A stretch of DNA of 64,000 nt from Commensalibacter melissae (GTDB taxonomy: Bacteria; Pseudomonadota; Alphaproteobacteria; Acetobacterales; Acetobacteraceae). Below are positions 1 to 64,000 of the stretch, piece after piece. Location of the stretch: NCBI RefSeq assembly GCF_009734185.1, contig NZ_CP046393.1, positions 1,418,501 through 1,482,500 on the forward strand, written 5' to 3'. Both the position numbers and the translations under genes were made by a program. The notes under the pieces are model-generated. The model ran no database searches and was not told the origin of the DNA. It worked only from the letters and a program-made list of their open reading frames with translations. Each line of letters starts with the position of its first letter. Position 1 is the stretch's first letter.

Positions 1-889
1 AAAATCCTTTCAATATTATGAAAAAGTCACGCAAACATTGTTAGAAAAAGGGGTTGAGCGAAATTCAACGATTTTGGCATTCGGTGGTGGTGTTACAGGA
101 GATTTGGCAGGATTTTCAGCTGCCACCGTGTTACGTGGAGTGCCATTCATTCAAATCCCCACCACCCTGCTTTCTCAAGTCGATTCTTCCGTAGGCGGAA
201 AAACCGGTATCAATACATCGGTGGGTAAGAATCTGCTTGGGGCCTTTTACCAACCAGAAGCCGTTCTCGCAGATACAAAGATTTTGGACACACTCCCTCA
301 AAGAGAATTACAGGCAGGTTATGCAGAAATTGTTAAAGCTGGTTTGATCAATGATCCAGAATTATTCAAATGGTGTGAAAAAAACGGTAAAAAAATCATA
401 AGTAAAGAACATGCTTGTCTGGCCAAGGCCATCGAAATGGCTTGTCAATTTAAAGCAAGGGTTATTCAAAATGATGAATATGAACAGCAATCGACAGGCA
501 GAAACCTCCTGAATCTCGGTCACAGCTTGGGACATACCCTGGAAGCGGAACTGGGTTATGATGGTCGTTTACTGCACGGAGAAGCCGTTGCACTGGGTTG
601 CTGCCTGATTTTCAAATTATGCACTCAAATGGGAATATGTCCGGAGAAAGACACACAACGTGTCATTCATCATTTCGAATCTGTAAACCTACCTGTTACA
701 ATAAAAAGGCTTCCCCAACCCATACGGGCCTCAAATCTTCTTAATCATTTGAAACATGATAAAAAAAGCCAAAACAATAAAATAACGTTTATACTTGTCA
801 ATGGGATAGGAAAAGCTTTCACATCACAAGATGTTAGTGAAAAACAGCTGTACAATCTCCTAATCGAGGACGGTTGTATACAGGACTAA
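1..889 (+). CDS. aroB: 3-dehydroquinate synthase (5' end cut by window)
   Basis: AroB converts DAHP to 3-dehydroquinate, the second step of the shikimate pathway, using NAD and a divalent metal in the cytosol. The reading frame is open from base 2, so the gene starts before the window; the first in-window start-like codon at 38 is not the true start. Visible hallmarks are the NAD-binding GGGVTGDLAGF stretch, IPTTLLSQVDSSVGGKTG, and the metal histidines in GHSLGHTLE and LHGEAVALG. About 295 residues are present, compared with about 360 for the family, so only the N-terminal part is missing. In related genomes aroK usually lies upstream, but that is outside this view. The stop is TAA at 887-889, and a weak terminator-like hairpin follows near 1008-1030. 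Confidence 0.95.
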   Translation, partial: KSFQYYEKVTQTLLEKGVERNSTILAFGGGVTGDLAGFSAATVLRGVPFIQIPTTLLSQVDSSVGGKTGINTSVGKNLLGAFYQPEAVLADTKILDTLPQRELQAGYAEIVKAGLINDPELFKWCEKNGKKIISKEHACLAKAIEMACQFKARVIQNDEYEQQSTGRNLLNLGHSLGHTLEAELGYDGRLLHGEAVALGCCLIFKLCTQMGICPEKDTQRVIHHFESVNLPVTIKRLPQPIRASNLLNHLKHDKKSQNNKITFILVNGIGKAFTSQDVSEKQLYNLLIEDGCIQD

Positions 890-1190
890 AATTGTTGCAT
901 ATAAAACACATGAATTAATTCTAATCAATAAAGTATATATGAAAGATTGTCATTCAATAAAATCTTTTATAAATTGCCGAATATCTGAAAATCTTTATAG
1001 AAATTAGAAGGTAAAGACCTTTTCTGTGTTTTTTTAGTTACATTACATTAATAACTATAATCACCGCATTAAAATTCTTCTAATTTTTCAAAGATATAGA
1101 TTATAGTAAATTATAGAGTATAAATTTAAAGAGCTTCCGCCTTAATTGGCGGTCTATCGCTCGAAACTTATAAAAGAAGGATGTGTCAAG
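890..1190. other. Intergenic region between aroB and the OmpA-family gene
   Basis: This 301-base gap has no gene I can support. It is very AT-rich. A short stem (AAGGT at 1008-1012 with ACCTT at 1017-1021) followed by a T-rich run near 1022-1035 may end aroB transcription weakly. The 3' part must carry the promoter and leader of the porin gene, including the hairpin listed separately at 1131-1162. I could not identify convincing -35/-10 elements because the AT content makes such matches common. Confidence 0.5.
1131..1162 (+). promoter_or_regulatory. Stem-loop in the 5' leader of the OmpA-family mRNA
   Basis: CCGCC (1137-1141) and GGCGG (1148-1152) form a perfect five-pair GC stem with loop TTAATT. 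It is flanked by GAGC (1131-1134) and GCTC (1159-1162), which could form a lower stem. It lies about 40 bases upstream of the ATG at 1191 in otherwise AT-rich DNA. It has no T-tract, so it is not a terminator. In enterobacteria, 5' stem-loops stabilise ompA mRNA; a similar role here is inference only. Confidence 0.45.
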
Positions 1191-2348
1191 ATGCGTCTTC
1201 GCACTGCATTGCTTGCAACGACTTTCGCGGTTGCTACTCCCGCCGCAGCGATGGCTAGCACAATTACTGGCCCTTATGTTAGCTTAGGTGGCGGTTATAA
1301 CCTTGTTCAAACACAACATGCCCATTTCAAAAATGGTACCAATGCCGGTGGCAGGCTTGATAACGGTAAGGGAACCTCATCAAAACTGCGCCATAATACC
1401 GGTTTCACAACCATGGGTTCTTTTGGTTGGGGATTTGGTAACGGTCTCCGCGTGGAAGTTGAAGGTGTCTATAACTACTCCAACATCAGCGGACGTCATG
1501 GAACCCCTGTTTCCGCATACAAAACCAAAGGACATGACCAAGGTTATGGCGGATTGATCAATGTTCTTTATGATATTGACTTGCGTCAATTCGGCATTGA
1601 CGTCCCTGTCACCCCATTCGTGGGTATTGGTGCCGGTTATCTCTGGCAAAATATGGCTCCATTAGATACAGTTTACCGTAATGGCAATAAAAACCGTATC
1701 GGTGGAACAGGTGGAAGCTTTGCCTATCAAGGTATCGTCGGTGCCGCCTATGATATCCCAGGCGTTCCAGGATTGGCAGTTACAACTGAATACCGTATGA
1801 TGGGTCAATTGGATGATCATCGTTCATACAATTCAAGTGCATGGGTTGGCGGAAATCATTATAACAGCCACAGAGGCGTTAAAATGGATCACCGCTTCAA
1901 TCATCAATTTATTCTGGGTCTGCGTTATGCATTTGACACCGCACCACCAGCACCTCCTCCAGCTCCACCAACTGTAGTTGCTCCACCACAACCATCTGTA
2001 GCTCGCACCTACCTAGTATTCTTCGATTTCGACAAATCAGCATTGACACCTCGTGCACGTGAAATCGTAAGAGAAGCTGCTCAGGCTTCAACACGTGTTC
2101 AAACAACACGTATCGAAGTTAACGGATATACAGATAACTCTTCTGCACATCCAGGTCCTCGTGGTCAACGCTATAACATGGGTCTTTCAATTAGACGTGC
2201 TAAAAGCGTGAAAGCTGAATTAATCCGTGACGGTGTTCCAGCAACAGCAATTGATATTCACGGTTATGGTGAATCTCATCCATTGGTTCCAACAGGACCA
2301 AATACACGTGAACCACAAAACCGTCGCGTAGAAATTATTCTTAAATAA
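1191..2348 (+). CDS. OmpA-family outer membrane protein
   Basis: A predicted outer-membrane beta-barrel protein with a C-terminal peptidoglycan-binding OmpA domain. From the ATG at 1191 the protein has a clear signal peptide (MRLRTALLATTFAVATPAAAMA, cut before STITG), a glycine/aromatic-rich barrel of about 235 residues, a proline-rich linker (APPAPPPAPPTVV), and an OmpA domain with FFDFDKSALTPRA, VNGYTDNS, GLSIRRAKSV and NRRVEI. The domain is thought to anchor the outer membrane to the cell wall. I chose 1191 over in-frame 1146 because AAGAAGG (1174-1180) precedes it and the signal peptide then sits at the N-terminus. It is a single-gene unit ending in a strong terminator at 2376-2410. Codon use looks more GC-tolerant than its neighbours, consistent with high expression. 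Confidence 0.9.
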   Translation: MRLRTALLATTFAVATPAAAMASTITGPYVSLGGGYNLVQTQHAHFKNGTNAGGRLDNGKGTSSKLRHNTGFTTMGSFGWGFGNGLRVEVEGVYNYSNISGRHGTPVSAYKTKGHDQGYGGLINVLYDIDLRQFGIDVPVTPFVGIGAGYLWQNMAPLDTVYRNGNKNRIGGTGGSFAYQGIVGAAYDIPGVPGLAVTTEYRMMGQLDDHRSYNSSAWVGGNHYNSHRGVKMDHRFNHQFILGLRYAFDTAPPAPPPAPPTVVAPPQPSVARTYLVFFDFDKSALTPRAREIVREAAQASTRVQTTRIEVNGYTDNSSAHPGPRGQRYNMGLSIRRAKSVKAELIRDGVPATAIDIHGYGESHPLVPTGPNTREPQNRRVEIILK

Positions 2349-2375
2349 TTTTCAAGAAATTATCTGAATAATGTA

Positions 2376-2410
2376 AAAGAGATACTTAGAATTAAGTATC
2401 TCTTTTTATT
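2376..2410 (+). terminator. Rho-independent terminator after the OmpA-family gene
   Basis: A perfect 13-pair stem: AAAGAGATACTTA (2376-2388) with its reverse complement at 2393-2405, tetraloop GAAT, then a T-rich run to 2410. It sits 28 bases after the stop codon of the porin gene and before the GtrA-like gene, so it should isolate the porin transcript. Confidence 0.85.
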
Positions 2411-2450
2411 TTGAAAAACAATCAGGCCAATTTATTTTTGAAGGTTCTTT

Positions 2451-2873
2451 TTGATATCAATCGGTCATAAACAACAATTTTTTCAATTTATCAAATTTGG
2501 TATTGTTGGATCATCCGGTCTGGGAATTGATATTCTAGCTGTATACTTGTTACGACCCTTAACTGGATTAACCATGGCAACCCTTGCTGCTTATTTTATA
2601 GCCGCAAGTTCTAACTGGTTCATAAACAGACTCTGGACATTTGGAAATATTAATCATCGTCATTCTATTTTTACACAATGGATACGATTTATTATGACCA
2701 ATATTCTTGGTTTTTGTTGCAATAGAGGAGTTGTTTTCTTTTTATTTTTCCTAAATTCGTTTTTTAGGTACTATGCTTTTATACCTTTAATTATTGGTGC
2801 AATGACTGGAATGCTAGCGAATTTCCATTTATCGCGCAAATTGGTTTATAATGATTCTATATCAAAAAGGTAA
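2451..2873 (+). CDS. GtrA-like small membrane protein
   Basis: A 140-residue protein with about four predicted membrane helices. The start of the domain (FIKFGIVGSSGLGIDILAVY) and the middle FIAASSNWFINRLWTF match the GtrA/DPMS family. These proteins are thought to move or present polyprenyl-linked sugars at the inner membrane, or to assist polyprenyl-phosphate glycosyltransferases. The chosen start is TTG at 2451, with AAGG six bases upstream; there is no early ATG. No glycosyltransferase partner is adjacent, so its substrate cannot be read from context. Its 3' end overlaps the convergent tenA by 12 bases. Confidence 0.75.
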   Translation: MISIGHKQQFFQFIKFGIVGSSGLGIDILAVYLLRPLTGLTMATLAAYFIAASSNWFINRLWTFGNINHRHSIFTQWIRFIMTNILGFCCNRGVVFFLFFLNSFFRYYAFIPLIIGAMTGMLANFHLSRKLVYNDSISKR

Positions 2874-3569
2874 ATTATTTTTTCCAACGTTCCAAAAGGC
2901 AGTTTCCAATTGAACAACATCCTTAAACTTACGTAGAATCATTGGATAACGTTGTTCCGCCCCATACTGAAAAGCAATTTGATCCAGAAACATAATACTT
3001 TTCTTTACAAGACTGTAATAGCTATCACTTCCGTACGTTTCCAACCAAGATAAATACGGATGGTCCCTTTTATCAAATTCTTGATCATTTAATAAATTCA
3101 AACCGATTTCACCATACCCTATCAAACATGGTAGTATTAGAATTACGATATCTAACAAATCACCCTGCATACTTTTTGTAAGCAAATATTGACTGTATGC
3201 AATAAGCTCGATTGATTTCCTTTCATTTTCAATAAAATCAATTTCTATTCCCCATTGCTTGCAATATGATAAATGCAATGGAAGCTCTATTTCGATAAGC
3301 CCTTTCAATAATGATAAAAAATATTGCATTTCCCATAATGAATTACTTTTATAAATCGCTAGGGCCTCAACACGACTGTAATCAAGAAGATATAAATAAT
3401 CCTGAACTAGATATTTTCTAAATTCCTCTGCCGGCAAGCTTCCCTTACCCAGCGCCTTGACAAACGGATGATGGATAAATTGTTGCCATTCCTTCTGGCA
3501 ATCCTGTCGTAACCGACCAAATAATCCTTCAGAAAATAAAGAATACGTATTTTTATCATTATCAAACAT
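2862..3569 (-). CDS. tenA: TenA-family aminopyrimidine aminohydrolase / thiaminase II
   Basis: TenA proteins hydrolyse 4-amino-5-aminomethyl-2-methylpyrimidine, salvaging thiamine breakdown products. The 235-residue protein carries the family features: FRKYLVQDYLYLLDYSR, the nucleophile cysteine in LPCLIGYGEIG, and the late glutamate in QLETAFWNVG. The length is normal. It is a single gene, overlapping the 3' end of the GtrA-like gene and divergent from alaS. I looked upstream (3570-3719) for a TPP riboswitch (CUGAGA-type element) and saw none, so control by thiamine pyrophosphate is not evident. Haloacid-dehalogenase fusions seen in some TenA proteins are absent. Confidence 0.85.
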   Translation of the reverse strand: MFDNDKNTYSLFSEGLFGRLRQDCQKEWQQFIHHPFVKALGKGSLPAEEFRKYLVQDYLYLLDYSRVEALAIYKSNSLWEMQYFLSLLKGLIEIELPLHLSYCKQWGIEIDFIENERKSIELIAYSQYLLTKSMQGDLLDIVILILPCLIGYGEIGLNLLNDQEFDKRDHPYLSWLETYGSDSYYSLVKKSIMFLDQIAFQYGAEQRYPMILRKFKDVVQLETAFWNVGKNNLPF

Positions 3570-3719
3570 TAAATCTTGACTTTCATGACAAAAGCTTAAA
3601 TAGCTGTACTATAAAAAACATTTTGAATAATAATATATACGGTTAGATTAATTTCCATATTACTCTTATCCAGTTCGTTTAAAATATTATTTTAACATAT
3701 CAGGATTGTTCATTCTACC

Positions 3720-6383
3720 ATGTCCACAACAATGCCAAGCACAAATGAAATACGGTCGCACTTTTTGAATTATTTTTCTAAAAATGATCATCAAATTGTA
3801 CCATCCTCATCTTTGGTTCCCCAGAATGACCCTACTCTGCTTTTTACAAATGCAGGAATGGTACAATTCAAAAATGTGTTTACCGGACAGGAACAACGTC
3901 CCTATTCACGTGCCACAACTGCACAAAAGGTTGTTCGGGCTGGTGGCAAGCACAATGATCTTGATAATGTTGGATATACCGCTCGTCATCATACTTTTTT
4001 TGAAATGCTCGGAAATTTCTCTTTCGGAGATTATTTTAAGGAAAAAGCAATCTATCTGGCATGGAACCTAATCACTGGCGAATTTAAATTACCCAGGGAA
4101 AAACTCCTTGTCACCGTTTATTCGGATGATAATGAAGCAGCTAATTTATGGAAAAAAATAGCTGGCTTTTCCGATGACCGTATTATCCGTATTAACAGTT
4201 CAGATAACTTCTGGCGTATGGGAGATACAGGCCCATGTGGACCATGTTCAGAAATTTTCTATGACCATGGCGAAGATGTATTTGGAGGCCCCCCAGGATC
4301 CAAGAACGAAGATGGAGACCGTTTCGTAGAAATATGGAATTTGGTTTTCATGCAATATTTTGAATATCCACCAGGTACACGAAATCCCTTACCCCGTCCA
4401 TCAATTGATACAGGAATGGGATTGGAACGATTTGCCGCAATTATGCAAGGGAAAAGAGACAATTTTGATATTGATACTTTTCAGGTCTTGATCAGGGCAT
4501 CTGCTGAAGTTACTAATACAGATCCATTTGGTCCCCATAAAGTCAGTCATCGTGTCGTTGCAGATCATCTTCGCTCTTCGGCTTTCCTTATTGCTGATGG
4601 TGTCTTACCGTCCAAAGACGGACGAGGTTATGTATTACGTCGTATTATGCGCAGAGCCATGCGTCATTTACACATGATCGGCACTCAACAACCGGTATTT
4701 TACAAGCTTTTACCTGCATTAATCGAGGAAATGGGAAGCGCCTATCCTGAACTGATACATTATGAAACTTTGATTTCTGAAACCTTATACAATGAAGAAC
4801 AACGTTTCAAATCAATGCTGGATCGGGGTCTTTCCCTTTTGAATGAGGAAAGCGGCAAATTACCGTCACATGGTAAATTGTCTGGTGATATTGCTTTCAA
4901 ACTGTATGATACTTATGGTTTCCCTCTGGATTTAACAGCTGACGCGCTTCGTGAAAAAGGATTGACCGTTGATCACGAAGGTTTTGATAAAGCCATGGCC
5001 GAACAACGTAACCGAGCCAGAGCCGCATGGGTTGGTTCCGGTGATAATGCAACTGAAACAATATGGTTTGAACTCAAGGATAAATTTGGATCATCTGAAT
5101 TTCTTGGATACAAGAATAATAGGGCTGATGCTGAAATTCAGGCAATTATCATTGATGGTCAATTGGTAAACCAAGCAGAAAAAGGTAAAGAAATCAGTAT
5201 CTTGTTAAACCAGACCCCCTTTTATGGTGAAAGTGGTGGTCAGGCTGGGGATCAAGGAATCATTTTCAATAAAAGCAGTATTATCGAGATTAAAGATACG
5301 CAGAAGAAACTTGGCGAACTGATCCTTCATCATGGAATTGTAAAAAAAGGCCAGATTAAAATCAATGATACGGTCACGGCTGAAATTGATACTGCTTACA
5401 GACAGACAATTCAGGCACATCATTCTGCCACCCATCTGTTACATCGTGCATTGAGAGAACAATTCGGGACACATGTCACCCAAAAAGGAAGTCTGAATAC
5501 AGCAGAACGCTTAAGATTTGATTTCAGTCTCTCCAAACCGATTACACGCAATGAACTGGATATTGTCGAAGCTAAGGTTAATGCACAAATCCGGAAAAAT
5601 TTACCGGTCAGAACGCAAATCATGACGCCGGAACAAGCTAGTAGACTTGGTGCAATAGCATTGTTCAATGAAAAATATGGTGAGGAAGTCCGTGTGGTTT
5701 CAATGGGAAATGGAAATGATATTGCCAATCCACAAACGGCATGGTCCATTGAACTTTGCGGTGGAACCCATGTCAATCGCACCGGAGATATAGGTTTATT
5801 TCATATAATTTCTGAAAGCGGGGTGGCTGCCGGAATAAGACGCATTGAAGCCGTTGCTGGTTTGGCCGCGGAAAATTATTTCAAACAGAATTTAAATATA
5901 TTAAATGAAATAGCCTTTCTTCTTAATACTGCCTCTGTACAACTTACCGATAGAGTGCAGTTCTTATTAAACGAAAGAAAAGAGCTAAAACAGCAAATAT
6001 CCAAATTGCAGCACCAATTGACAATCGGCAAAGACATGCAAAATGACATTGAAACAATCAATGGCATTGAACTTATTTTCCGTGATGTTGGTGAAATCCC
6101 GCCAAAAGAATTAAAACCTTTGGCTGAAAGTCTTGTTAAACAGCTTCAAAATGGAATAGCTGTCGTATTGTCATCCTTTGGTCACAAAGCATCCATCGTT
6201 GTTGCCGTAACTGCTGAATTAAGCAAAATTGTAAGTGCAATTGATTTGGTTAGAATGGCGAGTTCGATTGCGGGCGGTAAAGGTGGTGGTGGAAGACCAG
6301 ATATGGCGCAAGCTGGAGGACCTGATATTAATAAGGCAAATGATATTTTTGAGAAAATAAAAAGCCATATCAATTCTTTATGA
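3720..6383 (+). CDS. alaS: Alanine--tRNA ligase
   Basis: AlaRS charges tRNA-Ala and edits mischarged Ser and Gly. The 887-residue protein is full length. In order: the class II catalytic core starting [14 protein letters not shown] with [13 protein letters not shown] and GTGLERFA-like [15 protein letters not shown]; a tRNA-recognition domain; the editing domain with [14 protein letters not shown] and the CGGTH motif ([15 protein letters not shown]); and the C-Ala domain ending [16 protein letters not shown]. The start ATG at 3720 fits the family N-terminus. It is a single gene, followed by a clear terminator at 6394-6421. Confidence 0.97.
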
Positions 6384-6393
6384 TACTGAATTC

Positions 6394-6424
6394 AAGGCAG
6401 GCTCATCATGGCCTGCTTTTTCAT
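6394..6424 (+). terminator. Rho-independent terminator after alaS
   Basis: GCAGGC (6397-6402) pairs with GCCTGC (6411-6416) around loop TCATCATG, extended by A/T pairs, followed by a run of five Ts. It starts about ten bases after the alaS stop codon. Confidence 0.85.
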
Positions 6425-6515
6425 TATAATTATTGGTTATTTATCCTGCATGATCATACTTTCGCCGTAAAATTGTACATAATATCATACAGTTAGCTGT
6501 TCAATTCATTCCGAA

Positions 6516-7220
6516 ATGAAAGATCACAATATGTCGGAAAACAACCCTCAACTAACCCTCTTTGATATTTTAAAAGGTGTAAAGAAATTTCGAACGGATA
6601 TTTATCCGGAACGTAAAGAATTATATTGTCAACTTGCCAATGGACAATCCCCTAAAACACTTTTCATAACTTGTGCAGACAGTCGAATAAGTCCTGAATC
6701 CCTGACCCAGCAACCTCCCGGAAATTTATTTGTCTTGCGTAATATTGGCAATATTGTACCTGCTTATGGTAACAGCTTCGGAGGAGTAACATCCGCAGTT
6801 GAATATGCAGTTTCCGCCCTAAAGGTTTCTACAATTATTATTTGTGGACATTCTGATTGTGGCGCGATGAGTGCCCTTATACATCCTGAAAAATTGAATT
6901 CAATGCCAGCCGTAAGAAAATGGTTGCAATATGCCGAAACAGCCCATGCCATTACGGATGCACTTTCTGCCACTGATGTCGGCCCCGAAAGCATCCAAAG
7001 TTTAACGGAACACAATGTCCTGCTTCAACTTGCACATTTAAGAACTCATCCTTCAGTTGCGGGTGCCTTGGCAAAAAAAGAAATCATACTTCAAGGATGG
7101 TATTATGATATTCCAAAAGGTAAGATTTATGTGTTAGATGAAGAAACAAGAAATGATATGACCGTCGATGAAGCTATTTTTATGTTGCAGAATCGTATCA
7201 ACCAAAATACCAAATCTTAA
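6516..7220 (+). CDS. Beta-class carbonic anhydrase
   Basis: Interconverts CO2 and bicarbonate with a zinc ion, supplying bicarbonate for carboxylases and pH control. The zinc ligands and catalytic dyad are visible: CADSRI (Cys, Asp, Arg) near residue 53 and HSDCGAM (His, Cys) near residue 110. Length (234 residues) is normal for the bacterial beta class, and there is no signal peptide, so it is cytosolic. ATG at 6531 (MSENN) is an alternative start with GAAAGA upstream; 6516 has no obvious ribosome site. The next gene begins before this one ends (overlap up to 53 bases), suggesting co-transcription. Confidence 0.92.
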   Translation: MKDHNMSENNPQLTLFDILKGVKKFRTDIYPERKELYCQLANGQSPKTLFITCADSRISPESLTQQPPGNLFVLRNIGNIVPAYGNSFGGVTSAVEYAVSALKVSTIIICGHSDCGAMSALIHPEKLNSMPAVRKWLQYAETAHAITDALSATDVGPESIQSLTEHNVLLQLAHLRTHPSVAGALAKKEIILQGWYYDIPKGKIYVLDEETRNDMTVDEAIFMLQNRINQNTKS

Positions 7221-8082
7221 GAAAACTATTGCTGTATTGAGCTGCTGGTTTGCTTTTTTTGCATCTTTTACGCTGCATGCCAGAACAATCAAGATAACCA
7301 CCTGGAACACAGAGTGGTTATTATCAAAATCAGATTTTGATAAATATGAAATACCAAATGATATTCAAGCAAGACACTCCAAGAATTTCACAAGATTGTC
7401 TTTATATGCAAGAAAATTGAACAGCGATATAATTGCCTTACAGGAAGTGGGATCAGTCGAAACCGCAAGACGAATCCTTCCTGAAGACCAATATGATTTT
7501 TATATAACTCAGGATAATATCGCCCAACATCCTGTTTTGGCCATTCGAAAAAAACTTTCTTACAATATTATAAAAAACCCTGATCTTACCGCTTTGAGTA
7601 AGAATGACAAAACCCATATTTTACGAAGTGGTCTTGATCTTACCCTATACGATCATCGCATAAATATTCGAATTCTGGTTGTACATTTAAAGGCTCATTG
7701 CCCTGAAAGATCTCTTTATTCCCAACAAAAAGCATGTAATATCTTGAATCAACAGAAAATAATTATCCAAAAATGGATTGCAGACAGAATAAAAGACAAA
7801 CAGGCTTTCATTATTTTAGGAGATTTTAACCGTATAGTGTCATTTAATGATGAATTTTTTCAATCCTTGTCAACAGAATCTAGTTTATCAATCCCAACAT
7901 CTCAACTTGCTTCACCATGCTGGGGAGGCAATTATTTTCTCGATGGATTTATTTTGGATCCAATCTTAAGTGAATCCACTATTCCTAATACGTTAAAAGT
8001 ATTGGTATACAAAGAAAAACAATATATGATGCATGCTGATCTGTCAGATCATTGTCCTGTCTCTTTAAATTTGTCTTTATAA
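7168..8082 (+). CDS. Exported endonuclease/exonuclease/phosphatase-family protein
   Basis: A 304-residue (or shorter) protein of the EEP superfamily, which cleaves phosphodiester or phosphate bonds with a metal ion. Motifs: TTWNTEWL near the mature N-terminus, ALQEVGS with the metal glutamate, LGDFNR, and the terminal LSDHCPVSL with the catalytic Asp-His. A hydrophobic signal sequence (LKKTIAVLSCWFAFFASFTLHA) precedes the domain, so export to the periplasm is likely. The ATG at 7168 lies inside the upstream carbonic anhydrase gene and adds about 18 residues before the signal core; no better ATG is in frame, so the true start is uncertain. The substrate (DNA, RNA, lipid or sugar phosphate) cannot be told. 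Confidence 0.8.
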   Translation: MKLFLCCRIVSTKIPNLKKTIAVLSCWFAFFASFTLHARTIKITTWNTEWLLSKSDFDKYEIPNDIQARHSKNFTRLSLYARKLNSDIIALQEVGSVETARRILPEDQYDFYITQDNIAQHPVLAIRKKLSYNIIKNPDLTALSKNDKTHILRSGLDLTLYDHRINIRILVVHLKAHCPERSLYSQQKACNILNQQKIIIQKWIADRIKDKQAFIILGDFNRIVSFNDEFFQSLSTESSLSIPTSQLASPCWGGNYFLDGFILDPILSESTIPNTLKVLVYKEKQYMMHADLSDHCPVSLNLSL

Positions 8083-8107
8083 CAAAAAATGATTTGTTCT
8101 TTTTTCA
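8081..8107 (+). terminator. Weak AT-rich terminator after the EEP-family gene
   Basis: AACAAA (8081-8086) and TTTGTT (8093-8098) can pair, and a CTTTTTT run follows. The stem has only one G-C pair, so it is a weak candidate. The rest of the gap to the convergent DUF2076 gene holds nothing else I can recognise. Confidence 0.4.
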
Positions 8108-8225
8108 CCTAAGATTTTTTAAATTTCCTCAATAATAAAAGCCTTTTATCACCTAATTTTTAAAAGGATCAATCTCGCAAGAAAGGTTAACCCTTTTATG
8201 ATTTAGACAATGAAATCAGTTAATA

Positions 8226-9134
8226 TTAAAAACTATCGTCTCCCCAGCCTCCATCATCATCACCCCAGTCACCACCATCATCAGAGCCCCAATCAGCAGA
8301 ATCTCCAGAATTACCCCAATTTGTATCATTTCCGCTGTTACTGAAACCATCATCAGCATAATTATCAAATCCGGCACCAGAATTGTTACCAGCATCAAAA
8401 TTCGGATCAACTGCGGTACCCTCACCCGTAAAGGGATCACTGCCAGCTGCTGTTCCTGCAAGCGGATCATTCGGATCTGCAGCAGACATTGGTGCAGCAC
8501 CATTAACTGCATGATGGCCACCAAACAATCCACTCAATGCATTATAAGCCATCATACCCCCGGCAACACCAGCTGCCGTTGACAATGCACTGCCTAAAAA
8601 TCCATTTCCACCCCGATTAAACATTCCTCGTTGATAACCTGGGGGATAATTCACAGCCGGAGGTTGTTGCTGTCCATAAGGAGTATTCATAGACTGATTT
8701 GTTTGTGGTTGTGGCCGATTAGGATTTCCTCCCCACCCTGGCGGCATTTGTTGGGATTGAGGCGACATTTGAGTTTGCGACCGGTTTCCGCCACCAAAAA
8801 GCCCTCCCAGAAATCCTCCTGAACGAGGTTGGCTTGATTGGGCCTGAGCCTGTTTCAGCTGTTGAATCTGTTGTTGCATCTGCTGTAATTGCCATTCCAG
8901 CTGACGAATACGATTCTGAGATTCAACCAAGGCGGCTTCCTGAACAATGGCCATTTGTGTCATACGATAACCCGCTTCAGGATATTTCTGCAAATTACTG
9001 TTAATCAGTTGATTGGCTTCAGAATCAATAGGGGGTAACGGACTGGCTGTTCCAACCGTATTTGGAGAAGCTGTTTTTTTCCCACTGACACGTTCAAAAA
9101 ATTGATTGATCAATTGCTGTTCGTCATTATTCAT
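8226..9134 (-). CDS. DUF2076-type periplasmic ligand-binding sensor-like protein
   Basis: A 302-residue protein whose N-terminus (NNDEQQLINQFFERV) and the helical region PEAGYRMTQMAIVQEAALVESQNRI match the DUF2076 family, annotated in proteobacteria as 'periplasmic ligand-binding sensor protein' without a proven role. Seen in order: helical DUF2076 core (1-90), a glutamine-rich coiled coil (LEWQLQQMQQQIQQLKQ), a Gly/Pro/Gln-rich low-complexity middle, a small-residue segment GFLGSALSTAAGVAGGMMAYNALSGLFGG that could be membrane-associated, and an acidic Asp/Trp/Gly tail with DWG repeats ending WGDDSF. No signal peptide is visible. Divergent from glyQ. Function unknown. Confidence 0.7.
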   Translation of the reverse strand: MNNDEQQLINQFFERVSGKKTASPNTVGTASPLPPIDSEANQLINSNLQKYPEAGYRMTQMAIVQEAALVESQNRIRQLEWQLQQMQQQIQQLKQAQAQSSQPRSGGFLGGLFGGGNRSQTQMSPQSQQMPPGWGGNPNRPQPQTNQSMNTPYGQQQPPAVNYPPGYQRGMFNRGGNGFLGSALSTAAGVAGGMMAYNALSGLFGGHHAVNGAAPMSAADPNDPLAGTAAGSDPFTGEGTAVDPNFDAGNNSGAGFDNYADDGFSNSGNDTNWGNSGDSADWGSDDGGDWGDDDGGWGDDSF

Positions 9135-9335
9135 CTTTGATTAACCTTTAAAATTATCTTTGGATTTCTCTTTGTATTTTAATTATAAGACAAATTTTTG
9201 AAGATGATTCACTTTTCTTGTCATATCATCAAGATCGTATTATTTATTTAATCTTATTCGTAACCATCGATAGACTAAAAAATAATTAACACTTATTATT
9301 CGTTATTTTTGCATTCTTTTGGAATTATATAATTC
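9135..9335. promoter_or_regulatory. Divergent intergenic region, DUF2076 gene / glyQ
   Basis: About 200 AT-rich bases between two divergent start codons, so it must contain promoters for both directions. No riboswitch-like fold, tRNA or repeat was recognised here. Confidence 0.4.
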
Positions 9336-10226
9336 ATGCCATCGCATACACCCTTTCAACCAGCTTCAACAAAAAAAACGTTATCATTCCAGGGACTGAT
9401 CTTAAAGTTACATGAATTCTGGAATTCTCAAGGTTGTGCATTATTACAACCTTATGATCTTGAAATCGGCGCGGGAACATTATCACCACACACGACATTA
9501 CGAGCGTTGGGCGACAAACCTTGGAAAGCGGCCTATGTTCAACCCTGTCGGCGTCCAACAGATGGACGATATGGTGAAAACCCCAACCGTTTACAACATT
9601 ATTATCAATATCAGGTTCTACTGAAGCCATCCCCTGAGAATAGTCAGGAACTATTGCTTGAAAGTTATAAAGCCATCGGTATCAATCCAAAAGAGCACGA
9701 TATTCGTTTTGTTGAAGATGACTGGGAAAATCCCACAATTGGCGCGTGGGGACTTGGATGGGAGGTTTGGTGTGACGGTATGGAGGTCACTCAATTCACC
9801 TATTTCCAGCAGGTTGGCGGGATAACAACCTCTATTCCTTCAACTGAACTTACATACGGCCTTGAACGATTGGCCATGTATATTCAGGGCGTTGAGAATG
9901 TCTATGATTTGGCCTTCAATGATCACGGTCTGACCTATGGAGAGGTTTTTCTCAGGGCTGAAAAGGATTATTCCCGTTACAATTTTGAATGTGCAGACAC
10001 GACCCTTTTATTCAATCATTTCAAGGATGCAGAAAAAGAATCCAATGCGTTGGTCCAACAGAAACTTGCTCAGCCAGCCTACGATCAGTGTTTGAAAGCA
10101 AGCCACTTATTCAACCTGCTTGATGCCCGTGGAGTCATCAGCGTGAATGAACGCGCTTCCTATATTGGTCGCATTCGTAATTTGGCAAAACAATGTTGTG
10201 AAACTTGGCTGGCAGAGGAAAAATAA
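9336..10226 (+). CDS. glyQ: Glycine--tRNA ligase alpha subunit
   Basis: GlyQ forms an alpha2-beta2 enzyme with GlyS and carries the aminoacylation active site of the bacterial-type glycyl-tRNA synthetase. The 296-residue protein shows the class II motifs: [40 protein letters not shown] (motif 2) and [18 protein letters not shown] (motif 3). Its length is typical. The stop codon lies one base before the glyS start, and the two form an operon. Confidence 0.97.
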
Positions 10227-10227
10227 T

Positions 10228-12288
10228 ATGTCGGAATTGTTTATTGAACTATTATCGGAAGAAATTCCCGCACGCATGCAAAAGCAAGCCATGGAAAATC
10301 TTAACCGTTTACTGAATAATGCGCTGATCAATCTTAATCCCACTGATGCTAAAACATTCTCCACACCAAGACGTATCGCTGTTTCTATGCAGATTGACGC
10401 TACCATTCCGGCACAAGAGCTGGAGGAAAGAGGACCACGAATTACAGCCCCAGAAAAAGCGTTAGAGGGTTTTTTACGCAAACATGCGGCTCAAAAAAAA
10501 GATTTGATTGAAGAGAACGGTTTTTGGGTTTTGAAAAAAATTAAGCCTGAACAATCAGCCAGCCAATTTATTCAAGAAAAAATTCCGCAACTTTTATGGC
10601 AATTCCCCTGGCCTAAATCACAGCGTTGGGGAAATGGCAGCCAATTTACATGGGTTCGCCCATTGCATCGCATCACCTGTATTCTAAATGGTGAGGTTGT
10701 TCCTTTTACCTTGGCAAAAGAAAATGATGATGCGCATGGATTATCCAGCGATCAAATCACTGAAGGCCATCGTTTTCTTTTTCCTTCCCCCTTTACCATC
10801 CACAATACAAAACAATGGCAGGAAACATTGTTTTCCCATTATGTTATTGCCGATTCTGAACAGCGTCGCAATAAAATTCTTGCAGACATATCCAAGCTTG
10901 CAGAAAATAACAAACTTCAACTCGTTTCTGATGAAGGACTTTTAAACGAAGTTACGGGACTTGTTGAATGGCCCGTCGCGTATATGGGTAAAATTGATTC
11001 CATTTTCATGGATTTGCCACAAGAAGTAATGCAAGTTTCAATGCGAGTGAATCAACGTTATTTTGCACTGAAAAATCAAGATGGCTCACCAGCAGCACGT
11101 TTTATTTTTATAGCGAATATTAGACCAGACGATGATGGTTCCTTAATCATTGCCGGAAATGAGCGTGTTTTGAGGGCACGTTTTGCCGATGCCCGTTATT
11201 TTTGGGAACAGGACCGTAAAACACAACTTGTATCATATAACAACTCATTAAATGATGTTATTTTTCATGCCAGACTCGGCAGCCAATACGAACGTGTGCA
11301 ACGTATTGTCAAAGTTGCAGGCTTTCTTGCAAACGAACTTTGCGCCGATGTGGTTCATGCACAACGTGCTGCTTTACTTTGCAAGGCTGATCTTGCAACA
11401 GGAATGGTTGGTGAATTCCCGGAACTCCAAGGTATTATGGGGGGATATTATGCTCAACATGATAACGAAAATCCTGCCGTAGCACTTGCAATCAAGGAAC
11501 ATTACAAACCTTGTGGTCCAAAAGACCAGACACCCACTGAATCATGCTCTGTTATCGTTGCACTCGCGGATAAAATCGATTTGCTAACCGCATTTTTTGC
11601 CATAGGTGAAAAACCCAAAGGATCTGGTGATCCTTTTGCATTAAGACGGGCTGCCTTGGGGATTATCAGAATCATCCGTGAAAACAATCTCTCTCTTGAT
11701 TTAGAAAAAGTATTTGAATTCTCCATTTCAACACTTCCGAAAGATTTACAACAAGCTTCAGATCTGAAATTTTTGGCAAATTTCATGAATGAACGACTTA
11801 TTATTCAGTTACGAAGTGAGGGTTTACGACATGATATTTTATCAGCAGTTTCACAAAAAAATCATTTAACTGATATTTCCGAACTTCTTAAAAAAGTTAA
11901 TGCCATAAATCAAATTCTTGAATCATCCGAAGGAAAAAATCTTCTGGCCGCTGTCAAAAGAGCAAGCAACATTCTCAGAATTGAAAACAAGAAAGACGGC
12001 CCTCATCACGGTGAACCCGATCCGTCTCTTTTCCATACTGATGAAGAAACAAATCTGTACAGTCATTTAAAGCAAGCTACACAAATGATTGAATCAGCAC
12101 TTGATCATAAGAAGTTTGAATTTGCAATGAATACTATAGCTTCCTTACGCTCTGAACTGGACATCTTTTTTGATAAAACTATTATTAATGATCCAAATGA
12201 AATCATTCGTCATAATCGACTTAAACTTCTCAATCAAATTGATAATGTGGCTAACCTTATTGCTGATTTTAGCCAAATTGAAAAATAG
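10228..12288 (+). CDS. glyS: Glycine--tRNA ligase beta subunit
   Basis: The beta subunit binds tRNA-Gly and carries HD-like, B3/B4-like and anticodon-binding domains. The 686-residue protein starts with the typical SELFIELLSEEIPARMQ and contains STPRRIAV, EGHRFLFP, QRYFALKNQDG and GSGDPFALRRAALGIIRII, all standard for GlyS. The start at 10228 is chosen over in-frame 10147 because it follows glyQ by one base, has AGAGGA upstream, and gives the family N-terminus. The next gene converges from the other strand with only five bases between stop codons. Confidence 0.97.
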   Translation: MSELFIELLSEEIPARMQKQAMENLNRLLNNALINLNPTDAKTFSTPRRIAVSMQIDATIPAQELEERGPRITAPEKALEGFLRKHAAQKKDLIEENGFWVLKKIKPEQSASQFIQEKIPQLLWQFPWPKSQRWGNGSQFTWVRPLHRITCILNGEVVPFTLAKENDDAHGLSSDQITEGHRFLFPSPFTIHNTKQWQETLFSHYVIADSEQRRNKILADISKLAENNKLQLVSDEGLLNEVTGLVEWPVAYMGKIDSIFMDLPQEVMQVSMRVNQRYFALKNQDGSPAARFIFIANIRPDDDGSLIIAGNERVLRARFADARYFWEQDRKTQLVSYNNSLNDVIFHARLGSQYERVQRIVKVAGFLANELCADVVHAQRAALLCKADLATGMVGEFPELQGIMGGYYAQHDNENPAVALAIKEHYKPCGPKDQTPTESCSVIVALADKIDLLTAFFAIGEKPKGSGDPFALRRAALGIIRIIRENNLSLDLEKVFEFSISTLPKDLQQASDLKFLANFMNERLIIQLRSEGLRHDILSAVSQKNHLTDISELLKKVNAINQILESSEGKNLLAAVKRASNILRIENKKDGPHHGEPDPSLFHTDEETNLYSHLKQATQMIESALDHKKFEFAMNTIASLRSELDIFFDKTIINDPNEIIRHNRLKLLNQIDNVANLIADFSQIEK

Positions 12289-12293
12289 TTATA

Positions 12294-14819
12294 TTAGATT
12301 TTAGCTGGGTCTGTTAATTCATAAAACAGCTGGGGCTTGACTTTAAAATGAGGTGAATAGGCTGAATCATTTTTATAAACCGCCTTTTCACCCCATTTTT
12401 TTTCCATAAATTCCATTTCATATGTGAAGCGTTCTTGGTGTTCAGGTCTATCATCACTACCTCTTGAATAGCTTTCATGATGAATGGCAATCACATCCAT
12501 GCACATAATAATTCGATAACCTGCCTCTCTTACTTTCAAACATAGATCGACATCGTTATATGCAATTTTTAAATTAATTTCATCAAATCCATCTACCTCA
12601 TGAAAAACTGATGCCTTTACCAACATCATGGCCGCTGTTACTGCAGTCAATTCCTGTGATAATACAGAACGTCCGACATAACCAAAATCATTCTTGATCA
12701 TCCCCCTATTCATATGTTGGGCAACTTCCCCAGGACCAACAATAATGCCTCCATGTTGTATTCTTCCATTCGGATATAACAGTTTGGCTCCCACAATTGC
12801 AATATCATCAGCAAATTCCGCCTCATTCAACATGATTTCCAGCCAATCCTCATTTTCAATAAATACATCATTATTTAAGAATAAATAAAAATCGGATTTT
12901 ATTTTTTGAGCAGCCAGGTTATTCAAACGTGAAAAATTAAATTCTTCTTGTACTGTTAAAAAATTTACAGTCTTTTTTCGTGAATAGTTTTTTATAAACT
13001 CCAGAGTTTCTGGTTTTTTTGACCCATTATCAACCAATAATATATTATAGTGGCTATAATTGGTTTGGTCCAAAATACGGTCAACGCATTTTTTGGTAAT
13101 TTCAATCTGATCTTTGAAAGGGATAATAATTGTAACAGTTGATTGCGGTATCTTATTCCATGCAACCTTATACATCGTAGCATTCTCTATCGAGCTTACC
13201 ATAGTTTCTTGACCCTTACGTTTCAAATGATCACTTACACAGGCTATACCCGCTTTTACCGCATATTGTTTATTGGCGGTTGTTTCCGCTGTTGAATTCG
13301 GAGTAATACGCCAGTGATACAAAATCTCCTGAACATGATGAATTTGCGATGATTTTAAATATTCTGTCAATCGCAAAATAAAATCATGATCCTGTGCACC
13401 ATTATATTGCGATGACAGAAAACCGACTTTTCTAACATAATCAACATGAATCATGACAAAATGACAAATATAATTACACCCTAACAAATAACGGTAATTA
13501 AAATCAGGTTTTAAATTGGGTTCGGTAAATTCACCATTGTTATCAAGCTTATCCTCATCTGAATAAACAAAATAGGCATTATGACACTGCGCCTCCATTA
13601 TCATCATTTCCAATGCTTCAGGAACCAGCAGGTCATCATGATCAAAAAAAGCAATCCATTGACCTTTTACCTGTTTCAATCCTTCATTGGTAGCTTCGGA
13701 AATACCCATATTACATGTCAGTGTAATTGCCTTGATCCTGTTATCATACAAAACATATTTTTTGATTTCTCTCTGTATTGATGCTGATTTTCCTCCATCA
13801 TCAATCAAAATCAATTCCCAATTTTTATAAGTTTGACATAAAACAGAATCAACAGCCTCCCTAAAATGAGATAAATCAGGTTTGTAAACAGGACATATAA
13901 TTGAAATTTTGGGAGATTTAAGTTTTATCTTTAAATCTTTCAAATTTTGTCTTTTTTTATCAAGTAATTTTGGTAAACTCGAGAAATATTTTTGTGCCCA
14001 TAGATGATATTCATCAATTACATATTCCGGATAAGCGATTAAATTTTTAATTTCACTTTTTAGGGAATTAATTTCATTATATAGACTATCTATATGCTGA
14101 TTCATTATTAATAGTTTTTGTTCCAACAAATCATCAACAAGGCTTGTTTGATAGGGGCTGTTTTTCACTTCTATATAATCAGGCATTACATACACGCGAA
14201 ATTCCGCCTTAAAACATTTTCGAAGCACTTTGGGTATAACAACCGCAAAACCGCATCTTGGCTCACCATTATAAGCATTTGCCACATCAGGACGATATCT
14301 ATTGGCCTGAACCATTTGTAATTCAATCCCATTCATGACAACAAGAATTGAACAGTTTCCTATATATTCTCCTGTTTTCAAATCCTTTTTCAAAACCCAT
14401 CCAACAATTGAACCATTCTTCCATCCATCAATAAAAGATTCATATTCAACAGAATCGTTATTTCTTAATAATTGAAAATATACATAGGATACTTGCTTAT
14501 TATTCTGTTTTGAATCAGAGATTATAAAAGGTGTTTCATCAATAAATTGAAATGATAGTTTATGCTTCTTATTATCCCTGTATCTTTCTGGTATGGAAAA
14601 TTGAAAACCGATATCGCCGCGAAAGAAATTCAGCTTTTGCTGGAGAGTTTTATTTTCAATATCGCATTTAATTTCAGAAATCTTTACATCATCGATAAAA
14701 GCAGAAACAATTGTAGGTTTTTCAGGTTTAACTACGTTAATTGCCCATCCCACAAATACTCCCTCTTCAACTCTTTGACAGAAACCCGTACAGCGAGATT
14801 GAGCATTCATGAACCCCAT
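12294..14819 (-). CDS. Large two-domain GT2 glycosyltransferase with duplicated N-terminal module
   Basis: An 841-residue protein predicted to add sugars to a cell-surface polysaccharide or LPS on the cytosolic face. Residues about 15-200 hold two related modules: GWAINV...GFQFSIP (24-77) and GWVLKK...GFAVVIP (140-196). A short coiled coil follows (about 232-260). The first GT2 domain starts near 304 (ISIICPVYKPD, with FFDHDDLLVP); the second near 560 (TVTIIIPFKDQ, with LFLNNDVFIE and CLKVREAGYR). Each keeps an Asp-rich motif, so both may be active. It stands alone, convergent with glyS and downstream of infC's terminator. The acceptor is unknown. Confidence 0.85.
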   Translation of the reverse strand: MGFMNAQSRCTGFCQRVEEGVFVGWAINVVKPEKPTIVSAFIDDVKISEIKCDIENKTLQQKLNFFRGDIGFQFSIPERYRDNKKHKLSFQFIDETPFIISDSKQNNKQVSYVYFQLLRNNDSVEYESFIDGWKNGSIVGWVLKKDLKTGEYIGNCSILVVMNGIELQMVQANRYRPDVANAYNGEPRCGFAVVIPKVLRKCFKAEFRVYVMPDYIEVKNSPYQTSLVDDLLEQKLLIMNQHIDSLYNEINSLKSEIKNLIAYPEYVIDEYHLWAQKYFSSLPKLLDKKRQNLKDLKIKLKSPKISIICPVYKPDLSHFREAVDSVLCQTYKNWELILIDDGGKSASIQREIKKYVLYDNRIKAITLTCNMGISEATNEGLKQVKGQWIAFFDHDDLLVPEALEMMIMEAQCHNAYFVYSDEDKLDNNGEFTEPNLKPDFNYRYLLGCNYICHFVMIHVDYVRKVGFLSSQYNGAQDHDFILRLTEYLKSSQIHHVQEILYHWRITPNSTAETTANKQYAVKAGIACVSDHLKRKGQETMVSSIENATMYKVAWNKIPQSTVTIIIPFKDQIEITKKCVDRILDQTNYSHYNILLVDNGSKKPETLEFIKNYSRKKTVNFLTVQEEFNFSRLNNLAAQKIKSDFYLFLNNDVFIENEDWLEIMLNEAEFADDIAIVGAKLLYPNGRIQHGGIIVGPGEVAQHMNRGMIKNDFGYVGRSVLSQELTAVTAAMMLVKASVFHEVDGFDEINLKIAYNDVDLCLKVREAGYRIIMCMDVIAIHHESYSRGSDDRPEHQERFTYEMEFMEKKWGEKAVYKNDSAYSPHFKVKPQLFYELTDPAKI

Positions 14820-14887
14820 CCTTTTAGTTAACTTAAATTTACTATTTCTTGCAAAAAATTATAATTTTTCAAAAATAAATATCATTA

Positions 14888-14921
14888 TAAAAAAAGGTAT
14901 GTAAAATTTACATACCTTTAT
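14888..14921 (-). terminator. Rho-independent terminator after infC
   Basis: AAAGGTATGTA (14893-14903) pairs with TACATACCTTT (14909-14919), a nearly perfect inverted repeat. On the minus strand it is followed by a run of seven Ts, which suits termination of infC about 30 bases after its stop codon. Confidence 0.8.
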
Positions 14922-14947
14922 TGAACTTCATTTAATATTTTATCACA

Positions 14948-15484
14948 TCAACGGGCTACTAAAACCATAATCATTTGACGATTTTCGATCTTGGAAGTTT
15001 GTTCTGGCTTTGCAACATCTTCCATATCAACACGGAATCGATCCAACAATTGAACACCCAGTTCTTGATGGGCCATTTCACGTCCACGGAAACGTAACGT
15101 GATTTTAACCTTGTCACCACCAGCAATAAAACGCTTTGCCGCGTTTAGTTTTACCTGATAGTCATTTTCATCAATATTTGGTCTTACCTTAATTTCCTTA
15201 ATATCAATGACTTTTTGTTTTTTACGTGCCTCATTCTTTTTTTTCTGCTGTTCATATTTGAATTTGCCGTAATCAACAATTTTCGCTACTGGCGGATCAG
15301 CATTTGGACTGACTTCCAATAAATTCAGTCCAACAGCATAAGCCATTTTCAAAGCTTCACGTGTTGGCACAATACCTAACATTTCACCATCAGCACCAAC
15401 CAGGCGAACCTGTGCAGCACGGATCTCATCATCAACCAAGGGTCCTTCACGATTAGTCGCAGGGGTTATCGATGTTTTTACTAT
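14948..15484 (-). CDS. infC: Translation initiation factor IF-3, apparent AUA start
   Basis: IF-3 binds the 30S subunit, blocks premature 50S joining and checks start-codon pairing. The conserved body (REGPLVDDEIRAAQVRLV, KFKYEQQKKKNEARKKQ, MAHQELG) is complete, but no ATG or GTG precedes it. The only strong ribosome site, AAGGAG (15492-15497 on the plus-strand coordinates, read in reverse), lies seven bases from an ATA codon at 15484-15482, in frame and giving 178 residues. TTG at 15439 would cut off the conserved REGP region and has no such site. Rare AUU-type starts in infC are known from E. coli, where IF-3 represses its own translation. rpmI-rplT do not follow; thrS lies upstream. Confidence 0.9.
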   Translation of the reverse strand: MVKTSITPATNREGPLVDDEIRAAQVRLVGADGEMLGIVPTREALKMAYAVGLNLLEVSPNADPPVAKIVDYGKFKYEQQKKKNEARKKQKVIDIKEIKVRPNIDENDYQVKLNAAKRFIAGGDKVKITLRFRGREMAHQELGVQLLDRFRVDMEDVAKPEQTSKIENRQMIMVLVAR

Positions 15485-15645
15485 GGTTAAGCTCCTTCTA
15501 TAAATAAATCATTGAAAAGGGGATTACTTACTCAAAAATTAGAAAATTGAACTTATCAAAAAAATCAATCTTGTAAATAACCCATTTCCTAGATTTAATA
15601 ATAAACAACTTCTTAAAACACTATAATAGATTTTAAAAAAACTAT
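15485..15645 (-). promoter_or_regulatory. thrS-infC intergenic leader
   Basis: About 160 bases between thrS and infC on the minus strand. It carries the strong infC ribosome site AAGGAG at 15492-15497 and is otherwise AT-rich. No clear terminator for thrS is visible, so read-through into infC is possible, with or without an internal promoter. Confidence 0.4.
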
Positions 15646-17613
15646 CTAGTCTTCACAATAAAATTTAGCCTTTCGCTGCGCAAAGGGAACTCGTCCTTTA
15701 TCTGGCGGTGATGCCTCTCGAGACAGTTGATCCATGGCTTCATTCAAAGCCATGATCTCTTGTGATTTTCCACCCAATCGACGTACTGCCAATTGACGTT
15801 CTTCCGCCTCCTTGCGCCCAATAACCAAAATGACAGGAACATGTTGCAGACTATGTTCACGAATCTTTGCATTGATCTTTTCGTTTCTATCATCCAATTC
15901 CACACGAATTCCCTGGGCTTTCAGCAGGGCAACGACTTCTCGGGCATAATTCTCCACATCATTTACAATCGTTGCCACAACTACTTGGACAGGTGCCAGC
16001 CACAAAGGGAAATGACCTGCATATTGTTCTATCAAAATACCAATAAACCGTTCAAATGATCCTAAAATTGCCCGATGAAGCATAACTGGGCGATGTCTTG
16101 CGCTATCTTCTCCAATATAAGCCGTCTTAAGCCGTTCTGGCAGAACATAGTCAACTTGCAACGTGCCACATTGCCAATCCCTTCCTATCGCATCACGTAA
16201 AACAAATTCCAGTTTGGGGCCATAAAAAGCGCCTTCCCCTTTATTAAGCTCAAATTCTACACCAACCTGTTTACAGGCTTCCTTCAAGCTATTTTCAGCA
16301 CGATCCCAAATCGCATCATCTCCCGCTCTTTTTTCTGGACGATCAGAAAATTTGATGCGAAAACTCTCGAAACCAAGATCTTTGTATACTTCTGACAACA
16401 TTTGGACAAACAAGGCTGTTTCAGAAGTAATTTGATCTTCTGTACAAAAAATATGCGCATCATCCTGAACAAATGACCGAACACGCATAATCCCATGTAG
16501 TGCTCCAGAAGGTTCGTAACGGTGACAGGCTCCAAATTCCGCCATCCGAAGGGGAAGCTCACGATAGGAACGCAATGTATGATTGAATATTTGGATATGA
16601 CATGGACAGTTCATGGGTTTCAAAGCGTAAATGCGATCTTCATCCTCAACGGAAGCAATAAACATATTTTCCTTGAATTTGTCCCAATGCCCTGATGCCT
16701 CCCATAATGAACGGTCAACAAGTTGGGGGGTTCGCACCTCCTCATATCCATAACGACGTTGGACACGCTGCATATAAGCCTGTAATTCGGTATAAATTTG
16801 CCATCCTTTGGGATGCCAGAATACGGAACCTACGGCTTCATCCTGCAGATGGAAAAGATCCATCTCTTTTCCAATCCGTCTGTGATCGCGTTTTGTCGCT
16901 TCTTCCAATTGCGTCAGATAGGCATCAAGCTCTTTTTGATCACGCCATGCCGTTCCATATATACGTGACAGCATGGCATTTTTTGAATCCCCACGCCAAT
17001 ATGCACCAGCAACCTTCATCAGTTTAAAAGCTTTACCGACATCCCCGGTCGTTCTTAAATGCGGTCCACGGCAAAGGTCAAGCCACTCCCCCTGTCTATA
17101 AACTGTGATCGTTTCTGTTTCTGGCAAATCCCGAATGAGCTGGGCTTTATAATGCTCCCCATTGGTTTCAAAATATTCAATTGCTTTCTGCCGAGGCAGA
17201 ACCTCTCTGACAAAAGGTTCATTACGCGCAATAATCTCATGCATTTTCTGTTCAATTTTACCAAGATCCTCTGGCTTGAAAGGTTCTTCACGGGCAAAAT
17301 CATAATAAAAACCGTCCTCAATAGCTGGACCAATAGTAACCTGGGTTCCCGGATATAGTTCCTGTACTGCCTGGGCAAGTACATGGGCAGCATCATGACG
17401 GATTAACTCTAACGCCGCCGCATCTTTTTTTGTAATGAATTTTACTGACGAATCTTCATATATTTCAGTTAATAAATCGACTAATTTTCCATTCAGCTCC
17501 ATTGCTAAAGCTGCACGGGCCAAACCTGCCCCAATAGATTGTGCAATACTTAAACCCGTAACCGATCCTTCATATTCACGAACAGATCCATCAGGCAAGG
17601 TAATAGATGGCAT
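15646..17613 (-). CDS. thrS: Threonine--tRNA ligase
   Basis: ThrRS charges tRNA-Thr and removes mischarged serine. The 655-residue protein has the TGS domain ([12 protein letters not shown]), the editing domain with [11 protein letters not shown], and the class II core with [32 protein letters not shown] and [16 protein letters not shown], followed by the anticodon-binding domain. The zinc ligand cysteine in [10 protein letters not shown] and histidines are present. The start ATG at 17613 matches the family. The thrS-infC order is widely conserved. Confidence 0.97.
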
Positions 17614-17655
17614 ACTTAAAACTCCAGAACGCTATAATAAACCTAATAATAAACT

Positions 17656-18573
17656 TTAATGAACCCAGTTCAATTCTTGTGCAACCTTTTTTACGGAAAG
17701 ATTTCTTAAATCCGCCTCATACAATATTTTGACATGTTTTCCACGTGGTGCGGTCAGCGCAGGATTACTTGATGATGAAAACAAAACAACAGAACACCCC
17801 CCCACCAATGCGGCAATATGCATTGGTCCTGTATCATTTCCGAGCGAAAATTGTGCATTTTTCATTAAGTGCCCCAACTGAAACAAACTTGTTTTACCAA
17901 TCAAGTTCATTGCCTTCGGACATAATTGCAAAATCTGTCGGGAAATCTCTTTCTCTTCTTTTCCTCCAGCAATTATAGGGATCAACCCTTTTTCAAGACA
18001 TATATTCGCAATCTCACCATAATACTGAATAGGCCATCTTTTCTCCATACGTCGTGCCGAGCAACCAGGAACTAACACAACATAGGGTCGATCCATGGAA
18101 AAATCAATCATTTCGGATAAAAACCAGGATAAATCAAGCTCGGGATAATCAGTTATACCAACCTTGCTTAACTGATCTTTCTGGCGATCAAATGTATGCA
18201 AGCGATTACGCTCCTCATTGTCATGTCTATGCGATGCTGTTTTTGCAATCGCCGATCCTTGTCTCTGTCCTGTAAACCTAAAGTAACGTGTCGATCGATG
18301 AGAAGTTTGTAAATCAAAGATATAATCATATCCCCGTAGTTTTTTCACTAGCCTAATCAATCCCGCAATATTGAACCAGGAAGGTTTATCATCAACAATA
18401 ACACGATCAAACCAAGGTGATCTTTTAGCCAGATCAACAAATGGTGCAGATGTTAACAAGGTGATCTCTGCATTGGGATAATACTGACGAATGGCCGCAA
18501 ACGGGTAAAAACTTTGGATAAAATCCCCCAAAGCACCCAAACGTATAATCAAGATTCTTTTAACTGACATCAT
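17656..18573 (-). CDS. GT9-family glycosyltransferase (heptosyltransferase-like)
   Basis: A 305-residue member of the GT9 family, which includes the ADP-heptose:LPS heptosyltransferases. Family marks are ILIIRLGALGDFIQS at the N-terminus, VLVPGCSARRMEKRWP in the middle, and FSLGNDTGPMHIAALVG at the nucleotide-sugar site. It probably works on the LPS core at the inner membrane. The preceding minus-strand gene is a GT4 enzyme and overlaps it by 14 bases, so the two are translationally coupled. Whether the donor is heptose is not shown by the sequence. Confidence 0.85.
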   Translation of the reverse strand: MMSVKRILIIRLGALGDFIQSFYPFAAIRQYYPNAEITLLTSAPFVDLAKRSPWFDRVIVDDKPSWFNIAGLIRLVKKLRGYDYIFDLQTSHRSTRYFRFTGQRQGSAIAKTASHRHDNEERNRLHTFDRQKDQLSKVGITDYPELDLSWFLSEMIDFSMDRPYVVLVPGCSARRMEKRWPIQYYGEIANICLEKGLIPIIAGGKEEKEISRQILQLCPKAMNLIGKTSLFQLGHLMKNAQFSLGNDTGPMHIAALVGGCSVVLFSSSSNPALTAPRGKHVKILYEADLRNLSVKKVAQELNWVH

Positions 18574-19732
18574 TGATCTTTAATTTGTTTTCAGCAGGTA
18601 ATATCTCGTTATAAACAGAAAGGGTTTTGCATTGCATCTGTTGCAAAGTATATTTTTTTTGAACCGCCTCCCGGGCAAGCCGACCGATCCAATTTAAATC
18701 TGCATCTGTTTTTTCCATCAACTGATCCAAAACAAATACCAAATTATTAACACTGCCGGGCTTAAAAAGGTAACCTGTAACATTTTCTTCAACTGTTTCT
18801 GCCGCCCCACCATGATTGGCAACAACCACAGGTTTCTCCATAGCCTGGGCCTCAATTACGACACGTCCAAAAGGTTCAGGTTTAAGGGAAGGTACTACAA
18901 CGATATTTGCCAGTGCATAGACCGCAGGCATATCCTGGCTATTTCCCACAAAATAAATCGAATTTTTTATTTTTAGATAATCGGCTAAGGCAAGCAACTC
19001 TTTTAAAAAATGATCTTTTTCTTTGGCGGGACCGACAAAAATGCAGATCCAGTTCGGATGATTGAATTTTAATTCAGCAAAAGCCTGCAATAATAATTTA
19101 TGTCCCTTCCACTCCGTAATTCTTCCCGGCAATAACAGGATCTTTTGCTCTTCAGAAATTCCCCAACTCTGTGCCAATGAACTTATTCGGTTACCTAACG
19201 GCAAACTCGGATCAAAAATAGTTAGATCAACCCCGCGTGGAATGATACATAGTTTTTGCTGGTTGACATGATATTCTTGTTGTAAATGATTAGCAATATA
19301 ATGACTGATCGCTATCACCTTTTCCCCTTTGGTCATTACCTGGTTGTACCAACGTTTTCCGAACCATTTGGCCTGAAAAACTCCGTGCCAGGTTGTGACA
19401 AAACGGATATGACATTTTTTTACTGCCAACCATGCAGACCATGCCGGCGCTCTTGAACGTGCATGAACAATATCTACTTTATAATACTGGATAATCTTAA
19501 TTAACGCATAATGATTTTTCCAGATTATCCACGGATTTTTTGAGCTTAGCGGTAAATGAATGTAAATTGCCCCAATTTTTTCGAGATAATGCTGCCATAT
19601 TCCATCTTCACTGGCTACAATTGCAATGCCACCCGCCTGTATGATTGCTTTTGCCATATCAACAGTTCCCCGCTCTACCCCACCTGTACCCAATGCTGGT
19701 AGAACTTGCAATATGACCGGTTTATTTTCCAT
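18560..19732 (-). CDS. GT4-family glycosyltransferase
   Basis: A 390-residue GT-B enzyme. The N-terminal half has LPALGTGGVERGTVDMAKA and TTWHGVFQAK; the C-terminal half has the donor-binding ILLLPGRITEWKGHKLL and PSLKPEPFGRVVIEAQAMEKPVV, with the EPFGR-type E-x7-E motif expected of retaining GT4 enzymes. Alphaproteobacteria often pair such a gene with a GT9 gene for LPS core assembly, as here. Its start lies 16 bases from the FzlA-like gene, suggesting one minus-strand unit. Confidence 0.85.
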   Translation of the reverse strand: MENKPVILQVLPALGTGGVERGTVDMAKAIIQAGGIAIVASEDGIWQHYLEKIGAIYIHLPLSSKNPWIIWKNHYALIKIIQYYKVDIVHARSRAPAWSAWLAVKKCHIRFVTTWHGVFQAKWFGKRWYNQVMTKGEKVIAISHYIANHLQQEYHVNQQKLCIIPRGVDLTIFDPSLPLGNRISSLAQSWGISEEQKILLLPGRITEWKGHKLLLQAFAELKFNHPNWICIFVGPAKEKDHFLKELLALADYLKIKNSIYFVGNSQDMPAVYALANIVVVPSLKPEPFGRVVIEAQAMEKPVVVANHGGAAETVEENVTGYLFKPGSVNNLVFVLDQLMEKTDADLNWIGRLAREAVQKKYTLQQMQCKTLSVYNEILPAENKLKINDVS

Positions 19733-19748
19733 TCCGACTAAAATTTCA

Positions 19749-20417
19749 TTAAAAATCTAAATCGGCATAATATTTGGGAGGGACTACACCACTTACCCGA
19801 TCATTTAACAAGGCACGAAAACTGGGACGGGATTTTATCCGAACATACCAATCCTTTACCATTGGATATTTATCCCAGTTAATATCACCAATATAATCCA
19901 AGCTGGAAAGATGGGCTGCAGCGGCAAAATCAGCAATTGACAAATTATTTCCTGCCAGCCAAACCCTGTTTTCAGCTAGATAGGCAATATAATCAAGATG
20001 AAATTTTATATTCTGGTAGCCTTCTCTCAATGCTTGAGCATTGGGATTGCTATTTCCAAAAAGACGTTTGAACATTTTCTCAAACAGTAAATTTCGAGTG
20101 ATTTCTCGATTGAATTTGTCATCAAACCAGGCAACCAATCGTCGCACCTCCACTCTTTCCGCCAAAGTGCGACCCATTAATAACGTGTCAGGATAGGCTT
20201 CTTCCAAATATTCGCTGATCGCATAGGAATCACAAATAGCCAGACCCGTTTCTTCTACCAGGACAGGAACGGTACCAGCAGGATTCATCGACAGGAATTC
20301 ATCCCGTTTTTTCCATACAGCTTCGGTCATCAATTCAAAAGATAACCGTTTTTCTGCCATTATCAGCCGAATTTTACGACTGAAAGGACAAAGGGGAAGA
20401 TGATACAATATTCGCAT
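19749..20417 (-). CDS. fzlA: FzlA-like glutathione S-transferase-fold division protein
   Basis: A 222-residue protein with a thioredoxin-like N-domain (LPLCPFSRKIRLIMAEK, NPAGTVPVLVEE) and helical GST C-domain (LAGNNLSIADFAAAAHLS). The C-terminal tail VPPKYYADLDF and VRRLVAWFDDKFNREIT resemble FzlA, an alphaproteobacterial GST homologue that binds FtsZ filaments and is needed for constriction in Caulobacter. That assignment rests on my memory of the family, so an ordinary GST is the alternative. Its position divergent from minCDE fits a role in division. Catalytic Ser/Cys use for glutathione is not evident. Confidence 0.7.
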   Translation of the reverse strand: MRILYHLPLCPFSRKIRLIMAEKRLSFELMTEAVWKKRDEFLSMNPAGTVPVLVEETGLAICDSYAISEYLEEAYPDTLLMGRTLAERVEVRRLVAWFDDKFNREITRNLLFEKMFKRLFGNSNPNAQALREGYQNIKFHLDYIAYLAENRVWLAGNNLSIADFAAAAHLSSLDYIGDINWDKYPMVKDWYVRIKSRPSFRALLNDRVSGVVPPKYYADLDF

Positions 20418-20677
20418 AAAGCCTTGCCATTATTCCACAAAATCTCTTTAGTGTAACATAATATGTTTTTTTACTGAAAATATTTTAAAATCAGTTTATC
20501 ACTACAGTTTAACCATATAGCTTAACTTTTAATCAATTATAAAGGCTTAAATTCATCTTTTAAAAAATTACAAGATATTTATTTTTTCGTATATTATTAT
20601 TTTATTTTTCAACTTTATCAAAACGTAATAATTTAGACGTCATTAATTTATTGATCTGTCAAACAGGAAATACACTC
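20418..20677. promoter_or_regulatory. Divergent intergenic region, fzlA-like / minC
   Basis: About 260 AT-rich bases between two divergent starts. It must carry promoters for the fzlA-like unit and the min operon. I recognise no riboswitch, tRNA or long repeat. CAGGAAA at 20664-20670 is the ribosome site that supports the minC GTG start. Confidence 0.4.
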
Positions 20678-21388
20678 GTGGTGCATCATTCTTCGCATTC
20701 ACTGCCCCCCTTACGGATCCGAGGCCGTTCGTTTTTGGCACTGGTTCTTTCACCAAAAGCCCCTCTTGTAAATTGGTTACAAAGCCTAGACGAACAAATT
20801 AAACGTTCTTCACAATTTTTCTATGGCAAACCTGTTATTCTCAATCTTGAACTCTTGACGGGCGATGAAGAAGGATTGGAAAAACTTTATCATGAACTTT
20901 TAGGCAGAAATATTCAGATTATCAGTATGGAAGGATTGCCATCCAACCCTTCTGCATTAAAGGACTGGCCTAGAAATTTCATTCTTACAGGAGGAAAGAA
21001 TATCGACAATTTAAATCCCCCGATCGATTCTCCAGCTAAAAATCAATCCGTTCCTTGCTATATTACTGATGATCCCGTTCGATCAGGACAAAGCATTTTT
21101 TTTCCGGAAGGGGATATAATTGTTGTTAATTCTGTTGCATCGGGAGCGGAAATTAGCGCCGGTGGATCCATTCATGTTTACGGCGCCCTGCGGGGACGCG
21201 CTATTGCCGGTATAAGTGGACAACCCAATGCCAGAATATTCACCAGTCATATGGCAGCAGAACTATTGGCTATTGATGGATATTACATGACAGCAGAAGA
21301 AATTCCAGAGGCTTTTAACAATAAATCTGCACAGGTTTTTTTAAAAGAGAATGTTATTACTGTAACTAATCTAACAAAAACAAGGTAA
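20678..21388 (+). CDS. minC: Septum site-determining protein MinC
   Basis: MinC blocks FtsZ assembly away from midcell when recruited by MinD. The 236-residue protein has an N-terminal inhibitory domain (IRGRSFLALVLSP onward) and the C-terminal beta-helix with GAEISAGGSIHVYGALRGRAIAG and ELLAIDGYYMTAEEIP, the MinD-binding part. I chose GTG at 20678, with CAGGAAA eight bases upstream, over the in-frame TTG at 20651. First gene of minCDE. Confidence 0.93.
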   Translation: MVHHSSHSLPPLRIRGRSFLALVLSPKAPLVNWLQSLDEQIKRSSQFFYGKPVILNLELLTGDEEGLEKLYHELLGRNIQIISMEGLPSNPSALKDWPRNFILTGGKNIDNLNPPIDSPAKNQSVPCYITDDPVRSGQSIFFPEGDIIVVNSVASGAEISAGGSIHVYGALRGRAIAGISGQPNARIFTSHMAAELLAIDGYYMTAEEIPEAFNNKSAQVFLKENVITVTNLTKTR

Positions 21389-21479
21389 ATAATATTATAT
21401 TCTGATATTTTTAGTGTTTTATTTGCCGTAAAATGATATTTTTAACATATTGAAAATGGATTATCATAAAGGAACAAGT

Positions 21480-22292
21480 ATGTCGAAGGTAATCGTTATT
21501 ACCTCAGGTAAAGGCGGGGTTGGTAAAACGACAACAACCGCAGCGATTGGAGCGGCCCTCGCCCAGACAGGACAAAAGGTTGTCGTCATTGATTTTGATG
21601 TCGGTTTAAGAAATCTTGACCTTGTAATGGGATCAGAAAGACGTGTGGTGTTTGATTTTATCAATGTAATACAAGGTGAAGCCACGCTTTCTCAAGCATT
21701 GATTAAAGATAAACGTATCGAAACCCTTTTCATTCTAGCCGCCTCCCAAACACGGGACAAAGACGCCTTGACTGAAGAGGGTGTCAAAAAGGTTATTGAG
21801 GAATTAAAAGAGAAGTTTGACTGGATAATTTGTGACAGTCCGGCCGGAATTGAACGCGGTGCTAAAATGGCCATGCATTTTGCTGATGAGGCTATTGTCA
21901 TTACCAATCCCGAAGTATCCTCGGTTCGTGACAGTGATCGTATCATAGGCATCCTTGACAGTACAACTGATAAAGCCCAAAAAGGTGAAAAAATTAACAA
22001 ACACCTGTTAATTACACGTTATGCAACAAACAGGGCAGCCCATGGCGACATGCTTAACACAGATGATATACTTGATATTCTTTCCATTCCCTTGATTGGT
22101 ATCATTCCTGAAAGTGAGGAAATTCTCAAGGCTTCAAATATAGGTACTCCGATAACACTTTCTGCACCCAACTCTGCTCCTGCCCGTGCCTATGTAGATG
22201 CAGTTAAACGCTTGCAAGGAGAAAAAATAGACATTACCATTCCGACTGACAAAAAAGGGTTTTTTGACTGGTTGTTAAAGAGGAATAGATGA
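21480..22292 (+). CDS. minD: Septum site-determining ATPase MinD
   Basis: MinD is the membrane-bound ATPase that carries MinC and oscillates under MinE control. The deviant Walker A motif TSGKGGVGKTTTT is at the N-terminus, with DFDVGLRNLDLVMG and CDSPAGIERGA further on. The C-terminus GFFDWLLKRNR is the amphipathic membrane-targeting helix. ATG at 21480, with AAAGGA upstream, gives 270 residues, the usual length; the TTG at 21450 is rejected. The stop overlaps the minE start. Confidence 0.97.
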   Translation: MSKVIVITSGKGGVGKTTTTAAIGAALAQTGQKVVVIDFDVGLRNLDLVMGSERRVVFDFINVIQGEATLSQALIKDKRIETLFILAASQTRDKDALTEEGVKKVIEELKEKFDWIICDSPAGIERGAKMAMHFADEAIVITNPEVSSVRDSDRIIGILDSTTDKAQKGEKINKHLLITRYATNRAAHGDMLNTDDILDILSIPLIGIIPESEEILKASNIGTPITLSAPNSAPARAYVDAVKRLQGEKIDITIPTDKKGFFDWLLKRNR

Positions 22293-22567
22293 TGAGTTTT
22301 TTATTTTCAAATTTCTTTAATAAAAAAAGTTCAGCGCCCGTTGCCAAGGATCGTTTACAGATCCTGCTGGCTCATGAACGTTCTTCTTCCAGCAATCAAA
22401 ATGATTCAGATTTATTGCAAAAATTACAAAAAGAAATTATGGCGGTTATCCAAAAGCATATCTCCATTGATCAAGAAAAAATTCAGGTCAAAATTGATCA
22501 AAGATCTGCCTGTTCAACATTGGCTATTGATATTGAGGTTCCCCAACAACGTCAAAAAAAATTTTGA
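22289..22567 (+). CDS. minE: Cell division topological specificity factor MinE
   Basis: MinE stimulates MinD ATPase activity and drives Min oscillation. The 92-residue protein has the N-terminal amphipathic segment (SFLFSNFFNKK), the anti-MinCD region VAKDRLQILLAHERS, and a C-terminal dimer domain with LQKEIMAVIQKHISID. The start is one of two tandem ATGs (22289 or 22292) overlapping the minD stop, so translation is coupled. Confidence 0.93.
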   Translation: MMSFLFSNFFNKKSSAPVAKDRLQILLAHERSSSSNQNDSDLLQKLQKEIMAVIQKHISIDQEKIQVKIDQRSACSTLAIDIEVPQQRQKKF

Positions 22568-22605
22568 TTTATACTTGATAATATCGATAGACTTTTATTA
22601 TGTAT

Positions 22606-22644
22606 TTGAGGAGCTTGTTATTGATCTAGAATAAAACTCCTCAA
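22606..22644. terminator. Inverted repeat between convergent minE and decarboxylase genes
   Basis: TTGAGGAG (22606-22613) and CTCCTCAA (22637-22644) are perfect inverted copies with a 23-base spacer, placed between two convergent genes. No T-tract follows on either strand, so a factor-independent terminator is only a possibility. Confidence 0.35.
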
Positions 22645-22651
22645 CATTTAT

Positions 22652-24349
22652 TTAGAAATGAACTTTTTTATCAAGCTCTTTCAAACCTCTTTTTCCATAA
22701 TTGAAGGATGCAATACGGTCTGCTGAATCCTGAACTTTTTTGGGTATGTCAAAAGGATCAATCATAATTTCAACAATACGCGGTACTAAAGTATCATTTT
22801 CCAGTTTTTCCAGGCTTGTTTCCAATTCATCCTCAGTTCTGACTTGATAGTATGAATAGGGTTTATTATCACTCAAAGCATCAAATAGTTTATGATAGTT
22901 CCATTCAGGAATATCATTAAACGAGGAATATAACCCCATAATGCTGCGTTCGATTGTATAACCTTTATTATTCACCAAAAAAATGATTGGATTAAGATCA
23001 TGCGCAAAAAAAGCTGATACTTCCTGCGCTGTTAATTGGAATGACCCATCCCCGACAAATAATATTTGGCGCCGTTTAGGTGCTGCCATTAATGAACCAA
23101 ACAAGGCAGGCAATGAATACCCGATTGATAACCACAAAGGCTGATTAATGATGGTAATTCCGGCAGGAAGAGCCAATCCCCTGACACCTCTCATCGAGGT
23201 GCCTGCATCCGTAACAATGACATCATTTTCCTGAATGAAATGATCCATTTTTGTCCAAAAACGATTGAGGATTAATGCCTTGCCCTTTTCAACTGTCCAT
23301 GAATGTTTTTTATTTTTATGAATGGAAGAGAATAAATTTGACTGTCGGGACAAGTCATTTTTTATTAGGCTTTTCAATAGGTCTACAGCACAGACATCCT
23401 CAAACACTTTTTTACCAACGATAGTGCTGAAGGGCATGATATTGATCATATTTTCTGGAATATTCTGCGTAAAATACCCAGAATTACTGTCTGTAAATTT
23501 TACGTTAATTCCTATTAAGCAATCAGAATTTTCAATGATATCTAAAACGGATCTGACAGAAGCCCCGCCATTATATTCACCAACCCATTGCAATAAACCC
23601 TGATCCAAAATTGCCTGTGCCGCTGATTGGGTGGCAAATGGAATATTCAATTTTTCGATAAGTTCTTGCGTAAGTTCTCTAAGTCCAAATCGATCTATGG
23701 CATTACCCAGCAGCATAGCCGGGCGTTCAGCATGTCGCAGACGTTCTTTAATGCCATGCAAAAGATTTGAAAGTTGTAAGGAATCACTCATTTGTAATGA
23801 ACAGACCAGTTTGTCATCAGGGACATCAATCTCGAAAAACGTTATATCCGATGGGATTTGAATATAAACAGGTCTTTTTTCCCGTTTGCAAACTTTCAAT
23901 ACACGATCAATTTCCCCCACTGCATTTTGTGGCGTAAGGCGCGCCTGAGCGACAGTATAGGAGCGGTAACAATTCATGACATCTTCATAATTACCCTCCG
24001 CCGTGGTATGATGCAAAAAGGATCTTTGATTTATACTGTGTAAAGGTGGCGCTCCAGAAAGACAAACCATTGGCACGTATTCGGCATATGCTCCTGCAAC
24101 ACCATTAAGGGCACTCAGGTCACCAACACCATATGTTGTTAGTATTGCAGAAATTCCATTTAAACGTGCATAACCATCCGCAGTATAGGCCGCGTTCAAC
24201 TCATTACGATTTCCAACAAATTTTATATCTTTTCTTTTTTCTGCCTGCATCAAAAATTGAAGATTATAATCCCCAGGCACACCAAAAATTGTGTTGATCC
24301 CAATTTGAGATAATCTATCCAATAAGAAATCCCCAATTGTTTTTTTCAT
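22652..24349 (-). CDS. Thiamine-diphosphate 2-keto-acid decarboxylase (pyruvate/indolepyruvate type)
   Basis: A 565-residue enzyme that decarboxylates a 2-oxo acid to an aldehyde using ThDP and Mg2+. Catalytic glutamate in NRNELNAAYTADGYAR (near residue 50), the adjacent histidines in FLHHTTAEG, and the ThDP site FVGDGSFQLTAQEVS...NNKGYTIE are all present. The N-terminus (GDFLLDRLSQIGI, FGVPGDYNLQFL) reads closer to the KivD/indolepyruvate branch than to Zymomonas PDC, so the substrate could be pyruvate, a branched-chain keto acid or indolepyruvate. Acetaldehyde formation would fit an acetic acid bacterium. Single minus-strand gene. Confidence 0.88.
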   Translation of the reverse strand: MKKTIGDFLLDRLSQIGINTIFGVPGDYNLQFLMQAEKRKDIKFVGNRNELNAAYTADGYARLNGISAILTTYGVGDLSALNGVAGAYAEYVPMVCLSGAPPLHSINQRSFLHHTTAEGNYEDVMNCYRSYTVAQARLTPQNAVGEIDRVLKVCKREKRPVYIQIPSDITFFEIDVPDDKLVCSLQMSDSLQLSNLLHGIKERLRHAERPAMLLGNAIDRFGLRELTQELIEKLNIPFATQSAAQAILDQGLLQWVGEYNGGASVRSVLDIIENSDCLIGINVKFTDSNSGYFTQNIPENMINIMPFSTIVGKKVFEDVCAVDLLKSLIKNDLSRQSNLFSSIHKNKKHSWTVEKGKALILNRFWTKMDHFIQENDVIVTDAGTSMRGVRGLALPAGITIINQPLWLSIGYSLPALFGSLMAAPKRRQILFVGDGSFQLTAQEVSAFFAHDLNPIIFLVNNKGYTIERSIMGLYSSFNDIPEWNYHKLFDALSDNKPYSYYQVRTEDELETSLEKLENDTLVPRIVEIMIDPFDIPKKVQDSADRIASFNYGKRGLKELDKKVHF

Positions 24350-24464
24350 ATATTATCTCCTAATTTTACAATGTATTTCTTAAAATAGTCTTAAATTTAG
24401 AGACTGTTATCTCAATTGAAGAATCTCAAATTATACGAAATAAATATTTCAAAAAAAATTAACA

Positions 24465-24905
24465 CTATCGTGAGGCAATATGCTGTATGGCTTTAACCAT
24501 CGACATAACCCCATTACTTCGATTTGCTGACAACGCCCCTGCAAGTCCCAGATCCTTAACAAATTCAGGATCGATTTTCAAAATTTCCTCTGCTGTTCTT
24601 CCAGAATAAATCCTTAGTAACAAAGCGATCAGACCTTTAACTATCACGGCATCAGACGATCCAGCAAAATAATATTTATTTCCTTCCCGGGAGTAATTTA
24701 ACCAAACCTGACTTTGACAACCAACCACACGAAATTTATCATTTTGCCATTCAACAGGAAAAGCAGGCAAATTATTTCCAAGTTCAATCAAATAACGATA
24801 TCGCTGCGTCCAATCATCAAAAAGATCAAACTCATCCCTAATGGCATCAATCGCCTCTACCGCGCTTTGTTCTTCGGGTAAAATAAAAGAACCTGAAATT
24901 GACAT
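24465..24905 (-). CDS. sufE: SufE-family sulfur acceptor for Fe-S cluster assembly
   Basis: SufE accepts persulfide sulfur from cysteine desulfurase SufS and passes it to the SufBCD scaffold. The 146-residue protein has the family body (YLIELGNNLPAFP) and the acceptor cysteine, Cys63, in VVGCQSQVWL. The end LGLAGALSANRSNGVMSMVKAI is typical. No other suf gene is adjacent, so it is a detached sufE as often found in alphaproteobacteria. Confidence 0.93.
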   Translation of the reverse strand: MSISGSFILPEEQSAVEAIDAIRDEFDLFDDWTQRYRYLIELGNNLPAFPVEWQNDKFRVVGCQSQVWLNYSREGNKYYFAGSSDAVIVKGLIALLLRIYSGRTAEEILKIDPEFVKDLGLAGALSANRSNGVMSMVKAIQHIASR

Positions 24906-24938
24906 AGATAAATCTCGTACAGCCAGACAAATTACAAA

Positions 24939-26261
24939 TTAAAGAATAAAACGACTTAAATCACTTTTACTCGCCAAGGAAGCAACTTTTTCCGTTACAT
25001 CCTTTGCCGTTATCTGAATCTCCTCACCTGAACGTTCAGAAGCTGTAAAAGAAACTTCTTCGAGAAGCTTTTCCATAACGGTTGCCAGACGACGCGCACC
25101 GATATTCTCAACTCTTTCATTAATATCTGTTGCCAATTGGGCAATTGAATCAATTGCATCATCCGTAAACTGTAACTTGACTTTTTCCGTTTCCATCAAA
25201 GCGATATACTGTTTTAAAAGTGACTGTTCGGGTTCTGTTAAAATCCGACGCATATCTTCACAGGTTAAAGCCGATAATTCAACACGAATCGGTAGACGCC
25301 CCTGTAGTTCCGGCAATAAGTCAGAAGGTTTAGCCAAATGAAAAGCACCAGAGGCAATAAAAAGTATATGATCGGTTTTAACCAGACCATATTTTGTTGA
25401 GACAGTCGTTCCCTCTATTAATGGCAGTAAGTCACGCTGTACCCCTTCACGGGAAATATCGGCACCACCACGCCCACCACCTCCTTCATAAGAACGGGCA
25501 CAAACCTTGTCAATTTCATCCAGAAAGACAATTCCATGATTTTGTGCACGCTGTATAGCTTCTTGCACAAGCGCATCATTATCCAGAAGCTTATCAGATT
25601 CTTCACGAATTAATGCCTCCCGGGCTTTTGCAACCGTCATACGGCGTGATTTTTCAGAACGGTTCATGAACCCTTTCATCATATCGGTAAAATTGATAAT
25701 CTGGGCCGATGGCATCCCCGGTATATCCATTTGATTAACAGGAGAGGATATATCCGCCACTTTAATCTCTATTTCCTTGTCCTCTAAATCTCCATTAACC
25801 AGCATCTGCAGGAATTTATTACGTGTTTCTGCTGTCGCTCCATCTCCCACCAACGCCGTTACTATTCTTTGATTTGCGGCATCTTTTGCCTTTTCAACGA
25901 CATTGCGACGTTTTACATCACGCAACATGACCAAAGATGCTTCAACCAAATCGCGAATAATGCTTTCCACATCACGACCGACATAACCGACTTCGGTAAA
26001 CTTAGTTGCCTCAACTTTTAAAAATGGAGCTTGTGACAAACGGGCTAATCGACGAGCAATTTCCGTCTTACCACAACCCGTTGGTCCAATCATCAAAATA
26101 TTCTTAGGAACGATTTCTTCCCGCATCCGGTCAGATAACTGAGCTCTTCTCCATCGATTGCGCAAAGCGATAGATACAGCCTTTTTTGCTTCATGTTGAC
26201 CAACAATATAACGATCAAGTTCTGCAACAATTTTTTTCGGAGTATAGGTCGGGATTTGCAT
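24939..26261 (-). CDS. hslU: ATP-dependent protease ATPase subunit HslU
   Basis: HslU (ClpY) is the AAA+ hexamer that unfolds substrates and feeds them to HslV. The 440-residue protein shows Walker [17 protein letters not shown], the pore motif [14 protein letters not shown], Walker [12 protein letters not shown], the I-domain between, and the sensor-2 [16 protein letters not shown]. The C-terminus LSRFIL is the conserved tail that inserts into HslV. It lies three bases after hslV in the same operon. Confidence 0.97.
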
Positions 26262-26264
26262 ATA

Positions 26265-26846
26265 TTATTTACTTTCTGCGTTCAAAGTCTCTACAACAAG
26301 GGAGTGATTGGTATAAATACAAATATCCCCAGCAATTTTCATGGCTCGACGTGCGATTTCTTCCGATGTTAGTCCATCAACAGTCAAAAGCGCCCTTGCG
26401 GCCGCCAGAGCATAATTACCACCGGAACCAATGGCTACCACCCCGTCTTCTGGTTCCAGTACATCACCATTACCTGTTAACGTGTATGAATGAACATGAT
26501 CAGCCACAAGCAGCATTGCCTCAAGTCTTCTTAAGTAACGATCCGTTCGCCAATCCTGAGCCAACTCGACACAAGCCCTTTCCAACTGATTGGGATAACG
26601 CTCCAATTTCTTTTCCAAACGTTCCAGCAAGGTAAAAGCATCCGCTGTCGCCCCTGCAAAACCAGCCAATATAGAACCGTTTTGTCCTATTCTCCTGACT
26701 TTCCTCGCATTACCTTTTACAACTGTATTACCCAGTGTTACCTGGCCATCACCTGCTATTGTCACCTGCTTTCCGTAACGGACACATAAAATAGTCGTAC
26801 CATGCCACTGAATAGGATCATACGTAGATGAAGTGTTATTTTGCAT
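26265..26846 (-). CDS. hslV: ATP-dependent protease peptidase subunit HslV
   Basis: HslV (ClpQ) is the proteasome-like threonine peptidase partner of HslU. The 193-residue precursor has the catalytic threonine at residue 17 ([10 protein letters not shown]), preceded by a 16-residue stretch that must be removed for activity; alphaproteobacterial HslV proteins often carry such a leader. [10 protein letters not shown] and [16 protein letters not shown] are family motifs. First gene of hslVU. Confidence 0.97.
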
Positions 26847-26897
26847 ATCTAGGGTTAACCTTACATAAAATTATATGATAATAATTATCCGAACTGG

Positions 26898-27293
26898 TTA
26901 AGAAATCAATTCTTCTATACGCTTTGTCAAGACCCCAAGTGAAAAAGGTTTGGTTAACAATTGTATTTTATTGTCAAATGTCATGGTATTTATACCATGT
27001 GCATAACCAGTAATAAATAATATTGATAAATTCGGCCAGATCTTACGCGCAAATTCAGCAAGTTTGTTTCCATTTACTCCTGGCAACCCGATGTCGGTTA
27101 ATAGTAAATCGACATGCATATGATTACAATCCAAATCTTGTAATAATGCCATTGCCTTTGTGCCATCTTCAGCGGCAATTACCTCAAACTGCATTTCATC
27201 CAGCAATTCCACCAATAATGGGCGTAAAATGGAGTCATCCTCAGCAACCAAAATTATTTTTTTTGTTTTTTGTTTTTGTGCTTCAATCAACAT
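26898..27293 (-). CDS. Single-domain response regulator
   Basis: A 131-residue stand-alone receiver domain without an output domain. Key residues are intact: acidic pair Asp19/Asp20 (VAEDDS), phospho-acceptor Asp67 (LLLTDIGLPG), Thr95 (FITGYA) and Lys115 (LTKPF). It may pass phosphate in a relay or act by protein contact. It lies downstream of the hybrid sensor kinase at 27549-29126 on the same strand, separated by 255 bases, making that kinase a plausible partner (inference). Confidence 0.88.
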   Translation of the reverse strand: MLIEAQKQKTKKIILVAEDDSILRPLLVELLDEMQFEVIAAEDGTKAMALLQDLDCNHMHVDLLLTDIGLPGVNGNKLAEFARKIWPNLSILFITGYAHGINTMTFDNKIQLLTKPFSLGVLTKRIEELIS

Positions 27294-27548
27294 TTCCTTA
27301 TGCCTTTACGTCAAAAGGAAAAATATAGTGTTCAGACTCTATAATCATTTTAAAACTATATATTCACTTCGTTATCTATATTATCATTTAAAAAAAATAT
27401 TAAAAAGCGATTAAAGAATAAAAATATGCATCTACGTTTTATATAAAAATCATATTAGATTGGTGACATAATATAATATTAATTTTTGATTTCTATTTAA
27501 TTAATTTATATTAATATTCAAATATGTTGATGGAAATTTATTAAATAT
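27294..27548. other. AT-rich gap between sensor kinase and receiver gene
   Basis: About 255 bases with very high A/T content and no open frame or structured element I can support. It presumably holds the promoter of the stand-alone receiver gene on the minus strand. Confidence 0.4.
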
Positions 27549-29126
27549 CTATCTTTCCATTTCACTATATATGGGTAAATATATACTTATATTTGTTCCT
27601 GCTCCCAATTGACTTTGCACATTAACCTGTCCCCCCGACTGTTGTGCAAATCCATAAACCATTGCCATTCCCAGTCCTGTTCCCAACCCCATTTTTTTTG
27701 TTGTGAAAAAAGGTTCAAAAATATGAGCAATGGTTTCAGCACTCATTCCCTCGCCTTCATCCTGAATGATGGTGATTGCATAAGAACCCGGATTTAAATG
27801 AAGCCGTTTGCCTTCATCCGGACTAATATCTTTCTTATCCAAAATGATAGTTATTACACCTCCATTTTTCATGGCATCTACTGAATTGATACACAAATTC
27901 ATGACAGCCAATTCAAATTGTGATGGATCTGTCTTAACCGTCAAAATACCCGATACATTATTTTTAAATTCAAGATGAATTCTATTTGATTGGTTGGCTT
28001 CAATCTGCTCTTTGAACCTTCTTTCATAACGCATCTGAAGAGTTTGGGACAATAGATCAAAATTTTTACGAATAATCTTGGTGAGATCCACTTCCTGCAA
28101 AGATAATTTCTTTCTTCTGCTGAAACTCAAGAGTCGCTCTGTCAATGTGCTGCCTTTTTTTGCCGCCTCCAAGGCGTTATTCTGCAACTGCTTAATTGTA
28201 TCCATGATTTCAGAATTACCCGAAACCTCCAACAGCTCTTCGGATAATTCCAACGAACCGATCATTGTTGTCAACAAATTGTTGAAATCATGAGCAATTC
28301 CCCCAGCCATTGTGCCAAGAGCCTTCAATTTTTCCGACTGCCGCAACTGCATTTCCAATTCTTTCTGTTTAGTAATATCCAGCTCCATCAGTACAGAAGG
28401 ATGCGTAATTTCACCCTTTGCTCTATCCAGCAATAAACGGGTAATCATAAACCATTGTGACGATTGTTTGGAATTATTCGAGGGAACCTCCAATATTTCC
28501 ACAAAGCGCTCCTCTTTTTTTAAACGCTGGTTAAATCTTGACAATTCTTGCGACGTAAAGGACGGTTCAGTTTCCTCTTCTGTTTTTCCAAGGCATTCGG
28601 CAATGGTCAATCCCCGTCGATTGGCCGCCAACTGGTTCATACGGGTGAAACGACCCTCTTCATCTTTGAAAGCAAGGCCATAGGGCAGATTATCCAACAA
28701 CCCTTTTAACAATAAACGTTCATGCATTAGTTTTCTTTGAAATTCTGATCTTTTAACGGCCCGTTTTACAATTTCCTTTACCATGAAAGGATCCAGCGGT
28801 TTTGGAATAAAAAACGATATTCCCCCTTCATTCAACGCCTTGATCAGAATATCCGTTCGGCTTTTTGGTCCCAAAAGAATACGTGTAGCAACAATAAGAT
28901 TACGAACACGGGCAAAAAAAATATTTCCGAACATGCAGGGCATGAAATTATTATAGATAATGGTGGAAAAATGAGCCCCCTTTTTAATCATATCCAAGGC
29001 ATGATAGGAAGATTCTGTAAGATATAAAGAGTAATCCTGACCCAGAATTTGTTTGAATTCCTTTAAAATCCTGGAATCATTATCAATGATTAATATCGAA
29101 GGCTGCGTATTGTTACCCATACCCAA
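27549..29126 (-). CDS. Sensor histidine kinase with degenerate N-terminal receiver and PAS domain
   Basis: A 525-residue cytosolic kinase with no membrane segments. Order: receiver-like domain (9-120), PAS (about 138-255), HisKA with the phospho-histidine His279 (GGIAHDFNNLL), and HATPase with NLCINSVDAM, IIQDEGEGM and GTGLGMAMVYGF. In the receiver the acidic pair is kept (IIDNDS) but the acceptor aspartate is replaced by asparagine (Asn59, IIYNNFMP) and the usual Thr/Ser is missing, so it probably cannot be phosphorylated. The kinase core resembles the GGIAHDFNN group that includes CckA. The stand-alone receiver downstream may be its target (inference). Signal unknown. Confidence 0.85.
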   Translation of the reverse strand: MGMGNNTQPSILIIDNDSRILKEFKQILGQDYSLYLTESSYHALDMIKKGAHFSTIIYNNFMPCMFGNIFFARVRNLIVATRILLGPKSRTDILIKALNEGGISFFIPKPLDPFMVKEIVKRAVKRSEFQRKLMHERLLLKGLLDNLPYGLAFKDEEGRFTRMNQLAANRRGLTIAECLGKTEEETEPSFTSQELSRFNQRLKKEERFVEILEVPSNNSKQSSQWFMITRLLLDRAKGEITHPSVLMELDITKQKELEMQLRQSEKLKALGTMAGGIAHDFNNLLTTMIGSLELSEELLEVSGNSEIMDTIKQLQNNALEAAKKGSTLTERLLSFSRRKKLSLQEVDLTKIIRKNFDLLSQTLQMRYERRFKEQIEANQSNRIHLEFKNNVSGILTVKTDPSQFELAVMNLCINSVDAMKNGGVITIILDKKDISPDEGKRLHLNPGSYAITIIQDEGEGMSAETIAHIFEPFFTTKKMGLGTGLGMAMVYGFAQQSGGQVNVQSQLGAGTNISIYLPIYSEMER

Positions 29127-29379
29127 TTCTCTAAAAAGTATTTATTGATATATATGGTTTGCCTAGATCAATAATTAAACAGGATCTACAAAAATACCAT
29201 TCCACTTATTTTTCTCAGAATATCTGATATGGCAAGTAAATTCACTGAAAATTAATATGTTTCGGTTCATTAATTATTTTAATTCAAAAAATTAAAGATT
29301 TATATAAAGAGTTTTATTATAAGATTTATATCAATATGCTACAGTGTATCTTCTTTTTATTCAGTTTAAGGATAGTTTC
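29127..29379. promoter_or_regulatory. Divergent intergenic region upstream of ftsEX unit
   Basis: About 250 AT-rich bases between the minus-strand kinase and a plus-strand membrane protein. No RNA gene or repeat recognised; it must hold the promoters of both units. AAGGA at 29368-29372 is the ribosome site for the GTG at 29380. Confidence 0.4.
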
Positions 29380-29805
29380 GTGAATAAATTTTTCTCTAAT
29401 AATACACGATCAGAAGAACGGCTAGGCCACATCAGCCAAGAATATACCGATTCAAGAAATTCATCCAAAGTGTCCAATCCATTTTTAAATATTCTCTGGT
29501 TCGCTTGTCATTTCTGCTTTTACTTGATCCAGCAAGTCGCCGAAATTTTCGCCCCGTTATTCTTGGTTATTGGTATCATATGGAAATTATTGCCTGCCAT
29601 CACTTCTTCATTAATAGCCATTATCTCCTCATCAGATCCTCAAACAGGTGAGCTTGTGAAACATGGAGGCAACCTGATTCCCCATTCAATTATGATTGCA
29701 GGACATAGTTTAACTGCAGGAAAATTAATTTTCGATGGCGTTTTACTTATTATGTTAACCGCATTATGTGCGACCGTAACTGTTTATTTGGGACGTAAAT
29801 TATAA
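29380..29805 (+). CDS. Small membrane protein of unknown function upstream of ftsE
   Basis: A 141-residue protein not recognised by family. It has a charged N-terminal segment of about 35 residues, then two or three predicted membrane helices (FLNILWFACHFCFYLIQQV, FAPLFLVIGIIWKLLPAI, and IFDGVLLIMLTALCATVTVYL near the C-terminus). The GTG start at 29380 has AAGGA seven bases upstream; the GTG at 29344 in frame does not. It is 34 bases from ftsE on the same strand, so co-transcription with ftsEX is likely, but no division role can be claimed from sequence. Confidence 0.65.
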   Translation: MNKFFSNNTRSEERLGHISQEYTDSRNSSKVSNPFLNILWFACHFCFYLIQQVAEIFAPLFLVIGIIWKLLPAITSSLIAIISSSDPQTGELVKHGGNLIPHSIMIAGHSLTAGKLIFDGVLLIMLTALCATVTVYLGRKL

Positions 29806-29839
29806 TCCATTTCCTTATCTGCCATGAAACCTTTCTGCA

Positions 29840-30511
29840 ATGATTCAACTTGACAAGGTAAGCCTTTATTACAGACAAGACTGTCCGATTTTATCAAATG
29901 TCACACTCCATATTCCCCAAGGTAGTTTTTGCTGGTTAACAGGACCATCAGGAATTGGAAAATCAACCTTGCTCCAGATGTTCCATCTTGAAATAATGCC
30001 TAATGCTGGGCAATTACAAATTTTGGAAACAAACATACATAAAAACCGTCGTTTAACTATTTGCCACTTAAAACAAAGAATAGGCATCATTTATCAAGAT
30101 TTTAAACTTATTCCCAATTTAAGCATTTATAATAACATCGCTCTACCCCTTCGACTGCAGAATACGGATGAATCCATAGTAAGTCGTTGGACAAATCGAA
30201 TTCTCCAATGGATGAATTTGCAAAATAAGGCTGAACTATACCCTCGAACCCTTTCTGGAGGGGAGCAACAACGCGTTGCAATTGCCCGAGCTGTCATTCA
30301 CAGACCTGATATTTTGTTGGCTGATGAACCCACCAATGCGCTGGATGAGGAACAGGTATTACGTTTAATGGATCTTTTTTTTGATCTTAATGATTTGGGG
30401 TGCACAATCATTATCGCCACCCATAATGATAATCTCATCCATCAATTCCCTGCCCCTAGACTAAAATTAAATAATGGACAAATACGAATTGATGATGCTT
30501 TTAAAACATAA
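29840..30511 (+). CDS. ftsE: Cell division ATP-binding protein FtsE
   Basis: FtsE is the ABC ATPase partner of FtsX at the division site, controlling periplasmic cell-wall hydrolases. The 223-residue protein has Walker A GPSGIGKSTLLQMFH, Q-loop IYQDFKLIPNLS, signature LSGGEQQRVAIARAV and Walker B ILLADEPTNALDE. The FtsX reading frame begins 38 bases before this stop codon, showing tight coupling. Confidence 0.92.
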   Translation: MIQLDKVSLYYRQDCPILSNVTLHIPQGSFCWLTGPSGIGKSTLLQMFHLEIMPNAGQLQILETNIHKNRRLTICHLKQRIGIIYQDFKLIPNLSIYNNIALPLRLQNTDESIVSRWTNRILQWMNLQNKAELYPRTLSGGEQQRVAIARAVIHRPDILLADEPTNALDEEQVLRLMDLFFDLNDLGCTIIIATHNDNLIHQFPAPRLKLNNGQIRIDDAFKT

Positions 30512-31442
30512 AACCACTGATGGATTGAAAGTCAATCTAGCTTTACCCGGGCAATTTTTAATTCCCCTTGTTGCTGCAATGACCTTTTTGGCCACCCTGA
30601 TGATTGCGGGAACCTATGCTGGTCAAAATCTAGCAAATCGTTGGAATACAGGGGCAGCGTCCACAGTAATTCTACAAATTCCCCAAAATAACCTCCAGAT
30701 TTCGTCTCAAAATACAAAACAAGAGAATTCCGACAATAATGCATCAATCCGGCAAATTATCACCCTTCTCTCGACCTCCAGGGAACTTGTCTCTTTTCAC
30801 AAACTTGATGATAATGAAATAAATGAATTATTAGCCCCTTGGCTGCATGAAGATTTTGACAATCTTGCCCTTGCCATTCCCGCAATCATCGAATTACATT
30901 TAAAAAATAATACAAAAATTTCAGGCCAGCTTGAAACTTCCTTACGCAAAATCGAACCCAATATCGTTATTGAAGAAAGTAACTTCTGGGGTCAACGCTT
31001 AAATGTTCTTGCAAATAGTTTGCAAACCTGTGCATTTCTTGCTTTTCTTACCGTGATTTTTGTCGCAGCCATTGTAATAGCCATCGCCACCCGAACTGGT
31101 TTGATACAATGTAAACAAACAATCGAAATACTTCATAATCTAGGCGCGTCAGATCACTATATATCCATACGCTTTGCACGAAGGAATGCATTTCTTTCTC
31201 TTATCGGAGGTGGCATCGGCTTAATTTTCTCAATTCCCTTATTGTTTTTTTTAACCTATCTGAGTCTGCCCTTCAGCAGCAATCCGAACTGGGAAACAGT
31301 TTATCAGGGGTGGTTTAGCATTTTAACCTTGTTACCATTTAATCTATTGATTTTAATTATCATTTTACCTTTATGCAATTATTTTATAGGCTGGATTTCA
31401 ACAACACTCATTGTTTATTATTGGTTAAGACATTTGACATAA
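30474..31442 (+). CDS. ftsX: Cell division ABC transporter permease FtsX
   Basis: FtsX is the four-helix inner-membrane partner of FtsE. The 322-residue protein has a first helix (FLIPLVAAMTFLATLMIAG), a periplasmic domain of about 130 residues, then three more helices including FLAFLTVIFVAAIVIAIATRTGL and the end ILIIILPLCNYFIG. The motif IEILHNLGASDHYISIRFARR between helices is typical of FtsX. The first ATG (30474) overlaps ftsE; ATGs at 30492/30495 are possible alternatives. Confidence 0.88.
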   Translation: MDKYELMMLLKHKTTDGLKVNLALPGQFLIPLVAAMTFLATLMIAGTYAGQNLANRWNTGAASTVILQIPQNNLQISSQNTKQENSDNNASIRQIITLLSTSRELVSFHKLDDNEINELLAPWLHEDFDNLALAIPAIIELHLKNNTKISGQLETSLRKIEPNIVIEESNFWGQRLNVLANSLQTCAFLAFLTVIFVAAIVIAIATRTGLIQCKQTIEILHNLGASDHYISIRFARRNAFLSLIGGGIGLIFSIPLLFFLTYLSLPFSSNPNWETVYQGWFSILTLLPFNLLILIIILPLCNYFIGWISTTLIVYYWLRHLT

Positions 31443-31443
31443 A

Positions 31444-32058
31444 ATGAAAAAAAAAATCTCTCAGAATTTTTTGATCAAGATTATTGGAATCATCATTTTT
31501 TTATGGTTAAGTGGTTTTGTTGTTTTTATATATGATTTGTTAAGTTTCTCATCTATCCCCCCTTTAACGGACGGTATCGTCGTATTGACCGGTGGAACCG
31601 GAAGAATCCATACAGCCATTAGATTTCTTGAAAAAGATTGTTCTCAATATCTGCTTATATCTGGAGTTGGAGCAACAACAACCCTGCAAGATTTAAAGAA
31701 TTCAATTACGAATTTTCCTGCAATTTCATGTCAAGACCATATTTTACTGGGACATAATGCAACGTCCACCATGGGTAATGCCATTGAAACAGCGGCATGG
31801 GTTCATTATTACCGTTTGCAATCCCTGACGGTAATAACTTCAAATTATCATATGCGTCGAGCCATTCTTGAACTTAGAAACCTTATATACGATATTCCTC
31901 TTTATCCCTTCTCAATCAACACCATCAATAAAGATAATGTTTTAAAAATATCTTCTATTCGATTATTATTTATCGAATACAATAAGCTACTTATGGCCTA
32001 TACAGGATTAATTCACACGACAAAACCAAAGCATGATTTAATCAATATTAAACATTAA
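31444..32058 (+). CDS. YdcF-type (DUF218) membrane-anchored protein
   Basis: A 204-residue protein with one N-terminal membrane helix (FLIKIIGIIIFLWLSGFVVFIYDLL) and a DUF218 fold: GIVVLTGGTGRI, LISGVGATTT, and TSNYHMRRAILE. Relatives (YdcF, SanA, ElyC) are linked to envelope integrity and peptidoglycan precursor metabolism, but the enzymatic reaction is not established. One base separates it from ftsX, so it belongs to the ftsE-ftsX-plsC operon, an arrangement common in alphaproteobacteria. Confidence 0.85.
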   Translation: MKKKISQNFLIKIIGIIIFLWLSGFVVFIYDLLSFSSIPPLTDGIVVLTGGTGRIHTAIRFLEKDCSQYLLISGVGATTTLQDLKNSITNFPAISCQDHILLGHNATSTMGNAIETAAWVHYYRLQSLTVITSNYHMRRAILELRNLIYDIPLYPFSINTINKDNVLKISSIRLLFIEYNKLLMAYTGLIHTTKPKHDLINIKH

Positions 32059-32066
32059 CGGATTTC

Positions 32067-32771
32067 ATGACCTTTATGACTTTTATTCGATCACTACTTT
32101 TCTCAATATATTTTTTTACCCTAACCCTGTTCATGGGTCTTTTTGCTTTTTATATCCGTTATTTTGCAAAAAAACATGCCTTGGCCTATGCACAATTATG
32201 GACTGAGCTTTCAATCAAGGGTCTTACAAAAATCTGTAAAATAGAGATTGATATAAAAGGCAAAGAATTCTTACCCAATGACTCATCTTTTATAATAGCG
32301 TCTCAGCATCAATCCGCCTTTGATACCCTGATATGGATGAATCTTTTACCGCGTCCTGCCTATATAATGAAAAAAGAGTTGATACATCTTCCACTTGTCG
32401 GGCCAATGCTTCTCTTATCCGGAATGATTCCCCTTGACCGTCAAGGAGGTGCAAGGGCTTTGAAAAAACTTGTCATGAATTGTAAAAACGCTATAAAAGA
32501 TCAACGACAAATTATTATCTTTCCTGAGGGTACACGTTCACAATATGGTAAAAAAGTTAAACTGCAAGCCGGTGTTGCAGCTATTGCAAGTCAACTTGAC
32601 CTTAAAATTGTTCCAGTTAGCACCAATTCAGGGTTACATTGGGGGCGCCACTCTTTCATAAAAAAACCTGGAACAATTTATATTAATTTGCATCCAGTCA
32701 TTACAGACCTGTCAAATCGCAAGAAAGTGTTATTTGCCATAGAAAAAAGCTGGGATAATAATATCATGTAA
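32067..32771 (+). CDS. plsC: 1-acyl-sn-glycerol-3-phosphate acyltransferase
   Basis: PlsC acylates lysophosphatidic acid to phosphatidic acid at the inner membrane. The 234-residue protein has an N-terminal membrane helix and the acyltransferase motifs: block I ASQHQSAFDTL (His-x4-Asp), block III IIFPEGTRSQYG, and GMIPLDRQGG. Last gene of the ftsEX-ydcF-plsC run. The intergenic region after it carries DnaA boxes. Confidence 0.92.
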   Translation: MTFMTFIRSLLFSIYFFTLTLFMGLFAFYIRYFAKKHALAYAQLWTELSIKGLTKICKIEIDIKGKEFLPNDSSFIIASQHQSAFDTLIWMNLLPRPAYIMKKELIHLPLVGPMLLLSGMIPLDRQGGARALKKLVMNCKNAIKDQRQIIIFPEGTRSQYGKKVKLQAGVAAIASQLDLKIVPVSTNSGLHWGRHSFIKKPGTIYINLHPVITDLSNRKKVLFAIEKSWDNNIM

Positions 32772-32785
32772 CATTTTTTATGAAT

Positions 32786-33012
32786 TGTGGATAAGTTGGT
32801 GGATCTATTTATTGAAAATAAAATAACTTTAAAAAAAAGAACACAACGAAAAGATAATAATTTGCGCCTACAAGCCATTCTTTACGATTCCTTTTCGATT
32901 TAACACATGCTTTGACAAAATGTGGATAATTTACCGATAATTAATAATTCTCCATAATTATTATCGCAAAATTAAATCTTGCTAAATCATGCTTGCTTAC
33001 TTAATATCCACA
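32786..33012. other. Cluster of DnaA boxes in an AT-rich intergenic region (possible replication origin element)
   Basis: TGTGGATAA occurs at 32786-32794 and again at 32921-32929, each the exact reverse of the consensus TTATCCACA. ATATCCACA (one mismatch) lies at 33004-33012 in the opposite orientation. The 275-base gap between plsC and gloB is strongly AT-rich and has no gene. Such clustering is expected of an oriC or a DnaA-controlled promoter. Neighbouring genes are not the hemE-type neighbours of some alphaproteobacterial origins, and transcription does not diverge cleanly from it, so the call is tentative. Confidence 0.45.
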
Positions 33013-33046
33013 CATTAAAAATTGAAATCATTCCTTTTTAAGCCTA

Positions 33047-33772
33047 TCAAAATTGATCTTTTGCCTTACGTAAGCGTGCAAACTCCTCAACGGTCAAGGC
33101 CATCAAAAAAGGATTGGTTCTCTTTTCAATTGCCAGCATGACAGGCAAGGATGGTTTATTTTCCGAACGCAATTGCTGCACTTGCTTCAAACGATTTAAC
33201 AAATCTTCATTGTTTGAATCCACTGTCAGGGCAAAACGACCATTATCTTCAGTATATTCATGAGCGGCATAGACCATAATTTCATCAGGCAGGGACTTTA
33301 TCCGTTTGAAACTTTGAAACATCTGTTCTGGACTACCTTCGAATAAACGACCACAACCAAGGCTAAATAGAGTATCTCCTGTAAAAATTATACCTAAATC
33401 ATATGAATAATAACAAACAGATCCCAGAGTATGACCTGGCGTATTTATAACTTCAAAAAAACCGAAACCCAGGTCGATATGTTCATGATCCTGTACATAA
33501 TCCGTAGCATCCACAATACTGTTTCTTTCTTTATCAGGCGCATATATCTGACAATTAAATTTGTCTTTCAATTGGCGAATGCCCCCTGTATGATCTGAAT
33601 GATGATGCGTGACAAGTACCGATTGCAAATTCAGCTTTTTATCTTTTATAGTATTAAAAACGGGAGTAAAATTACCAGGATCGACAATAGCTGCATTTCT
33701 GGTTTTTTTATCATATAATAGCCACGCATAATTGGTTTCATAAAAAGGAATAGGCTTAATAAGAACAGACAT
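33047..33772 (-). CDS. gloB: Hydroxyacylglutathione hydrolase (glyoxalase II)
   Basis: GloB hydrolyses S-D-lactoylglutathione to D-lactate and glutathione, completing methylglyoxal detoxification. The 241-residue metallo-beta-lactamase-fold protein has the metal site THHHSDHTGG, the second-shell HTLGSVCYY and FTGDTLFSLGCGRLFEG, and the C-terminal HEYTEDNGRFALTVD with substrate-binding residues. Divergent from the methyltransferase-like gene with 62 bases between starts, a pairing common in alphaproteobacteria. Confidence 0.93.
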   Translation of the reverse strand: MSVLIKPIPFYETNYAWLLYDKKTRNAAIVDPGNFTPVFNTIKDKKLNLQSVLVTHHHSDHTGGIRQLKDKFNCQIYAPDKERNSIVDATDYVQDHEHIDLGFGFFEVINTPGHTLGSVCYYSYDLGIIFTGDTLFSLGCGRLFEGSPEQMFQSFKRIKSLPDEIMVYAAHEYTEDNGRFALTVDSNNEDLLNRLKQVQQLRSENKPSLPVMLAIEKRTNPFLMALTVEEFARLRKAKDQF

Positions 33773-33834
33773 TCTCTTTCTTTATTTCAATATTTTATTC
33801 TTGTATAACAAAACGATTCTTCTGGAAATCAATA

Positions 33835-34584
33835 ATGAATCCTAAGGCTAATTCTAGTATTATACCAAATAATACTCAACCAGGATCAGTAATCTATCTT
33901 ACTGATAAGTTTCTGCACCTGTGGCCAGATCTACGAGGGCTTTCTTTGCTCACCCTTGGTACTATTCCTCAAGATTTCATTCTGCAATCTTCACCCCATA
34001 ATCATATTCAGGGTAATCTTGCAGAGAACCTAAATGAATTATCCAATTTAGAAAATTTTCCATCAGTAAAAACATGTTGTTTTACATACAATCGTTTTCC
34101 TTTCGCAAAATGCAGTTTTGACCGAATCATTTTTTATCCATTCTTTCCGATCGGCATCTATAACATTCATAAAACTTTAAGGTCTTGTTGGGAAATTTTA
34201 AAAGATGATGGCAAAATTTTGCTTTTACTTCCTAATAAATTAAAATGGTGGGGAATATTTAATTTATCTAATTTTTTTGAGTATCAAAAAAAAAGTTTTT
34301 ACATTTATCAATTAAAAAAAATATTAAAAGACCATATGTTTCAACTTGTTTATTATGAAAAAATTATTTATTTTCCATCTAAAATAATGAATTCCTTTTC
34401 CCTATATGGAAATAAGCTGTTAGAATTTTTAGGTCATTTTTTCATTCCCTTTGGAGGAGAATACCATCTGATTGAAATCCGAAAAAATCTCTATGCCCCG
34501 ATTACAATCTTTTCCGCTTCAAAAAAAAGAATTTTAAATCAAAAATTACCGAAACCCAACTGGAATCGCAAAAGAAAATTGTAA
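33835..34584 (+). CDS. Degenerate class I methyltransferase-like protein
   Basis: A 249-residue protein resembling the SAM-methyltransferases commonly divergent from gloB in alphaproteobacteria. A Rossmann-like order is visible (LSLLTLGTIPQDFI at the usual motif I position, SFDRIIFYPFF, and CWEILKDDGKILLLLPNKL). However motif I lacks the Gly-x-Gly pattern that binds SAM, so catalysis is doubtful. The C-terminal third is lysine-rich and very AT-biased. A role cannot be assigned. Confidence 0.65.
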   Translation: MNPKANSSIIPNNTQPGSVIYLTDKFLHLWPDLRGLSLLTLGTIPQDFILQSSPHNHIQGNLAENLNELSNLENFPSVKTCCFTYNRFPFAKCSFDRIIFYPFFPIGIYNIHKTLRSCWEILKDDGKILLLLPNKLKWWGIFNLSNFFEYQKKSFYIYQLKKILKDHMFQLVYYEKIIYFPSKIMNSFSLYGNKLLEFLGHFFIPFGGEYHLIEIRKNLYAPITIFSASKKRILNQKLPKPNWNRKRKL

Positions 34585-34619
34585 AAATAACAAACGACCA
34601 TCCCCTAAGGAATTCCCTG

Positions 34620-35297
34620 ATGTCTATTTTACATTCAATCCGAACAAATATTAGTAAACCGCACAAAGCTGGATATCCTTTTCTCTGCATCTCTGCTTTG
34701 ATAAGTTTTATTGGCTATCGCATTCATGCTCGGATCGGACATTTAATTGGTCTTATAGGAAGCTTATTTTTTGGGTTTTGCTGGTATTTTTTTCGTAATC
34801 CCAAGCGAATTATCCCCCATAAAAATGATATTCTTATTTCCCCAGCAGATGGAACTGTTTCAGCCATAAACTATATTCCCCCTCCTGTTGATTTAGGTTT
34901 GGGTGACAAACCGGTCTGGCGCATTTCTATTTTTCTTTCCATTTTCAACGTCCACTTACAACGCATCCCTGTCGCTGGAAAAATTACCGCACGATCATAT
35001 ATCAAGGGAAAATTTTTTAACGCTTCGCTGGATAAAGCATCAGAACATAATGAACGCAACGCAATTTGCATAACTTTACCAGATGGAAAAAAGGTGGTTG
35101 TTGTTCAGATTGCCGGATTGATTGCCAGAAGAATTGTATGTAATGCCGATATAAATCAACAATTTAATATGGGTGATATTTATGGGTTGATCCGATTTGG
35201 CTCCAGAGTGGATCTTTACCTGCCCGATGGGTGTCAACCCTGCATTGAGGTTGGGCAAACAATGATCGGCGGCGAAACGATTGTTGCAAAATTATAA
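34620..35297 (+). CDS. psd: Phosphatidylserine decarboxylase proenzyme
   Basis: Psd converts phosphatidylserine to phosphatidylethanolamine. At 225 residues it is the short form usual in alphaproteobacteria. Two N-terminal membrane helices precede ISPADGTVSAINY, FLSIFNVHLQRIPV and the self-cleavage site in IRFGSRVDLYLP, where Gly-Ser is cut to form the pyruvoyl cofactor. The start ATG at 34620 has AAGG upstream. It is followed closely by pssA, which makes its substrate. Confidence 0.93.
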   Translation: MSILHSIRTNISKPHKAGYPFLCISALISFIGYRIHARIGHLIGLIGSLFFGFCWYFFRNPKRIIPHKNDILISPADGTVSAINYIPPPVDLGLGDKPVWRISIFLSIFNVHLQRIPVAGKITARSYIKGKFFNASLDKASEHNERNAICITLPDGKKVVVVQIAGLIARRIVCNADINQQFNMGDIYGLIRFGSRVDLYLPDGCQPCIEVGQTMIGGETIVAKL

Positions 35298-35325
35298 ACG
35301 CTCTTTTAACCCAGAACATAAATTA

Positions 35326-36150
35326 ATGTTACGACAAAAAATTCGTCCCCGAGTCAAGGGAATTTCCTTTAATCGGATTATTCCAAACTTATTGACAATT
35401 CTTGGATTGTGTGCCGGTCTGATCAGTATTCGCAGTGCAATTCATGGAAGGTTCAATGAGGCTGTTATCGCCATATTAATTGCTGCCTGTTTTGACGGGT
35501 TGGATGGGCGAATTGCCCGTTTATTACGTGGTACAAGTCGATTTGGTGCAGAATTGGACAGCCTTGTCGATTTTTTGTCCTTCGGGGTTGCTCCAAGTCT
35601 TGTCTTATATTTATGGTCCCTTAAAAATGGAGGGGATTATTCTTTTATTCCCTGTGCAATATTTACGGTATGCATGGCTTTACGTCTGGCACGGTTTAAT
35701 GCCGCACTTGATGATAACAAGCCTCAATATGCCAGCAATTTTTTTACGGGTGTCCCTGCCCCGGCAGGTGCTGGAATAGTTTTATTTCCTGTTTTTCTTG
35801 GCTTGGAAAGCAAGCATTATCAAATTGATTTTCTTAATTCCATCGCCCATTCCGAAATCCTGACAATTACAATTTTAGTCATAACATCTTTTTTGCTGAT
35901 TTCTACCTTACCGATCTGGTCATTCAAAAATTTTAAAATTCCCACACCTTACGTCATGCCTATATTTTTAAGCACCTGCATCTTCGCAACTATTTTGGTA
36001 GCAGATCCTTGGGGAACCTTGGCTTTAAGCGGGATTTTATATCTGAGTCTAATTCCGCTGAGTTATCGCAGTTACCATCGTCTAAAAGCTGATGCCCAGA
36101 CAATTCTTGTGAAGACGAAAAAGGGGGAGGACTTTTTGAATAAAAATTAG
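35326..36150 (+). CDS. pssA: CDP-diacylglycerol--serine O-phosphatidyltransferase
   Basis: PssA makes phosphatidylserine from CDP-diacylglycerol and serine in the inner membrane. The CDP-alcohol phosphotransferase motif is complete (DGLDGRIARLLRGTSRFGAELDSLVDF, covering D-G-x2-A-R-x8-G-x3-D-x3-D). About eight membrane helices follow IIPNLLTILGLCAG. I chose ATG at 35326 because it gives the usual short N-terminus; TTG at 35281, inside psd, is the alternative. The last 161 bases of this gene are overlapped by the 3' part of the convergent HyfI-like gene, an unusual arrangement. Confidence 0.92.
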   Translation: MLRQKIRPRVKGISFNRIIPNLLTILGLCAGLISIRSAIHGRFNEAVIAILIAACFDGLDGRIARLLRGTSRFGAELDSLVDFLSFGVAPSLVLYLWSLKNGGDYSFIPCAIFTVCMALRLARFNAALDDNKPQYASNFFTGVPAPAGAGIVLFPVFLGLESKHYQIDFLNSIAHSEILTITILVITSFLLISTLPIWSFKNFKIPTPYVMPIFLSTCIFATILVADPWGTLALSGILYLSLIPLSYRSYHRLKADAQTILVKTKKGEDFLNKN

Positions 36151-36616
36151 AAGACGTATTCCGTTTCAATTTCATTAAACAATCCATAATTGTGGAAGGT
36201 AAAGGCGGACATCCTTCAATTTGCAAAATACATTCCTCGTCACCAACATTTTCACCCAAGATCGCATAATTACTTGCAAAAATATGTCGGTTAATTGCAC
36301 ATGATCCAATTGTTACAATCGCTTTTGATTTAGAAATCAATTTCCAGCTTTTTTCAATATAAGGAAGCATAGCACGAGTAATCAGCCCTGATATTAACAA
36401 CAAGTCTGCATCAGCAGGATGTCCAACAAATTTTATCCCCGCATCTTTTATATCATATGCGGTCCCGTTTAAGGCCTGCAGTTCAAACGTGCATCCATTA
36501 CAGTCTCCGCATCCAATATGAAATACATGCATATCCTGTTTTTTTTGACCGGCAAATTTTTGAACAGGTTTTATTTTTCCAGTTAATGAATCGATTAACG
36601 ATTTAATAAAAACCAC
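35990..36616 (-). CDS. HyfI/NuoB-like small Fe-S subunit
   Basis: A 208-residue homologue of the small subunit of hydrogenase-4-type complexes and of NuoB. Four cluster-binding cysteines are visible in the usual places: GDCNGC (Cys39, Cys42), IGSCA (Cys106) and EGCPPLP (Cys136), so a proximal/N2-type 4Fe-4S cluster is likely. The family domain ends near residue 150; the remaining tail (about 55 residues, Ser/Asp/Lys-rich) is encoded antisense to the end of pssA and looks unconserved. GTG start at 36616 with AAAGGAAA upstream. Last gene of the six-gene cluster. Proteins of this type pass electrons toward the large subunit at the membrane face. Confidence 0.82.
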   Translation of the reverse strand: MVFIKSLIDSLTGKIKPVQKFAGQKKQDMHVFHIGCGDCNGCTFELQALNGTAYDIKDAGIKFVGHPADADLLLISGLITRAMLPYIEKSWKLISKSKAIVTIGSCAINRHIFASNYAILGENVGDEECILQIEGCPPLPSTIMDCLMKLKRNTSSNFYSKSPPPFSSSQELSGHQLLDDGNCDNSAELDSDIKSRLKPRFPKDLLPK

Positions 36617-36627
36617 TAGTTTTCCTT

Positions 36628-38160
36628 TTATAGATCTACGCCTGTTACCAAATGACCAAATGACGCCTTTATCAATACATGATTATCAAAATGTTCATTT
36701 TTTAATACATCTTGCAAGACATAGGCCTGATTGGCACCAGGATCACGTATAAATACGTCTTTTATAACCCCCGCTTCTAGTCTCACATAATACCATAAAT
36801 CCCCTTGTACCCCTTCACAAACACCAACCCCTTCCCCATTTAATTTTTCAATAATAATTTCTTGAGAGGATTTGAACGCTTCCTCATTATTTTCTTCCCT
36901 TAGAAGTATATCAATTATATTTAACGATGTTTTTATTTCAACAAACCATAATTGCATACGTGCATCAACATCCCCTTTTGTAAAATTCGGAGGTGGCAGC
37001 CATTCCAATCGGTATTCAGACATATACCGACGCAAATCCACATCCCGTCCGGAAGCCCGCCCAACAATTCCACCTATATTGAAATCAATTGCTTTTTTTA
37101 AAGATAAAATTCCCATATTTTGAAGATAGTCACCCAGGCCAGGCAAGGTTATAGCCAAATTAAATGCCTGATCAATCAAATATTTAATTTTTTTAGGAAA
37201 ATGTCTTTTTTTATCATTTTCTTGCCCTAAAAAAACAGCACCAGGAAAAACACAATCCATTAACCAGCGATGCCCAAAATAATGTATATTCCAACGCATA
37301 AGGAGTTCACGCGCCAGATCACACCGGCTGGCAACCAACTCTACTTCTAACACGCGAAATAAACGTGTTAAATAAAGTAGATAGGCTGCAATTCTGGATA
37401 ATTCAGAATATAAGATACGTTTTCTCAAAACAGGCAAGGAAGGGACAAAATTTGCAATATCTTCAATCGCATGAGAAAAGGCAATCTGATGCGCAACGGA
37501 ATCAAGTGCGTTAATACGGCTTATTAAAGGTAATATTTCCAAACTATTTCTATTATACAGATTGGATAGAATTCCTCTATGCGTATATCCGTACACTGAT
37601 TCAGCTCGGATAATCCGCTCACCCATATTAAGAAAACGCCACAGCACAGGCAATTTTTCTGTCGCATTGGAGGGATCAATAACCGTTATCTCCCCTCCAT
37701 TATTCAGTAAATGAGAGACAGATGGATTTTCTTGTCTTTCTGGAGGCCATAAGACAGGCCCTGGTTTTTCTGACAATGGCCAGCAGTTATTCCATAAACC
37801 CCGATCCAACCATGGGCGTAAATCAACAGCATTCATTGCTTCCTTACCCCATAACTCCCAGATCATTCTTTCATATATAATGGCAGCGGGTCTTACAGAA
37901 GACAAGGCCAGATAACGGTTCATTGATGCGGAAATACGAACGCCAATGGGCTTGTATCCATTCTCAAGAAATAAAACAAAAACAGTATCCCCCTTACACC
38001 ACATCGTTAGGAACATAAGCCGATCAGTTTTTAATGCTGCAAGCATCTCCGTCCATTCTTGTTCATCAAGAGAAATGAAAAACCTACTATCTGTTTGATG
38101 ATTTTTAAGACAATCTATTAATTTTAGGGAACGCTGAACAAATGTTTTTTTATCAACCAT
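36628..38160 (-). CDS. HyfG-like large subunit (NuoC-NuoD fusion type) without NiFe ligands
   Basis: A 510-residue protein with an N-terminal NuoC-like part (about 15-140) and a C-terminal NuoD/hydrogenase-large-subunit part. Family signs: RAESVYGYTHRGI (185-197), the region RINALDSVAHQIAFSHAIE (215-233), FNIGGIVGRASGRDVDLRR, and EGVQGDLWYYVRLEAGVIKDVFIRDPG. In true NiFe hydrogenases the region at 215 would carry a C-x2-C pair and the C-terminus another in DPCxxC; here both sites lack cysteine (the end is FGHLVTGVDL). A NiFe centre is therefore impossible. It may work like NuoD or like the energy-converting-hydrogenase-related (Ehr) proteins. Eleven bases before the HyfI-like gene. Confidence 0.82.
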   Translation of the reverse strand: MVDKKTFVQRSLKLIDCLKNHQTDSRFFISLDEQEWTEMLAALKTDRLMFLTMWCKGDTVFVLFLENGYKPIGVRISASMNRYLALSSVRPAAIIYERMIWELWGKEAMNAVDLRPWLDRGLWNNCWPLSEKPGPVLWPPERQENPSVSHLLNNGGEITVIDPSNATEKLPVLWRFLNMGERIIRAESVYGYTHRGILSNLYNRNSLEILPLISRINALDSVAHQIAFSHAIEDIANFVPSLPVLRKRILYSELSRIAAYLLYLTRLFRVLEVELVASRCDLARELLMRWNIHYFGHRWLMDCVFPGAVFLGQENDKKRHFPKKIKYLIDQAFNLAITLPGLGDYLQNMGILSLKKAIDFNIGGIVGRASGRDVDLRRYMSEYRLEWLPPPNFTKGDVDARMQLWFVEIKTSLNIIDILLREENNEEAFKSSQEIIIEKLNGEGVGVCEGVQGDLWYYVRLEAGVIKDVFIRDPGANQAYVLQDVLKNEHFDNHVLIKASFGHLVTGVDL

Positions 38161-38173
38161 TTTTCAGAAACAA

Positions 38174-39487
38174 TCACTTTTGTATAAACTGCATTGCAAT
38201 TTGAAATAGCCAATATTTGGCAATGATAGGAATAACCAAAGAGGGTAAAAAAATCAGGCTCAATAAACATCCACCCTCTTTTGTAAAAATATTTCGAGAA
38301 AATAATTGAATATTATTTTTTTTAAACAGAAAAAACCCTCTTACAAAAAACAATAAAAACAAGCATGATCCCAACCAGGGAAACTGTGCAAACAAACTCG
38401 CAATCAAAATTGCACATGCAAAAAATATGCCAAATGGCGGAAATGCAGATATGGCAATGACAAACCAACCTCTAGAATCCACAGCAAAAGGACTTTTTCG
38501 AAGAATATACCCTAACGGTGCATAAATAACCAGAACGGTTATGAAAAGGCAAAAACTGTATAAACCCTGAAATTCATTGGAAAAAATACCAGCCAAAGCT
38601 GCCAAAATAGTGATCAAAAACGGGGAATACAAAAAAGGATCATCATTCTCCTTTATAATAATGATAATGAAACTGATCAACCCTAATATCATGAGAAATG
38701 ATTGAGGGTTTTGATAAGATGAGATTTGAAATAATCTTATGAATAAGGAGAGAAAAGCAACTGGGATGATAAAAAAGATAATACTGCCAATTAAAGTGGG
38801 CAAATGATTGACAAAACGTAGAAAAGTAATGAATACGGGAAACAACCCGATCATTTGAACAATACTAAACGCCAAGATAAAACTGCCAAAACGGGGTAAC
38901 AAGGGATAGGTTTGTCCAACAGATAACTCAAGAATGAAAACACCCATCAAAGCCATTATCATAAAAAAAAGCATATAGCGGAAGTATTCCCAGGCCGCCT
39001 GTATCTGTTCTCCCCCACCATGAATAAAACAAGCCAAAAAAGACAGGAAAATCATGCTATGCAAACAAATCTGCGCTATAAAAAAATTATTAATAGCTAC
39101 AGCCATCATGGCGGTACAGATAATTAATTGATAGAGGCCGAGACTATAGGATAATTTTTTTTGCTTTCCAGATGAACTTAATTGGCCAGGAACCATGAAT
39201 TTCAAAACTATTGATGCAATAATGCTACCTATAGCGATCATAACCCTTAAAAAACTTGTTAACTCGTCATGTTTCCAAATAACGGAAAGATAAAAATCAT
39301 CATGAATAAATGCCGATGCAACCGTAATAAAAAAAAGGATTATTGTTACAATAAAATGACATCGGATTTTTGCACGCTGATGATGACAGGCATAAATTCC
39401 TATGATTCCTGCCACGGGCCAGAGAACACAACTCCAATACAAAATTTTTGCTAAATCACCATTTCCGAACACAGTCAACCTGTCCAA
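38174..39487 (-). CDS. HyfF-like antiporter-type membrane subunit (degenerate)
   Basis: A 437-residue, very hydrophobic protein with about 12-14 predicted helices, at the gene position and of roughly the size of HyfF/NuoN/MrpD proteins. The region FILAFSIVQMIGLFPVFITFLRFVNHLPTLIGS aligns in order with the channel motif of the family, but the lysine, histidine and tryptophan of the normal G-x-K-x-G-x-x-PFH-x-WLP pattern are absent, and the helix-5 glutamate is not apparent. Proton pumping by the standard route is therefore doubtful. Its 5' end overlaps the HyfE-like gene by 32 bases. Confidence 0.72.
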   Translation of the reverse strand: MDRLTVFGNGDLAKILYWSCVLWPVAGIIGIYACHHQRAKIRCHFIVTIILFFITVASAFIHDDFYLSVIWKHDELTSFLRVMIAIGSIIASIVLKFMVPGQLSSSGKQKKLSYSLGLYQLIICTAMMAVAINNFFIAQICLHSMIFLSFLACFIHGGGEQIQAAWEYFRYMLFFMIMALMGVFILELSVGQTYPLLPRFGSFILAFSIVQMIGLFPVFITFLRFVNHLPTLIGSIIFFIIPVAFLSLFIRLFQISSYQNPQSFLMILGLISFIIIIIKENDDPFLYSPFLITILAALAGIFSNEFQGLYSFCLFITVLVIYAPLGYILRKSPFAVDSRGWFVIAISAFPPFGIFFACAILIASLFAQFPWLGSCLFLLFFVRGFFLFKKNNIQLFSRNIFTKEGGCLLSLIFLPSLVIPIIAKYWLFQIAMQFIQK

Positions 39488-40007
39488 AACGTTGCATGAT
39501 AAAAATAGAAGCTAGCAAAAACACAACATAAAAAGCAAAAAGAGTAAAAAATGCATAGAATTGACTATTCAATCCAACGACAAGGGTTAAAGCATTCAAT
39601 ACACATAGCATACCAGCAATTTGTCCTCCGATTGCTTGACTGCTCATGCTATAAAATACCCCAACCAGAATTATAGATAAAACTATTCCATATTCCAAGC
39701 GGAACAATGAAGGCGGCAATACATGGACAACAAGGGAAACAGCAAGAATGGTCAAGAATAATCCTGTAAATAAGGTTTTCAAAGTATACTGGAAATATTG
39801 TCCTTTCAAAATGACCGTAAAAAAAATTGCCACAATGAAAAGCATAAAAAAACTCAATAACGTAATTTTACTGTTAAGTGCATTCTGCCAACCAGATAAA
39901 AGACAGCATCCCGTCAGTATAGAATGAATAACTGCCTGTAACGAAGACGAGGAAATGCCGCTTATCGTAATCAGTAATAGCAGACTCATAAAAAAGGCAA
40001 ATACCAT
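39456..40007 (-). CDS. HyfE-like membrane subunit
   Basis: A 183-residue protein with about six hydrophobic helices. Position (between HyfC-like and HyfF-like genes) and the segment GGQIAGMLCVLNALTLVVGL match HyfE, whose family normally has a Leu-Glu-Asn-Gly motif here related to NuoK. In this protein the glutamate position holds leucine (VLNA), removing a residue thought to be in the proton path. Overlaps the next gene and starts one base after the previous one. Confidence 0.7.
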   Translation of the reverse strand: MVFAFFMSLLLLITISGISSSSLQAVIHSILTGCCLLSGWQNALNSKITLLSFFMLFIVAIFFTVILKGQYFQYTLKTLFTGLFLTILAVSLVVHVLPPSLFRLEYGIVLSIILVGVFYSMSSQAIGGQIAGMLCVLNALTLVVGLNSQFYAFFTLFAFYVVFLLASIFIMQRFGQVDCVRKW

Positions 40008-40008
40008 T

Positions 40009-40959
40009 CTATATTCCGCCTAAACCTGCAAAATAAATGACAACGGCCACAAAATTCAATACTGTTGCGATACCAATTTTGTAATAACCCTTGGACAAAA
40101 ATAAGAAATTTCTCATTATAGAAATTACAATACATTCTATGACAATTTTACTACTCCATGCCAATAATCCAAAAAAAGCGGTTAACAACCAATACATCAA
40201 GGATTTTGTCTGTAAATCAAAGATGGCAATACTCTGGGGCCATATTAAAAACGCAATCAGGGATAGCCAGATCAGAAACTGGAGACTGGAAATATAAAAC
40301 AAGATTGCCTTCTCGTCTCCATCAAACCCATCTTTCTCAATAAAATTCAAAAAATCCGGTATATCTAAAACAAGAAAAAATAGAGAACATGCACATATAA
40401 AAAGAGGGCATAGGGCCAAATTTATCAAACTTGTGGAATTATGAAAAAAAAGGACAATATGCGAAAGCTCTGTACTTTTTGTATTTAAACGGCAAACCAT
40501 AGCGATCAGTAAAATTGCAGGAATATACATGAAGGTTTGGAACATAATCCGCTGCGAATTTTTGAAACATAACAGTGAGCAATCTTGAAAAACAAGAAAA
40601 AATATCAAAAAAGGTACAAATATTAACAATATCGTAACAAAGATAAAATCGGAATTATTGTTAACCAGGGTATTTGTTGAAAATATCGGAATAGATATTG
40701 CCACAGTTACTAATAATCCAATAGTTATTAAATAAATCAGGGTATTGACAGACAATATTTTTTTAAAAAGAAAATTTAAAATTCGTGAATATATAATTTT
40801 GATATTTTGTAATACATATTGGGATGATTCCAAAGGTTTTCCCTGAATTTTTCCATTCAACCTTTCCATAAACACCATAATTAAAGGTGCCATACCTAAA
40901 ATCAATAATACATGAAATAGGATCATTAATAGGGACATCAGCCAATACAGAAATATCAT
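40009..40959 (-). CDS. HyfC/NuoH-like membrane subunit
   Basis: A 316-residue membrane protein with about eight helices. GMAPLIMVFMERLNGKIQGKPLESSQYVLQNIKIIY corresponds to the first loop of HyfC/NuoH proteins, which joins the soluble arm to the membrane arm. The later FIEKDGFDGDEKAILFYISSLQFLIW fits the loop with conserved acidic residues. Its ATG overlaps the stop of the HyfB-like gene by four bases (ATGA). Confidence 0.75.
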   Translation of the reverse strand: MIFLYWLMSLLMILFHVLLILGMAPLIMVFMERLNGKIQGKPLESSQYVLQNIKIIYSRILNFLFKKILSVNTLIYLITIGLLVTVAISIPIFSTNTLVNNNSDFIFVTILLIFVPFLIFFLVFQDCSLLCFKNSQRIMFQTFMYIPAILLIAMVCRLNTKSTELSHIVLFFHNSTSLINLALCPLFICACSLFFLVLDIPDFLNFIEKDGFDGDEKAILFYISSLQFLIWLSLIAFLIWPQSIAIFDLQTKSLMYWLLTAFFGLLAWSSKIVIECIVISIMRNFLFLSKGYYKIGIATVLNFVAVVIYFAGLGGI

Positions 40960-42827
40960 CTAACAAAAAATCCTATTAATAACAAAGAGATAATAATTAT
41001 AGATATAAAAACTTTCTGCTCATTTTCCCAAATCAATAAATTAAAATAATTTCTATAATTAGAAAAGCAACGATAAAATTTTACACTTTCTACATATCCT
41101 TTACGTTTTATAACCAAATATTTTTTAAAAAGTAAAATATCAGCCAATGTATAGATGAATGTTTTTTCACCAAAACCGAAACTGGTTTTATCAACATGAC
41201 CCTCATAGACACCCTGTTCTGAAACAACATATTTTTTTGTTTGATTTATCAACGCTTTAAATTTAATTTTCTCTTTCACAAGATAAAATAAACCCGCCAA
41301 GATTAATAAATATATCATTGGAAAAACAGGGGAAAACGAAAATTGCAATTCATCATTTTTGAATGCAAACCAGTATAATTTTTCCGTGTGAATTAGATTT
41401 TTTTTTATTGGATAGATTAGAAACGATATTATTCCCGGGCAAAAGGACAAAAGAAATAGACCGGATAAATAAATCCTGATCCCTTTTCCTTTTTTTTGTA
41501 AAAAATTAAATGATAATTTTGACGATAGATTAAATTGATGCCGATTTTTTTTATAAAGATTTATAAGTAAGTTGATCCATCCCAGAACCAAAAAAAGAAA
41601 AATAACAGAATTACATCCTATAAAAAATAATGCAAATATCATATTAAATAAATAATGACTGAATATGACATTCATGCCTAGTTGCAAATTCCCCCATAAC
41701 AGCGTAAATCCGGGAAATGGAGGAAAACCAGACAACAACATTGCGAGGCAAAAAAAGGTACAAATTGAAAGTGCCGTATTGATTTGTCTTTTCAAAAAAG
41801 ATGTTAATAGAAAAGCCAGTGCAAATCCTAAATTCTGAATTAGTAATCCAAAGAAAAGAAAATCATACGTCAAAGACAGTATGGCTAATTTTTGAAAATG
41901 AATTGAAAATAAAAGGATGCAAACAAGCTCAAGCCATAATGCATTGCTCAAAGAATATAAATATCGTAACCGATCGTATACAGTTACACTTTTTAAACTG
42001 GACCAACCCAAACGCAATGCAGATGTTAAGCCTAGAAATCCAGTAAATAAAATCAAGATAAGGGAAAATTTGTAATCATTAACACTGATGATAAATCTTA
42101 ATAATACATAAAATCCAATCAAGCTTTTTAAACAAATCAAATAGAAAGAAATATCACCAATTCTATTAAGTTTCTCATCAGATTTTTCGTTATGAAAAAA
42201 ATCAAATAATCCAAGCAGAAAACATATAGGCAAAAGTGATAAAAAAAACAGACAATCTATATTATTGGATTGCATAATCCTAGAAAAATCAATATCTTTT
42301 GGACTAAACTGGTTATCACTCATAACAGGTAAAAAGCTCATGACCCCCAACAAACATGCAAAAACAATCCAATAAACCAAATTTTTCTTCTGATCTGCCT
42401 GATAAATAATCAATAAAACCAATGATAAAAGAAAAATCAGAAAAAAGAAATTTCCTGCAACAAAAAAGGATATGGCGATAATATTTAAAAAGAGGAAATA
42501 GCAATTTTTAGACAACAACGGTTGATAATATAAGAATAAAAAGGCAGTCGTAAACAACAACAAAAGGAAAAAACAAGATAGCCCATCTAAATAGAAACTG
42601 ATTTTATATACGTCACTTAGAATAAAAGGATAAAATGATAATGGGTCGGAATGAAATACCAGTGCAAGAAAGGCAAGAAAAGCCCCAGTGATAGATCCAT
42701 AAAGTGGAAAACTAAAAAATAACTTAGGAAAGTAATATCTTTCAGATTTTATAAACCCAACGTTAACAAGATAGAGTATACTTGTTTGATAAAACAATAA
42801 AACGATTCCTAATATGATCAAACACAA
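40956..42827 (-). CDS. HyfB/NuoL-like antiporter-type membrane subunit (divergent)
   Basis: A 623-residue protein with about 16 helices, first gene of the cluster. The opening layout (helices, then KISFYLDGLSCFFLLLLFTTAFLF) matches HyfB/NuoL, where F-x-x-D-x-x-S is the usual signature. The region corresponding to the channel motif keeps a lysine (LICLKSLIGFYVLLRF) but the preceding PLHxWLPxAHP block is replaced by LFDFFHNEKSDEKLN. SGFPPFPGFTLLWG near residue 370 is a well-preserved piece. The C-terminal region (FGEKTFIYTLADILL) resembles the HyfB/NuoL end. Strong A/T bias. Confidence 0.75.
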   Translation of the reverse strand: MCLIILGIVLLFYQTSILYLVNVGFIKSERYYFPKLFFSFPLYGSITGAFLAFLALVFHSDPLSFYPFILSDVYKISFYLDGLSCFFLLLLFTTAFLFLYYQPLLSKNCYFLFLNIIAISFFVAGNFFFLIFLLSLVLLIIYQADQKKNLVYWIVFACLLGVMSFLPVMSDNQFSPKDIDFSRIMQSNNIDCLFFLSLLPICFLLGLFDFFHNEKSDEKLNRIGDISFYLICLKSLIGFYVLLRFIISVNDYKFSLILILFTGFLGLTSALRLGWSSLKSVTVYDRLRYLYSLSNALWLELVCILLFSIHFQKLAILSLTYDFLFFGLLIQNLGFALAFLLTSFLKRQINTALSICTFFCLAMLLSGFPPFPGFTLLWGNLQLGMNVIFSHYLFNMIFALFFIGCNSVIFLFLVLGWINLLINLYKKNRHQFNLSSKLSFNFLQKKGKGIRIYLSGLFLLSFCPGIISFLIYPIKKNLIHTEKLYWFAFKNDELQFSFSPVFPMIYLLILAGLFYLVKEKIKFKALINQTKKYVVSEQGVYEGHVDKTSFGFGEKTFIYTLADILLFKKYLVIKRKGYVESVKFYRCFSNYRNYFNLLIWENEQKVFISIIIISLLLIGFFVR

Positions 42828-42923
42828 AATTAATGTTGACAGAATTTTACCCCTAAAAACTCATAGTAATTTCAAATAATATGATTTTACGAATAATATT
42901 TCATAATCGCTTGATCAACTGTA

Positions 42924-43379
42924 TCAACCTTTTTCCCACCCTTTTTCTGTTTGTTTCCAATAAGTCAAATCATGCCCAGCCTTTTTCAGTTTACGCCACC
43001 GTTCACGAGCCGCCAATACAAACTGTTCCTCTTTTCCATCAAATAAATCAAACACCCGTTCAAATTGACTGATATCATTCACTGATTGACCATGAACAAC
43101 AAACAGATAGGCTGCCTGATTTGGATTTTCCTCAAAAGTCGTCAACCAAATTGGTTGCCATTCAGGATATTCATCCCGATAGTCTTTTGCATGACAACCA
43201 TGTGGTAACCAAATAGGGTTTATAATATTCCATAAAATCTCTGTCAGTTTTTTCAACTGTTCATCATCCTTGCATAGAACAATCCCTTTTTGTTTTTGTT
43301 GTCTTGTGCGTATCAGCAAAGAGGGAAGCGCCTGCTCCATACTTGTTCGGGTCAAATGATAAAAACCAACAGAGGTCAT
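42924..43379 (-). CDS. holC: DNA polymerase III subunit chi
   Basis: HolC links the clamp loader to single-strand-binding protein. The 151-residue protein starts TSVGFYHLTRTSMEQALPSLL and contains LWNIINPIWLPHGC, PIWLTTFEENPNQA and FERVFDLFDGKEEQFVLAARERW, all typical. Directly downstream of pepA on the same strand (nine bases), the arrangement seen across proteobacteria. Confidence 0.92.
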   Translation of the reverse strand: MTSVGFYHLTRTSMEQALPSLLIRTRQQKQKGIVLCKDDEQLKKLTEILWNIINPIWLPHGCHAKDYRDEYPEWQPIWLTTFEENPNQAAYLFVVHGQSVNDISQFERVFDLFDGKEEQFVLAARERWRKLKKAGHDLTYWKQTEKGWEKG

Positions 43380-43388
43380 CGAATTCCC

Positions 43389-44867
43389 TTATTTTTCGTA
43401 ATAAGTTTCAACAAAATGGTTTAACAGATTTACACCGAAAGCTGTCGCCCCTTTTGGACCGCAATAATTGGGTTTTGCCGTGTAGGCTGTTCCGGCGATA
43501 TCCAAATGAGCCCATGGAGTATCATTAACGAATCGTTTTAAAAATTGTGCGGCGGTAATGGATCCTCCATCACGCCCACCAATATTTTTCATATCCGCAA
43601 AGTCAGAATTGATCGCTCTATCATAAGCATCGCCCATTGGCATACGCCATAATTTTTCTCCGGAATCATGACCGGTTGTCGACAATTTACCTGCTAGTTC
43701 ATCATCATTTGAAAAAAGACCGGCATATTCATATCCAAGTGCAACAACCATGGCTCCGGTTAATGTTGCAAGATTGACCATGAAACGCGGTTTGAAACGA
43801 TCCTGCGTATACCAAAGTAAATCTGCCAGTACCAATCGTCCCTCTGCATCCGTATTCAGAACCTCGATTGTCTGTCCAGAGGCACTGCGAACTATATCTC
43901 CGGGACGTTGTGCATGACCAGATACCATGTTTTCAACCAGACCTACAACACCAATGACATTCACCTTGGCTTTACGCTTGGCCAGAACAGACATCAATCC
44001 TGTTACAGTCGCGGCGCCAGCCATATCCATTTTCATGTCTTCCATGCCATTCGCTGGTTTTAAGGAAATCCCTCCGGAATCGAAAGTGACACCCTTTCCA
44101 AGAAAGGCGAGAGGCGGATCTTTATCATCAGGATTTCCTTTCCATTGCATTACAACCGTATAAGGTTCGTTGTTACTACCTTGAGCCACACCCAAAAGAG
44201 CACCAAAACCTAATTCTTGCATTTTCTCTTTATTGATTACTTCAACCGTCAAACCCAATGATTCAAGTTTTTTGATACGATTTACAAATTCGGCAGGATT
44301 TAACTGATTAGCGGGTTCATTAACAAGATCCCTGGTCAAATAAACCCCGTCAGCCACCGCAGACAAGCCCGTCCATTGTTTTTGCGCCCCTTCATAGTCA
44401 GAAGCCATAATTTTTATCGCTTTTAATTGCCTGAATTCATCTTTTTTACTTTTATCAAGGCAATATTTTTTAAATTCATAATTTTTCAAAACGGCGCCTA
44501 AAACAAGATACCCCGCATATTCCGTGAAATCCCAGTCCGCCATAATATGAAAAGATTCCACTTTCCTTTGCAAGGCCTGAAGCGCAATTCCACCTGCTTC
44601 TTTGGCTTTACTGACGGAAAACTTATCCTTCACTCCCAGACCAACGACCAAGATATAATCATGATTTTCATCAGGAGAAACAAGTTTGCAAACCTGTCCA
44701 AACTTACCCGTATAATTATCTGCCTTCATCGCCCGATCCAGGGCATTATAAATAATCTTATTAATAACCTTTACAGAATCACCACCCTCATCATTCTCAA
44801 ACGAGAATAACACAATATTACCTTTTTCTGGTTTATGCAGGTTCGTAAACTGAATATCGAGTGTCAC
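43389..44867 (-). CDS. pepA: Leucyl aminopeptidase (M17 family)
   Basis: A cytosolic, two-metal aminopeptidase that removes N-terminal residues from peptides. The 492-residue protein has the metal-binding core GKGVTFDSGGISLKP, MKMDMAGAATVTG and the family signature NTDAEGRLVLADLL. The N-terminal domain is normal in length. PepA can also bind DNA in E. coli (Xer recombination, carAB regulation); whether this one does is unknown. Upstream gene of holC. Confidence 0.95.
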   Translation of the reverse strand: MTLDIQFTNLHKPEKGNIVLFSFENDEGGDSVKVINKIIYNALDRAMKADNYTGKFGQVCKLVSPDENHDYILVVGLGVKDKFSVSKAKEAGGIALQALQRKVESFHIMADWDFTEYAGYLVLGAVLKNYEFKKYCLDKSKKDEFRQLKAIKIMASDYEGAQKQWTGLSAVADGVYLTRDLVNEPANQLNPAEFVNRIKKLESLGLTVEVINKEKMQELGFGALLGVAQGSNNEPYTVVMQWKGNPDDKDPPLAFLGKGVTFDSGGISLKPANGMEDMKMDMAGAATVTGLMSVLAKRKAKVNVIGVVGLVENMVSGHAQRPGDIVRSASGQTIEVLNTDAEGRLVLADLLWYTQDRFKPRFMVNLATLTGAMVVALGYEYAGLFSNDDELAGKLSTTGHDSGEKLWRMPMGDAYDRAINSDFADMKNIGGRDGGSITAAQFLKRFVNDTPWAHLDIAGTAYTAKPNYCGPKGATAFGVNLLNHFVETYYEK

Positions 44868-45063
44868 GAAATTATCTCCCCTAAAATAAAGTTACTATAT
44901 TCTATTCAAATTTATCATTGATCGTAGTATTTATGACTATAAATTACGTCCATTTTTTGAAAAAAAGATACCGAAAATCAATCTGTCACTGATTTTAAAG
45001 TATTTTTCTCAGCTTTCTGCCTATCTTATCAGATCAATTGACCCTAGTGTTGGATTTTATTTA
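44868..45063. promoter_or_regulatory. Divergent intergenic region, pepA / cysQ
   Basis: About 195 AT-rich bases between divergent starts, presumably with promoters for both. No structured RNA or repeat found. Confidence 0.35.
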
Positions 45064-45867
45064 ATGACCCATTTTTCTGATACAGAACTTGTATCGAGAG
45101 TTATCTCCATTGCTCAACAGGCTGCTGACGAGATCAATTCTATTCGTAAAACGAATTTTGACATAAAAATCAAAGACGATTCAAGCCCTGTTACCGAGGC
45201 TGATAAAGCTTCAGAAGTAATAATTATTCAGGGGCTGAAAAAATATACTCCCTCTATTCCCGTTATCGCTGAAGAGGAAATAGCTTCAGGGATACAAATT
45301 CCGGTAAAATCCGAATTCTGGTTGGTTGATCCCCTGGATGGAACAAAAGGCTTCATTCAACATAGTGACAATTTCACGATTAATATCGGTCTGATAAGGG
45401 ATCATAAACCTGTTCTTGGTGTTGTGGCCTGTCCTGCTTATCACGAATATTTTTTTGGTGTTGTGAATAAAGGGGCTTGGAAAATTGATAAAACTGGCCG
45501 AATTATACCCATTCATGTTCTTTCACCACCCAATCAACAGTTTCGTGTTCTTTTTTCACCTCGATGCATAAAAAATCCATCCTTTGAAAAATTTTTGAAA
45601 TTATTTAACACTTCATCTGTTGAACGTTTTGGTTCAACCTTAAAAATCCTGCGCATTGCAGAGGGAAAGGCAGATTTACACCCTCGTTTCAGTCCAACCA
45701 TGGAATGGGACACCGCTGCACCTCAGGCAATTCTCGAGGCTGCAGGTGGAATTATTCACGATTTCAATAATCAGCCATTGCAATATGGTAAAAAAAATTG
45801 GAGAAATCACAATTTCTACTGTTCAAGCATACCGATTGATTCTTATTTAAAAAATACAGACTTTTAA
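45064..45867 (+). CDS. cysQ: 3'(2'),5'-bisphosphate nucleotidase CysQ
   Basis: CysQ removes the 3'-phosphate of PAP, a by-product of sulfate reduction, using Mg2+. The 267-residue inositol-monophosphatase-fold protein shows SPVTEADKASEVII, the metal site FWLVDPLDGTKGFI, and MEWDTAAPQAILEAAGG. The DGTKGF and SPVTEADK forms favour CysQ over inositol monophosphatase or histidinol phosphatase. It begins a plus-strand run with the Sua5-type gene five bases after it. Confidence 0.88.
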   Translation: MTHFSDTELVSRVISIAQQAADEINSIRKTNFDIKIKDDSSPVTEADKASEVIIIQGLKKYTPSIPVIAEEEIASGIQIPVKSEFWLVDPLDGTKGFIQHSDNFTINIGLIRDHKPVLGVVACPAYHEYFFGVVNKGAWKIDKTGRIIPIHVLSPPNQQFRVLFSPRCIKNPSFEKFLKLFNTSSVERFGSTLKILRIAEGKADLHPRFSPTMEWDTAAPQAILEAAGGIIHDFNNQPLQYGKKNWRNHNFYCSSIPIDSYLKNTDF

Positions 45868-45872
45868 TTTCA

Positions 45873-46838
45873 ATGACACTTTTACTTACCAACACGCCAT
45901 TCAATATCCACAAAGCCGCCTCGATTTTACATGATGGCGGATTGGTTTCCTTTGGAACTGAAACAGTTTACGGATTGGGCGCCGATGCCACCAATAACCA
46001 CGCTATCGCAAAAATTTATCAGGCAAAAGGACGTCCAAATTTTAATCCGCTTATTATCCATTTTGCACAACTTGAGCATATTTTCCAATTTGTTGAAAAG
46101 AATGATCTGGCATATGAATTGGGTCTTAAATTTTGGCCTGGTCCATTAACTCTTATTTTAAATAAACAAAAAAACACACAAATCAGCCAAGCTGCAACAG
46201 CTCATCTGTCAACAATGGCCGTCCGTATTCCAAATTCGTTAACAGCCCGTCAGCTTATTGAATACAGTCAAAAGCCGATTGCCGCACCTTCCGCCAATGT
46301 TTCGGGCCACGTCAGTCCTACAACAGCTCAACATGTCTATCAGGAACTTAATGGAAAAATCGATGCTGTTTTTGATTCTGGTCCGTGTCAAATTGGTGTC
46401 GAAAGTACAATTTTGGATGTAAGCGGTGATTATCCCAAATTACTTCGACCTGGCGGAATTTCTGCTGAATCTCTGAGTTCCATTTGCGGACCGCTATCTT
46501 TTAAAGATTCTGTAGAAACAAAAATCACCGCACCCGGGCAATTAAGTTCGCATTATGCACCTTCTTTAACGGTTCGTCTGAATTGCACACATGTTTTGGC
46601 AAATGAAGCATTGCTTGCCTTCGGTAAAACCACCTTACAGGCCCCTCTTTCGGTTAACCTAAGTCCGACTTCAAATCTTGAAGAAGCTGCGAGGAATTTA
46701 TTTGCAAATTTGAGATTTCTTGATACAGAAGGGAAAAAACTCGGATTGCAAAAAATTGCCGTTATGCCTATTCCCGATTATGGCATCGGTCGGGCTATTT
46801 GTGATAGACTTCAACGTGCTGCTGCACCTAGACCATAG
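45873..46838 (+). CDS. L-threonylcarbamoyladenylate synthase (Sua5/TsaC type)
   Basis: Makes threonylcarbamoyl-AMP from threonine, bicarbonate and ATP for the t6A modification at tRNA position 37. The 321-residue length means the long Sua5 form: a YrdC domain (GLVSFGTETVYGLGADATNN, YQAKGRPNFNPLIIH, AAPSANVSGHVSPTTAQH) plus a C-terminal Sua5 domain after the linker PGQLSSHYAPSLTVRL. Directly follows cysQ. Confidence 0.92.
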   Translation: MTLLLTNTPFNIHKAASILHDGGLVSFGTETVYGLGADATNNHAIAKIYQAKGRPNFNPLIIHFAQLEHIFQFVEKNDLAYELGLKFWPGPLTLILNKQKNTQISQAATAHLSTMAVRIPNSLTARQLIEYSQKPIAAPSANVSGHVSPTTAQHVYQELNGKIDAVFDSGPCQIGVESTILDVSGDYPKLLRPGGISAESLSSICGPLSFKDSVETKITAPGQLSSHYAPSLTVRLNCTHVLANEALLAFGKTTLQAPLSVNLSPTSNLEEAARNLFANLRFLDTEGKKLGLQKIAVMPIPDYGIGRAICDRLQRAAAPRP

Positions 46839-46846
46839 TTGGAATC

Positions 46847-47383
46847 ATGACCGAAAACATTGATAAAAAAGAGCTGAAAATACTGGCCGATATCCTGGCT
46901 TTGGTTCTTGAAAATGAACCAGGTCAATCAGCAAATGCCCTTGAAACCCTGAAAAAAAGGGCAAAAAAGAATATGGTTACTGGTGGAGCAATAAAAAACA
47001 TTTTTTATTCCATTGCAGAAAATCCACCAAAACCTGAAACAAAACCATCATCCCGCAGTCGTAAAAGCACTACTAACAATGCTGATCTTATCAAAGCACG
47101 ATCACAGATTACCAGCCTTACTCAAGATATTAATCGATTGGATACTGTCATTCGCAGCTTACGGGTTCAAAACGAATCATTACGTTCCGAATTATTGTTG
47201 ACGCAACAATCACGGGCAGAAATTCAATCAGTACTTTATAGTAATCAGGCCAAAGAACCCTTTAAAAAAATTCTTGGCATCATTTTTTTCATTTGTGGTT
47301 TATTAATTGGCATTGCCACTACCGCTATTTATCACTCTGTTTCTTCAACACCCCCTCCAAATAATTCAATTTATTTAAATTAA
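46847..47383 (+). CDS. Coiled-coil protein with C-terminal membrane anchor, function unknown
   Basis: A 178-residue protein I do not recognise. The first 60 residues are helical (ELKILADILALVLENEPGQ), followed by a Ser/Lys/Pro-rich linker, a coiled coil (about 85-130: ITSLTQDINRLDTVIRSLRVQNESLRSELL), and one C-terminal membrane helix (ILGIIFFICGLLIGIATTAIYH) with a short outer tail. The layout suggests a tail-anchored inner-membrane protein. It sits between the Sua5-type gene (8 bases) and the flavoprotein gene (11 bases), so it is part of that operon. Confidence 0.7.
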   Translation: MTENIDKKELKILADILALVLENEPGQSANALETLKKRAKKNMVTGGAIKNIFYSIAENPPKPETKPSSRSRKSTTNNADLIKARSQITSLTQDINRLDTVIRSLRVQNESLRSELLLTQQSRAEIQSVLYSNQAKEPFKKILGIIFFICGLLIGIATTAIYHSVSSTPPPNNSIYLN

Positions 47384-47394
47384 TGTGAGTTTTT

Positions 47395-48816
47395 ATGGAT
47401 AATTCTGATTTTATCAATAACCTGACCTTTATTCTTGACACACAAGGAATAATTACAGATCCTAAGGAAAAAATTTCCTATGATACGGATTGGCGCGAAA
47501 TTTTTCACGCTAACAGTCTTGCCGTTGTCCGTCCAAAAACAACAGAGCAGGTTGCTGAAATTGTAAAATTATGCAATGACTACCAAATTGCAATTGTACC
47601 TCAGGGCGGAAATACAAGTCTGGTGGGAGGAGCCTCCCCCACTCCAAATAAAAAGCAAATCGTGCTTAGCCTCAATCGTATGAATAAAATCAGGGATATC
47701 AATACAATTGACTACACTATGACCGTCGAAGCGGGTCTTGTTCTTGAAGAGGCGCAAAATATTGCTCTTAAATCTGATTTATATCTCCCAATCATGATAT
47801 CATCACAAGGATCAGCCCAAATAGGCGGAATTATCGCCACTAATGCAGGTGGTAACAACACCTTACGTTACGGTAATACACGTGAATTCATTCTAGGATT
47901 GGAAGTAGTTACAGCAAAAGGTGAAATTTTAAATATTTTGCGGCATTTGAGAAAAGACAATACGGGTTATGATCTTAAACAATTATTTATAGGATCAGAG
48001 GGAACGCTTGGCATTATAACGGCGGCAGTTATCCAGCTGCATGCGAAACCAAAATCAACTGAAGTTGCGTTATGCGCCCTTGCAGACATCCATCAAGCCT
48101 TGAAACTTTTAAGACTTTTTCACAATTATAATCCTGCTGCACTACAAGCTTTTGAATATATTTCATCAACAGGAATGCAATTAGTTCGTTCTAATATCGA
48201 GGACATCTATTTTCCCCTTGAAACAGAAACATCAACTTATATTTTGGTTGAACTGGCTCTGCCTGAAAAAGGAGATAAATTAAAAGCATTACTGGAAACC
48301 GTTCTTGAAGAGGCTTTTGAAAAGGGAATTGTATTGGATGCAGTTCTGGCCGAAAGTGAAACTCAACGGCAAAACCTATGGAAATTGAGAGAGGAACAAG
48401 CCGAATCCCAAAAAAGGGCTGGTGCAAATATCAAAAATGACGTTTCCGTTCCAATTTCAGCCATTCCTGAATTTATTGTTCGTGCCACCCAAGCTTGCCA
48501 GGAAACGTATCCAGGTATCCGCGTTGCTCCATTTGGTCATTTGGGGGATGGAAATATCCATTTTAACCTTGTTCAGCCTGAACATGAAGATCCTGATAAA
48601 TTTATGCAAAAAAGTCACAATTTAATGAATATTGTATCCAAAATCGTGTTTGATCTACACGGTTCTTTTTCAGCAGAACACGGTGTGGGACAACTTAAAA
48701 ATTATATGATGTCCGAATGGAAAAGCGAAACTGAACTTGATTTGATGAAAAAAATCAAAAAGGCACTTGACCCCGATAATCTTTTAAATCCTGGAAAAAT
48801 ATTCCCCAAATCTTAA
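47395..48816 (+). CDS. FAD-linked oxidase, D-2-hydroxyglutarate/D-lactate dehydrogenase type
   Basis: A 473-residue flavoprotein of the GlcD/D2HGDH group, which oxidises D-2-hydroxyacids and passes electrons to the respiratory chain or an electron-transfer protein. The FAD domain has VPQGGNTSLVGGA and SSQGSAQIGGIIATNAGGNN; the C-terminal substrate domain has APFGHLGDGNIHFNL (metal histidines), SAEHGVG and LLNPGKIF. No iron-sulfur domain or GlcE/GlcF genes are next to it, which favours D-2-hydroxyglutarate dehydrogenase over glycolate oxidase. Substrate unproven. Confidence 0.85.
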   Translation: MDNSDFINNLTFILDTQGIITDPKEKISYDTDWREIFHANSLAVVRPKTTEQVAEIVKLCNDYQIAIVPQGGNTSLVGGASPTPNKKQIVLSLNRMNKIRDINTIDYTMTVEAGLVLEEAQNIALKSDLYLPIMISSQGSAQIGGIIATNAGGNNTLRYGNTREFILGLEVVTAKGEILNILRHLRKDNTGYDLKQLFIGSEGTLGIITAAVIQLHAKPKSTEVALCALADIHQALKLLRLFHNYNPAALQAFEYISSTGMQLVRSNIEDIYFPLETETSTYILVELALPEKGDKLKALLETVLEEAFEKGIVLDAVLAESETQRQNLWKLREEQAESQKRAGANIKNDVSVPISAIPEFIVRATQACQETYPGIRVAPFGHLGDGNIHFNLVQPEHEDPDKFMQKSHNLMNIVSKIVFDLHGSFSAEHGVGQLKNYMMSEWKSETELDLMKKIKKALDPDNLLNPGKIFPKS

Positions 48817-48862
48817 AGATCACTAATAAAATCATCTGCAACTTATTCAGAAAAAAATAAAT

Positions 48863-48910
48863 TAGTAATATTTTATTCTTGCAATATCTGCCTAGAATAA
48901 AATATTGCTA
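48863..48910. repeat. Long inverted repeat upstream of lptF
   Basis: A 13-base perfect inverted repeat (48867-48879 with 48894-48906), extended by one wobble and three pairs to 48863-48910, with a 14-base spacer. It lies 47 bases after the flavoprotein stop and 82 bases before lptF. No T-tract follows. It could be an operator, a weak terminator, or a leader hairpin of the lpt operon. Confidence 0.5.
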
Positions 48911-48991
48911 TTATCATTCGTTATTATAATTAATTTTACTTTTGTATTTAATTAGAGAAAGCCTTTTAGGTATAAAGCAGGATATTAACTA

Positions 48992-50152
48992 ATGCAATTT
49001 TTTACATTCTTGCGTCTACCTATGATTGACCGTTATATTTTACGGCAATTACTAATTGCCCTGATTGCCACCACGGGTGGATTGGCAGCTCTAATCTGGT
49101 TAACCCAGTCTTTACGTTTTGTCTCTTTGGTTGTTGAAAGAGGACTGTCTCTTAAAGTTTTCCTACAATTAACCGGCTTGTTAATCCCATCTTTTGTCGC
49201 CGTTATTTTACCGATAACAACATTTGTCGTTGTCCAATTCATTTATCAGCGACTGGATGGTGATCGTGAAATCATTGTTATGCGCGCGGCTGGCATATCC
49301 TCTTTTTCCCTGGCGAGACCAGGTTTGATATGCTCTATTATTTCAATGATTTTCTGTTATTTATTAAATGTTTGGATTGTTCCAACCTCCTATCACACTT
49401 TCCGGAAATTTGAATACAAAATTCGCAATAAAATGGCGGCATTCATGCTGGAGGAAGGAGTATTCACTAACGCTTCTGATAATTTAACCGTTTATATTAA
49501 ATCCAAAGACAGTAACGGAAATCTACAAGGAATACTAATTGAAGATGATCGCCAACCCAATAATAAGGCAACCATTCTGGCAGAAAGAGGAAATCTGGTC
49601 ATTCTAAATGATCAACCTCAAGTTGTGTTATTTAACGGATCCAGAGAGGTCATTGATCACAAAACCGGCCGTTTGAATATTCTAAATTTCGAACGTAATA
49701 CCATTGATTTGTCCTCTAATCGTAACGATGCCGCACGATCCCGTGATGCAACAGAAATGTCAATTTACGAGTTATTACATCCCGATCCAGAAGAGGTTGC
49801 CAATAAAGATTACGGGAAACTTGCCGTAGAGGCTCACCGACGATTAACCTCACCTCTGACAATTATATCTTTTACACTCATTGCTCTTGTCAGTGTTTTA
49901 AAAGGAAGTTTTGCTCGGTTTGGCAATATTCTAAGACCTCTGGCAGCAATTTTTACGATTGTGGGTTTGCTCGCCGCCTCGCTGATTATGCAAAATTTGG
50001 CCAGTCGCAATACCAACCTGATTTTTTTAATGTGGATTATTGCCATACTTCCAGGAATAATCGCTGGTGTAACTTTATTCGGATCTGAAATGATGGCTAA
50101 ATTATATCATAATGCATCATTCCATCCTTCCTCATACAGCCGAAAGTTATAG
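48992..50152 (+). CDS. lptF: LPS export ABC transporter permease LptF
   Basis: LptF with LptG forms the inner-membrane channel that, powered by LptB, extracts LPS and passes it to LptC/LptA. The 386-residue protein has the YjgP/YjgQ family layout: three N-terminal helices (IDRYILRQLLIALIATTGGLAAL), a periplasmic jellyroll (about 130-270), three C-terminal helices. EIIVMRAAGISSFSLARPG is the coupling-helix region for LptB. ATG 48992 has AGGA nine bases upstream; ATG 49022 is an alternative. Confidence 0.92.
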   Translation: MQFFTFLRLPMIDRYILRQLLIALIATTGGLAALIWLTQSLRFVSLVVERGLSLKVFLQLTGLLIPSFVAVILPITTFVVVQFIYQRLDGDREIIVMRAAGISSFSLARPGLICSIISMIFCYLLNVWIVPTSYHTFRKFEYKIRNKMAAFMLEEGVFTNASDNLTVYIKSKDSNGNLQGILIEDDRQPNNKATILAERGNLVILNDQPQVVLFNGSREVIDHKTGRLNILNFERNTIDLSSNRNDAARSRDATEMSIYELLHPDPEEVANKDYGKLAVEAHRRLTSPLTIISFTLIALVSVLKGSFARFGNILRPLAAIFTIVGLLAASLIMQNLASRNTNLIFLMWIIAILPGIIAGVTLFGSEMMAKLYHNASFHPSSYSRKL

Positions 50153-50155
50153 ATT

Positions 50156-51274
50156 ATGCTCACCGCTTATACAATCTCGATCTATATCGCTCGACAATTT
50201 TTTTCGGCTTCCATTTCCATGATTCTGGCCTTGACAGGATTGGTATCATTATTCGACTTTATTGACCTTTTACGTCGCATTGCCACAAGACCAGGAGTTT
50301 CAACAAGTATTGTTGCGTATATTGCCCTAGATCATATTCCCAACTTCTGCATGCAAATCCTCCCCTTTGGAATTCTTTTGGGGGGAATAATCTGTTTTTG
50401 GAAGCTTACACGATCTTCTGAACTTATTGTTACCAGAGCAGCAGGAATTTCCGTATGGCAGTTCCTAATGGCACCTACTGCCTGTGCCTTTATAATAGGG
50501 TTATTTTCCACACTAATCATATCCCCCATTTCTTCCACCCTTTACAGACAGGCAGAAATTCTGGATCAAACCTATTTAACAACCGGTGGTGGAAAACTCA
50601 CGAATATGTCAGGTGGCTCTTTATGGATAAGACAATCTGATAAAGAATTAACCTCTCGAGGTGTGGCAATTTTGCATGCCCAACAAGTACATGTTATCAA
50701 CCGCAATTTACATTTAAGCGATGTTAGTGTTCTAAGATTAGATGAAGCGAATCATTTACTGGATCGTATTGAATCACCATCAGGGTATTTGCAACATAAT
50801 CTTTACTGGGTATTATACAATGCTTATTCTATAAAACCGAATAAGTTCCCGATTAAATTAGGAACTATTAAAATACCAACTGATTTAACTTTACATAATA
50901 TCGAAGATAGTTTTTCATCTCCAGAGACCTTATCATTTTGGGCGTTACCAGGATTTATTAAATTGCTAGACAAATCAGGTTTTTCATCCATTAGCCACAG
51001 GCTTCATTTTCAAGCGCTTTTAGCCCAACCTTTACTTGCAAGTACAATGGCTTTGGTTGCGGCGGGGTTTGCCACTCGATCAACTCGACGCGGAGGTGTT
51101 GCAAGAATGATAGGCTCTGGTATTGCAGCGGGATTTGCCTTATTCACTATTTCCAAAATAGCTGAACGTTTTGGAGAATCAGGTGCCTTGCCAACTTTTA
51201 TCGCGGCATGGGCTCCGACCGTAGCCGGCTTGTGTCTCGCAATATCTCTACTTATTCATCTGGAAGACGGCTAA
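50156..51274 (+). CDS. lptG: LPS export ABC transporter permease LptG
   Basis: The partner permease of LptF. At 372 residues it has the same fold: helices around FFSASISMILALTGLVSLFDFIDLLRR, the coupling segment SELIVTRAAGISVWQFLMAP, a periplasmic jellyroll with MSGGSLWIRQ, and a C-terminal helix block with MALVAAGFATRSTRRGG. Three bases after lptF; its last base is shared with the start codon of lptD (TAATG). Confidence 0.92.
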   Translation: MLTAYTISIYIARQFFSASISMILALTGLVSLFDFIDLLRRIATRPGVSTSIVAYIALDHIPNFCMQILPFGILLGGIICFWKLTRSSELIVTRAAGISVWQFLMAPTACAFIIGLFSTLIISPISSTLYRQAEILDQTYLTTGGGKLTNMSGGSLWIRQSDKELTSRGVAILHAQQVHVINRNLHLSDVSVLRLDEANHLLDRIESPSGYLQHNLYWVLYNAYSIKPNKFPIKLGTIKIPTDLTLHNIEDSFSSPETLSFWALPGFIKLLDKSGFSSISHRLHFQALLAQPLLASTMALVAAGFATRSTRRGGVARMIGSGIAAGFALFTISKIAERFGESGALPTFIAAWAPTVAGLCLAISLLIHLEDG

Positions 51275-53652
51275 TGTCTAGATCCATATCCTCCTTACTT
51301 ATTCAAAAAATTATGAAAGCAAGAATTCTTCAAAATCAATATTACTCTTTTCTTGCATTCAGTATTTTAAGCAGTTCTTTTATCGCTAATTTATGGATTT
51401 TTTGTTCTGTCACCAATGCCCAACAACAAATGCAAATGGCTCATAGTAATATTGGAAAAACCAATGCGGCACCTTTCAGTGGAAAAGACCCCATAACATT
51501 TCAGGCTGACAAAGTTTCCTATGATTCCAAGGCTGGAGAGGTTGTTTGGGAAGGTGACGTGCATATTTGGCAAAATGATCACACCTTGAGGGCTGATAAG
51601 GTTACTTTTAACAAAACAACAAACATCGCTACTGCATCAGGTAATGTCGCCATGGTCGAACCCGATGGTGAAATCTTGTTTACCCAGCATACACAACTGG
51701 GAAATAATATGCAGGAGGGAATTATGGATCAGGTCTATGCCCTGCTTGCTGATGGAGGTAAACTTGCTGCCAACGGGGCACGTCGGACAGGAGGAAAAGT
51801 CCATGATTTTAGTCGATCAGTTTATACCGCCTGCCCCATTTGCGCGAAAAACCCCAAAAAATCACCTTTTTGGCAGTTTCGATCCTATCAGGCTATCCGT
51901 GATATGGAAAATCAACGCATTGATTTCTCAGATACTTTCATTGATTTCTGGGGAATTCCAGTATTTTACATGCCTTTCTTTTCAATTACGGATCCATCTG
52001 TAAAACGGCGTAGTGGTTTCCTAATTCCCAGTATCAATTGGAGCAGTAAATATATCGGGGCCTACACAACCATTCCCTATTATTGGGCTATAAATAAATG
52101 GTCTGACCTAACCTTTATTCCTCTTTTTGCGACCAAAACAGGGCCACAGCTTTCCACAGTCTATCGCGCCCGTTTCAACAAGGGAATGTTAAGAGTGGAA
52201 GGTGGCATTGCCGATGATACCGTTGGTCAACATGCCTGGTACAATTCCTATGCCGACCGATCTGTAGATAAATTTAAAAAAGGTGCACAAGGCTATTTAT
52301 TCCTAAAAACAGAATGGGCATTGAACGATCACTGGCGTTATGGTGGAAATATCAATGTCGCAAGTTCTGCAAATTACATGCGTGATTACCGTATTAACGG
52401 TTATGGACAAGATACTTTAGAATCTGATTTGTATCTTGAAGGGTTTGGTGAAGGATCCTATTCAAAAGTTAGCGTACAAGCCTTTCAAGGATTAAATCGC
52501 GGGGTTATCAACAATTCCGATCTTCCTTTTTCTTTACCTCGATATACTTATAGCTATTTTGGACAACCTGATGCACTAGGCGGAAGATTTTCATTAAACA
52601 CCACTGATTTTGTTCTTTATCGTCCACGTGGTGTTAATGACCAACGTGGTGAAGTTGCCTTGAATTGGGATAGACCTTTTGATGATAGTGCAGGTAGAAA
52701 ATGGCTTATTACACTACATGTTGATTCAAATATATATCGAGGAACACATCTAAATGAACAGCCCGGGTTTTACAGAACCAGAAAAAGTCAATTTACAGGA
52801 CAAGCACTTCCTACATTTGCCGTTAAAATGAATTGGCCCTTCCTGAGAGAGTTTCACATAGGTGACTCAACAGGAACTCAAATCATAGAACCTATTGTTC
52901 AATTAATTGCCGCTCCTCATTCAAAAGGTGGCCGCAATTTCTATATGCCCAATGAAGACAGCTGGAATTATGAATTCACAGATACAACCCTTTTTGCCTT
53001 AAACCGTTTTCAAGGCACTGATCGTTTGGATGGCGGCGCCCGTGCCAATGTTGGTGTACATGGGAATTGGACCTGGAATGGCCATCAAGTCGATTTTCTT
53101 GTCGGGCAAAGCTATCAGGAACATATTCAAGGACACATGCCAGCACGTTCAGGTCTCGATCATCATATGTCTGATGTAGTCTCTCGCCTGCGTATATCCC
53201 CTGTCCAATGGTTAACCGCAACAGGAAGAACTCGTGTTGACCCTTATGACGGTAAAGTCAATTTTGCAGACGCTTTATTCAATTTTGGATTCTCTCATTT
53301 TGGCATTAATGGTGGATATATATATGAACCTGTAACCCCTTATTATTACTTCTATAGAAATCCATATGATCATGAGGGCGCCTCCAAATTATATTGGCAG
53401 AAAACAAACGAATTGACATTGGGTGTTTCAACCGATTGGGATCATTGGCATGCCTCCGCCTTTGGAAGAAGAAGCATTTCACGAAAGGAAACAGTTGCCT
53501 ATGGAGGTACTGTTGGTTATCGAAATGACTGTTTTAGTGCCGATGTAATTTATTTCAAACAAAAAACAATGATTAACGGTGAAGAAAATAGTGACATGGT
53601 CCTATTTATGCTAAACTTCAAGACAATTGGCGTATTTGGAATTAACGGATGA
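51274..53652 (+). CDS. lptD: LPS-assembly protein LptD
   Basis: LptD is the outer-membrane barrel that, with LptE, inserts LPS in the outer leaflet. The 792-residue protein has an N-terminal signal region ending near SVTNA, an LptA-like beta-jellyroll (ITFQADKVSYDSKAGEVVWEGDV), and a long beta-barrel. Cysteines occur as a pair in YTACPICAKN and singly near the end in YRNDCFSAD, as expected for the disulfide-based assembly of LptD. I chose ATG 51274, overlapping the lptG stop, over the in-frame 51208; ATG 51313 would give a tidier signal peptide. Confidence 0.92.
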   Translation: MSRSISSLLIQKIMKARILQNQYYSFLAFSILSSSFIANLWIFCSVTNAQQQMQMAHSNIGKTNAAPFSGKDPITFQADKVSYDSKAGEVVWEGDVHIWQNDHTLRADKVTFNKTTNIATASGNVAMVEPDGEILFTQHTQLGNNMQEGIMDQVYALLADGGKLAANGARRTGGKVHDFSRSVYTACPICAKNPKKSPFWQFRSYQAIRDMENQRIDFSDTFIDFWGIPVFYMPFFSITDPSVKRRSGFLIPSINWSSKYIGAYTTIPYYWAINKWSDLTFIPLFATKTGPQLSTVYRARFNKGMLRVEGGIADDTVGQHAWYNSYADRSVDKFKKGAQGYLFLKTEWALNDHWRYGGNINVASSANYMRDYRINGYGQDTLESDLYLEGFGEGSYSKVSVQAFQGLNRGVINNSDLPFSLPRYTYSYFGQPDALGGRFSLNTTDFVLYRPRGVNDQRGEVALNWDRPFDDSAGRKWLITLHVDSNIYRGTHLNEQPGFYRTRKSQFTGQALPTFAVKMNWPFLREFHIGDSTGTQIIEPIVQLIAAPHSKGGRNFYMPNEDSWNYEFTDTTLFALNRFQGTDRLDGGARANVGVHGNWTWNGHQVDFLVGQSYQEHIQGHMPARSGLDHHMSDVVSRLRISPVQWLTATGRTRVDPYDGKVNFADALFNFGFSHFGINGGYIYEPVTPYYYFYRNPYDHEGASKLYWQKTNELTLGVSTDWDHWHASAFGRRSISRKETVAYGGTVGYRNDCFSADVIYFKQKTMINGEENSDMVLFMLNFKTIGVFGING

Positions 53653-55130
53653 TGACAATTATTATGTTTATGCTTTCAGAAACTGTATTAAAATATAAAA
53701 AATATATCATATCATTCCTATTGGCTGGTTACGTTTTTACAGGTCACGGTATTGCACATACCATGGCAAATATAAAACATCACGCCATTTCCAATTCCCC
53801 AATACCTCCAACAACTTTGCATGATGGTGGAGATCTCTCATCTACAGCAACCTCATCTGATGATGAAAACAAAATTATCGCCATTATTAATGGTCAATTA
53901 TTGACACAGCGCGATATAGCAAATCGTGAGAAACTCTTTGAATTAACAGCCGGAATTCATTTAAGTCCTGAAGTGATGCAACATATGCGTCCACAACTGA
54001 TTAAACAGATGATTACCGAGCGCCTGCATATTCAAGAAATGCTAAGACGCAGCGTCAACATTTCCCCTGAACAGATTGCCAAGGCAATTTCAGGAATTGA
54101 AAAACAAAATAATATGCCTGAACACGCCTTAAGAGATAAATTGGCTGAGGATGGAGTTTCTTTAACCACTTTAATTGATCAAATCAGATTACAAATTGGT
54201 TGGGGAAAAGTGGTACAACAAGAATTGGGCACCCAATCGCGAATTACTGCGAAAGAAGTTGAACAACGTGAAAAAGCCCTTAAACAAGAAGTGGGACAAC
54301 CTGAATATCTTATCAACGAAATCTTCGTACCGGTTGAAAATGCTCGTCACCCTGAACAAGAATTGCAATTTACTGAAACCATTATTCAGCAATTACGTAA
54401 TGGTGCTGCTTTTCCAATTGTAGCTGCCCAATTTTCACAATCCCAGAGTGCTTTACAGGGTGGTGCATTGGGATGGGTTCAAGAAGACAATCTGGATCCA
54501 GAAGTGGTAGCTATTGCAAGAAAAATGCCTATTGGTGCAATCTCAAATCCTATTAAGGTAGCAGGCGGCTATATTATCGCAATGCTTAGCGGACGCAGAA
54601 CCATTGGTAATGAGATGGGAACCCTGATGAAAATACGACAGGTTTTCCTACCTTTTAGTTCCAAACTGAACCCTCAACAACCAACCCCGCAACAGGTTGC
54701 CACATTAAACCAAACAACAAAATATAAAAGCACCTTACATTCATGCCAACAAATGGAAGATGCCAATAAAAAGGCTGGAAACATAAGACCTTCCGATCCT
54801 GGAGAACTTCAACTTGAACGCTTAAATCCTGAAATGGCTAACATACTTAAAGATTTGCAACCGGGTCAAATCAGCAAACCTTTAGTTTCCCTTGACGGTA
54901 TTTCATTGCTTATGGTCTGTTCAAAGGAACGCAAAAATCTTTCCGACATTTCTGCAAGTGAAATTGCCAATCAGTTATTGAATCAACGTGTTGAACAAGC
55001 CTCTCAACAATTAGATCGCGATTTACATAGACAAGCTATTATCGAATATCACACCCCTGTACAAAATAATGACTCCGACAAAAAACAAACAAAACAACAT
55101 TCTTCCCCCTCTAAAGGAAACAATTCATGA
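53649..55130 (+). CDS. surA: Periplasmic chaperone/peptidyl-prolyl isomerase SurA
   Basis: SurA escorts outer-membrane proteins through the periplasm, including LptD. The 493-residue protein has a signal segment (YIISFLLAGYVFTGHGIAH), the SurA N-domain (AIINGQLLTQRDIANREKLFEL), and one clear parvulin domain (EYLINEIFVPVEN to ALGWVQEDNLDPEVVAIARKM, PIKVAGGYIIAML). The second parvulin repeat is degenerate or missing. The C-terminus NLSDISASEIANQLLNQRVEQASQQLDRDLHRQA fits the family. Overlaps lptD by four bases. Confidence 0.9.
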   Translation: MMTIIMFMLSETVLKYKKYIISFLLAGYVFTGHGIAHTMANIKHHAISNSPIPPTTLHDGGDLSSTATSSDDENKIIAIINGQLLTQRDIANREKLFELTAGIHLSPEVMQHMRPQLIKQMITERLHIQEMLRRSVNISPEQIAKAISGIEKQNNMPEHALRDKLAEDGVSLTTLIDQIRLQIGWGKVVQQELGTQSRITAKEVEQREKALKQEVGQPEYLINEIFVPVENARHPEQELQFTETIIQQLRNGAAFPIVAAQFSQSQSALQGGALGWVQEDNLDPEVVAIARKMPIGAISNPIKVAGGYIIAMLSGRRTIGNEMGTLMKIRQVFLPFSSKLNPQQPTPQQVATLNQTTKYKSTLHSCQQMEDANKKAGNIRPSDPGELQLERLNPEMANILKDLQPGQISKPLVSLDGISLLMVCSKERKNLSDISASEIANQLLNQRVEQASQQLDRDLHRQAIIEYHTPVQNNDSDKKQTKQHSSPSKGNNS

Positions 55131-55920
55131 ACATAATCTCTTGGCTAAAAAATCACTGGGACAACATTTTTTGCTTGATCCAAAAATCAACGAACAGATT
55201 ATTGATCTTGCTGGAGATCTTGAAAATAAGAACATTATCGAGGTTGGCCCAGGCCCAGGGGGACTCACACGTGCTATTTTATCAAGTAATGCCGAAACGG
55301 TCACAGGTGTAGAAATTGATAATCGTGCCGTTATCCTATTACAAGAATTAAAAAAATATTACCCGCAACGATTTAAAATTGTTGAACGAAATGCTTTGGA
55401 GTTTGATTTAAGCACTTTATGTCAAGCACCAAGACAAATTATCTCAAATTTACCTTATAATGTTGGAACCGCTCTTTTACTAAATTGGTTAAAACAGGCA
55501 AATCACTGGGAACGCTTTACTTTGATGTTTCAGCAAGAAGTTGCCTATCGAATTTGTTCGGCACCGAATACTGAATTTTATGGTCGGTTATCCGTTATTT
55601 CTCAATGGATTGCGTCCTGTACCATTCTTAAGCAAATTCCACCGGGTGCTTTTTTTCCTCCTCCAAAAGTTTATTCATCCGTGATACAAATTATTCCATA
55701 TAAAAAACAACCTTCCCCTGCCTTATTTAAAGCAATGGAGACCATTACTGCCGCCGCCTTTGGCCAACGTCGAAAAATGTTGCGAAGTTCTCTTAAATCA
55801 ATTAACGGAAAAACCCTACTTGCAAAAGCCAGTATTGATGAAACAAGAAGAGCGGAAACTTTGAGTATTAATGAATTCGACCTGCTAGCCCGTCTTTATC
55901 TTGATAAGCAACATTCATAA
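55069..55920 (+). CDS. rsmA: 16S rRNA dimethyladenosine transferase RsmA (KsgA)
   Basis: RsmA dimethylates A1518 and A1519 of 16S rRNA in late 30S assembly. The 283-residue protein has LAKKSLGQHFLLD, SAM motif VGPGPGGLTRAIL, and the catalytic ISNLPYNVGTALL. ATG 55069 starts inside surA (62-base overlap) and is supported because ILPPLKETIHEHNLLAKKSLGQ matches the N-terminus normal for alphaproteobacterial RsmA; the ATG at the surA stop is in another frame. pdxA, often between surA and rsmA, is absent. Confidence 0.93.
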   Translation: MTPTKNKQNNILPPLKETIHEHNLLAKKSLGQHFLLDPKINEQIIDLAGDLENKNIIEVGPGPGGLTRAILSSNAETVTGVEIDNRAVILLQELKKYYPQRFKIVERNALEFDLSTLCQAPRQIISNLPYNVGTALLLNWLKQANHWERFTLMFQQEVAYRICSAPNTEFYGRLSVISQWIASCTILKQIPPGAFFPPPKVYSSVIQIIPYKKQPSPALFKAMETITAAAFGQRRKMLRSSLKSINGKTLLAKASIDETRRAETLSINEFDLLARLYLDKQHS

Positions 55921-55936
55921 AATTCAACTTGGACAC

Positions 55937-57157
55937 TTATTTTTCAAACATATAATTTCGTGTCAAAGGTACGGCGGTTAAGGAAGGAGAAATTTGCAAC
56001 TGAAAATTCATATGATTATGGTAATAAAAAGACAATTCTGCCGCTGATAAATAAAATTCAAACATTCTATAGAATTTTTCATCGTACATAGCAATTATAT
56101 CCTGTTGATGGTTTTTAAAATTCCCTAACCAAAAATGAATGGTTTTTGCATAATGTAAACGCAGAATTTCACAATCAGTTACCCATAAGCCGTTTTTTTC
56201 AATAGCAGCAAATGTCTCACTTAACGAAGGAGAATAACCGCCAGGAAATATATATTTATTAATCCATGCATTTGTCGAGCCTGGACCATCTGATCGACCT
56301 ATGGAATGAAGAAGCATAACTCCGTCAGGCATCAATATATTTTTAATTTCCTTAAAAAAATCCGTATAGTAATGTATACCCACATGTTCAAACATACCAA
56401 TTGATACAATTCGATCGAAAGATCCCTTAACTAGCCGATAATCCGTTAAATAAAATTGAACTTTATCTTGTAACTTTTCCTCTTTGGCTCGATTCCTGGC
56501 AACTTGCAATTGTTCCTGGGAAAGTGTTATCCCTGTTACTTCCACATCATATTCTCTGGCAAGGAATAAAGCCATGCCGCCCCAACCACAACCGATATCT
56601 AAAATTTTTAGATTGGGTTTATTTAACAAAAGCTTATTGGCAATATGTATTTTCTTTGCTTTCTGAGCCTCCGCCAGATTTTCATTTCCATTTTTAAAAT
56701 AAGCACATGAATACTGCAAATCTTGATCCAGAAAAAGCTCATATAAATTTTTTCTTAAATCGTAATGATGTGCAACGTTTTTCTGGGATTGCTGAATACG
56801 ATTTAGTTGTGACCAGAACCGTTTGCTATATCGCCATATGGAAGCAATTTTTTCACCGATATGATCATGAGATAAATCATTACTCATTAAAATATTCAGA
56901 ACATCGTAAATTGAACAATTGACAGGACGGATTTCGCCACTCATATAACCCTCACCAAAAGCCAACCCAGGATTCATAAGTAATCGTTTGCATATTTCAA
57001 GTGTTAGCAATTCAACACAAGCATAATGCTTACTTTGTGCATGTCCATAAAATTTACTATGCTTATCAGGATAAATAACCTCCAAATATCCTTTTTTTAT
57101 CAAATGCTTAAAAATTGAATCCATTAATTTCATCATATCTTGCTTATTTCTTATCAT
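55937..57157 (-). CDS. cfa: Cyclopropane-fatty-acyl-phospholipid synthase
   Basis: Cfa adds a methylene group from SAM across double bonds of membrane lipid chains, typically in stationary phase or under acid stress. The 406-residue protein has an N-terminal helical/lipid-binding part, SAM motif LDIGCGWGGMALFLAREYD, the tract FDRIVSIGMFEHVGIHYYTDFF, and late motifs FPGGYSPSL and RLHYAKTIHFWLGNF. Single gene; an acid-tolerance role would suit an acid-producing bacterium (inference). Confidence 0.9.
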   Translation of the reverse strand: MIRNKQDMMKLMDSIFKHLIKKGYLEVIYPDKHSKFYGHAQSKHYACVELLTLEICKRLLMNPGLAFGEGYMSGEIRPVNCSIYDVLNILMSNDLSHDHIGEKIASIWRYSKRFWSQLNRIQQSQKNVAHHYDLRKNLYELFLDQDLQYSCAYFKNGNENLAEAQKAKKIHIANKLLLNKPNLKILDIGCGWGGMALFLAREYDVEVTGITLSQEQLQVARNRAKEEKLQDKVQFYLTDYRLVKGSFDRIVSIGMFEHVGIHYYTDFFKEIKNILMPDGVMLLHSIGRSDGPGSTNAWINKYIFPGGYSPSLSETFAAIEKNGLWVTDCEILRLHYAKTIHFWLGNFKNHQQDIIAMYDEKFYRMFEFYLSAAELSFYYHNHMNFQLQISPSLTAVPLTRNYMFEK

Positions 57158-57241
57158 TTTGAAAAAATAGAATAATCATATGAGAAAATTTATTTCTATT
57201 TGTAAATCAATGATATCGCAAAAAATTATTCATTAACAGAT

Positions 57242-57276
57242 AAAAAAAACGAGAGGATAAACCTCTCGTTTTATCA
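57242..57276 (-). terminator. Rho-independent terminator after rplI
   Basis: AACGAGAGG (57248-57256) and CCTCTCGTT (57262-57270) form a perfect nine-pair stem with a five-base loop. On the minus strand it is followed by eight consecutive Ts, closing the rpsF-rpsR-rplI operon. Confidence 0.9.
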
Positions 57277-57310
57277 AAATTCCTTGAAAAAAAAATATAT
57301 TCAAAATGTT

Positions 57311-57877
57311 TTATTCAGAAACAGCTTTTTCCTCTGAAACCGCTTCAGTTGGGTCATCCTGTGGTGTATTTTCAAAAACTTCCACAGCGGTTGCTTCACC
57401 TTGTGCCTGACGTTCAGCCTCTTCGACGGAACGGGCAACATTAACTTTAACATCCAAATGGATTTCAGGATGAAGTTGAACTCTCACCTGATATAATCCC
57501 AACATCTTAATTGGATGGTGAATTTCAACCTGTTGACGGGAAATCGTTAACCCTTCCTTGGAAACACCTTCACTAATATCCCGTGCGGAAACAGATCCAT
57601 AAAGGTTTCCGCTTTCGCCTGCCTGACGAATAATCGTTACAGAAAGTCCCTCCAAACGTTCCAAGAGGCGTTCAGCTTCTTCACGATGTTTAATGTTTTG
57701 TGCTTCAAGCTGGCTACGTTCCCTCTCAAAACGTTCACGATTTATCGCTGTTGCACGAATGGCCTTACCTTGAGGAAGCAAATAGTTACGGGCATAACCA
57801 GGCTTAACTTTAACAACGTCCCCCATTTGCCCCAATTTTGCTATTCTTTGAAGTAGGATAACTTCAGTTGCAGACAT
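57311..57877 (-). CDS. rplI: 50S ribosomal protein L9
   Basis: L9 binds 23S rRNA near the L1 stalk and helps maintain reading frame. From the ATG at 57877 (AGGAGG nine bases upstream) it has 188 residues: N-terminal domain [35 protein letters not shown], the long helix, and the C-terminal domain ending [11 protein letters not shown], then an acidic Glu/Thr/Val tail of about 30 residues beyond the usual end (L9 is about 150 residues in E. coli). Such tails occur in alphaproteobacteria. The in-frame TTG at 57895 overlaps the ribosome site and is rejected. Confidence 0.95.
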
Positions 57878-57891
57878 ATTAATGTTCCTCC

Positions 57892-58167
57892 TCAATCCTG
57901 AACAAATGGCAATAAAGCGAGGAAACGGGCACGTTTAATTGCCTGTGCCAATTCACGCTGTTTTTTTGCGGATACGGCTGTAATACGGCTTGGAACGATT
58001 TTACCGCTTTCTGATAGAAAACGAGATAACAAACGAATATCCTTATAGTCGATCTTTGGTGCATTTGCTGATGAAAAAGGACATGTTTTGCGTCTGCGAT
58101 GAAAAGGACGACGAGCACCAACAGCAATACGACGTGCAGCTATATTTACCTGAATTTCTTCTGACAT
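57892..58167 (-). CDS. rpsR: 30S ribosomal protein S18
   Basis: S18 binds the 30S platform with S6. The 91-residue protein contains [40 protein letters not shown] and [19 protein letters not shown], the family core. It lies three bases after rpsF and 14 before rplI, the conserved order. Confidence 0.96.
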
Positions 58168-58170
58168 GAA

Positions 58171-58653
58171 TTAAGCCTCTCTATCCTCTTCAACTTCGAT
58201 TGAAGAAACAACCACTTCTTCGTCAACCAGATCGGAAGCATCTTCATCTTCTGAAGCATGTTTACGACCGCTGTCAAAGCGACCGGATGCTTTTGATACA
58301 GAACGATTTGAATTACGTTCCTTTTCATCCCCTTTACGTGAAAGTGTTGGAGAAGGTGTATCATCAATTTCTTCCACCCTTAGGGTCAGAAAACGTAAAA
58401 CATCTTCATTCAGATTAAATTGACGTTCAATTTCCTTGATGGTTTCTGGTTTAGCATCAATGCCCAAGAGCATATAGTGACCTTTACGGTTTTTCTTGAC
58501 TCTATAAGCAAGGTTGCGTAATCCCCAATATTCGCGTTTTTTAACGGAACCTTCTTCATTTTCAATCAAAGAAGCAATTCCATTAGCAATGTCTTCAACT
58601 TGTTGTTGAGTCACATCATTACGTGCAATAAACACGCATTCATATAATGGCAT
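58171..58653 (-). CDS. rpsF: 30S ribosomal protein S6
   Basis: S6 partners S18 on the 30S platform. The 160-residue protein has PLYECVFIARNDVTQQQVEDI, KKREYWGLRNLAYRVKKNRKGHYMLLGID and NEDVLRFLTLRVEEID. After residue 110 comes a charged Ser/Glu/Asp/Lys-rich tail of about 50 residues, a common extension in alphaproteobacteria. First gene of the operon; AAGGGAG precedes its ATG. A leader hairpin upstream may mediate S6:S18 feedback. Confidence 0.96.
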   Translation of the reverse strand: MPLYECVFIARNDVTQQQVEDIANGIASLIENEEGSVKKREYWGLRNLAYRVKKNRKGHYMLLGIDAKPETIKEIERQFNLNEDVLRFLTLRVEEIDDTPSPTLSRKGDEKERNSNRSVSKASGRFDSGRKHASEDEDASDLVDEEVVVSSIEVEEDREA

Positions 58654-58662
58654 AATATCTCC

Positions 58663-58760
58663 CTTCGGCTGACTTCAACCCAATTACCAAAAAATTATTG
58701 GCATATATTCTTTCATTTAGTGGGTATAGCCAAGGCATAGCCGTTAAACCTTGGCAGGAA
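58663..58760 (-). promoter_or_regulatory. rpsF leader hairpin, candidate S6:S18 autoregulatory site
   Basis: In the minus-strand transcript, GCCAAGG pairs with CCTTGGC (58749-58755 and 58729-58735 on the plus strand), enclosing a 13-base loop containing AACGGC. About 60 bases later, just before the ribosome site, stands a CCG (58666-58668). A bacterial rpsF leader that binds S6:S18 through a hairpin and a CCG element is known; the match here is by eye and tentative. Confidence 0.45.
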
Positions 58761-58917
58761 AGAAGATTTCTAGAAACCATAAAAAATAAAAAAATGCAAG
58801 TCCTATAAACTATAATCTTCCATAAATAATTAGTTTCCTTATTGTTTATTAGAAAATATCTATATAGAAGACTACAATTTTAAGAGTTGTATCAAATTGA
58901 AAAAATCTTATTGGATC

Positions 58918-60873
58918 TTAATTATCATCCAAAAATGACCGTAATTTGCGGCTACGACTTGGATGTTTTAATTTACGCAAGGCTTTTGCCTCAATCTGGC
59001 GAATACGTTCACGTGTGACATTAAACTGCTGTCCAACCTCCTCCAGCGTATGATCTGTATTCATCCCAATACCAAAACGCATTCTCAAAACGCGTTCTTC
59101 CCTTGGGGTCAAGGAAGCCAGAACACGTGTCGTCGCCTCTCGCAAATTTGTCTGGATTGCCGCATCCAATGGAATAACAGCACTTTTATCCTCAATGAAG
59201 TCCCCTAAATGGCTATCCTCTTCATCACCCACTGGAATTTCCAGTGAAATAGGTTCCTTAGCAATTTTTAATACTTTTCTTACCTTTTCCAGAGGCATCC
59301 CGAGTTTTTCCGCCAACTCTTCCGGCATTGGTTCCCTGCCAATTTCATGCAGCATCTGTCGTGAAGTCCGCACTAATTTATTTATTGTTTCAATCATATG
59401 AACAGGAATACGGATTGTTCGAGCCTGATCGGCAATTGAACGGGTAATTGCCTGACGAATCCACCAAGTTGCATAGGTTGAAAATTTATATCCCCGACGA
59501 TATTCAAATTTATCAACCGCTTTCATTAAACCAATATTGCCTTCTTGAATCAAATCCAAAAATTGCAATCCACAATTCGTATATTTCTTTGCAATTGAAA
59601 TGACCAAGCGCAAATTCGCTTCGATCATTTCTTTCTTGGCACGAGACGCATCTCGCTCACCATACGAAACTGTAGAAAAAACCCGTCTAAATTCTGTTAC
59701 CGGCAATCCCACCTTTTGAGAAAGCTCGGCAATTTGATCACGATATTGACCAATTTCTTTACCGTATTTTTCAACGTAAAGTTTCCAGTATTTGCCAGGT
59801 AAATTTCCAACCGCTTCAAGCCAGTCAGGATTCAATTCATGACCATGATATTTTGATAAAAAGTCATCACGGGAAATTTTGCATTTTTCCGCTGCACGCA
59901 ACATACTTCCCTCTAAGCTGGCAAGCTTTTTGGAAACCGTTTTCAACTGTTCAACAAGAAATTCGATTTTATTACTTTGCAAATGAATTTGCTGAACCTC
60001 TTCAATAAGCTTATCCCTTAAAGCCTCATATTTTGTCTCAAATTTACTGGTAAGTTTTTCACCGGCCTGAATCGTTTCCAAGCGCTGAGCCTGTAACTCA
60101 TACAATTTGGGATAGTTCTTTTCAATTTCACTGAAATGTTTGAGGATCTCGTCCTTGTGCTTTTCCTCTAGAGCAGCAAGAGAAAGATTATTTTCTTCAT
60201 CCGCGCCACTCTCCGTTTCCTCACCATCCTCATTTTCCTCCTCACTGTCGTCAGAAGTATCATGATCAAGCGAAGCGGACAAAGAATCATCCATATTTGA
60301 CAACTCAACCTGGTCATATTCATTCTCAGTTGCTTCCAGATCAACAATATCCCTTAACAGCACCTCTTCAGTTTTTAACTGTTCATACCACCCAATGATT
60401 GCCCTAAAAGTCAGGGGGCTTTCGCATAATCCCCCAATCATCTGGTTCCGTCCAGCCTCAATCCGCTTGGCAATGGCAATTTCCCCCTCACGCGAAAGAA
60501 GCTCTACCGCCCCCATTTCACGCAAATACATCCTAACGGGATCATCAGTTCGACCTGTATTCGTTTCAGTTGCAACCGTTTCTTCCGAATCATCTTTATC
60601 TGACTCATTTTCGGATTCTTCACCATCCGCATCCTCTTCTTCATTCTCTATAATCTGGATGTTCATTTCTGAAAAAATAGCCATAACATCTTCAATCTGT
60701 TCAGAAGACATTTTATCTTGGGGCAAGATAGCATTCAATTCATCTAAAGTTACGTAACCGCGCTCTTTCCCTTTACTTATCAAACGTTTTACAACAGCGG
60801 ATTGTGTATCCAAAACATTTGTATCGTTATCACTTGAATTTTCTTCAATTTTAGATGGTGTTGTGACTGCCAT
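58918..60873 (-). CDS. rpoD: RNA polymerase primary sigma factor RpoD (sigma-70)
   Basis: The housekeeping sigma factor. The 651-residue protein has region 1.1 ([22 protein letters not shown]), an acidic insert, region 1.2 ([29 protein letters not shown]), a large Glu/Asp-rich non-conserved region, region 2 ([61 protein letters not shown] in parts), region 3, and region 4 with [12 protein letters not shown] and the helix-turn-helix [17 protein letters not shown]. Downstream of dnaG with a 254-base gap, which may hold its own promoter. Confidence 0.97.
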
Positions 60874-61127
60874 TTTTGCCTCAAAAAAGCTTCCTAATTC
60901 TACCTAAACCTTAACTTCAAACTTACCTTTAAGGTATGCTTTAAATTATTTATAAAATTTATATGCTTGCTAATATTAACATTGGCTCACAAAACTGACT
61001 TTCGCACGATGAATACTATACAGAATTACTAAACAACATTTACAGCCAAATCTAAAGCAACATATATTAGACATGATATCTACGGAAAGATAAATCAAGT
61101 CTTTATCATATCCCTAGCTAACAATTA
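60874..61127. promoter_or_regulatory. dnaG-rpoD intergenic region
   Basis: About 254 AT-rich bases upstream of rpoD on the minus strand, with no gene. In other bacteria rpoD has promoters of its own inside the yqeY-dnaG-rpoD unit, and this gap is large enough. I could not identify specific promoter or heat-shock elements. Confidence 0.4.
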
Positions 61128-62954
61128 TTATAAGAAATCATCCTCCTGTTCGTTATTTGAACCTGTCCTGGCAATTTCAAGGGCTTTTACACGTGCGACA
61201 AAAATATTCTGATGCTGTTCATCTGGAGATTCAACCCATGCTTTGCGAGCCAGCTCAACCTGGTTTTCAAGTTCCTGAATATTCAATAACCCATAGAAAT
61301 GCCACCATTGTTTTTCAATTAAATGTAAATCAAATTTTTGCGATAATTGATCTGAAGAAGAAATAGAAAATTCATCATTAATTGCATTAATTAAATCAGA
61401 AAAACCCTCTTTTTCAAGGAAATTTATTCTATCATCTAAGGTCGTTCCTTCAAAAGGAATTCCAACAAAAAATTCTCTCAACTTAATAAATTTTGTAGGC
61501 AAGTATAGCTGACAAAAAGCGGACTCCACAGAAAAAAGAAGTTCTGGATAATGCAGCAAGATAGCGAATAAAATGCAAATCCTTTTATAATCAATCTGTT
61601 CCTTATCAATTTTTTGAATCCGATTTGACAAATTTACATCAGTTTTTTTTGCAAATGTTCCATATCGGTCGGCTTTTGGATAGAATTGCTGATAAAAGCG
61701 ATCCAATAAAATACGGCGATATTCCTTTGACAGAATCTTGTCATCAATATGCTGAGCAATTGAAATTAGTCGCGTTTTCAACGCAGCCCGTTGTTCAGGA
61801 GATTTTATATCCACATAAGCCGATACAATCCCGTATATGGCATCACATAAGGATTGTTTTTTAGGAATAAGCTTTAAAAATGCCTCTCCACCCTGATTCT
61901 TAACAAAACTGTCAGGATCCTCACCTTCGGGAAGTGTCAAAAAATTCAATGTATGTTCAGAAGTTAAAATCGGTAAAGATTCCTCAGCTGCATGCAACAT
62001 GGCCTTGTGCCCAGCCCTATCCCCATCAAAACAGAGAACGGGTTCGGGGGTTACACGCCATAACAAACCCATCTGATCTTTTGTCAAAGCCGTACCCAAT
62101 GGTGCAACCGCTCCATGAAATCCTGCCTGATATAACGCAATGACATCCATGTACCCTTCAACAACGAGAACTGTATTATATAATGGATCCACCTCCTTTC
62201 TCACAAAAAGTGATGATAAATGATTTAGCCCAAATAAAGTACGACGCTTTGAAAATAAAGGGGTTTCTGGACTATTTAAATATTTCGGCTGTCCATCGCC
62301 AATAATTCTTCCGCCAAAAGCGATAGGTCGACCCTTACGATCATGAATGGGATAAATTACTCGATTAAAAAATAGCTCCCCACCCCATTCAGTATCAGAT
62401 TTTTTTCGTAGAAGTCCAGCCTCTCCAATAAGTTCAAGATCATATCCTTTTTCCTTTAAGAAATGGATAAGACCTCCACGACCATCTCCAGACCATCCCA
62501 GTTTAAACGTTTCAAAAGTTTCTTTCAGAATTCCACGTTCAAGTAGATATTGCTTACCTGTCTTAGCCAAAGGTGTATCTAGGGCCAAACGATAATAATC
62601 CTGTGCGGCAAGCATAACATCGTATAAACTATGCTGTTTTTCAATCCTTTGCCTGTCCTGATATGTCTGTTCAGGAATATCCAATCCTGCCAGCGCGGCA
62701 AGCTCTTTAATTGCCTCACCAAAGGTTCTTCCCTCACTTTGCATAACAAAGGAAATAACATCACCATGGACACCACATCCATAACAATGAAAATGATCCT
62801 CATAAATATAAAATGAAGGTGTTTTCTCCCCATGAAAAGGACAACACGCTTTCCAGAAACGCCCTGAACGAGTAAGTTTTACTTTCCGTCCGATAACGGT
62901 ATGAATCGGGATACGTTGCCGCAATTCTTCCAGAAATCTTTGATCAAACGCCAC
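61128..62954 (-). CDS. dnaG: DNA primase DnaG
   Basis: DnaG makes RNA primers for replication. The 608-residue protein has the N-terminal zinc-binding domain (CPFHGEKTPSF, HFHCYGCGVHGD), the RNA-polymerase/TOPRIM core with NRVIYPIHDRKGRPIAFGGRII, VLVVEGYMDVIAL and VLCFDGDRAGHKA, and a helical C-terminal helicase-binding region. Second gene of the yqeY-dnaG-rpoD block. Confidence 0.97.
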   Translation of the reverse strand: MAFDQRFLEELRQRIPIHTVIGRKVKLTRSGRFWKACCPFHGEKTPSFYIYEDHFHCYGCGVHGDVISFVMQSEGRTFGEAIKELAALAGLDIPEQTYQDRQRIEKQHSLYDVMLAAQDYYRLALDTPLAKTGKQYLLERGILKETFETFKLGWSGDGRGGLIHFLKEKGYDLELIGEAGLLRKKSDTEWGGELFFNRVIYPIHDRKGRPIAFGGRIIGDGQPKYLNSPETPLFSKRRTLFGLNHLSSLFVRKEVDPLYNTVLVVEGYMDVIALYQAGFHGAVAPLGTALTKDQMGLLWRVTPEPVLCFDGDRAGHKAMLHAAEESLPILTSEHTLNFLTLPEGEDPDSFVKNQGGEAFLKLIPKKQSLCDAIYGIVSAYVDIKSPEQRAALKTRLISIAQHIDDKILSKEYRRILLDRFYQQFYPKADRYGTFAKKTDVNLSNRIQKIDKEQIDYKRICILFAILLHYPELLFSVESAFCQLYLPTKFIKLREFFVGIPFEGTTLDDRINFLEKEGFSDLINAINDEFSISSSDQLSQKFDLHLIEKQWWHFYGLLNIQELENQVELARKAWVESPDEQHQNIFVARVKALEIARTGSNNEQEDDFL

Positions 62955-62971
62955 AAATCACCCTAAATAAA

Positions 62972-63427
62972 TTAAGAGAGTTTAGCCTTTACCAATCCGT
63001 TTACCTTAGAAAAATCAAGAACAGAACCATAATTTTCCTTTAGGTAACCCATAACCTTGCCCATTTCCTTAATAGACGAGACTCCTGTCTTTTCCACTGC
63101 CTCATCTACAACGTCCCGCATTTGATCTTCATTTAGTTGCGCAGGCAAAAACGTTTCAATAATCGTGATTTCCCCCTGCTCCTTTTCAACCAAATCCTGA
63201 CGATTTGCCTTTTGGTACATTTCCATAGATTCACGACGGGACTTTACCATACTTTTAAGCATTGTGATAATTTCATCTTCGCCAACCTGATCAATGCCCT
63301 TTGGACGAGCATTAATATCCAGATCCTTCAATTTGGCCCCAATCATCCGTAATGTGGCGACTTTGCCTGTCTCTTTAGCCTTCATGGCGGTTTTCAATTC
63401 TTCTTTAAAACGTTCACGCAAACTCAT
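62972..63427 (-). CDS. GatB/YqeY domain-containing protein
   Basis: A 151-residue stand-alone GatB/YqeY domain, related to the tRNA-binding tail of the amidotransferase subunit GatB. Markers are SLRERFKEELKTAMKAKETGKVATLRMI, IETFLPAQLNEDQ and MGKVMGYLKENYG. Its function is not established. I chose ATG 63427, with GGAG seven bases upstream, over the in-frame 63484. It leads the yqeY-dnaG-rpoD block and is divergent from carA. Confidence 0.9.
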   Translation of the reverse strand: MSLRERFKEELKTAMKAKETGKVATLRMIGAKLKDLDINARPKGIDQVGEDEIITMLKSMVKSRRESMEMYQKANRQDLVEKEQGEITIIETFLPAQLNEDQMRDVVDEAVEKTGVSSIKEMGKVMGYLKENYGSVLDFSKVNGLVKAKLS

Positions 63428-63573
63428 TTTTTTCTCCATTCTTAAAGTATAGCATTTTTTGATAAGGAAAAAAATTCCCATCATATTTATTTACATTCAG
63501 TGCTGGGATTTTTTTTCCCAATCCTATATACATATATTAATAATTATATTCGTCCAACATAAGGTCTAGGGAC
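63428..63573. promoter_or_regulatory. Divergent intergenic region, yqeY / carA
   Basis: About 146 bases between divergent starts, expected to hold promoters for the macromolecular-synthesis genes and for carA. No attenuator or known operator recognised. AAGGTCTAGGG lies just before the carA ATG. Confidence 0.4.
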
Positions 63574-64000
63574 ATGACAGATATTAACACAGTTATTTCC
63601 AAGCTCGGCGGTATTGAAAAGGCGGCCAAGATTGCCAGAGTCTCTACCGAAGCAATTCGCAAATGGAAGCAGGCTCATGCCATTCCTTCTAAACACTGGG
63701 CTACAATAATACAAGCAACAGGATTAACTTTAAAAGATTTGCAACCTGAAAAAAATAATTATAACGATAATTCTATCAGCTTAAAGACCCAACGCCCATC
63801 AAAAGCAAATGCCATCCTTTTACTGGAGGATGGAACCGTCTTGTGGGGAATGGGATTTGGTGCCCATTCTTCAAAAAACAACCTTGCCCTTGGAGAAATC
63901 TGCTTTTCTACCGGAATGACGGGATATCAAGAAACCCTCACAGATCCATCTTTTGCTGGCCAGCTTATTACCTTTACCTTTCCACACATTGGAAATGTAG
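63574..64000 (+). CDS. carA: Carbamoyl-phosphate synthase small subunit with N-terminal HTH domain (3' end cut by window)
   Basis: CarA is the glutamine-hydrolysing subunit that feeds ammonia to CarB for arginine and pyrimidine synthesis. The frame is open to the window edge (142 codons). Residues 78 onward match the CarA start ([48 protein letters not shown]). Before this is an extra region of about 75 residues: a helix-turn-helix-like domain (1-55; [24 protein letters not shown] and IPSKHW) and a polar linker. No start codon with a ribosome site separates the two, so they form one protein. Confidence 0.92.

Follow-up and report, generated by a model that had tools for sequence, protein, structure and literature searches.

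Introduction

Energy-converting hydrogenase-related (Ehr) complexes are described, in the accessible parts of the published accounts, as relatives of the group 4 hydrogenases without NiFe-coordinating residues or CxxC motifs, and their function is given there as unknown or as suspected charge translocation (PMC6349859, PMC10284858, PMC7894505). For the E. coli formate hydrogenlyase (FHL), the available portion of the structural paper assigns roles and numbers to the proton-path residues of HycC and HycD (PMC9474812), and that numbering is used below for the membrane subunits. In the Acetobacteraceae, the accessible text of Degli Esposti and others (PMC10715153) describes bc1 and COX1 proteins that are free of metal ligands. 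How the chemistry of the pocket is coupled to ion movement in the complex I superfamily is a long-standing question.

Here, we analyzed a six-gene operon in a 64,000-nucleotide stretch of the Commensalibacter melissae genome, referred to as the window, after an earlier note had pointed to a hydrogenase-type large subunit in it without NiFe-binding cysteines. Our literature search, which covered titles and abstract openings and mostly excluded subscription papers, found no account of such an operon, whether for acetic acid bacteria, for Rhizobiales, or for Commensalibacter.

Results

A six-gene operon with diverged membrane subunits

The operon lies on the minus strand and reads B-C-E-F-G-I. 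It encodes an antiporter-like, HyfB/HycC-like protein (B, 40956..42827), a HyfC/HycD/NuoH-like anchor (C, 40009..40959), a protein that is HyfE-like by position (E, 39456..40007), a second antiporter-like protein resembling HyfF (F, 38174..39487), a HycE/HyfG/NuoCD-like large subunit (G, 36628..38160; 510 aa, ATG start), and a HyfI/NuoB-like small subunit (I, 35990..36616). The plus strand across 36628-38160 is crowded with stops, and G reads on the minus strand. All seven congeners share the gene order and have six intact frames each. The immediate upstream neighbor is holC (42924..43379, minus), with pepA beyond it (43389-44867), and both were present within the 16-17 kb examined at 7/7 same-genus loci. 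The earlier note had called the operon complete; this holds for the six intact genes, but not for a HyfH/NuoI-like ferredoxin, as the motif C-x2-C-x2-C-x3-C/P was found neither in the six frames of window positions 26001-50000 nor in 20 related loci. A promoter and terminator scan gave no signal above shuffled sequences.

Pfam matches of the window B, C, E, and F proteins were at chance level only (E 0.17 to 6), whereas the relative L041 gave clear Proton_antipo_M and NADHdh matches. When aligned with hhalign to profiles of the parent family, that is, the wider NiFe-free family described below, the window-genus B, C, and F proteins nevertheless reached probabilities of 94.8, 99.1, and 94.6%, respectively, over nearly their full length; E stayed at 0.2% and is assigned by its position. 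For a set from acetic-acid-bacteria-like genomes, homology to the parent held up for C (96.9%) but not for B (12.7%), E, or F (0.1%), and its F scored 87.2% against the window-genus F. Mismatched controls from this set gave 0.3% (C versus parent F) and 0.1% (F versus parent C).

Two observations concern the surroundings. The 3′ end of I overlaps by 161 bases (35990-36150) a convergent plus-strand ORF (35281-36150), which we take to be PssA-like, and the end of I within this overlap shows little conservation. The same genome also carries another antiporter-like gene (a 519 aa frame; G000:C1:1366857-1367867), apart from both nuo and the operon.

The large subunit has neither NiFe ligands nor the residues of a quinone pocket

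The homology of G to the large subunits of hydrogenases and complex I is well above chance. Its sole Pfam match was PF00346 (complex I 49 kDa; E 6.3e-12), and among the NCBIfam models only NuoD-type ones matched, all below their cut-offs. A phmmer search of the PDB with G gave Mbh alpha as the best hit (6cfw_L, 3.9e-12), while a family profile built from 34 proteins (the window protein and 33 of 80 named loci) was closest among solved chains to HycE of formate hydrogenlyase (7z0s_E, 2.4e-82).

The motifs quoted for G in the earlier note were all found in place: THRG at residues 193-196 (37573..37584, minus), RINALDS at 215-221 (37498..37518, minus; coordinates computed from the ORF), IAFSHAIE at 226-233, EGVQGDLWYYVR at 449-460, and the C-terminal FGHLVTGVDL at 501-510 (36631..36660, minus). 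RINALDS occupies the first C-x2-C site and FGHLVTGVDL the second, and alignment to E. coli HyfG placed N, D, L, and G in the four cysteine columns, in agreement with the claim that G lacks NiFe cysteines. The same four letters recur in the window and 7/7 congeners, which excludes a sequencing error as the cause. Nor did conserved cysteines turn up in the active-site columns across the family: in 100 family proteins aligned to HyfG, cysteine occupied 0/400 cells. These proteins comprised the window protein, 7 from the same genus, 12 other relatives, and the 80 named loci; at least three of the latter (L045, L087, and L090) repeat contigs of the 12 relatives.

The note had also suggested looking for a quinone-type pocket as in NuoD. 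In the window and 7/7 congeners, the canopy Arg is replaced by Gln (Q452 in the window, aligned with HycE R478; 36805..36807, minus), the canopy Asp/Asn by Gly, which lies within the C-terminal motif, and the His of the β1-β2 loop by N, S, or C. The NuoD of the separate complex I that the same genome carries reads K, D, and H at the canopy and loop positions. Because canopy Arg, canopy Asp/Asn, and loop His are gone together with the E-channel and antiporter residues of the partner subunits (see below), a NuoD-like quinone pocket in the window G is unlikely.

Other parts of the protein are conserved. Fifty-four columns of G hold one residue in at least 87% of the 31 fast-clade proteins, including H194-R195-G196 (His in 31/31), R215, E253, R298, R368, D375, R377, R401, E408, E449, G453, and S500, together with further columns in the N-terminal, NuoC-like part.

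The NiFe cysteines were lost in the ancestor of a large family

We therefore looked at the wider family, represented by 80 named loci out of at least 306 relatives. Their ligand columns read S, S/T/A, S/A, and G, with S first in 80/80 and G last in 80/80, and the canopy Arg is present in 80/80. Among 19 extra loci (L125-L143), a lone cysteine occurred only in L127 and L134, never paired, and among 29 further loci only in L170. The latter (genome G272) is a parent-family relative from outside the class, with its lone cysteine in the first ligand column. As a positive control, L144, from a genome of the same bacterial family (G049), aligned as C,C,C,C. Judging from these columns, the NiFe cysteines were evidently lost in the ancestor of a large family and not in the window gene itself. 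The operon at the control locus (5402-12407) is genuinely Hyf/FHL-like: it encodes all four NiFe cysteines, includes a HyfH-sized gene, and sits in a genome of 1.9 Mb. It stands apart from the other relatives examined.

That a site for NiFe, or for some other metal, was rebuilt from different residues would be in keeping with the strictly kept letters of the parent ligand columns, which indicate that the parent pocket is not free to vary. We consider such a site extremely improbable for the window, where the columns read N, D, L, and G and the canopy residues are Q and G, and HypD (PF01924) was not found in the genome; of the 40 genomes searched for it, this one included, a single genome (G021) was positive.

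The parent family is spread through the Alphaproteobacteria. Among the matches listed were Roseomonas, Azospirillum, Bradyrhizobium, Mesorhizobium, Rhodopseudomonas, Hyphomicrobium, and others, and copies were also found on Rhizobium and Azospirillum plasmids. In the bacterial family of the window, 224/248 genomes matched at E <= 1e-60 (a by-eye count that includes G049 with its true Hyf), and in its phylum 59/299 genomes matched at E <= 1e-50, a number that may include true Hyf. The neighbors of the parent operons (10 proteins from six loci) revealed no common theme, being Tex, MazG, CHAD, PhyH, transporters, malate synthase, and others. In a Hyphomicrobium MAG (L105, 2314-4323), an additional antiporter-like gene lies directly upstream of B.

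The warning that automatic annotation as hydrogenase would mislead applies to this parent family: in Bradyrhizobium L107, B and F pass the NCBIfam cut-offs as 'hydrogenase 4 subunit B/F', and the large subunit has no cysteines in the ligand columns. It does not apply to the window, for whose genes no hydrogenase model reaches its NCBIfam cut-off.

The ion path is missing from the membrane subunits

In B, the residues corresponding to HycC K239, E294, H328, H332, K336, and E391 are kept in 8/8 parent operons and in 0/8 of the window genus (the window and seven congeners). The same holds for HycD R108, E138, E189, and E206 in C, whose acidic E-channel loop is deleted in the window genus, and F has likewise lost its channel E, K, and H; HycD E201 and E199 are absent in the parent operons also.

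We next compared charged columns, defined as sharing one charged residue across at least 90% of the eight parent proteins plus Hyf, with other conserved columns. The window genus keeps 20/144 cells of the charged columns in B, 11/128 in C, 1/40 in E, and 21/120 in F, versus 115/496, 88/224, 49/176, and 143/432 of the other conserved columns. The uncharged columns are thus also largely lost; general divergence is high in this genus, and the contrast is modest. On these counts, L040 (genome G013) is the better witness for a selective loss of charged residues, as it sits near the base of the fast clade and is still easily aligned. It keeps 36/62 uncharged columns in B, 20/28 in C, and 32/54 in F, versus 7/18, 8/16, and 3/15 of the charged ones. 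K239, E294, K336, and E391 are gone from its B and E294, K336, and E391 from its F, and H328 is present in both. An alignment-free count of buried charges gave 5-9 for window-genus B versus 10-17 for parent B; the ranges overlap in F and C, and the measure is noisy. New proton paths through other residues are conceivable in the window lineage.

To extend the comparison, we added 18 operons and scored 47 loci against a profile built from parent operons alone; 30 had a B match, and 17 had none and went unscored. The ion path is kept in 13 of the 30, five of which were in the profile. In these channel-kept operons, K336 and E391 of B, K336 and E391 of F, and R108, E138, E189, and E206 of C are each present in 13/13; one B lacks K239, E294 of F is replaced by Q or K in two, and H328 of F by Q in five. 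Among the B proteins of the other 17 of these 30, the channel-lost operons, K239, K336, and E391 do not occur, and E294 occurs once, in the weak alignment of L128. In the eight channel-lost operons with a true F match, K336 is found in 0/8 and E391 in 2/8 (L196 and L205), with L196 keeping both His; three of eleven initial F matches (L125, L197, and L204) were left out of the F counts since they are the B protein. The alignment is uncertain for the weakest labeled members, L126, L128, L132, and L133 (B 64-133 bits).

The pocket and the ion path disappear together

A pocket triad of the large subunit, H188-R478-N529, is complete in 15/15 channel-kept rows and 0/24 channel-lost rows. Single residues of it survive in the latter, namely Arg in 11/24, His188 in 1/24 (L125), and Asn529 in 1/24 (L205). 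We placed the kept/lost labels on an IQ-TREE quick tree (87 proteins), where they require three changes, a number that holds if starred branches alone are counted: one at G085, one at G227, and one for a large clade of the window genus with the acetic-acid-bacteria-like genomes. We read the three changes as three losses of pocket and ion path. Independent pairs agreed with joint loss in 3/3 cases for H188 and 2/3 for N529 (sign test p 0.25, three pairs being too few to reach significance).

These results bear on whether the operon encodes an ordinary Ehr complex, in which a redox reaction at G still drives pumping by the membrane arm and the window copy is merely fast-evolving. The family placement and operon layout fit the Ehr complexes as far as they are described in the accessible parts of PMC6349859 and PMC7894505, the six genes are intact and selected, and the cluster ligands of I are kept. 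However, the published ion-path residues are missing from B and C in the window and 7/7 congeners, the charged columns went first in L040 while others stayed, and the pocket triad is complete in none of the channel-lost rows. We regard an ordinary Ehr complex as distinctly unlikely here.

We also asked whether an intact second membrane arm elsewhere in the genome could explain the losses, and rejected the idea: the best B-type match reached at most 377 bits in eight genomes (G085, G227, G013, G109, G117, G224, G217, and G103), compared with 643-974 bits in G134, G018, and G256. Two of the latter are worth recording. G256 carries a full-scoring and a channel-lost copy (C49, C34) in one genome, a natural within-cell comparison. 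In G018, the pocket is intact and no membrane genes adjoin G; its B lies at another locus.

The small subunit keeps its cluster ligands, and the operon is under purifying selection

The window I protein matches PF01058 (E 1e-19) and carries C39, C42, C106, and C136, the ligands of a proximal 4Fe-4S site. It reads GDCNGC, the hydrogenase-type C-x2-C and not the adjacent CC of cluster N2 in complex I (PMC9474812). All four cysteines are kept in the window and its 7 congeners and likewise in 10 other loci. When the four ligand columns were counted by profile alignment in 52 further rows, some of which are shared with the earlier motif count, 48/52 read C,C,C,C (46/50 without the repeats L175 and L176). 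The exceptions are L182 (G008) with three of the four and L125, L189, and L190 (genus g97) with one of the four. In genus g97 (G103, G146, and G179; 3/3 genomes), three of the four cysteines are replaced and the reading frames are intact.

We considered and rejected the idea that acetic-acid-bacteria-like genomes have lost the small subunit, as I does not follow G in seven loci but was found elsewhere in 7/7 of them, and a whole-genome search found it in 20/20 genomes. In G052, G and I share a contig and are ~4 kb apart.

The complex might instead be a leftover with no catalysis of its own, kept for structure or regulation, that stabilizes or regulates another membrane complex. Such a role has a proposed precedent in the deranged bc1 complex of Acetobacteraceae, according to the accessible part of PMC10715153, and genus g97 retains the genes with three of the four cluster ligands lost. 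A role tied to complex I was rejected. G and I persist in 10 of the 20 genomes searched, spanning four genera with seven of the ten in one genus, that have no PF00146 match, and the G-I pair thus does not serve complex I in general. Moreover, all four I ligands survive in 10/10 channel-lost operons (L192-L209) and in 6/7 genomes with I away from G, a survival that is hard to explain without a redox use. We judge a leftover of this kind to be unlikely.

Selection was assessed by dN/dS, with values obtained from 7 of 28 pairs. In the closest congener pair (L026/L027), dN/dS was 0.09 for B, 0.06 for C, 0.04 for E, 0.06 for F, 0.05 for G, and 0.10 for I, with 0.03 and 0.02 for the neighbors holC and pepA. 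Between the window and its nearest congener, L023, the values were 0.30, 0.16, 0.17, 0.20, 0.10, and 0.27 in the same order, with 0.14 for holC and 0.07 for pepA; dS was 1.1-2.0 here, near saturation. The six operon genes are under purifying selection, in line with the earlier claim that the loss of the NiFe site is not simple decay.

Slow decay, with a pseudogene-like operon disappearing from a reduced genome, might be suggested by the low-GC, 1.96 Mb genome of the window by the fast divergence of the membrane subunits, and by dN/dS values of up to 0.30 against the nearest congener. It is very improbable given six intact frames in the window and seven congeners, the range of 0.04-0.10 in the closest pair, the matches at E <= 1e-60 in 224 of the 248 family genomes, and the occurrence of the same channel-lost state in genomes of 4.6-6.4 Mb (G085, G227, G013, and G109).

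Discussion

A candidate role as a membrane-anchored one-cluster module

The explanation that we favor, by a modest measure, is that the window operon encodes an uncoupled Ehr derivative: a NiFe-free, six-subunit membrane module with one iron-sulfur cluster that would neither produce H2 nor pump. B-C-E-F would now serve mainly as a membrane anchor, and G as a scaffold that may keep I, with its single 4Fe-4S cluster, at the membrane. This cluster could take electrons directly from a soluble partner and, at the surface of the membrane, either pass on single electrons or sense redox state. The complex would thus carry out neither H2 chemistry nor quinone reduction of the complex I type, nor would it pump ions; all three are unlikely because the NiFe site, the canopy pair, the loop His, and the E-channel are absent. 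One-electron transfer or redox sensing is proposed since I, docked to G, appears to carry the sole surviving cofactor site, its 4Fe-4S cluster. This proposal is the weakest part of the mechanism, as genus g97 appears to manage without most of the ligands, and a redox role may not be general because both g97 and G008 have lost I ligands.

More broadly, the Acetobacteraceae may have taken a complex I-like machine that was free of NiFe and presumably pumped, and turned it repeatedly into a one-cluster module that is anchored in the membrane and does not pump, with pocket and ion path lost together; from the alignments and tree at hand, this generalization falls just short of probable. Selection on an operon stripped of these residues suggests that such machines can be retained for purposes besides pumping. 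If the repeated conversion in the Acetobacteraceae is real, the resulting uncoupled complexes would show that the Ehr pocket and ion path act as a single functional unit, and that the G-I core left behind is under selection for a function of its own in redox chemistry or sensing. Should pocket and ion path have gone as a unit on at least three occasions, sister complexes such as those of G134 (kept) and G085 (lost) would be natural coupled and uncoupled pairs. A set of alphaproteobacterial 'hydrogenase 4' annotations, such as those of L107 B and F, describes no hydrogenase, and some relatives are probably no pump either.

Comparison with known systems

The parent family matches the Ehr complexes as they are described in print. 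As in the accessible accounts of Ehr (PMC7894505, PMC10284858, PMC6349859), a group 4-like large subunit without NiFe ligands is paired with a small subunit, and NuoL-like and HyfE-like membrane subunits are encoded alongside, E being assigned by position only. The window lineage departs from the Ehr complexes in those accounts by its loss of the ion-path residues and the pocket triad, both of which the parent family keeps. The earlier placement with Ehr-type proteins, and not with NiFe hydrogenases, is upheld by description, but the window G is not a typical Ehr protein.

With E. coli Hyf/Hyc (hydrogenase 4/FHL), the operon shares the B-C-E-F-G-I order, the family of the large subunit, and a C-x2-C small subunit. 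It differs in having six genes versus hyfA-J and in lacking the NiFe cysteines, a ferredoxin motif at the locus, HypD, and the E-channel. With complex I (NuoB, NuoCD, NuoH, and NuoL/M/N), it shares NuoD-like core matches and, by descent, antiporter-like subunits; unlike complex I, it has neither the canopy Lys/Arg and Asp nor the loop His, and its I protein lacks the CC of cluster N2.

The deranged bc1 and COX1 proteins offer a parallel from the same bacterial family. Hyf has 0 occurrences in the accessible text of PMC10715153, which names hydrogenase once, as type 1 hydrogenase. As described in that text, a respiratory complex has been retained there after the loss of its metal ligands, as it has here; in contrast to the deranged complexes, the operon described here belongs to a lineage in which pocket and ion path were both lost, with at least three such changes on the tree.
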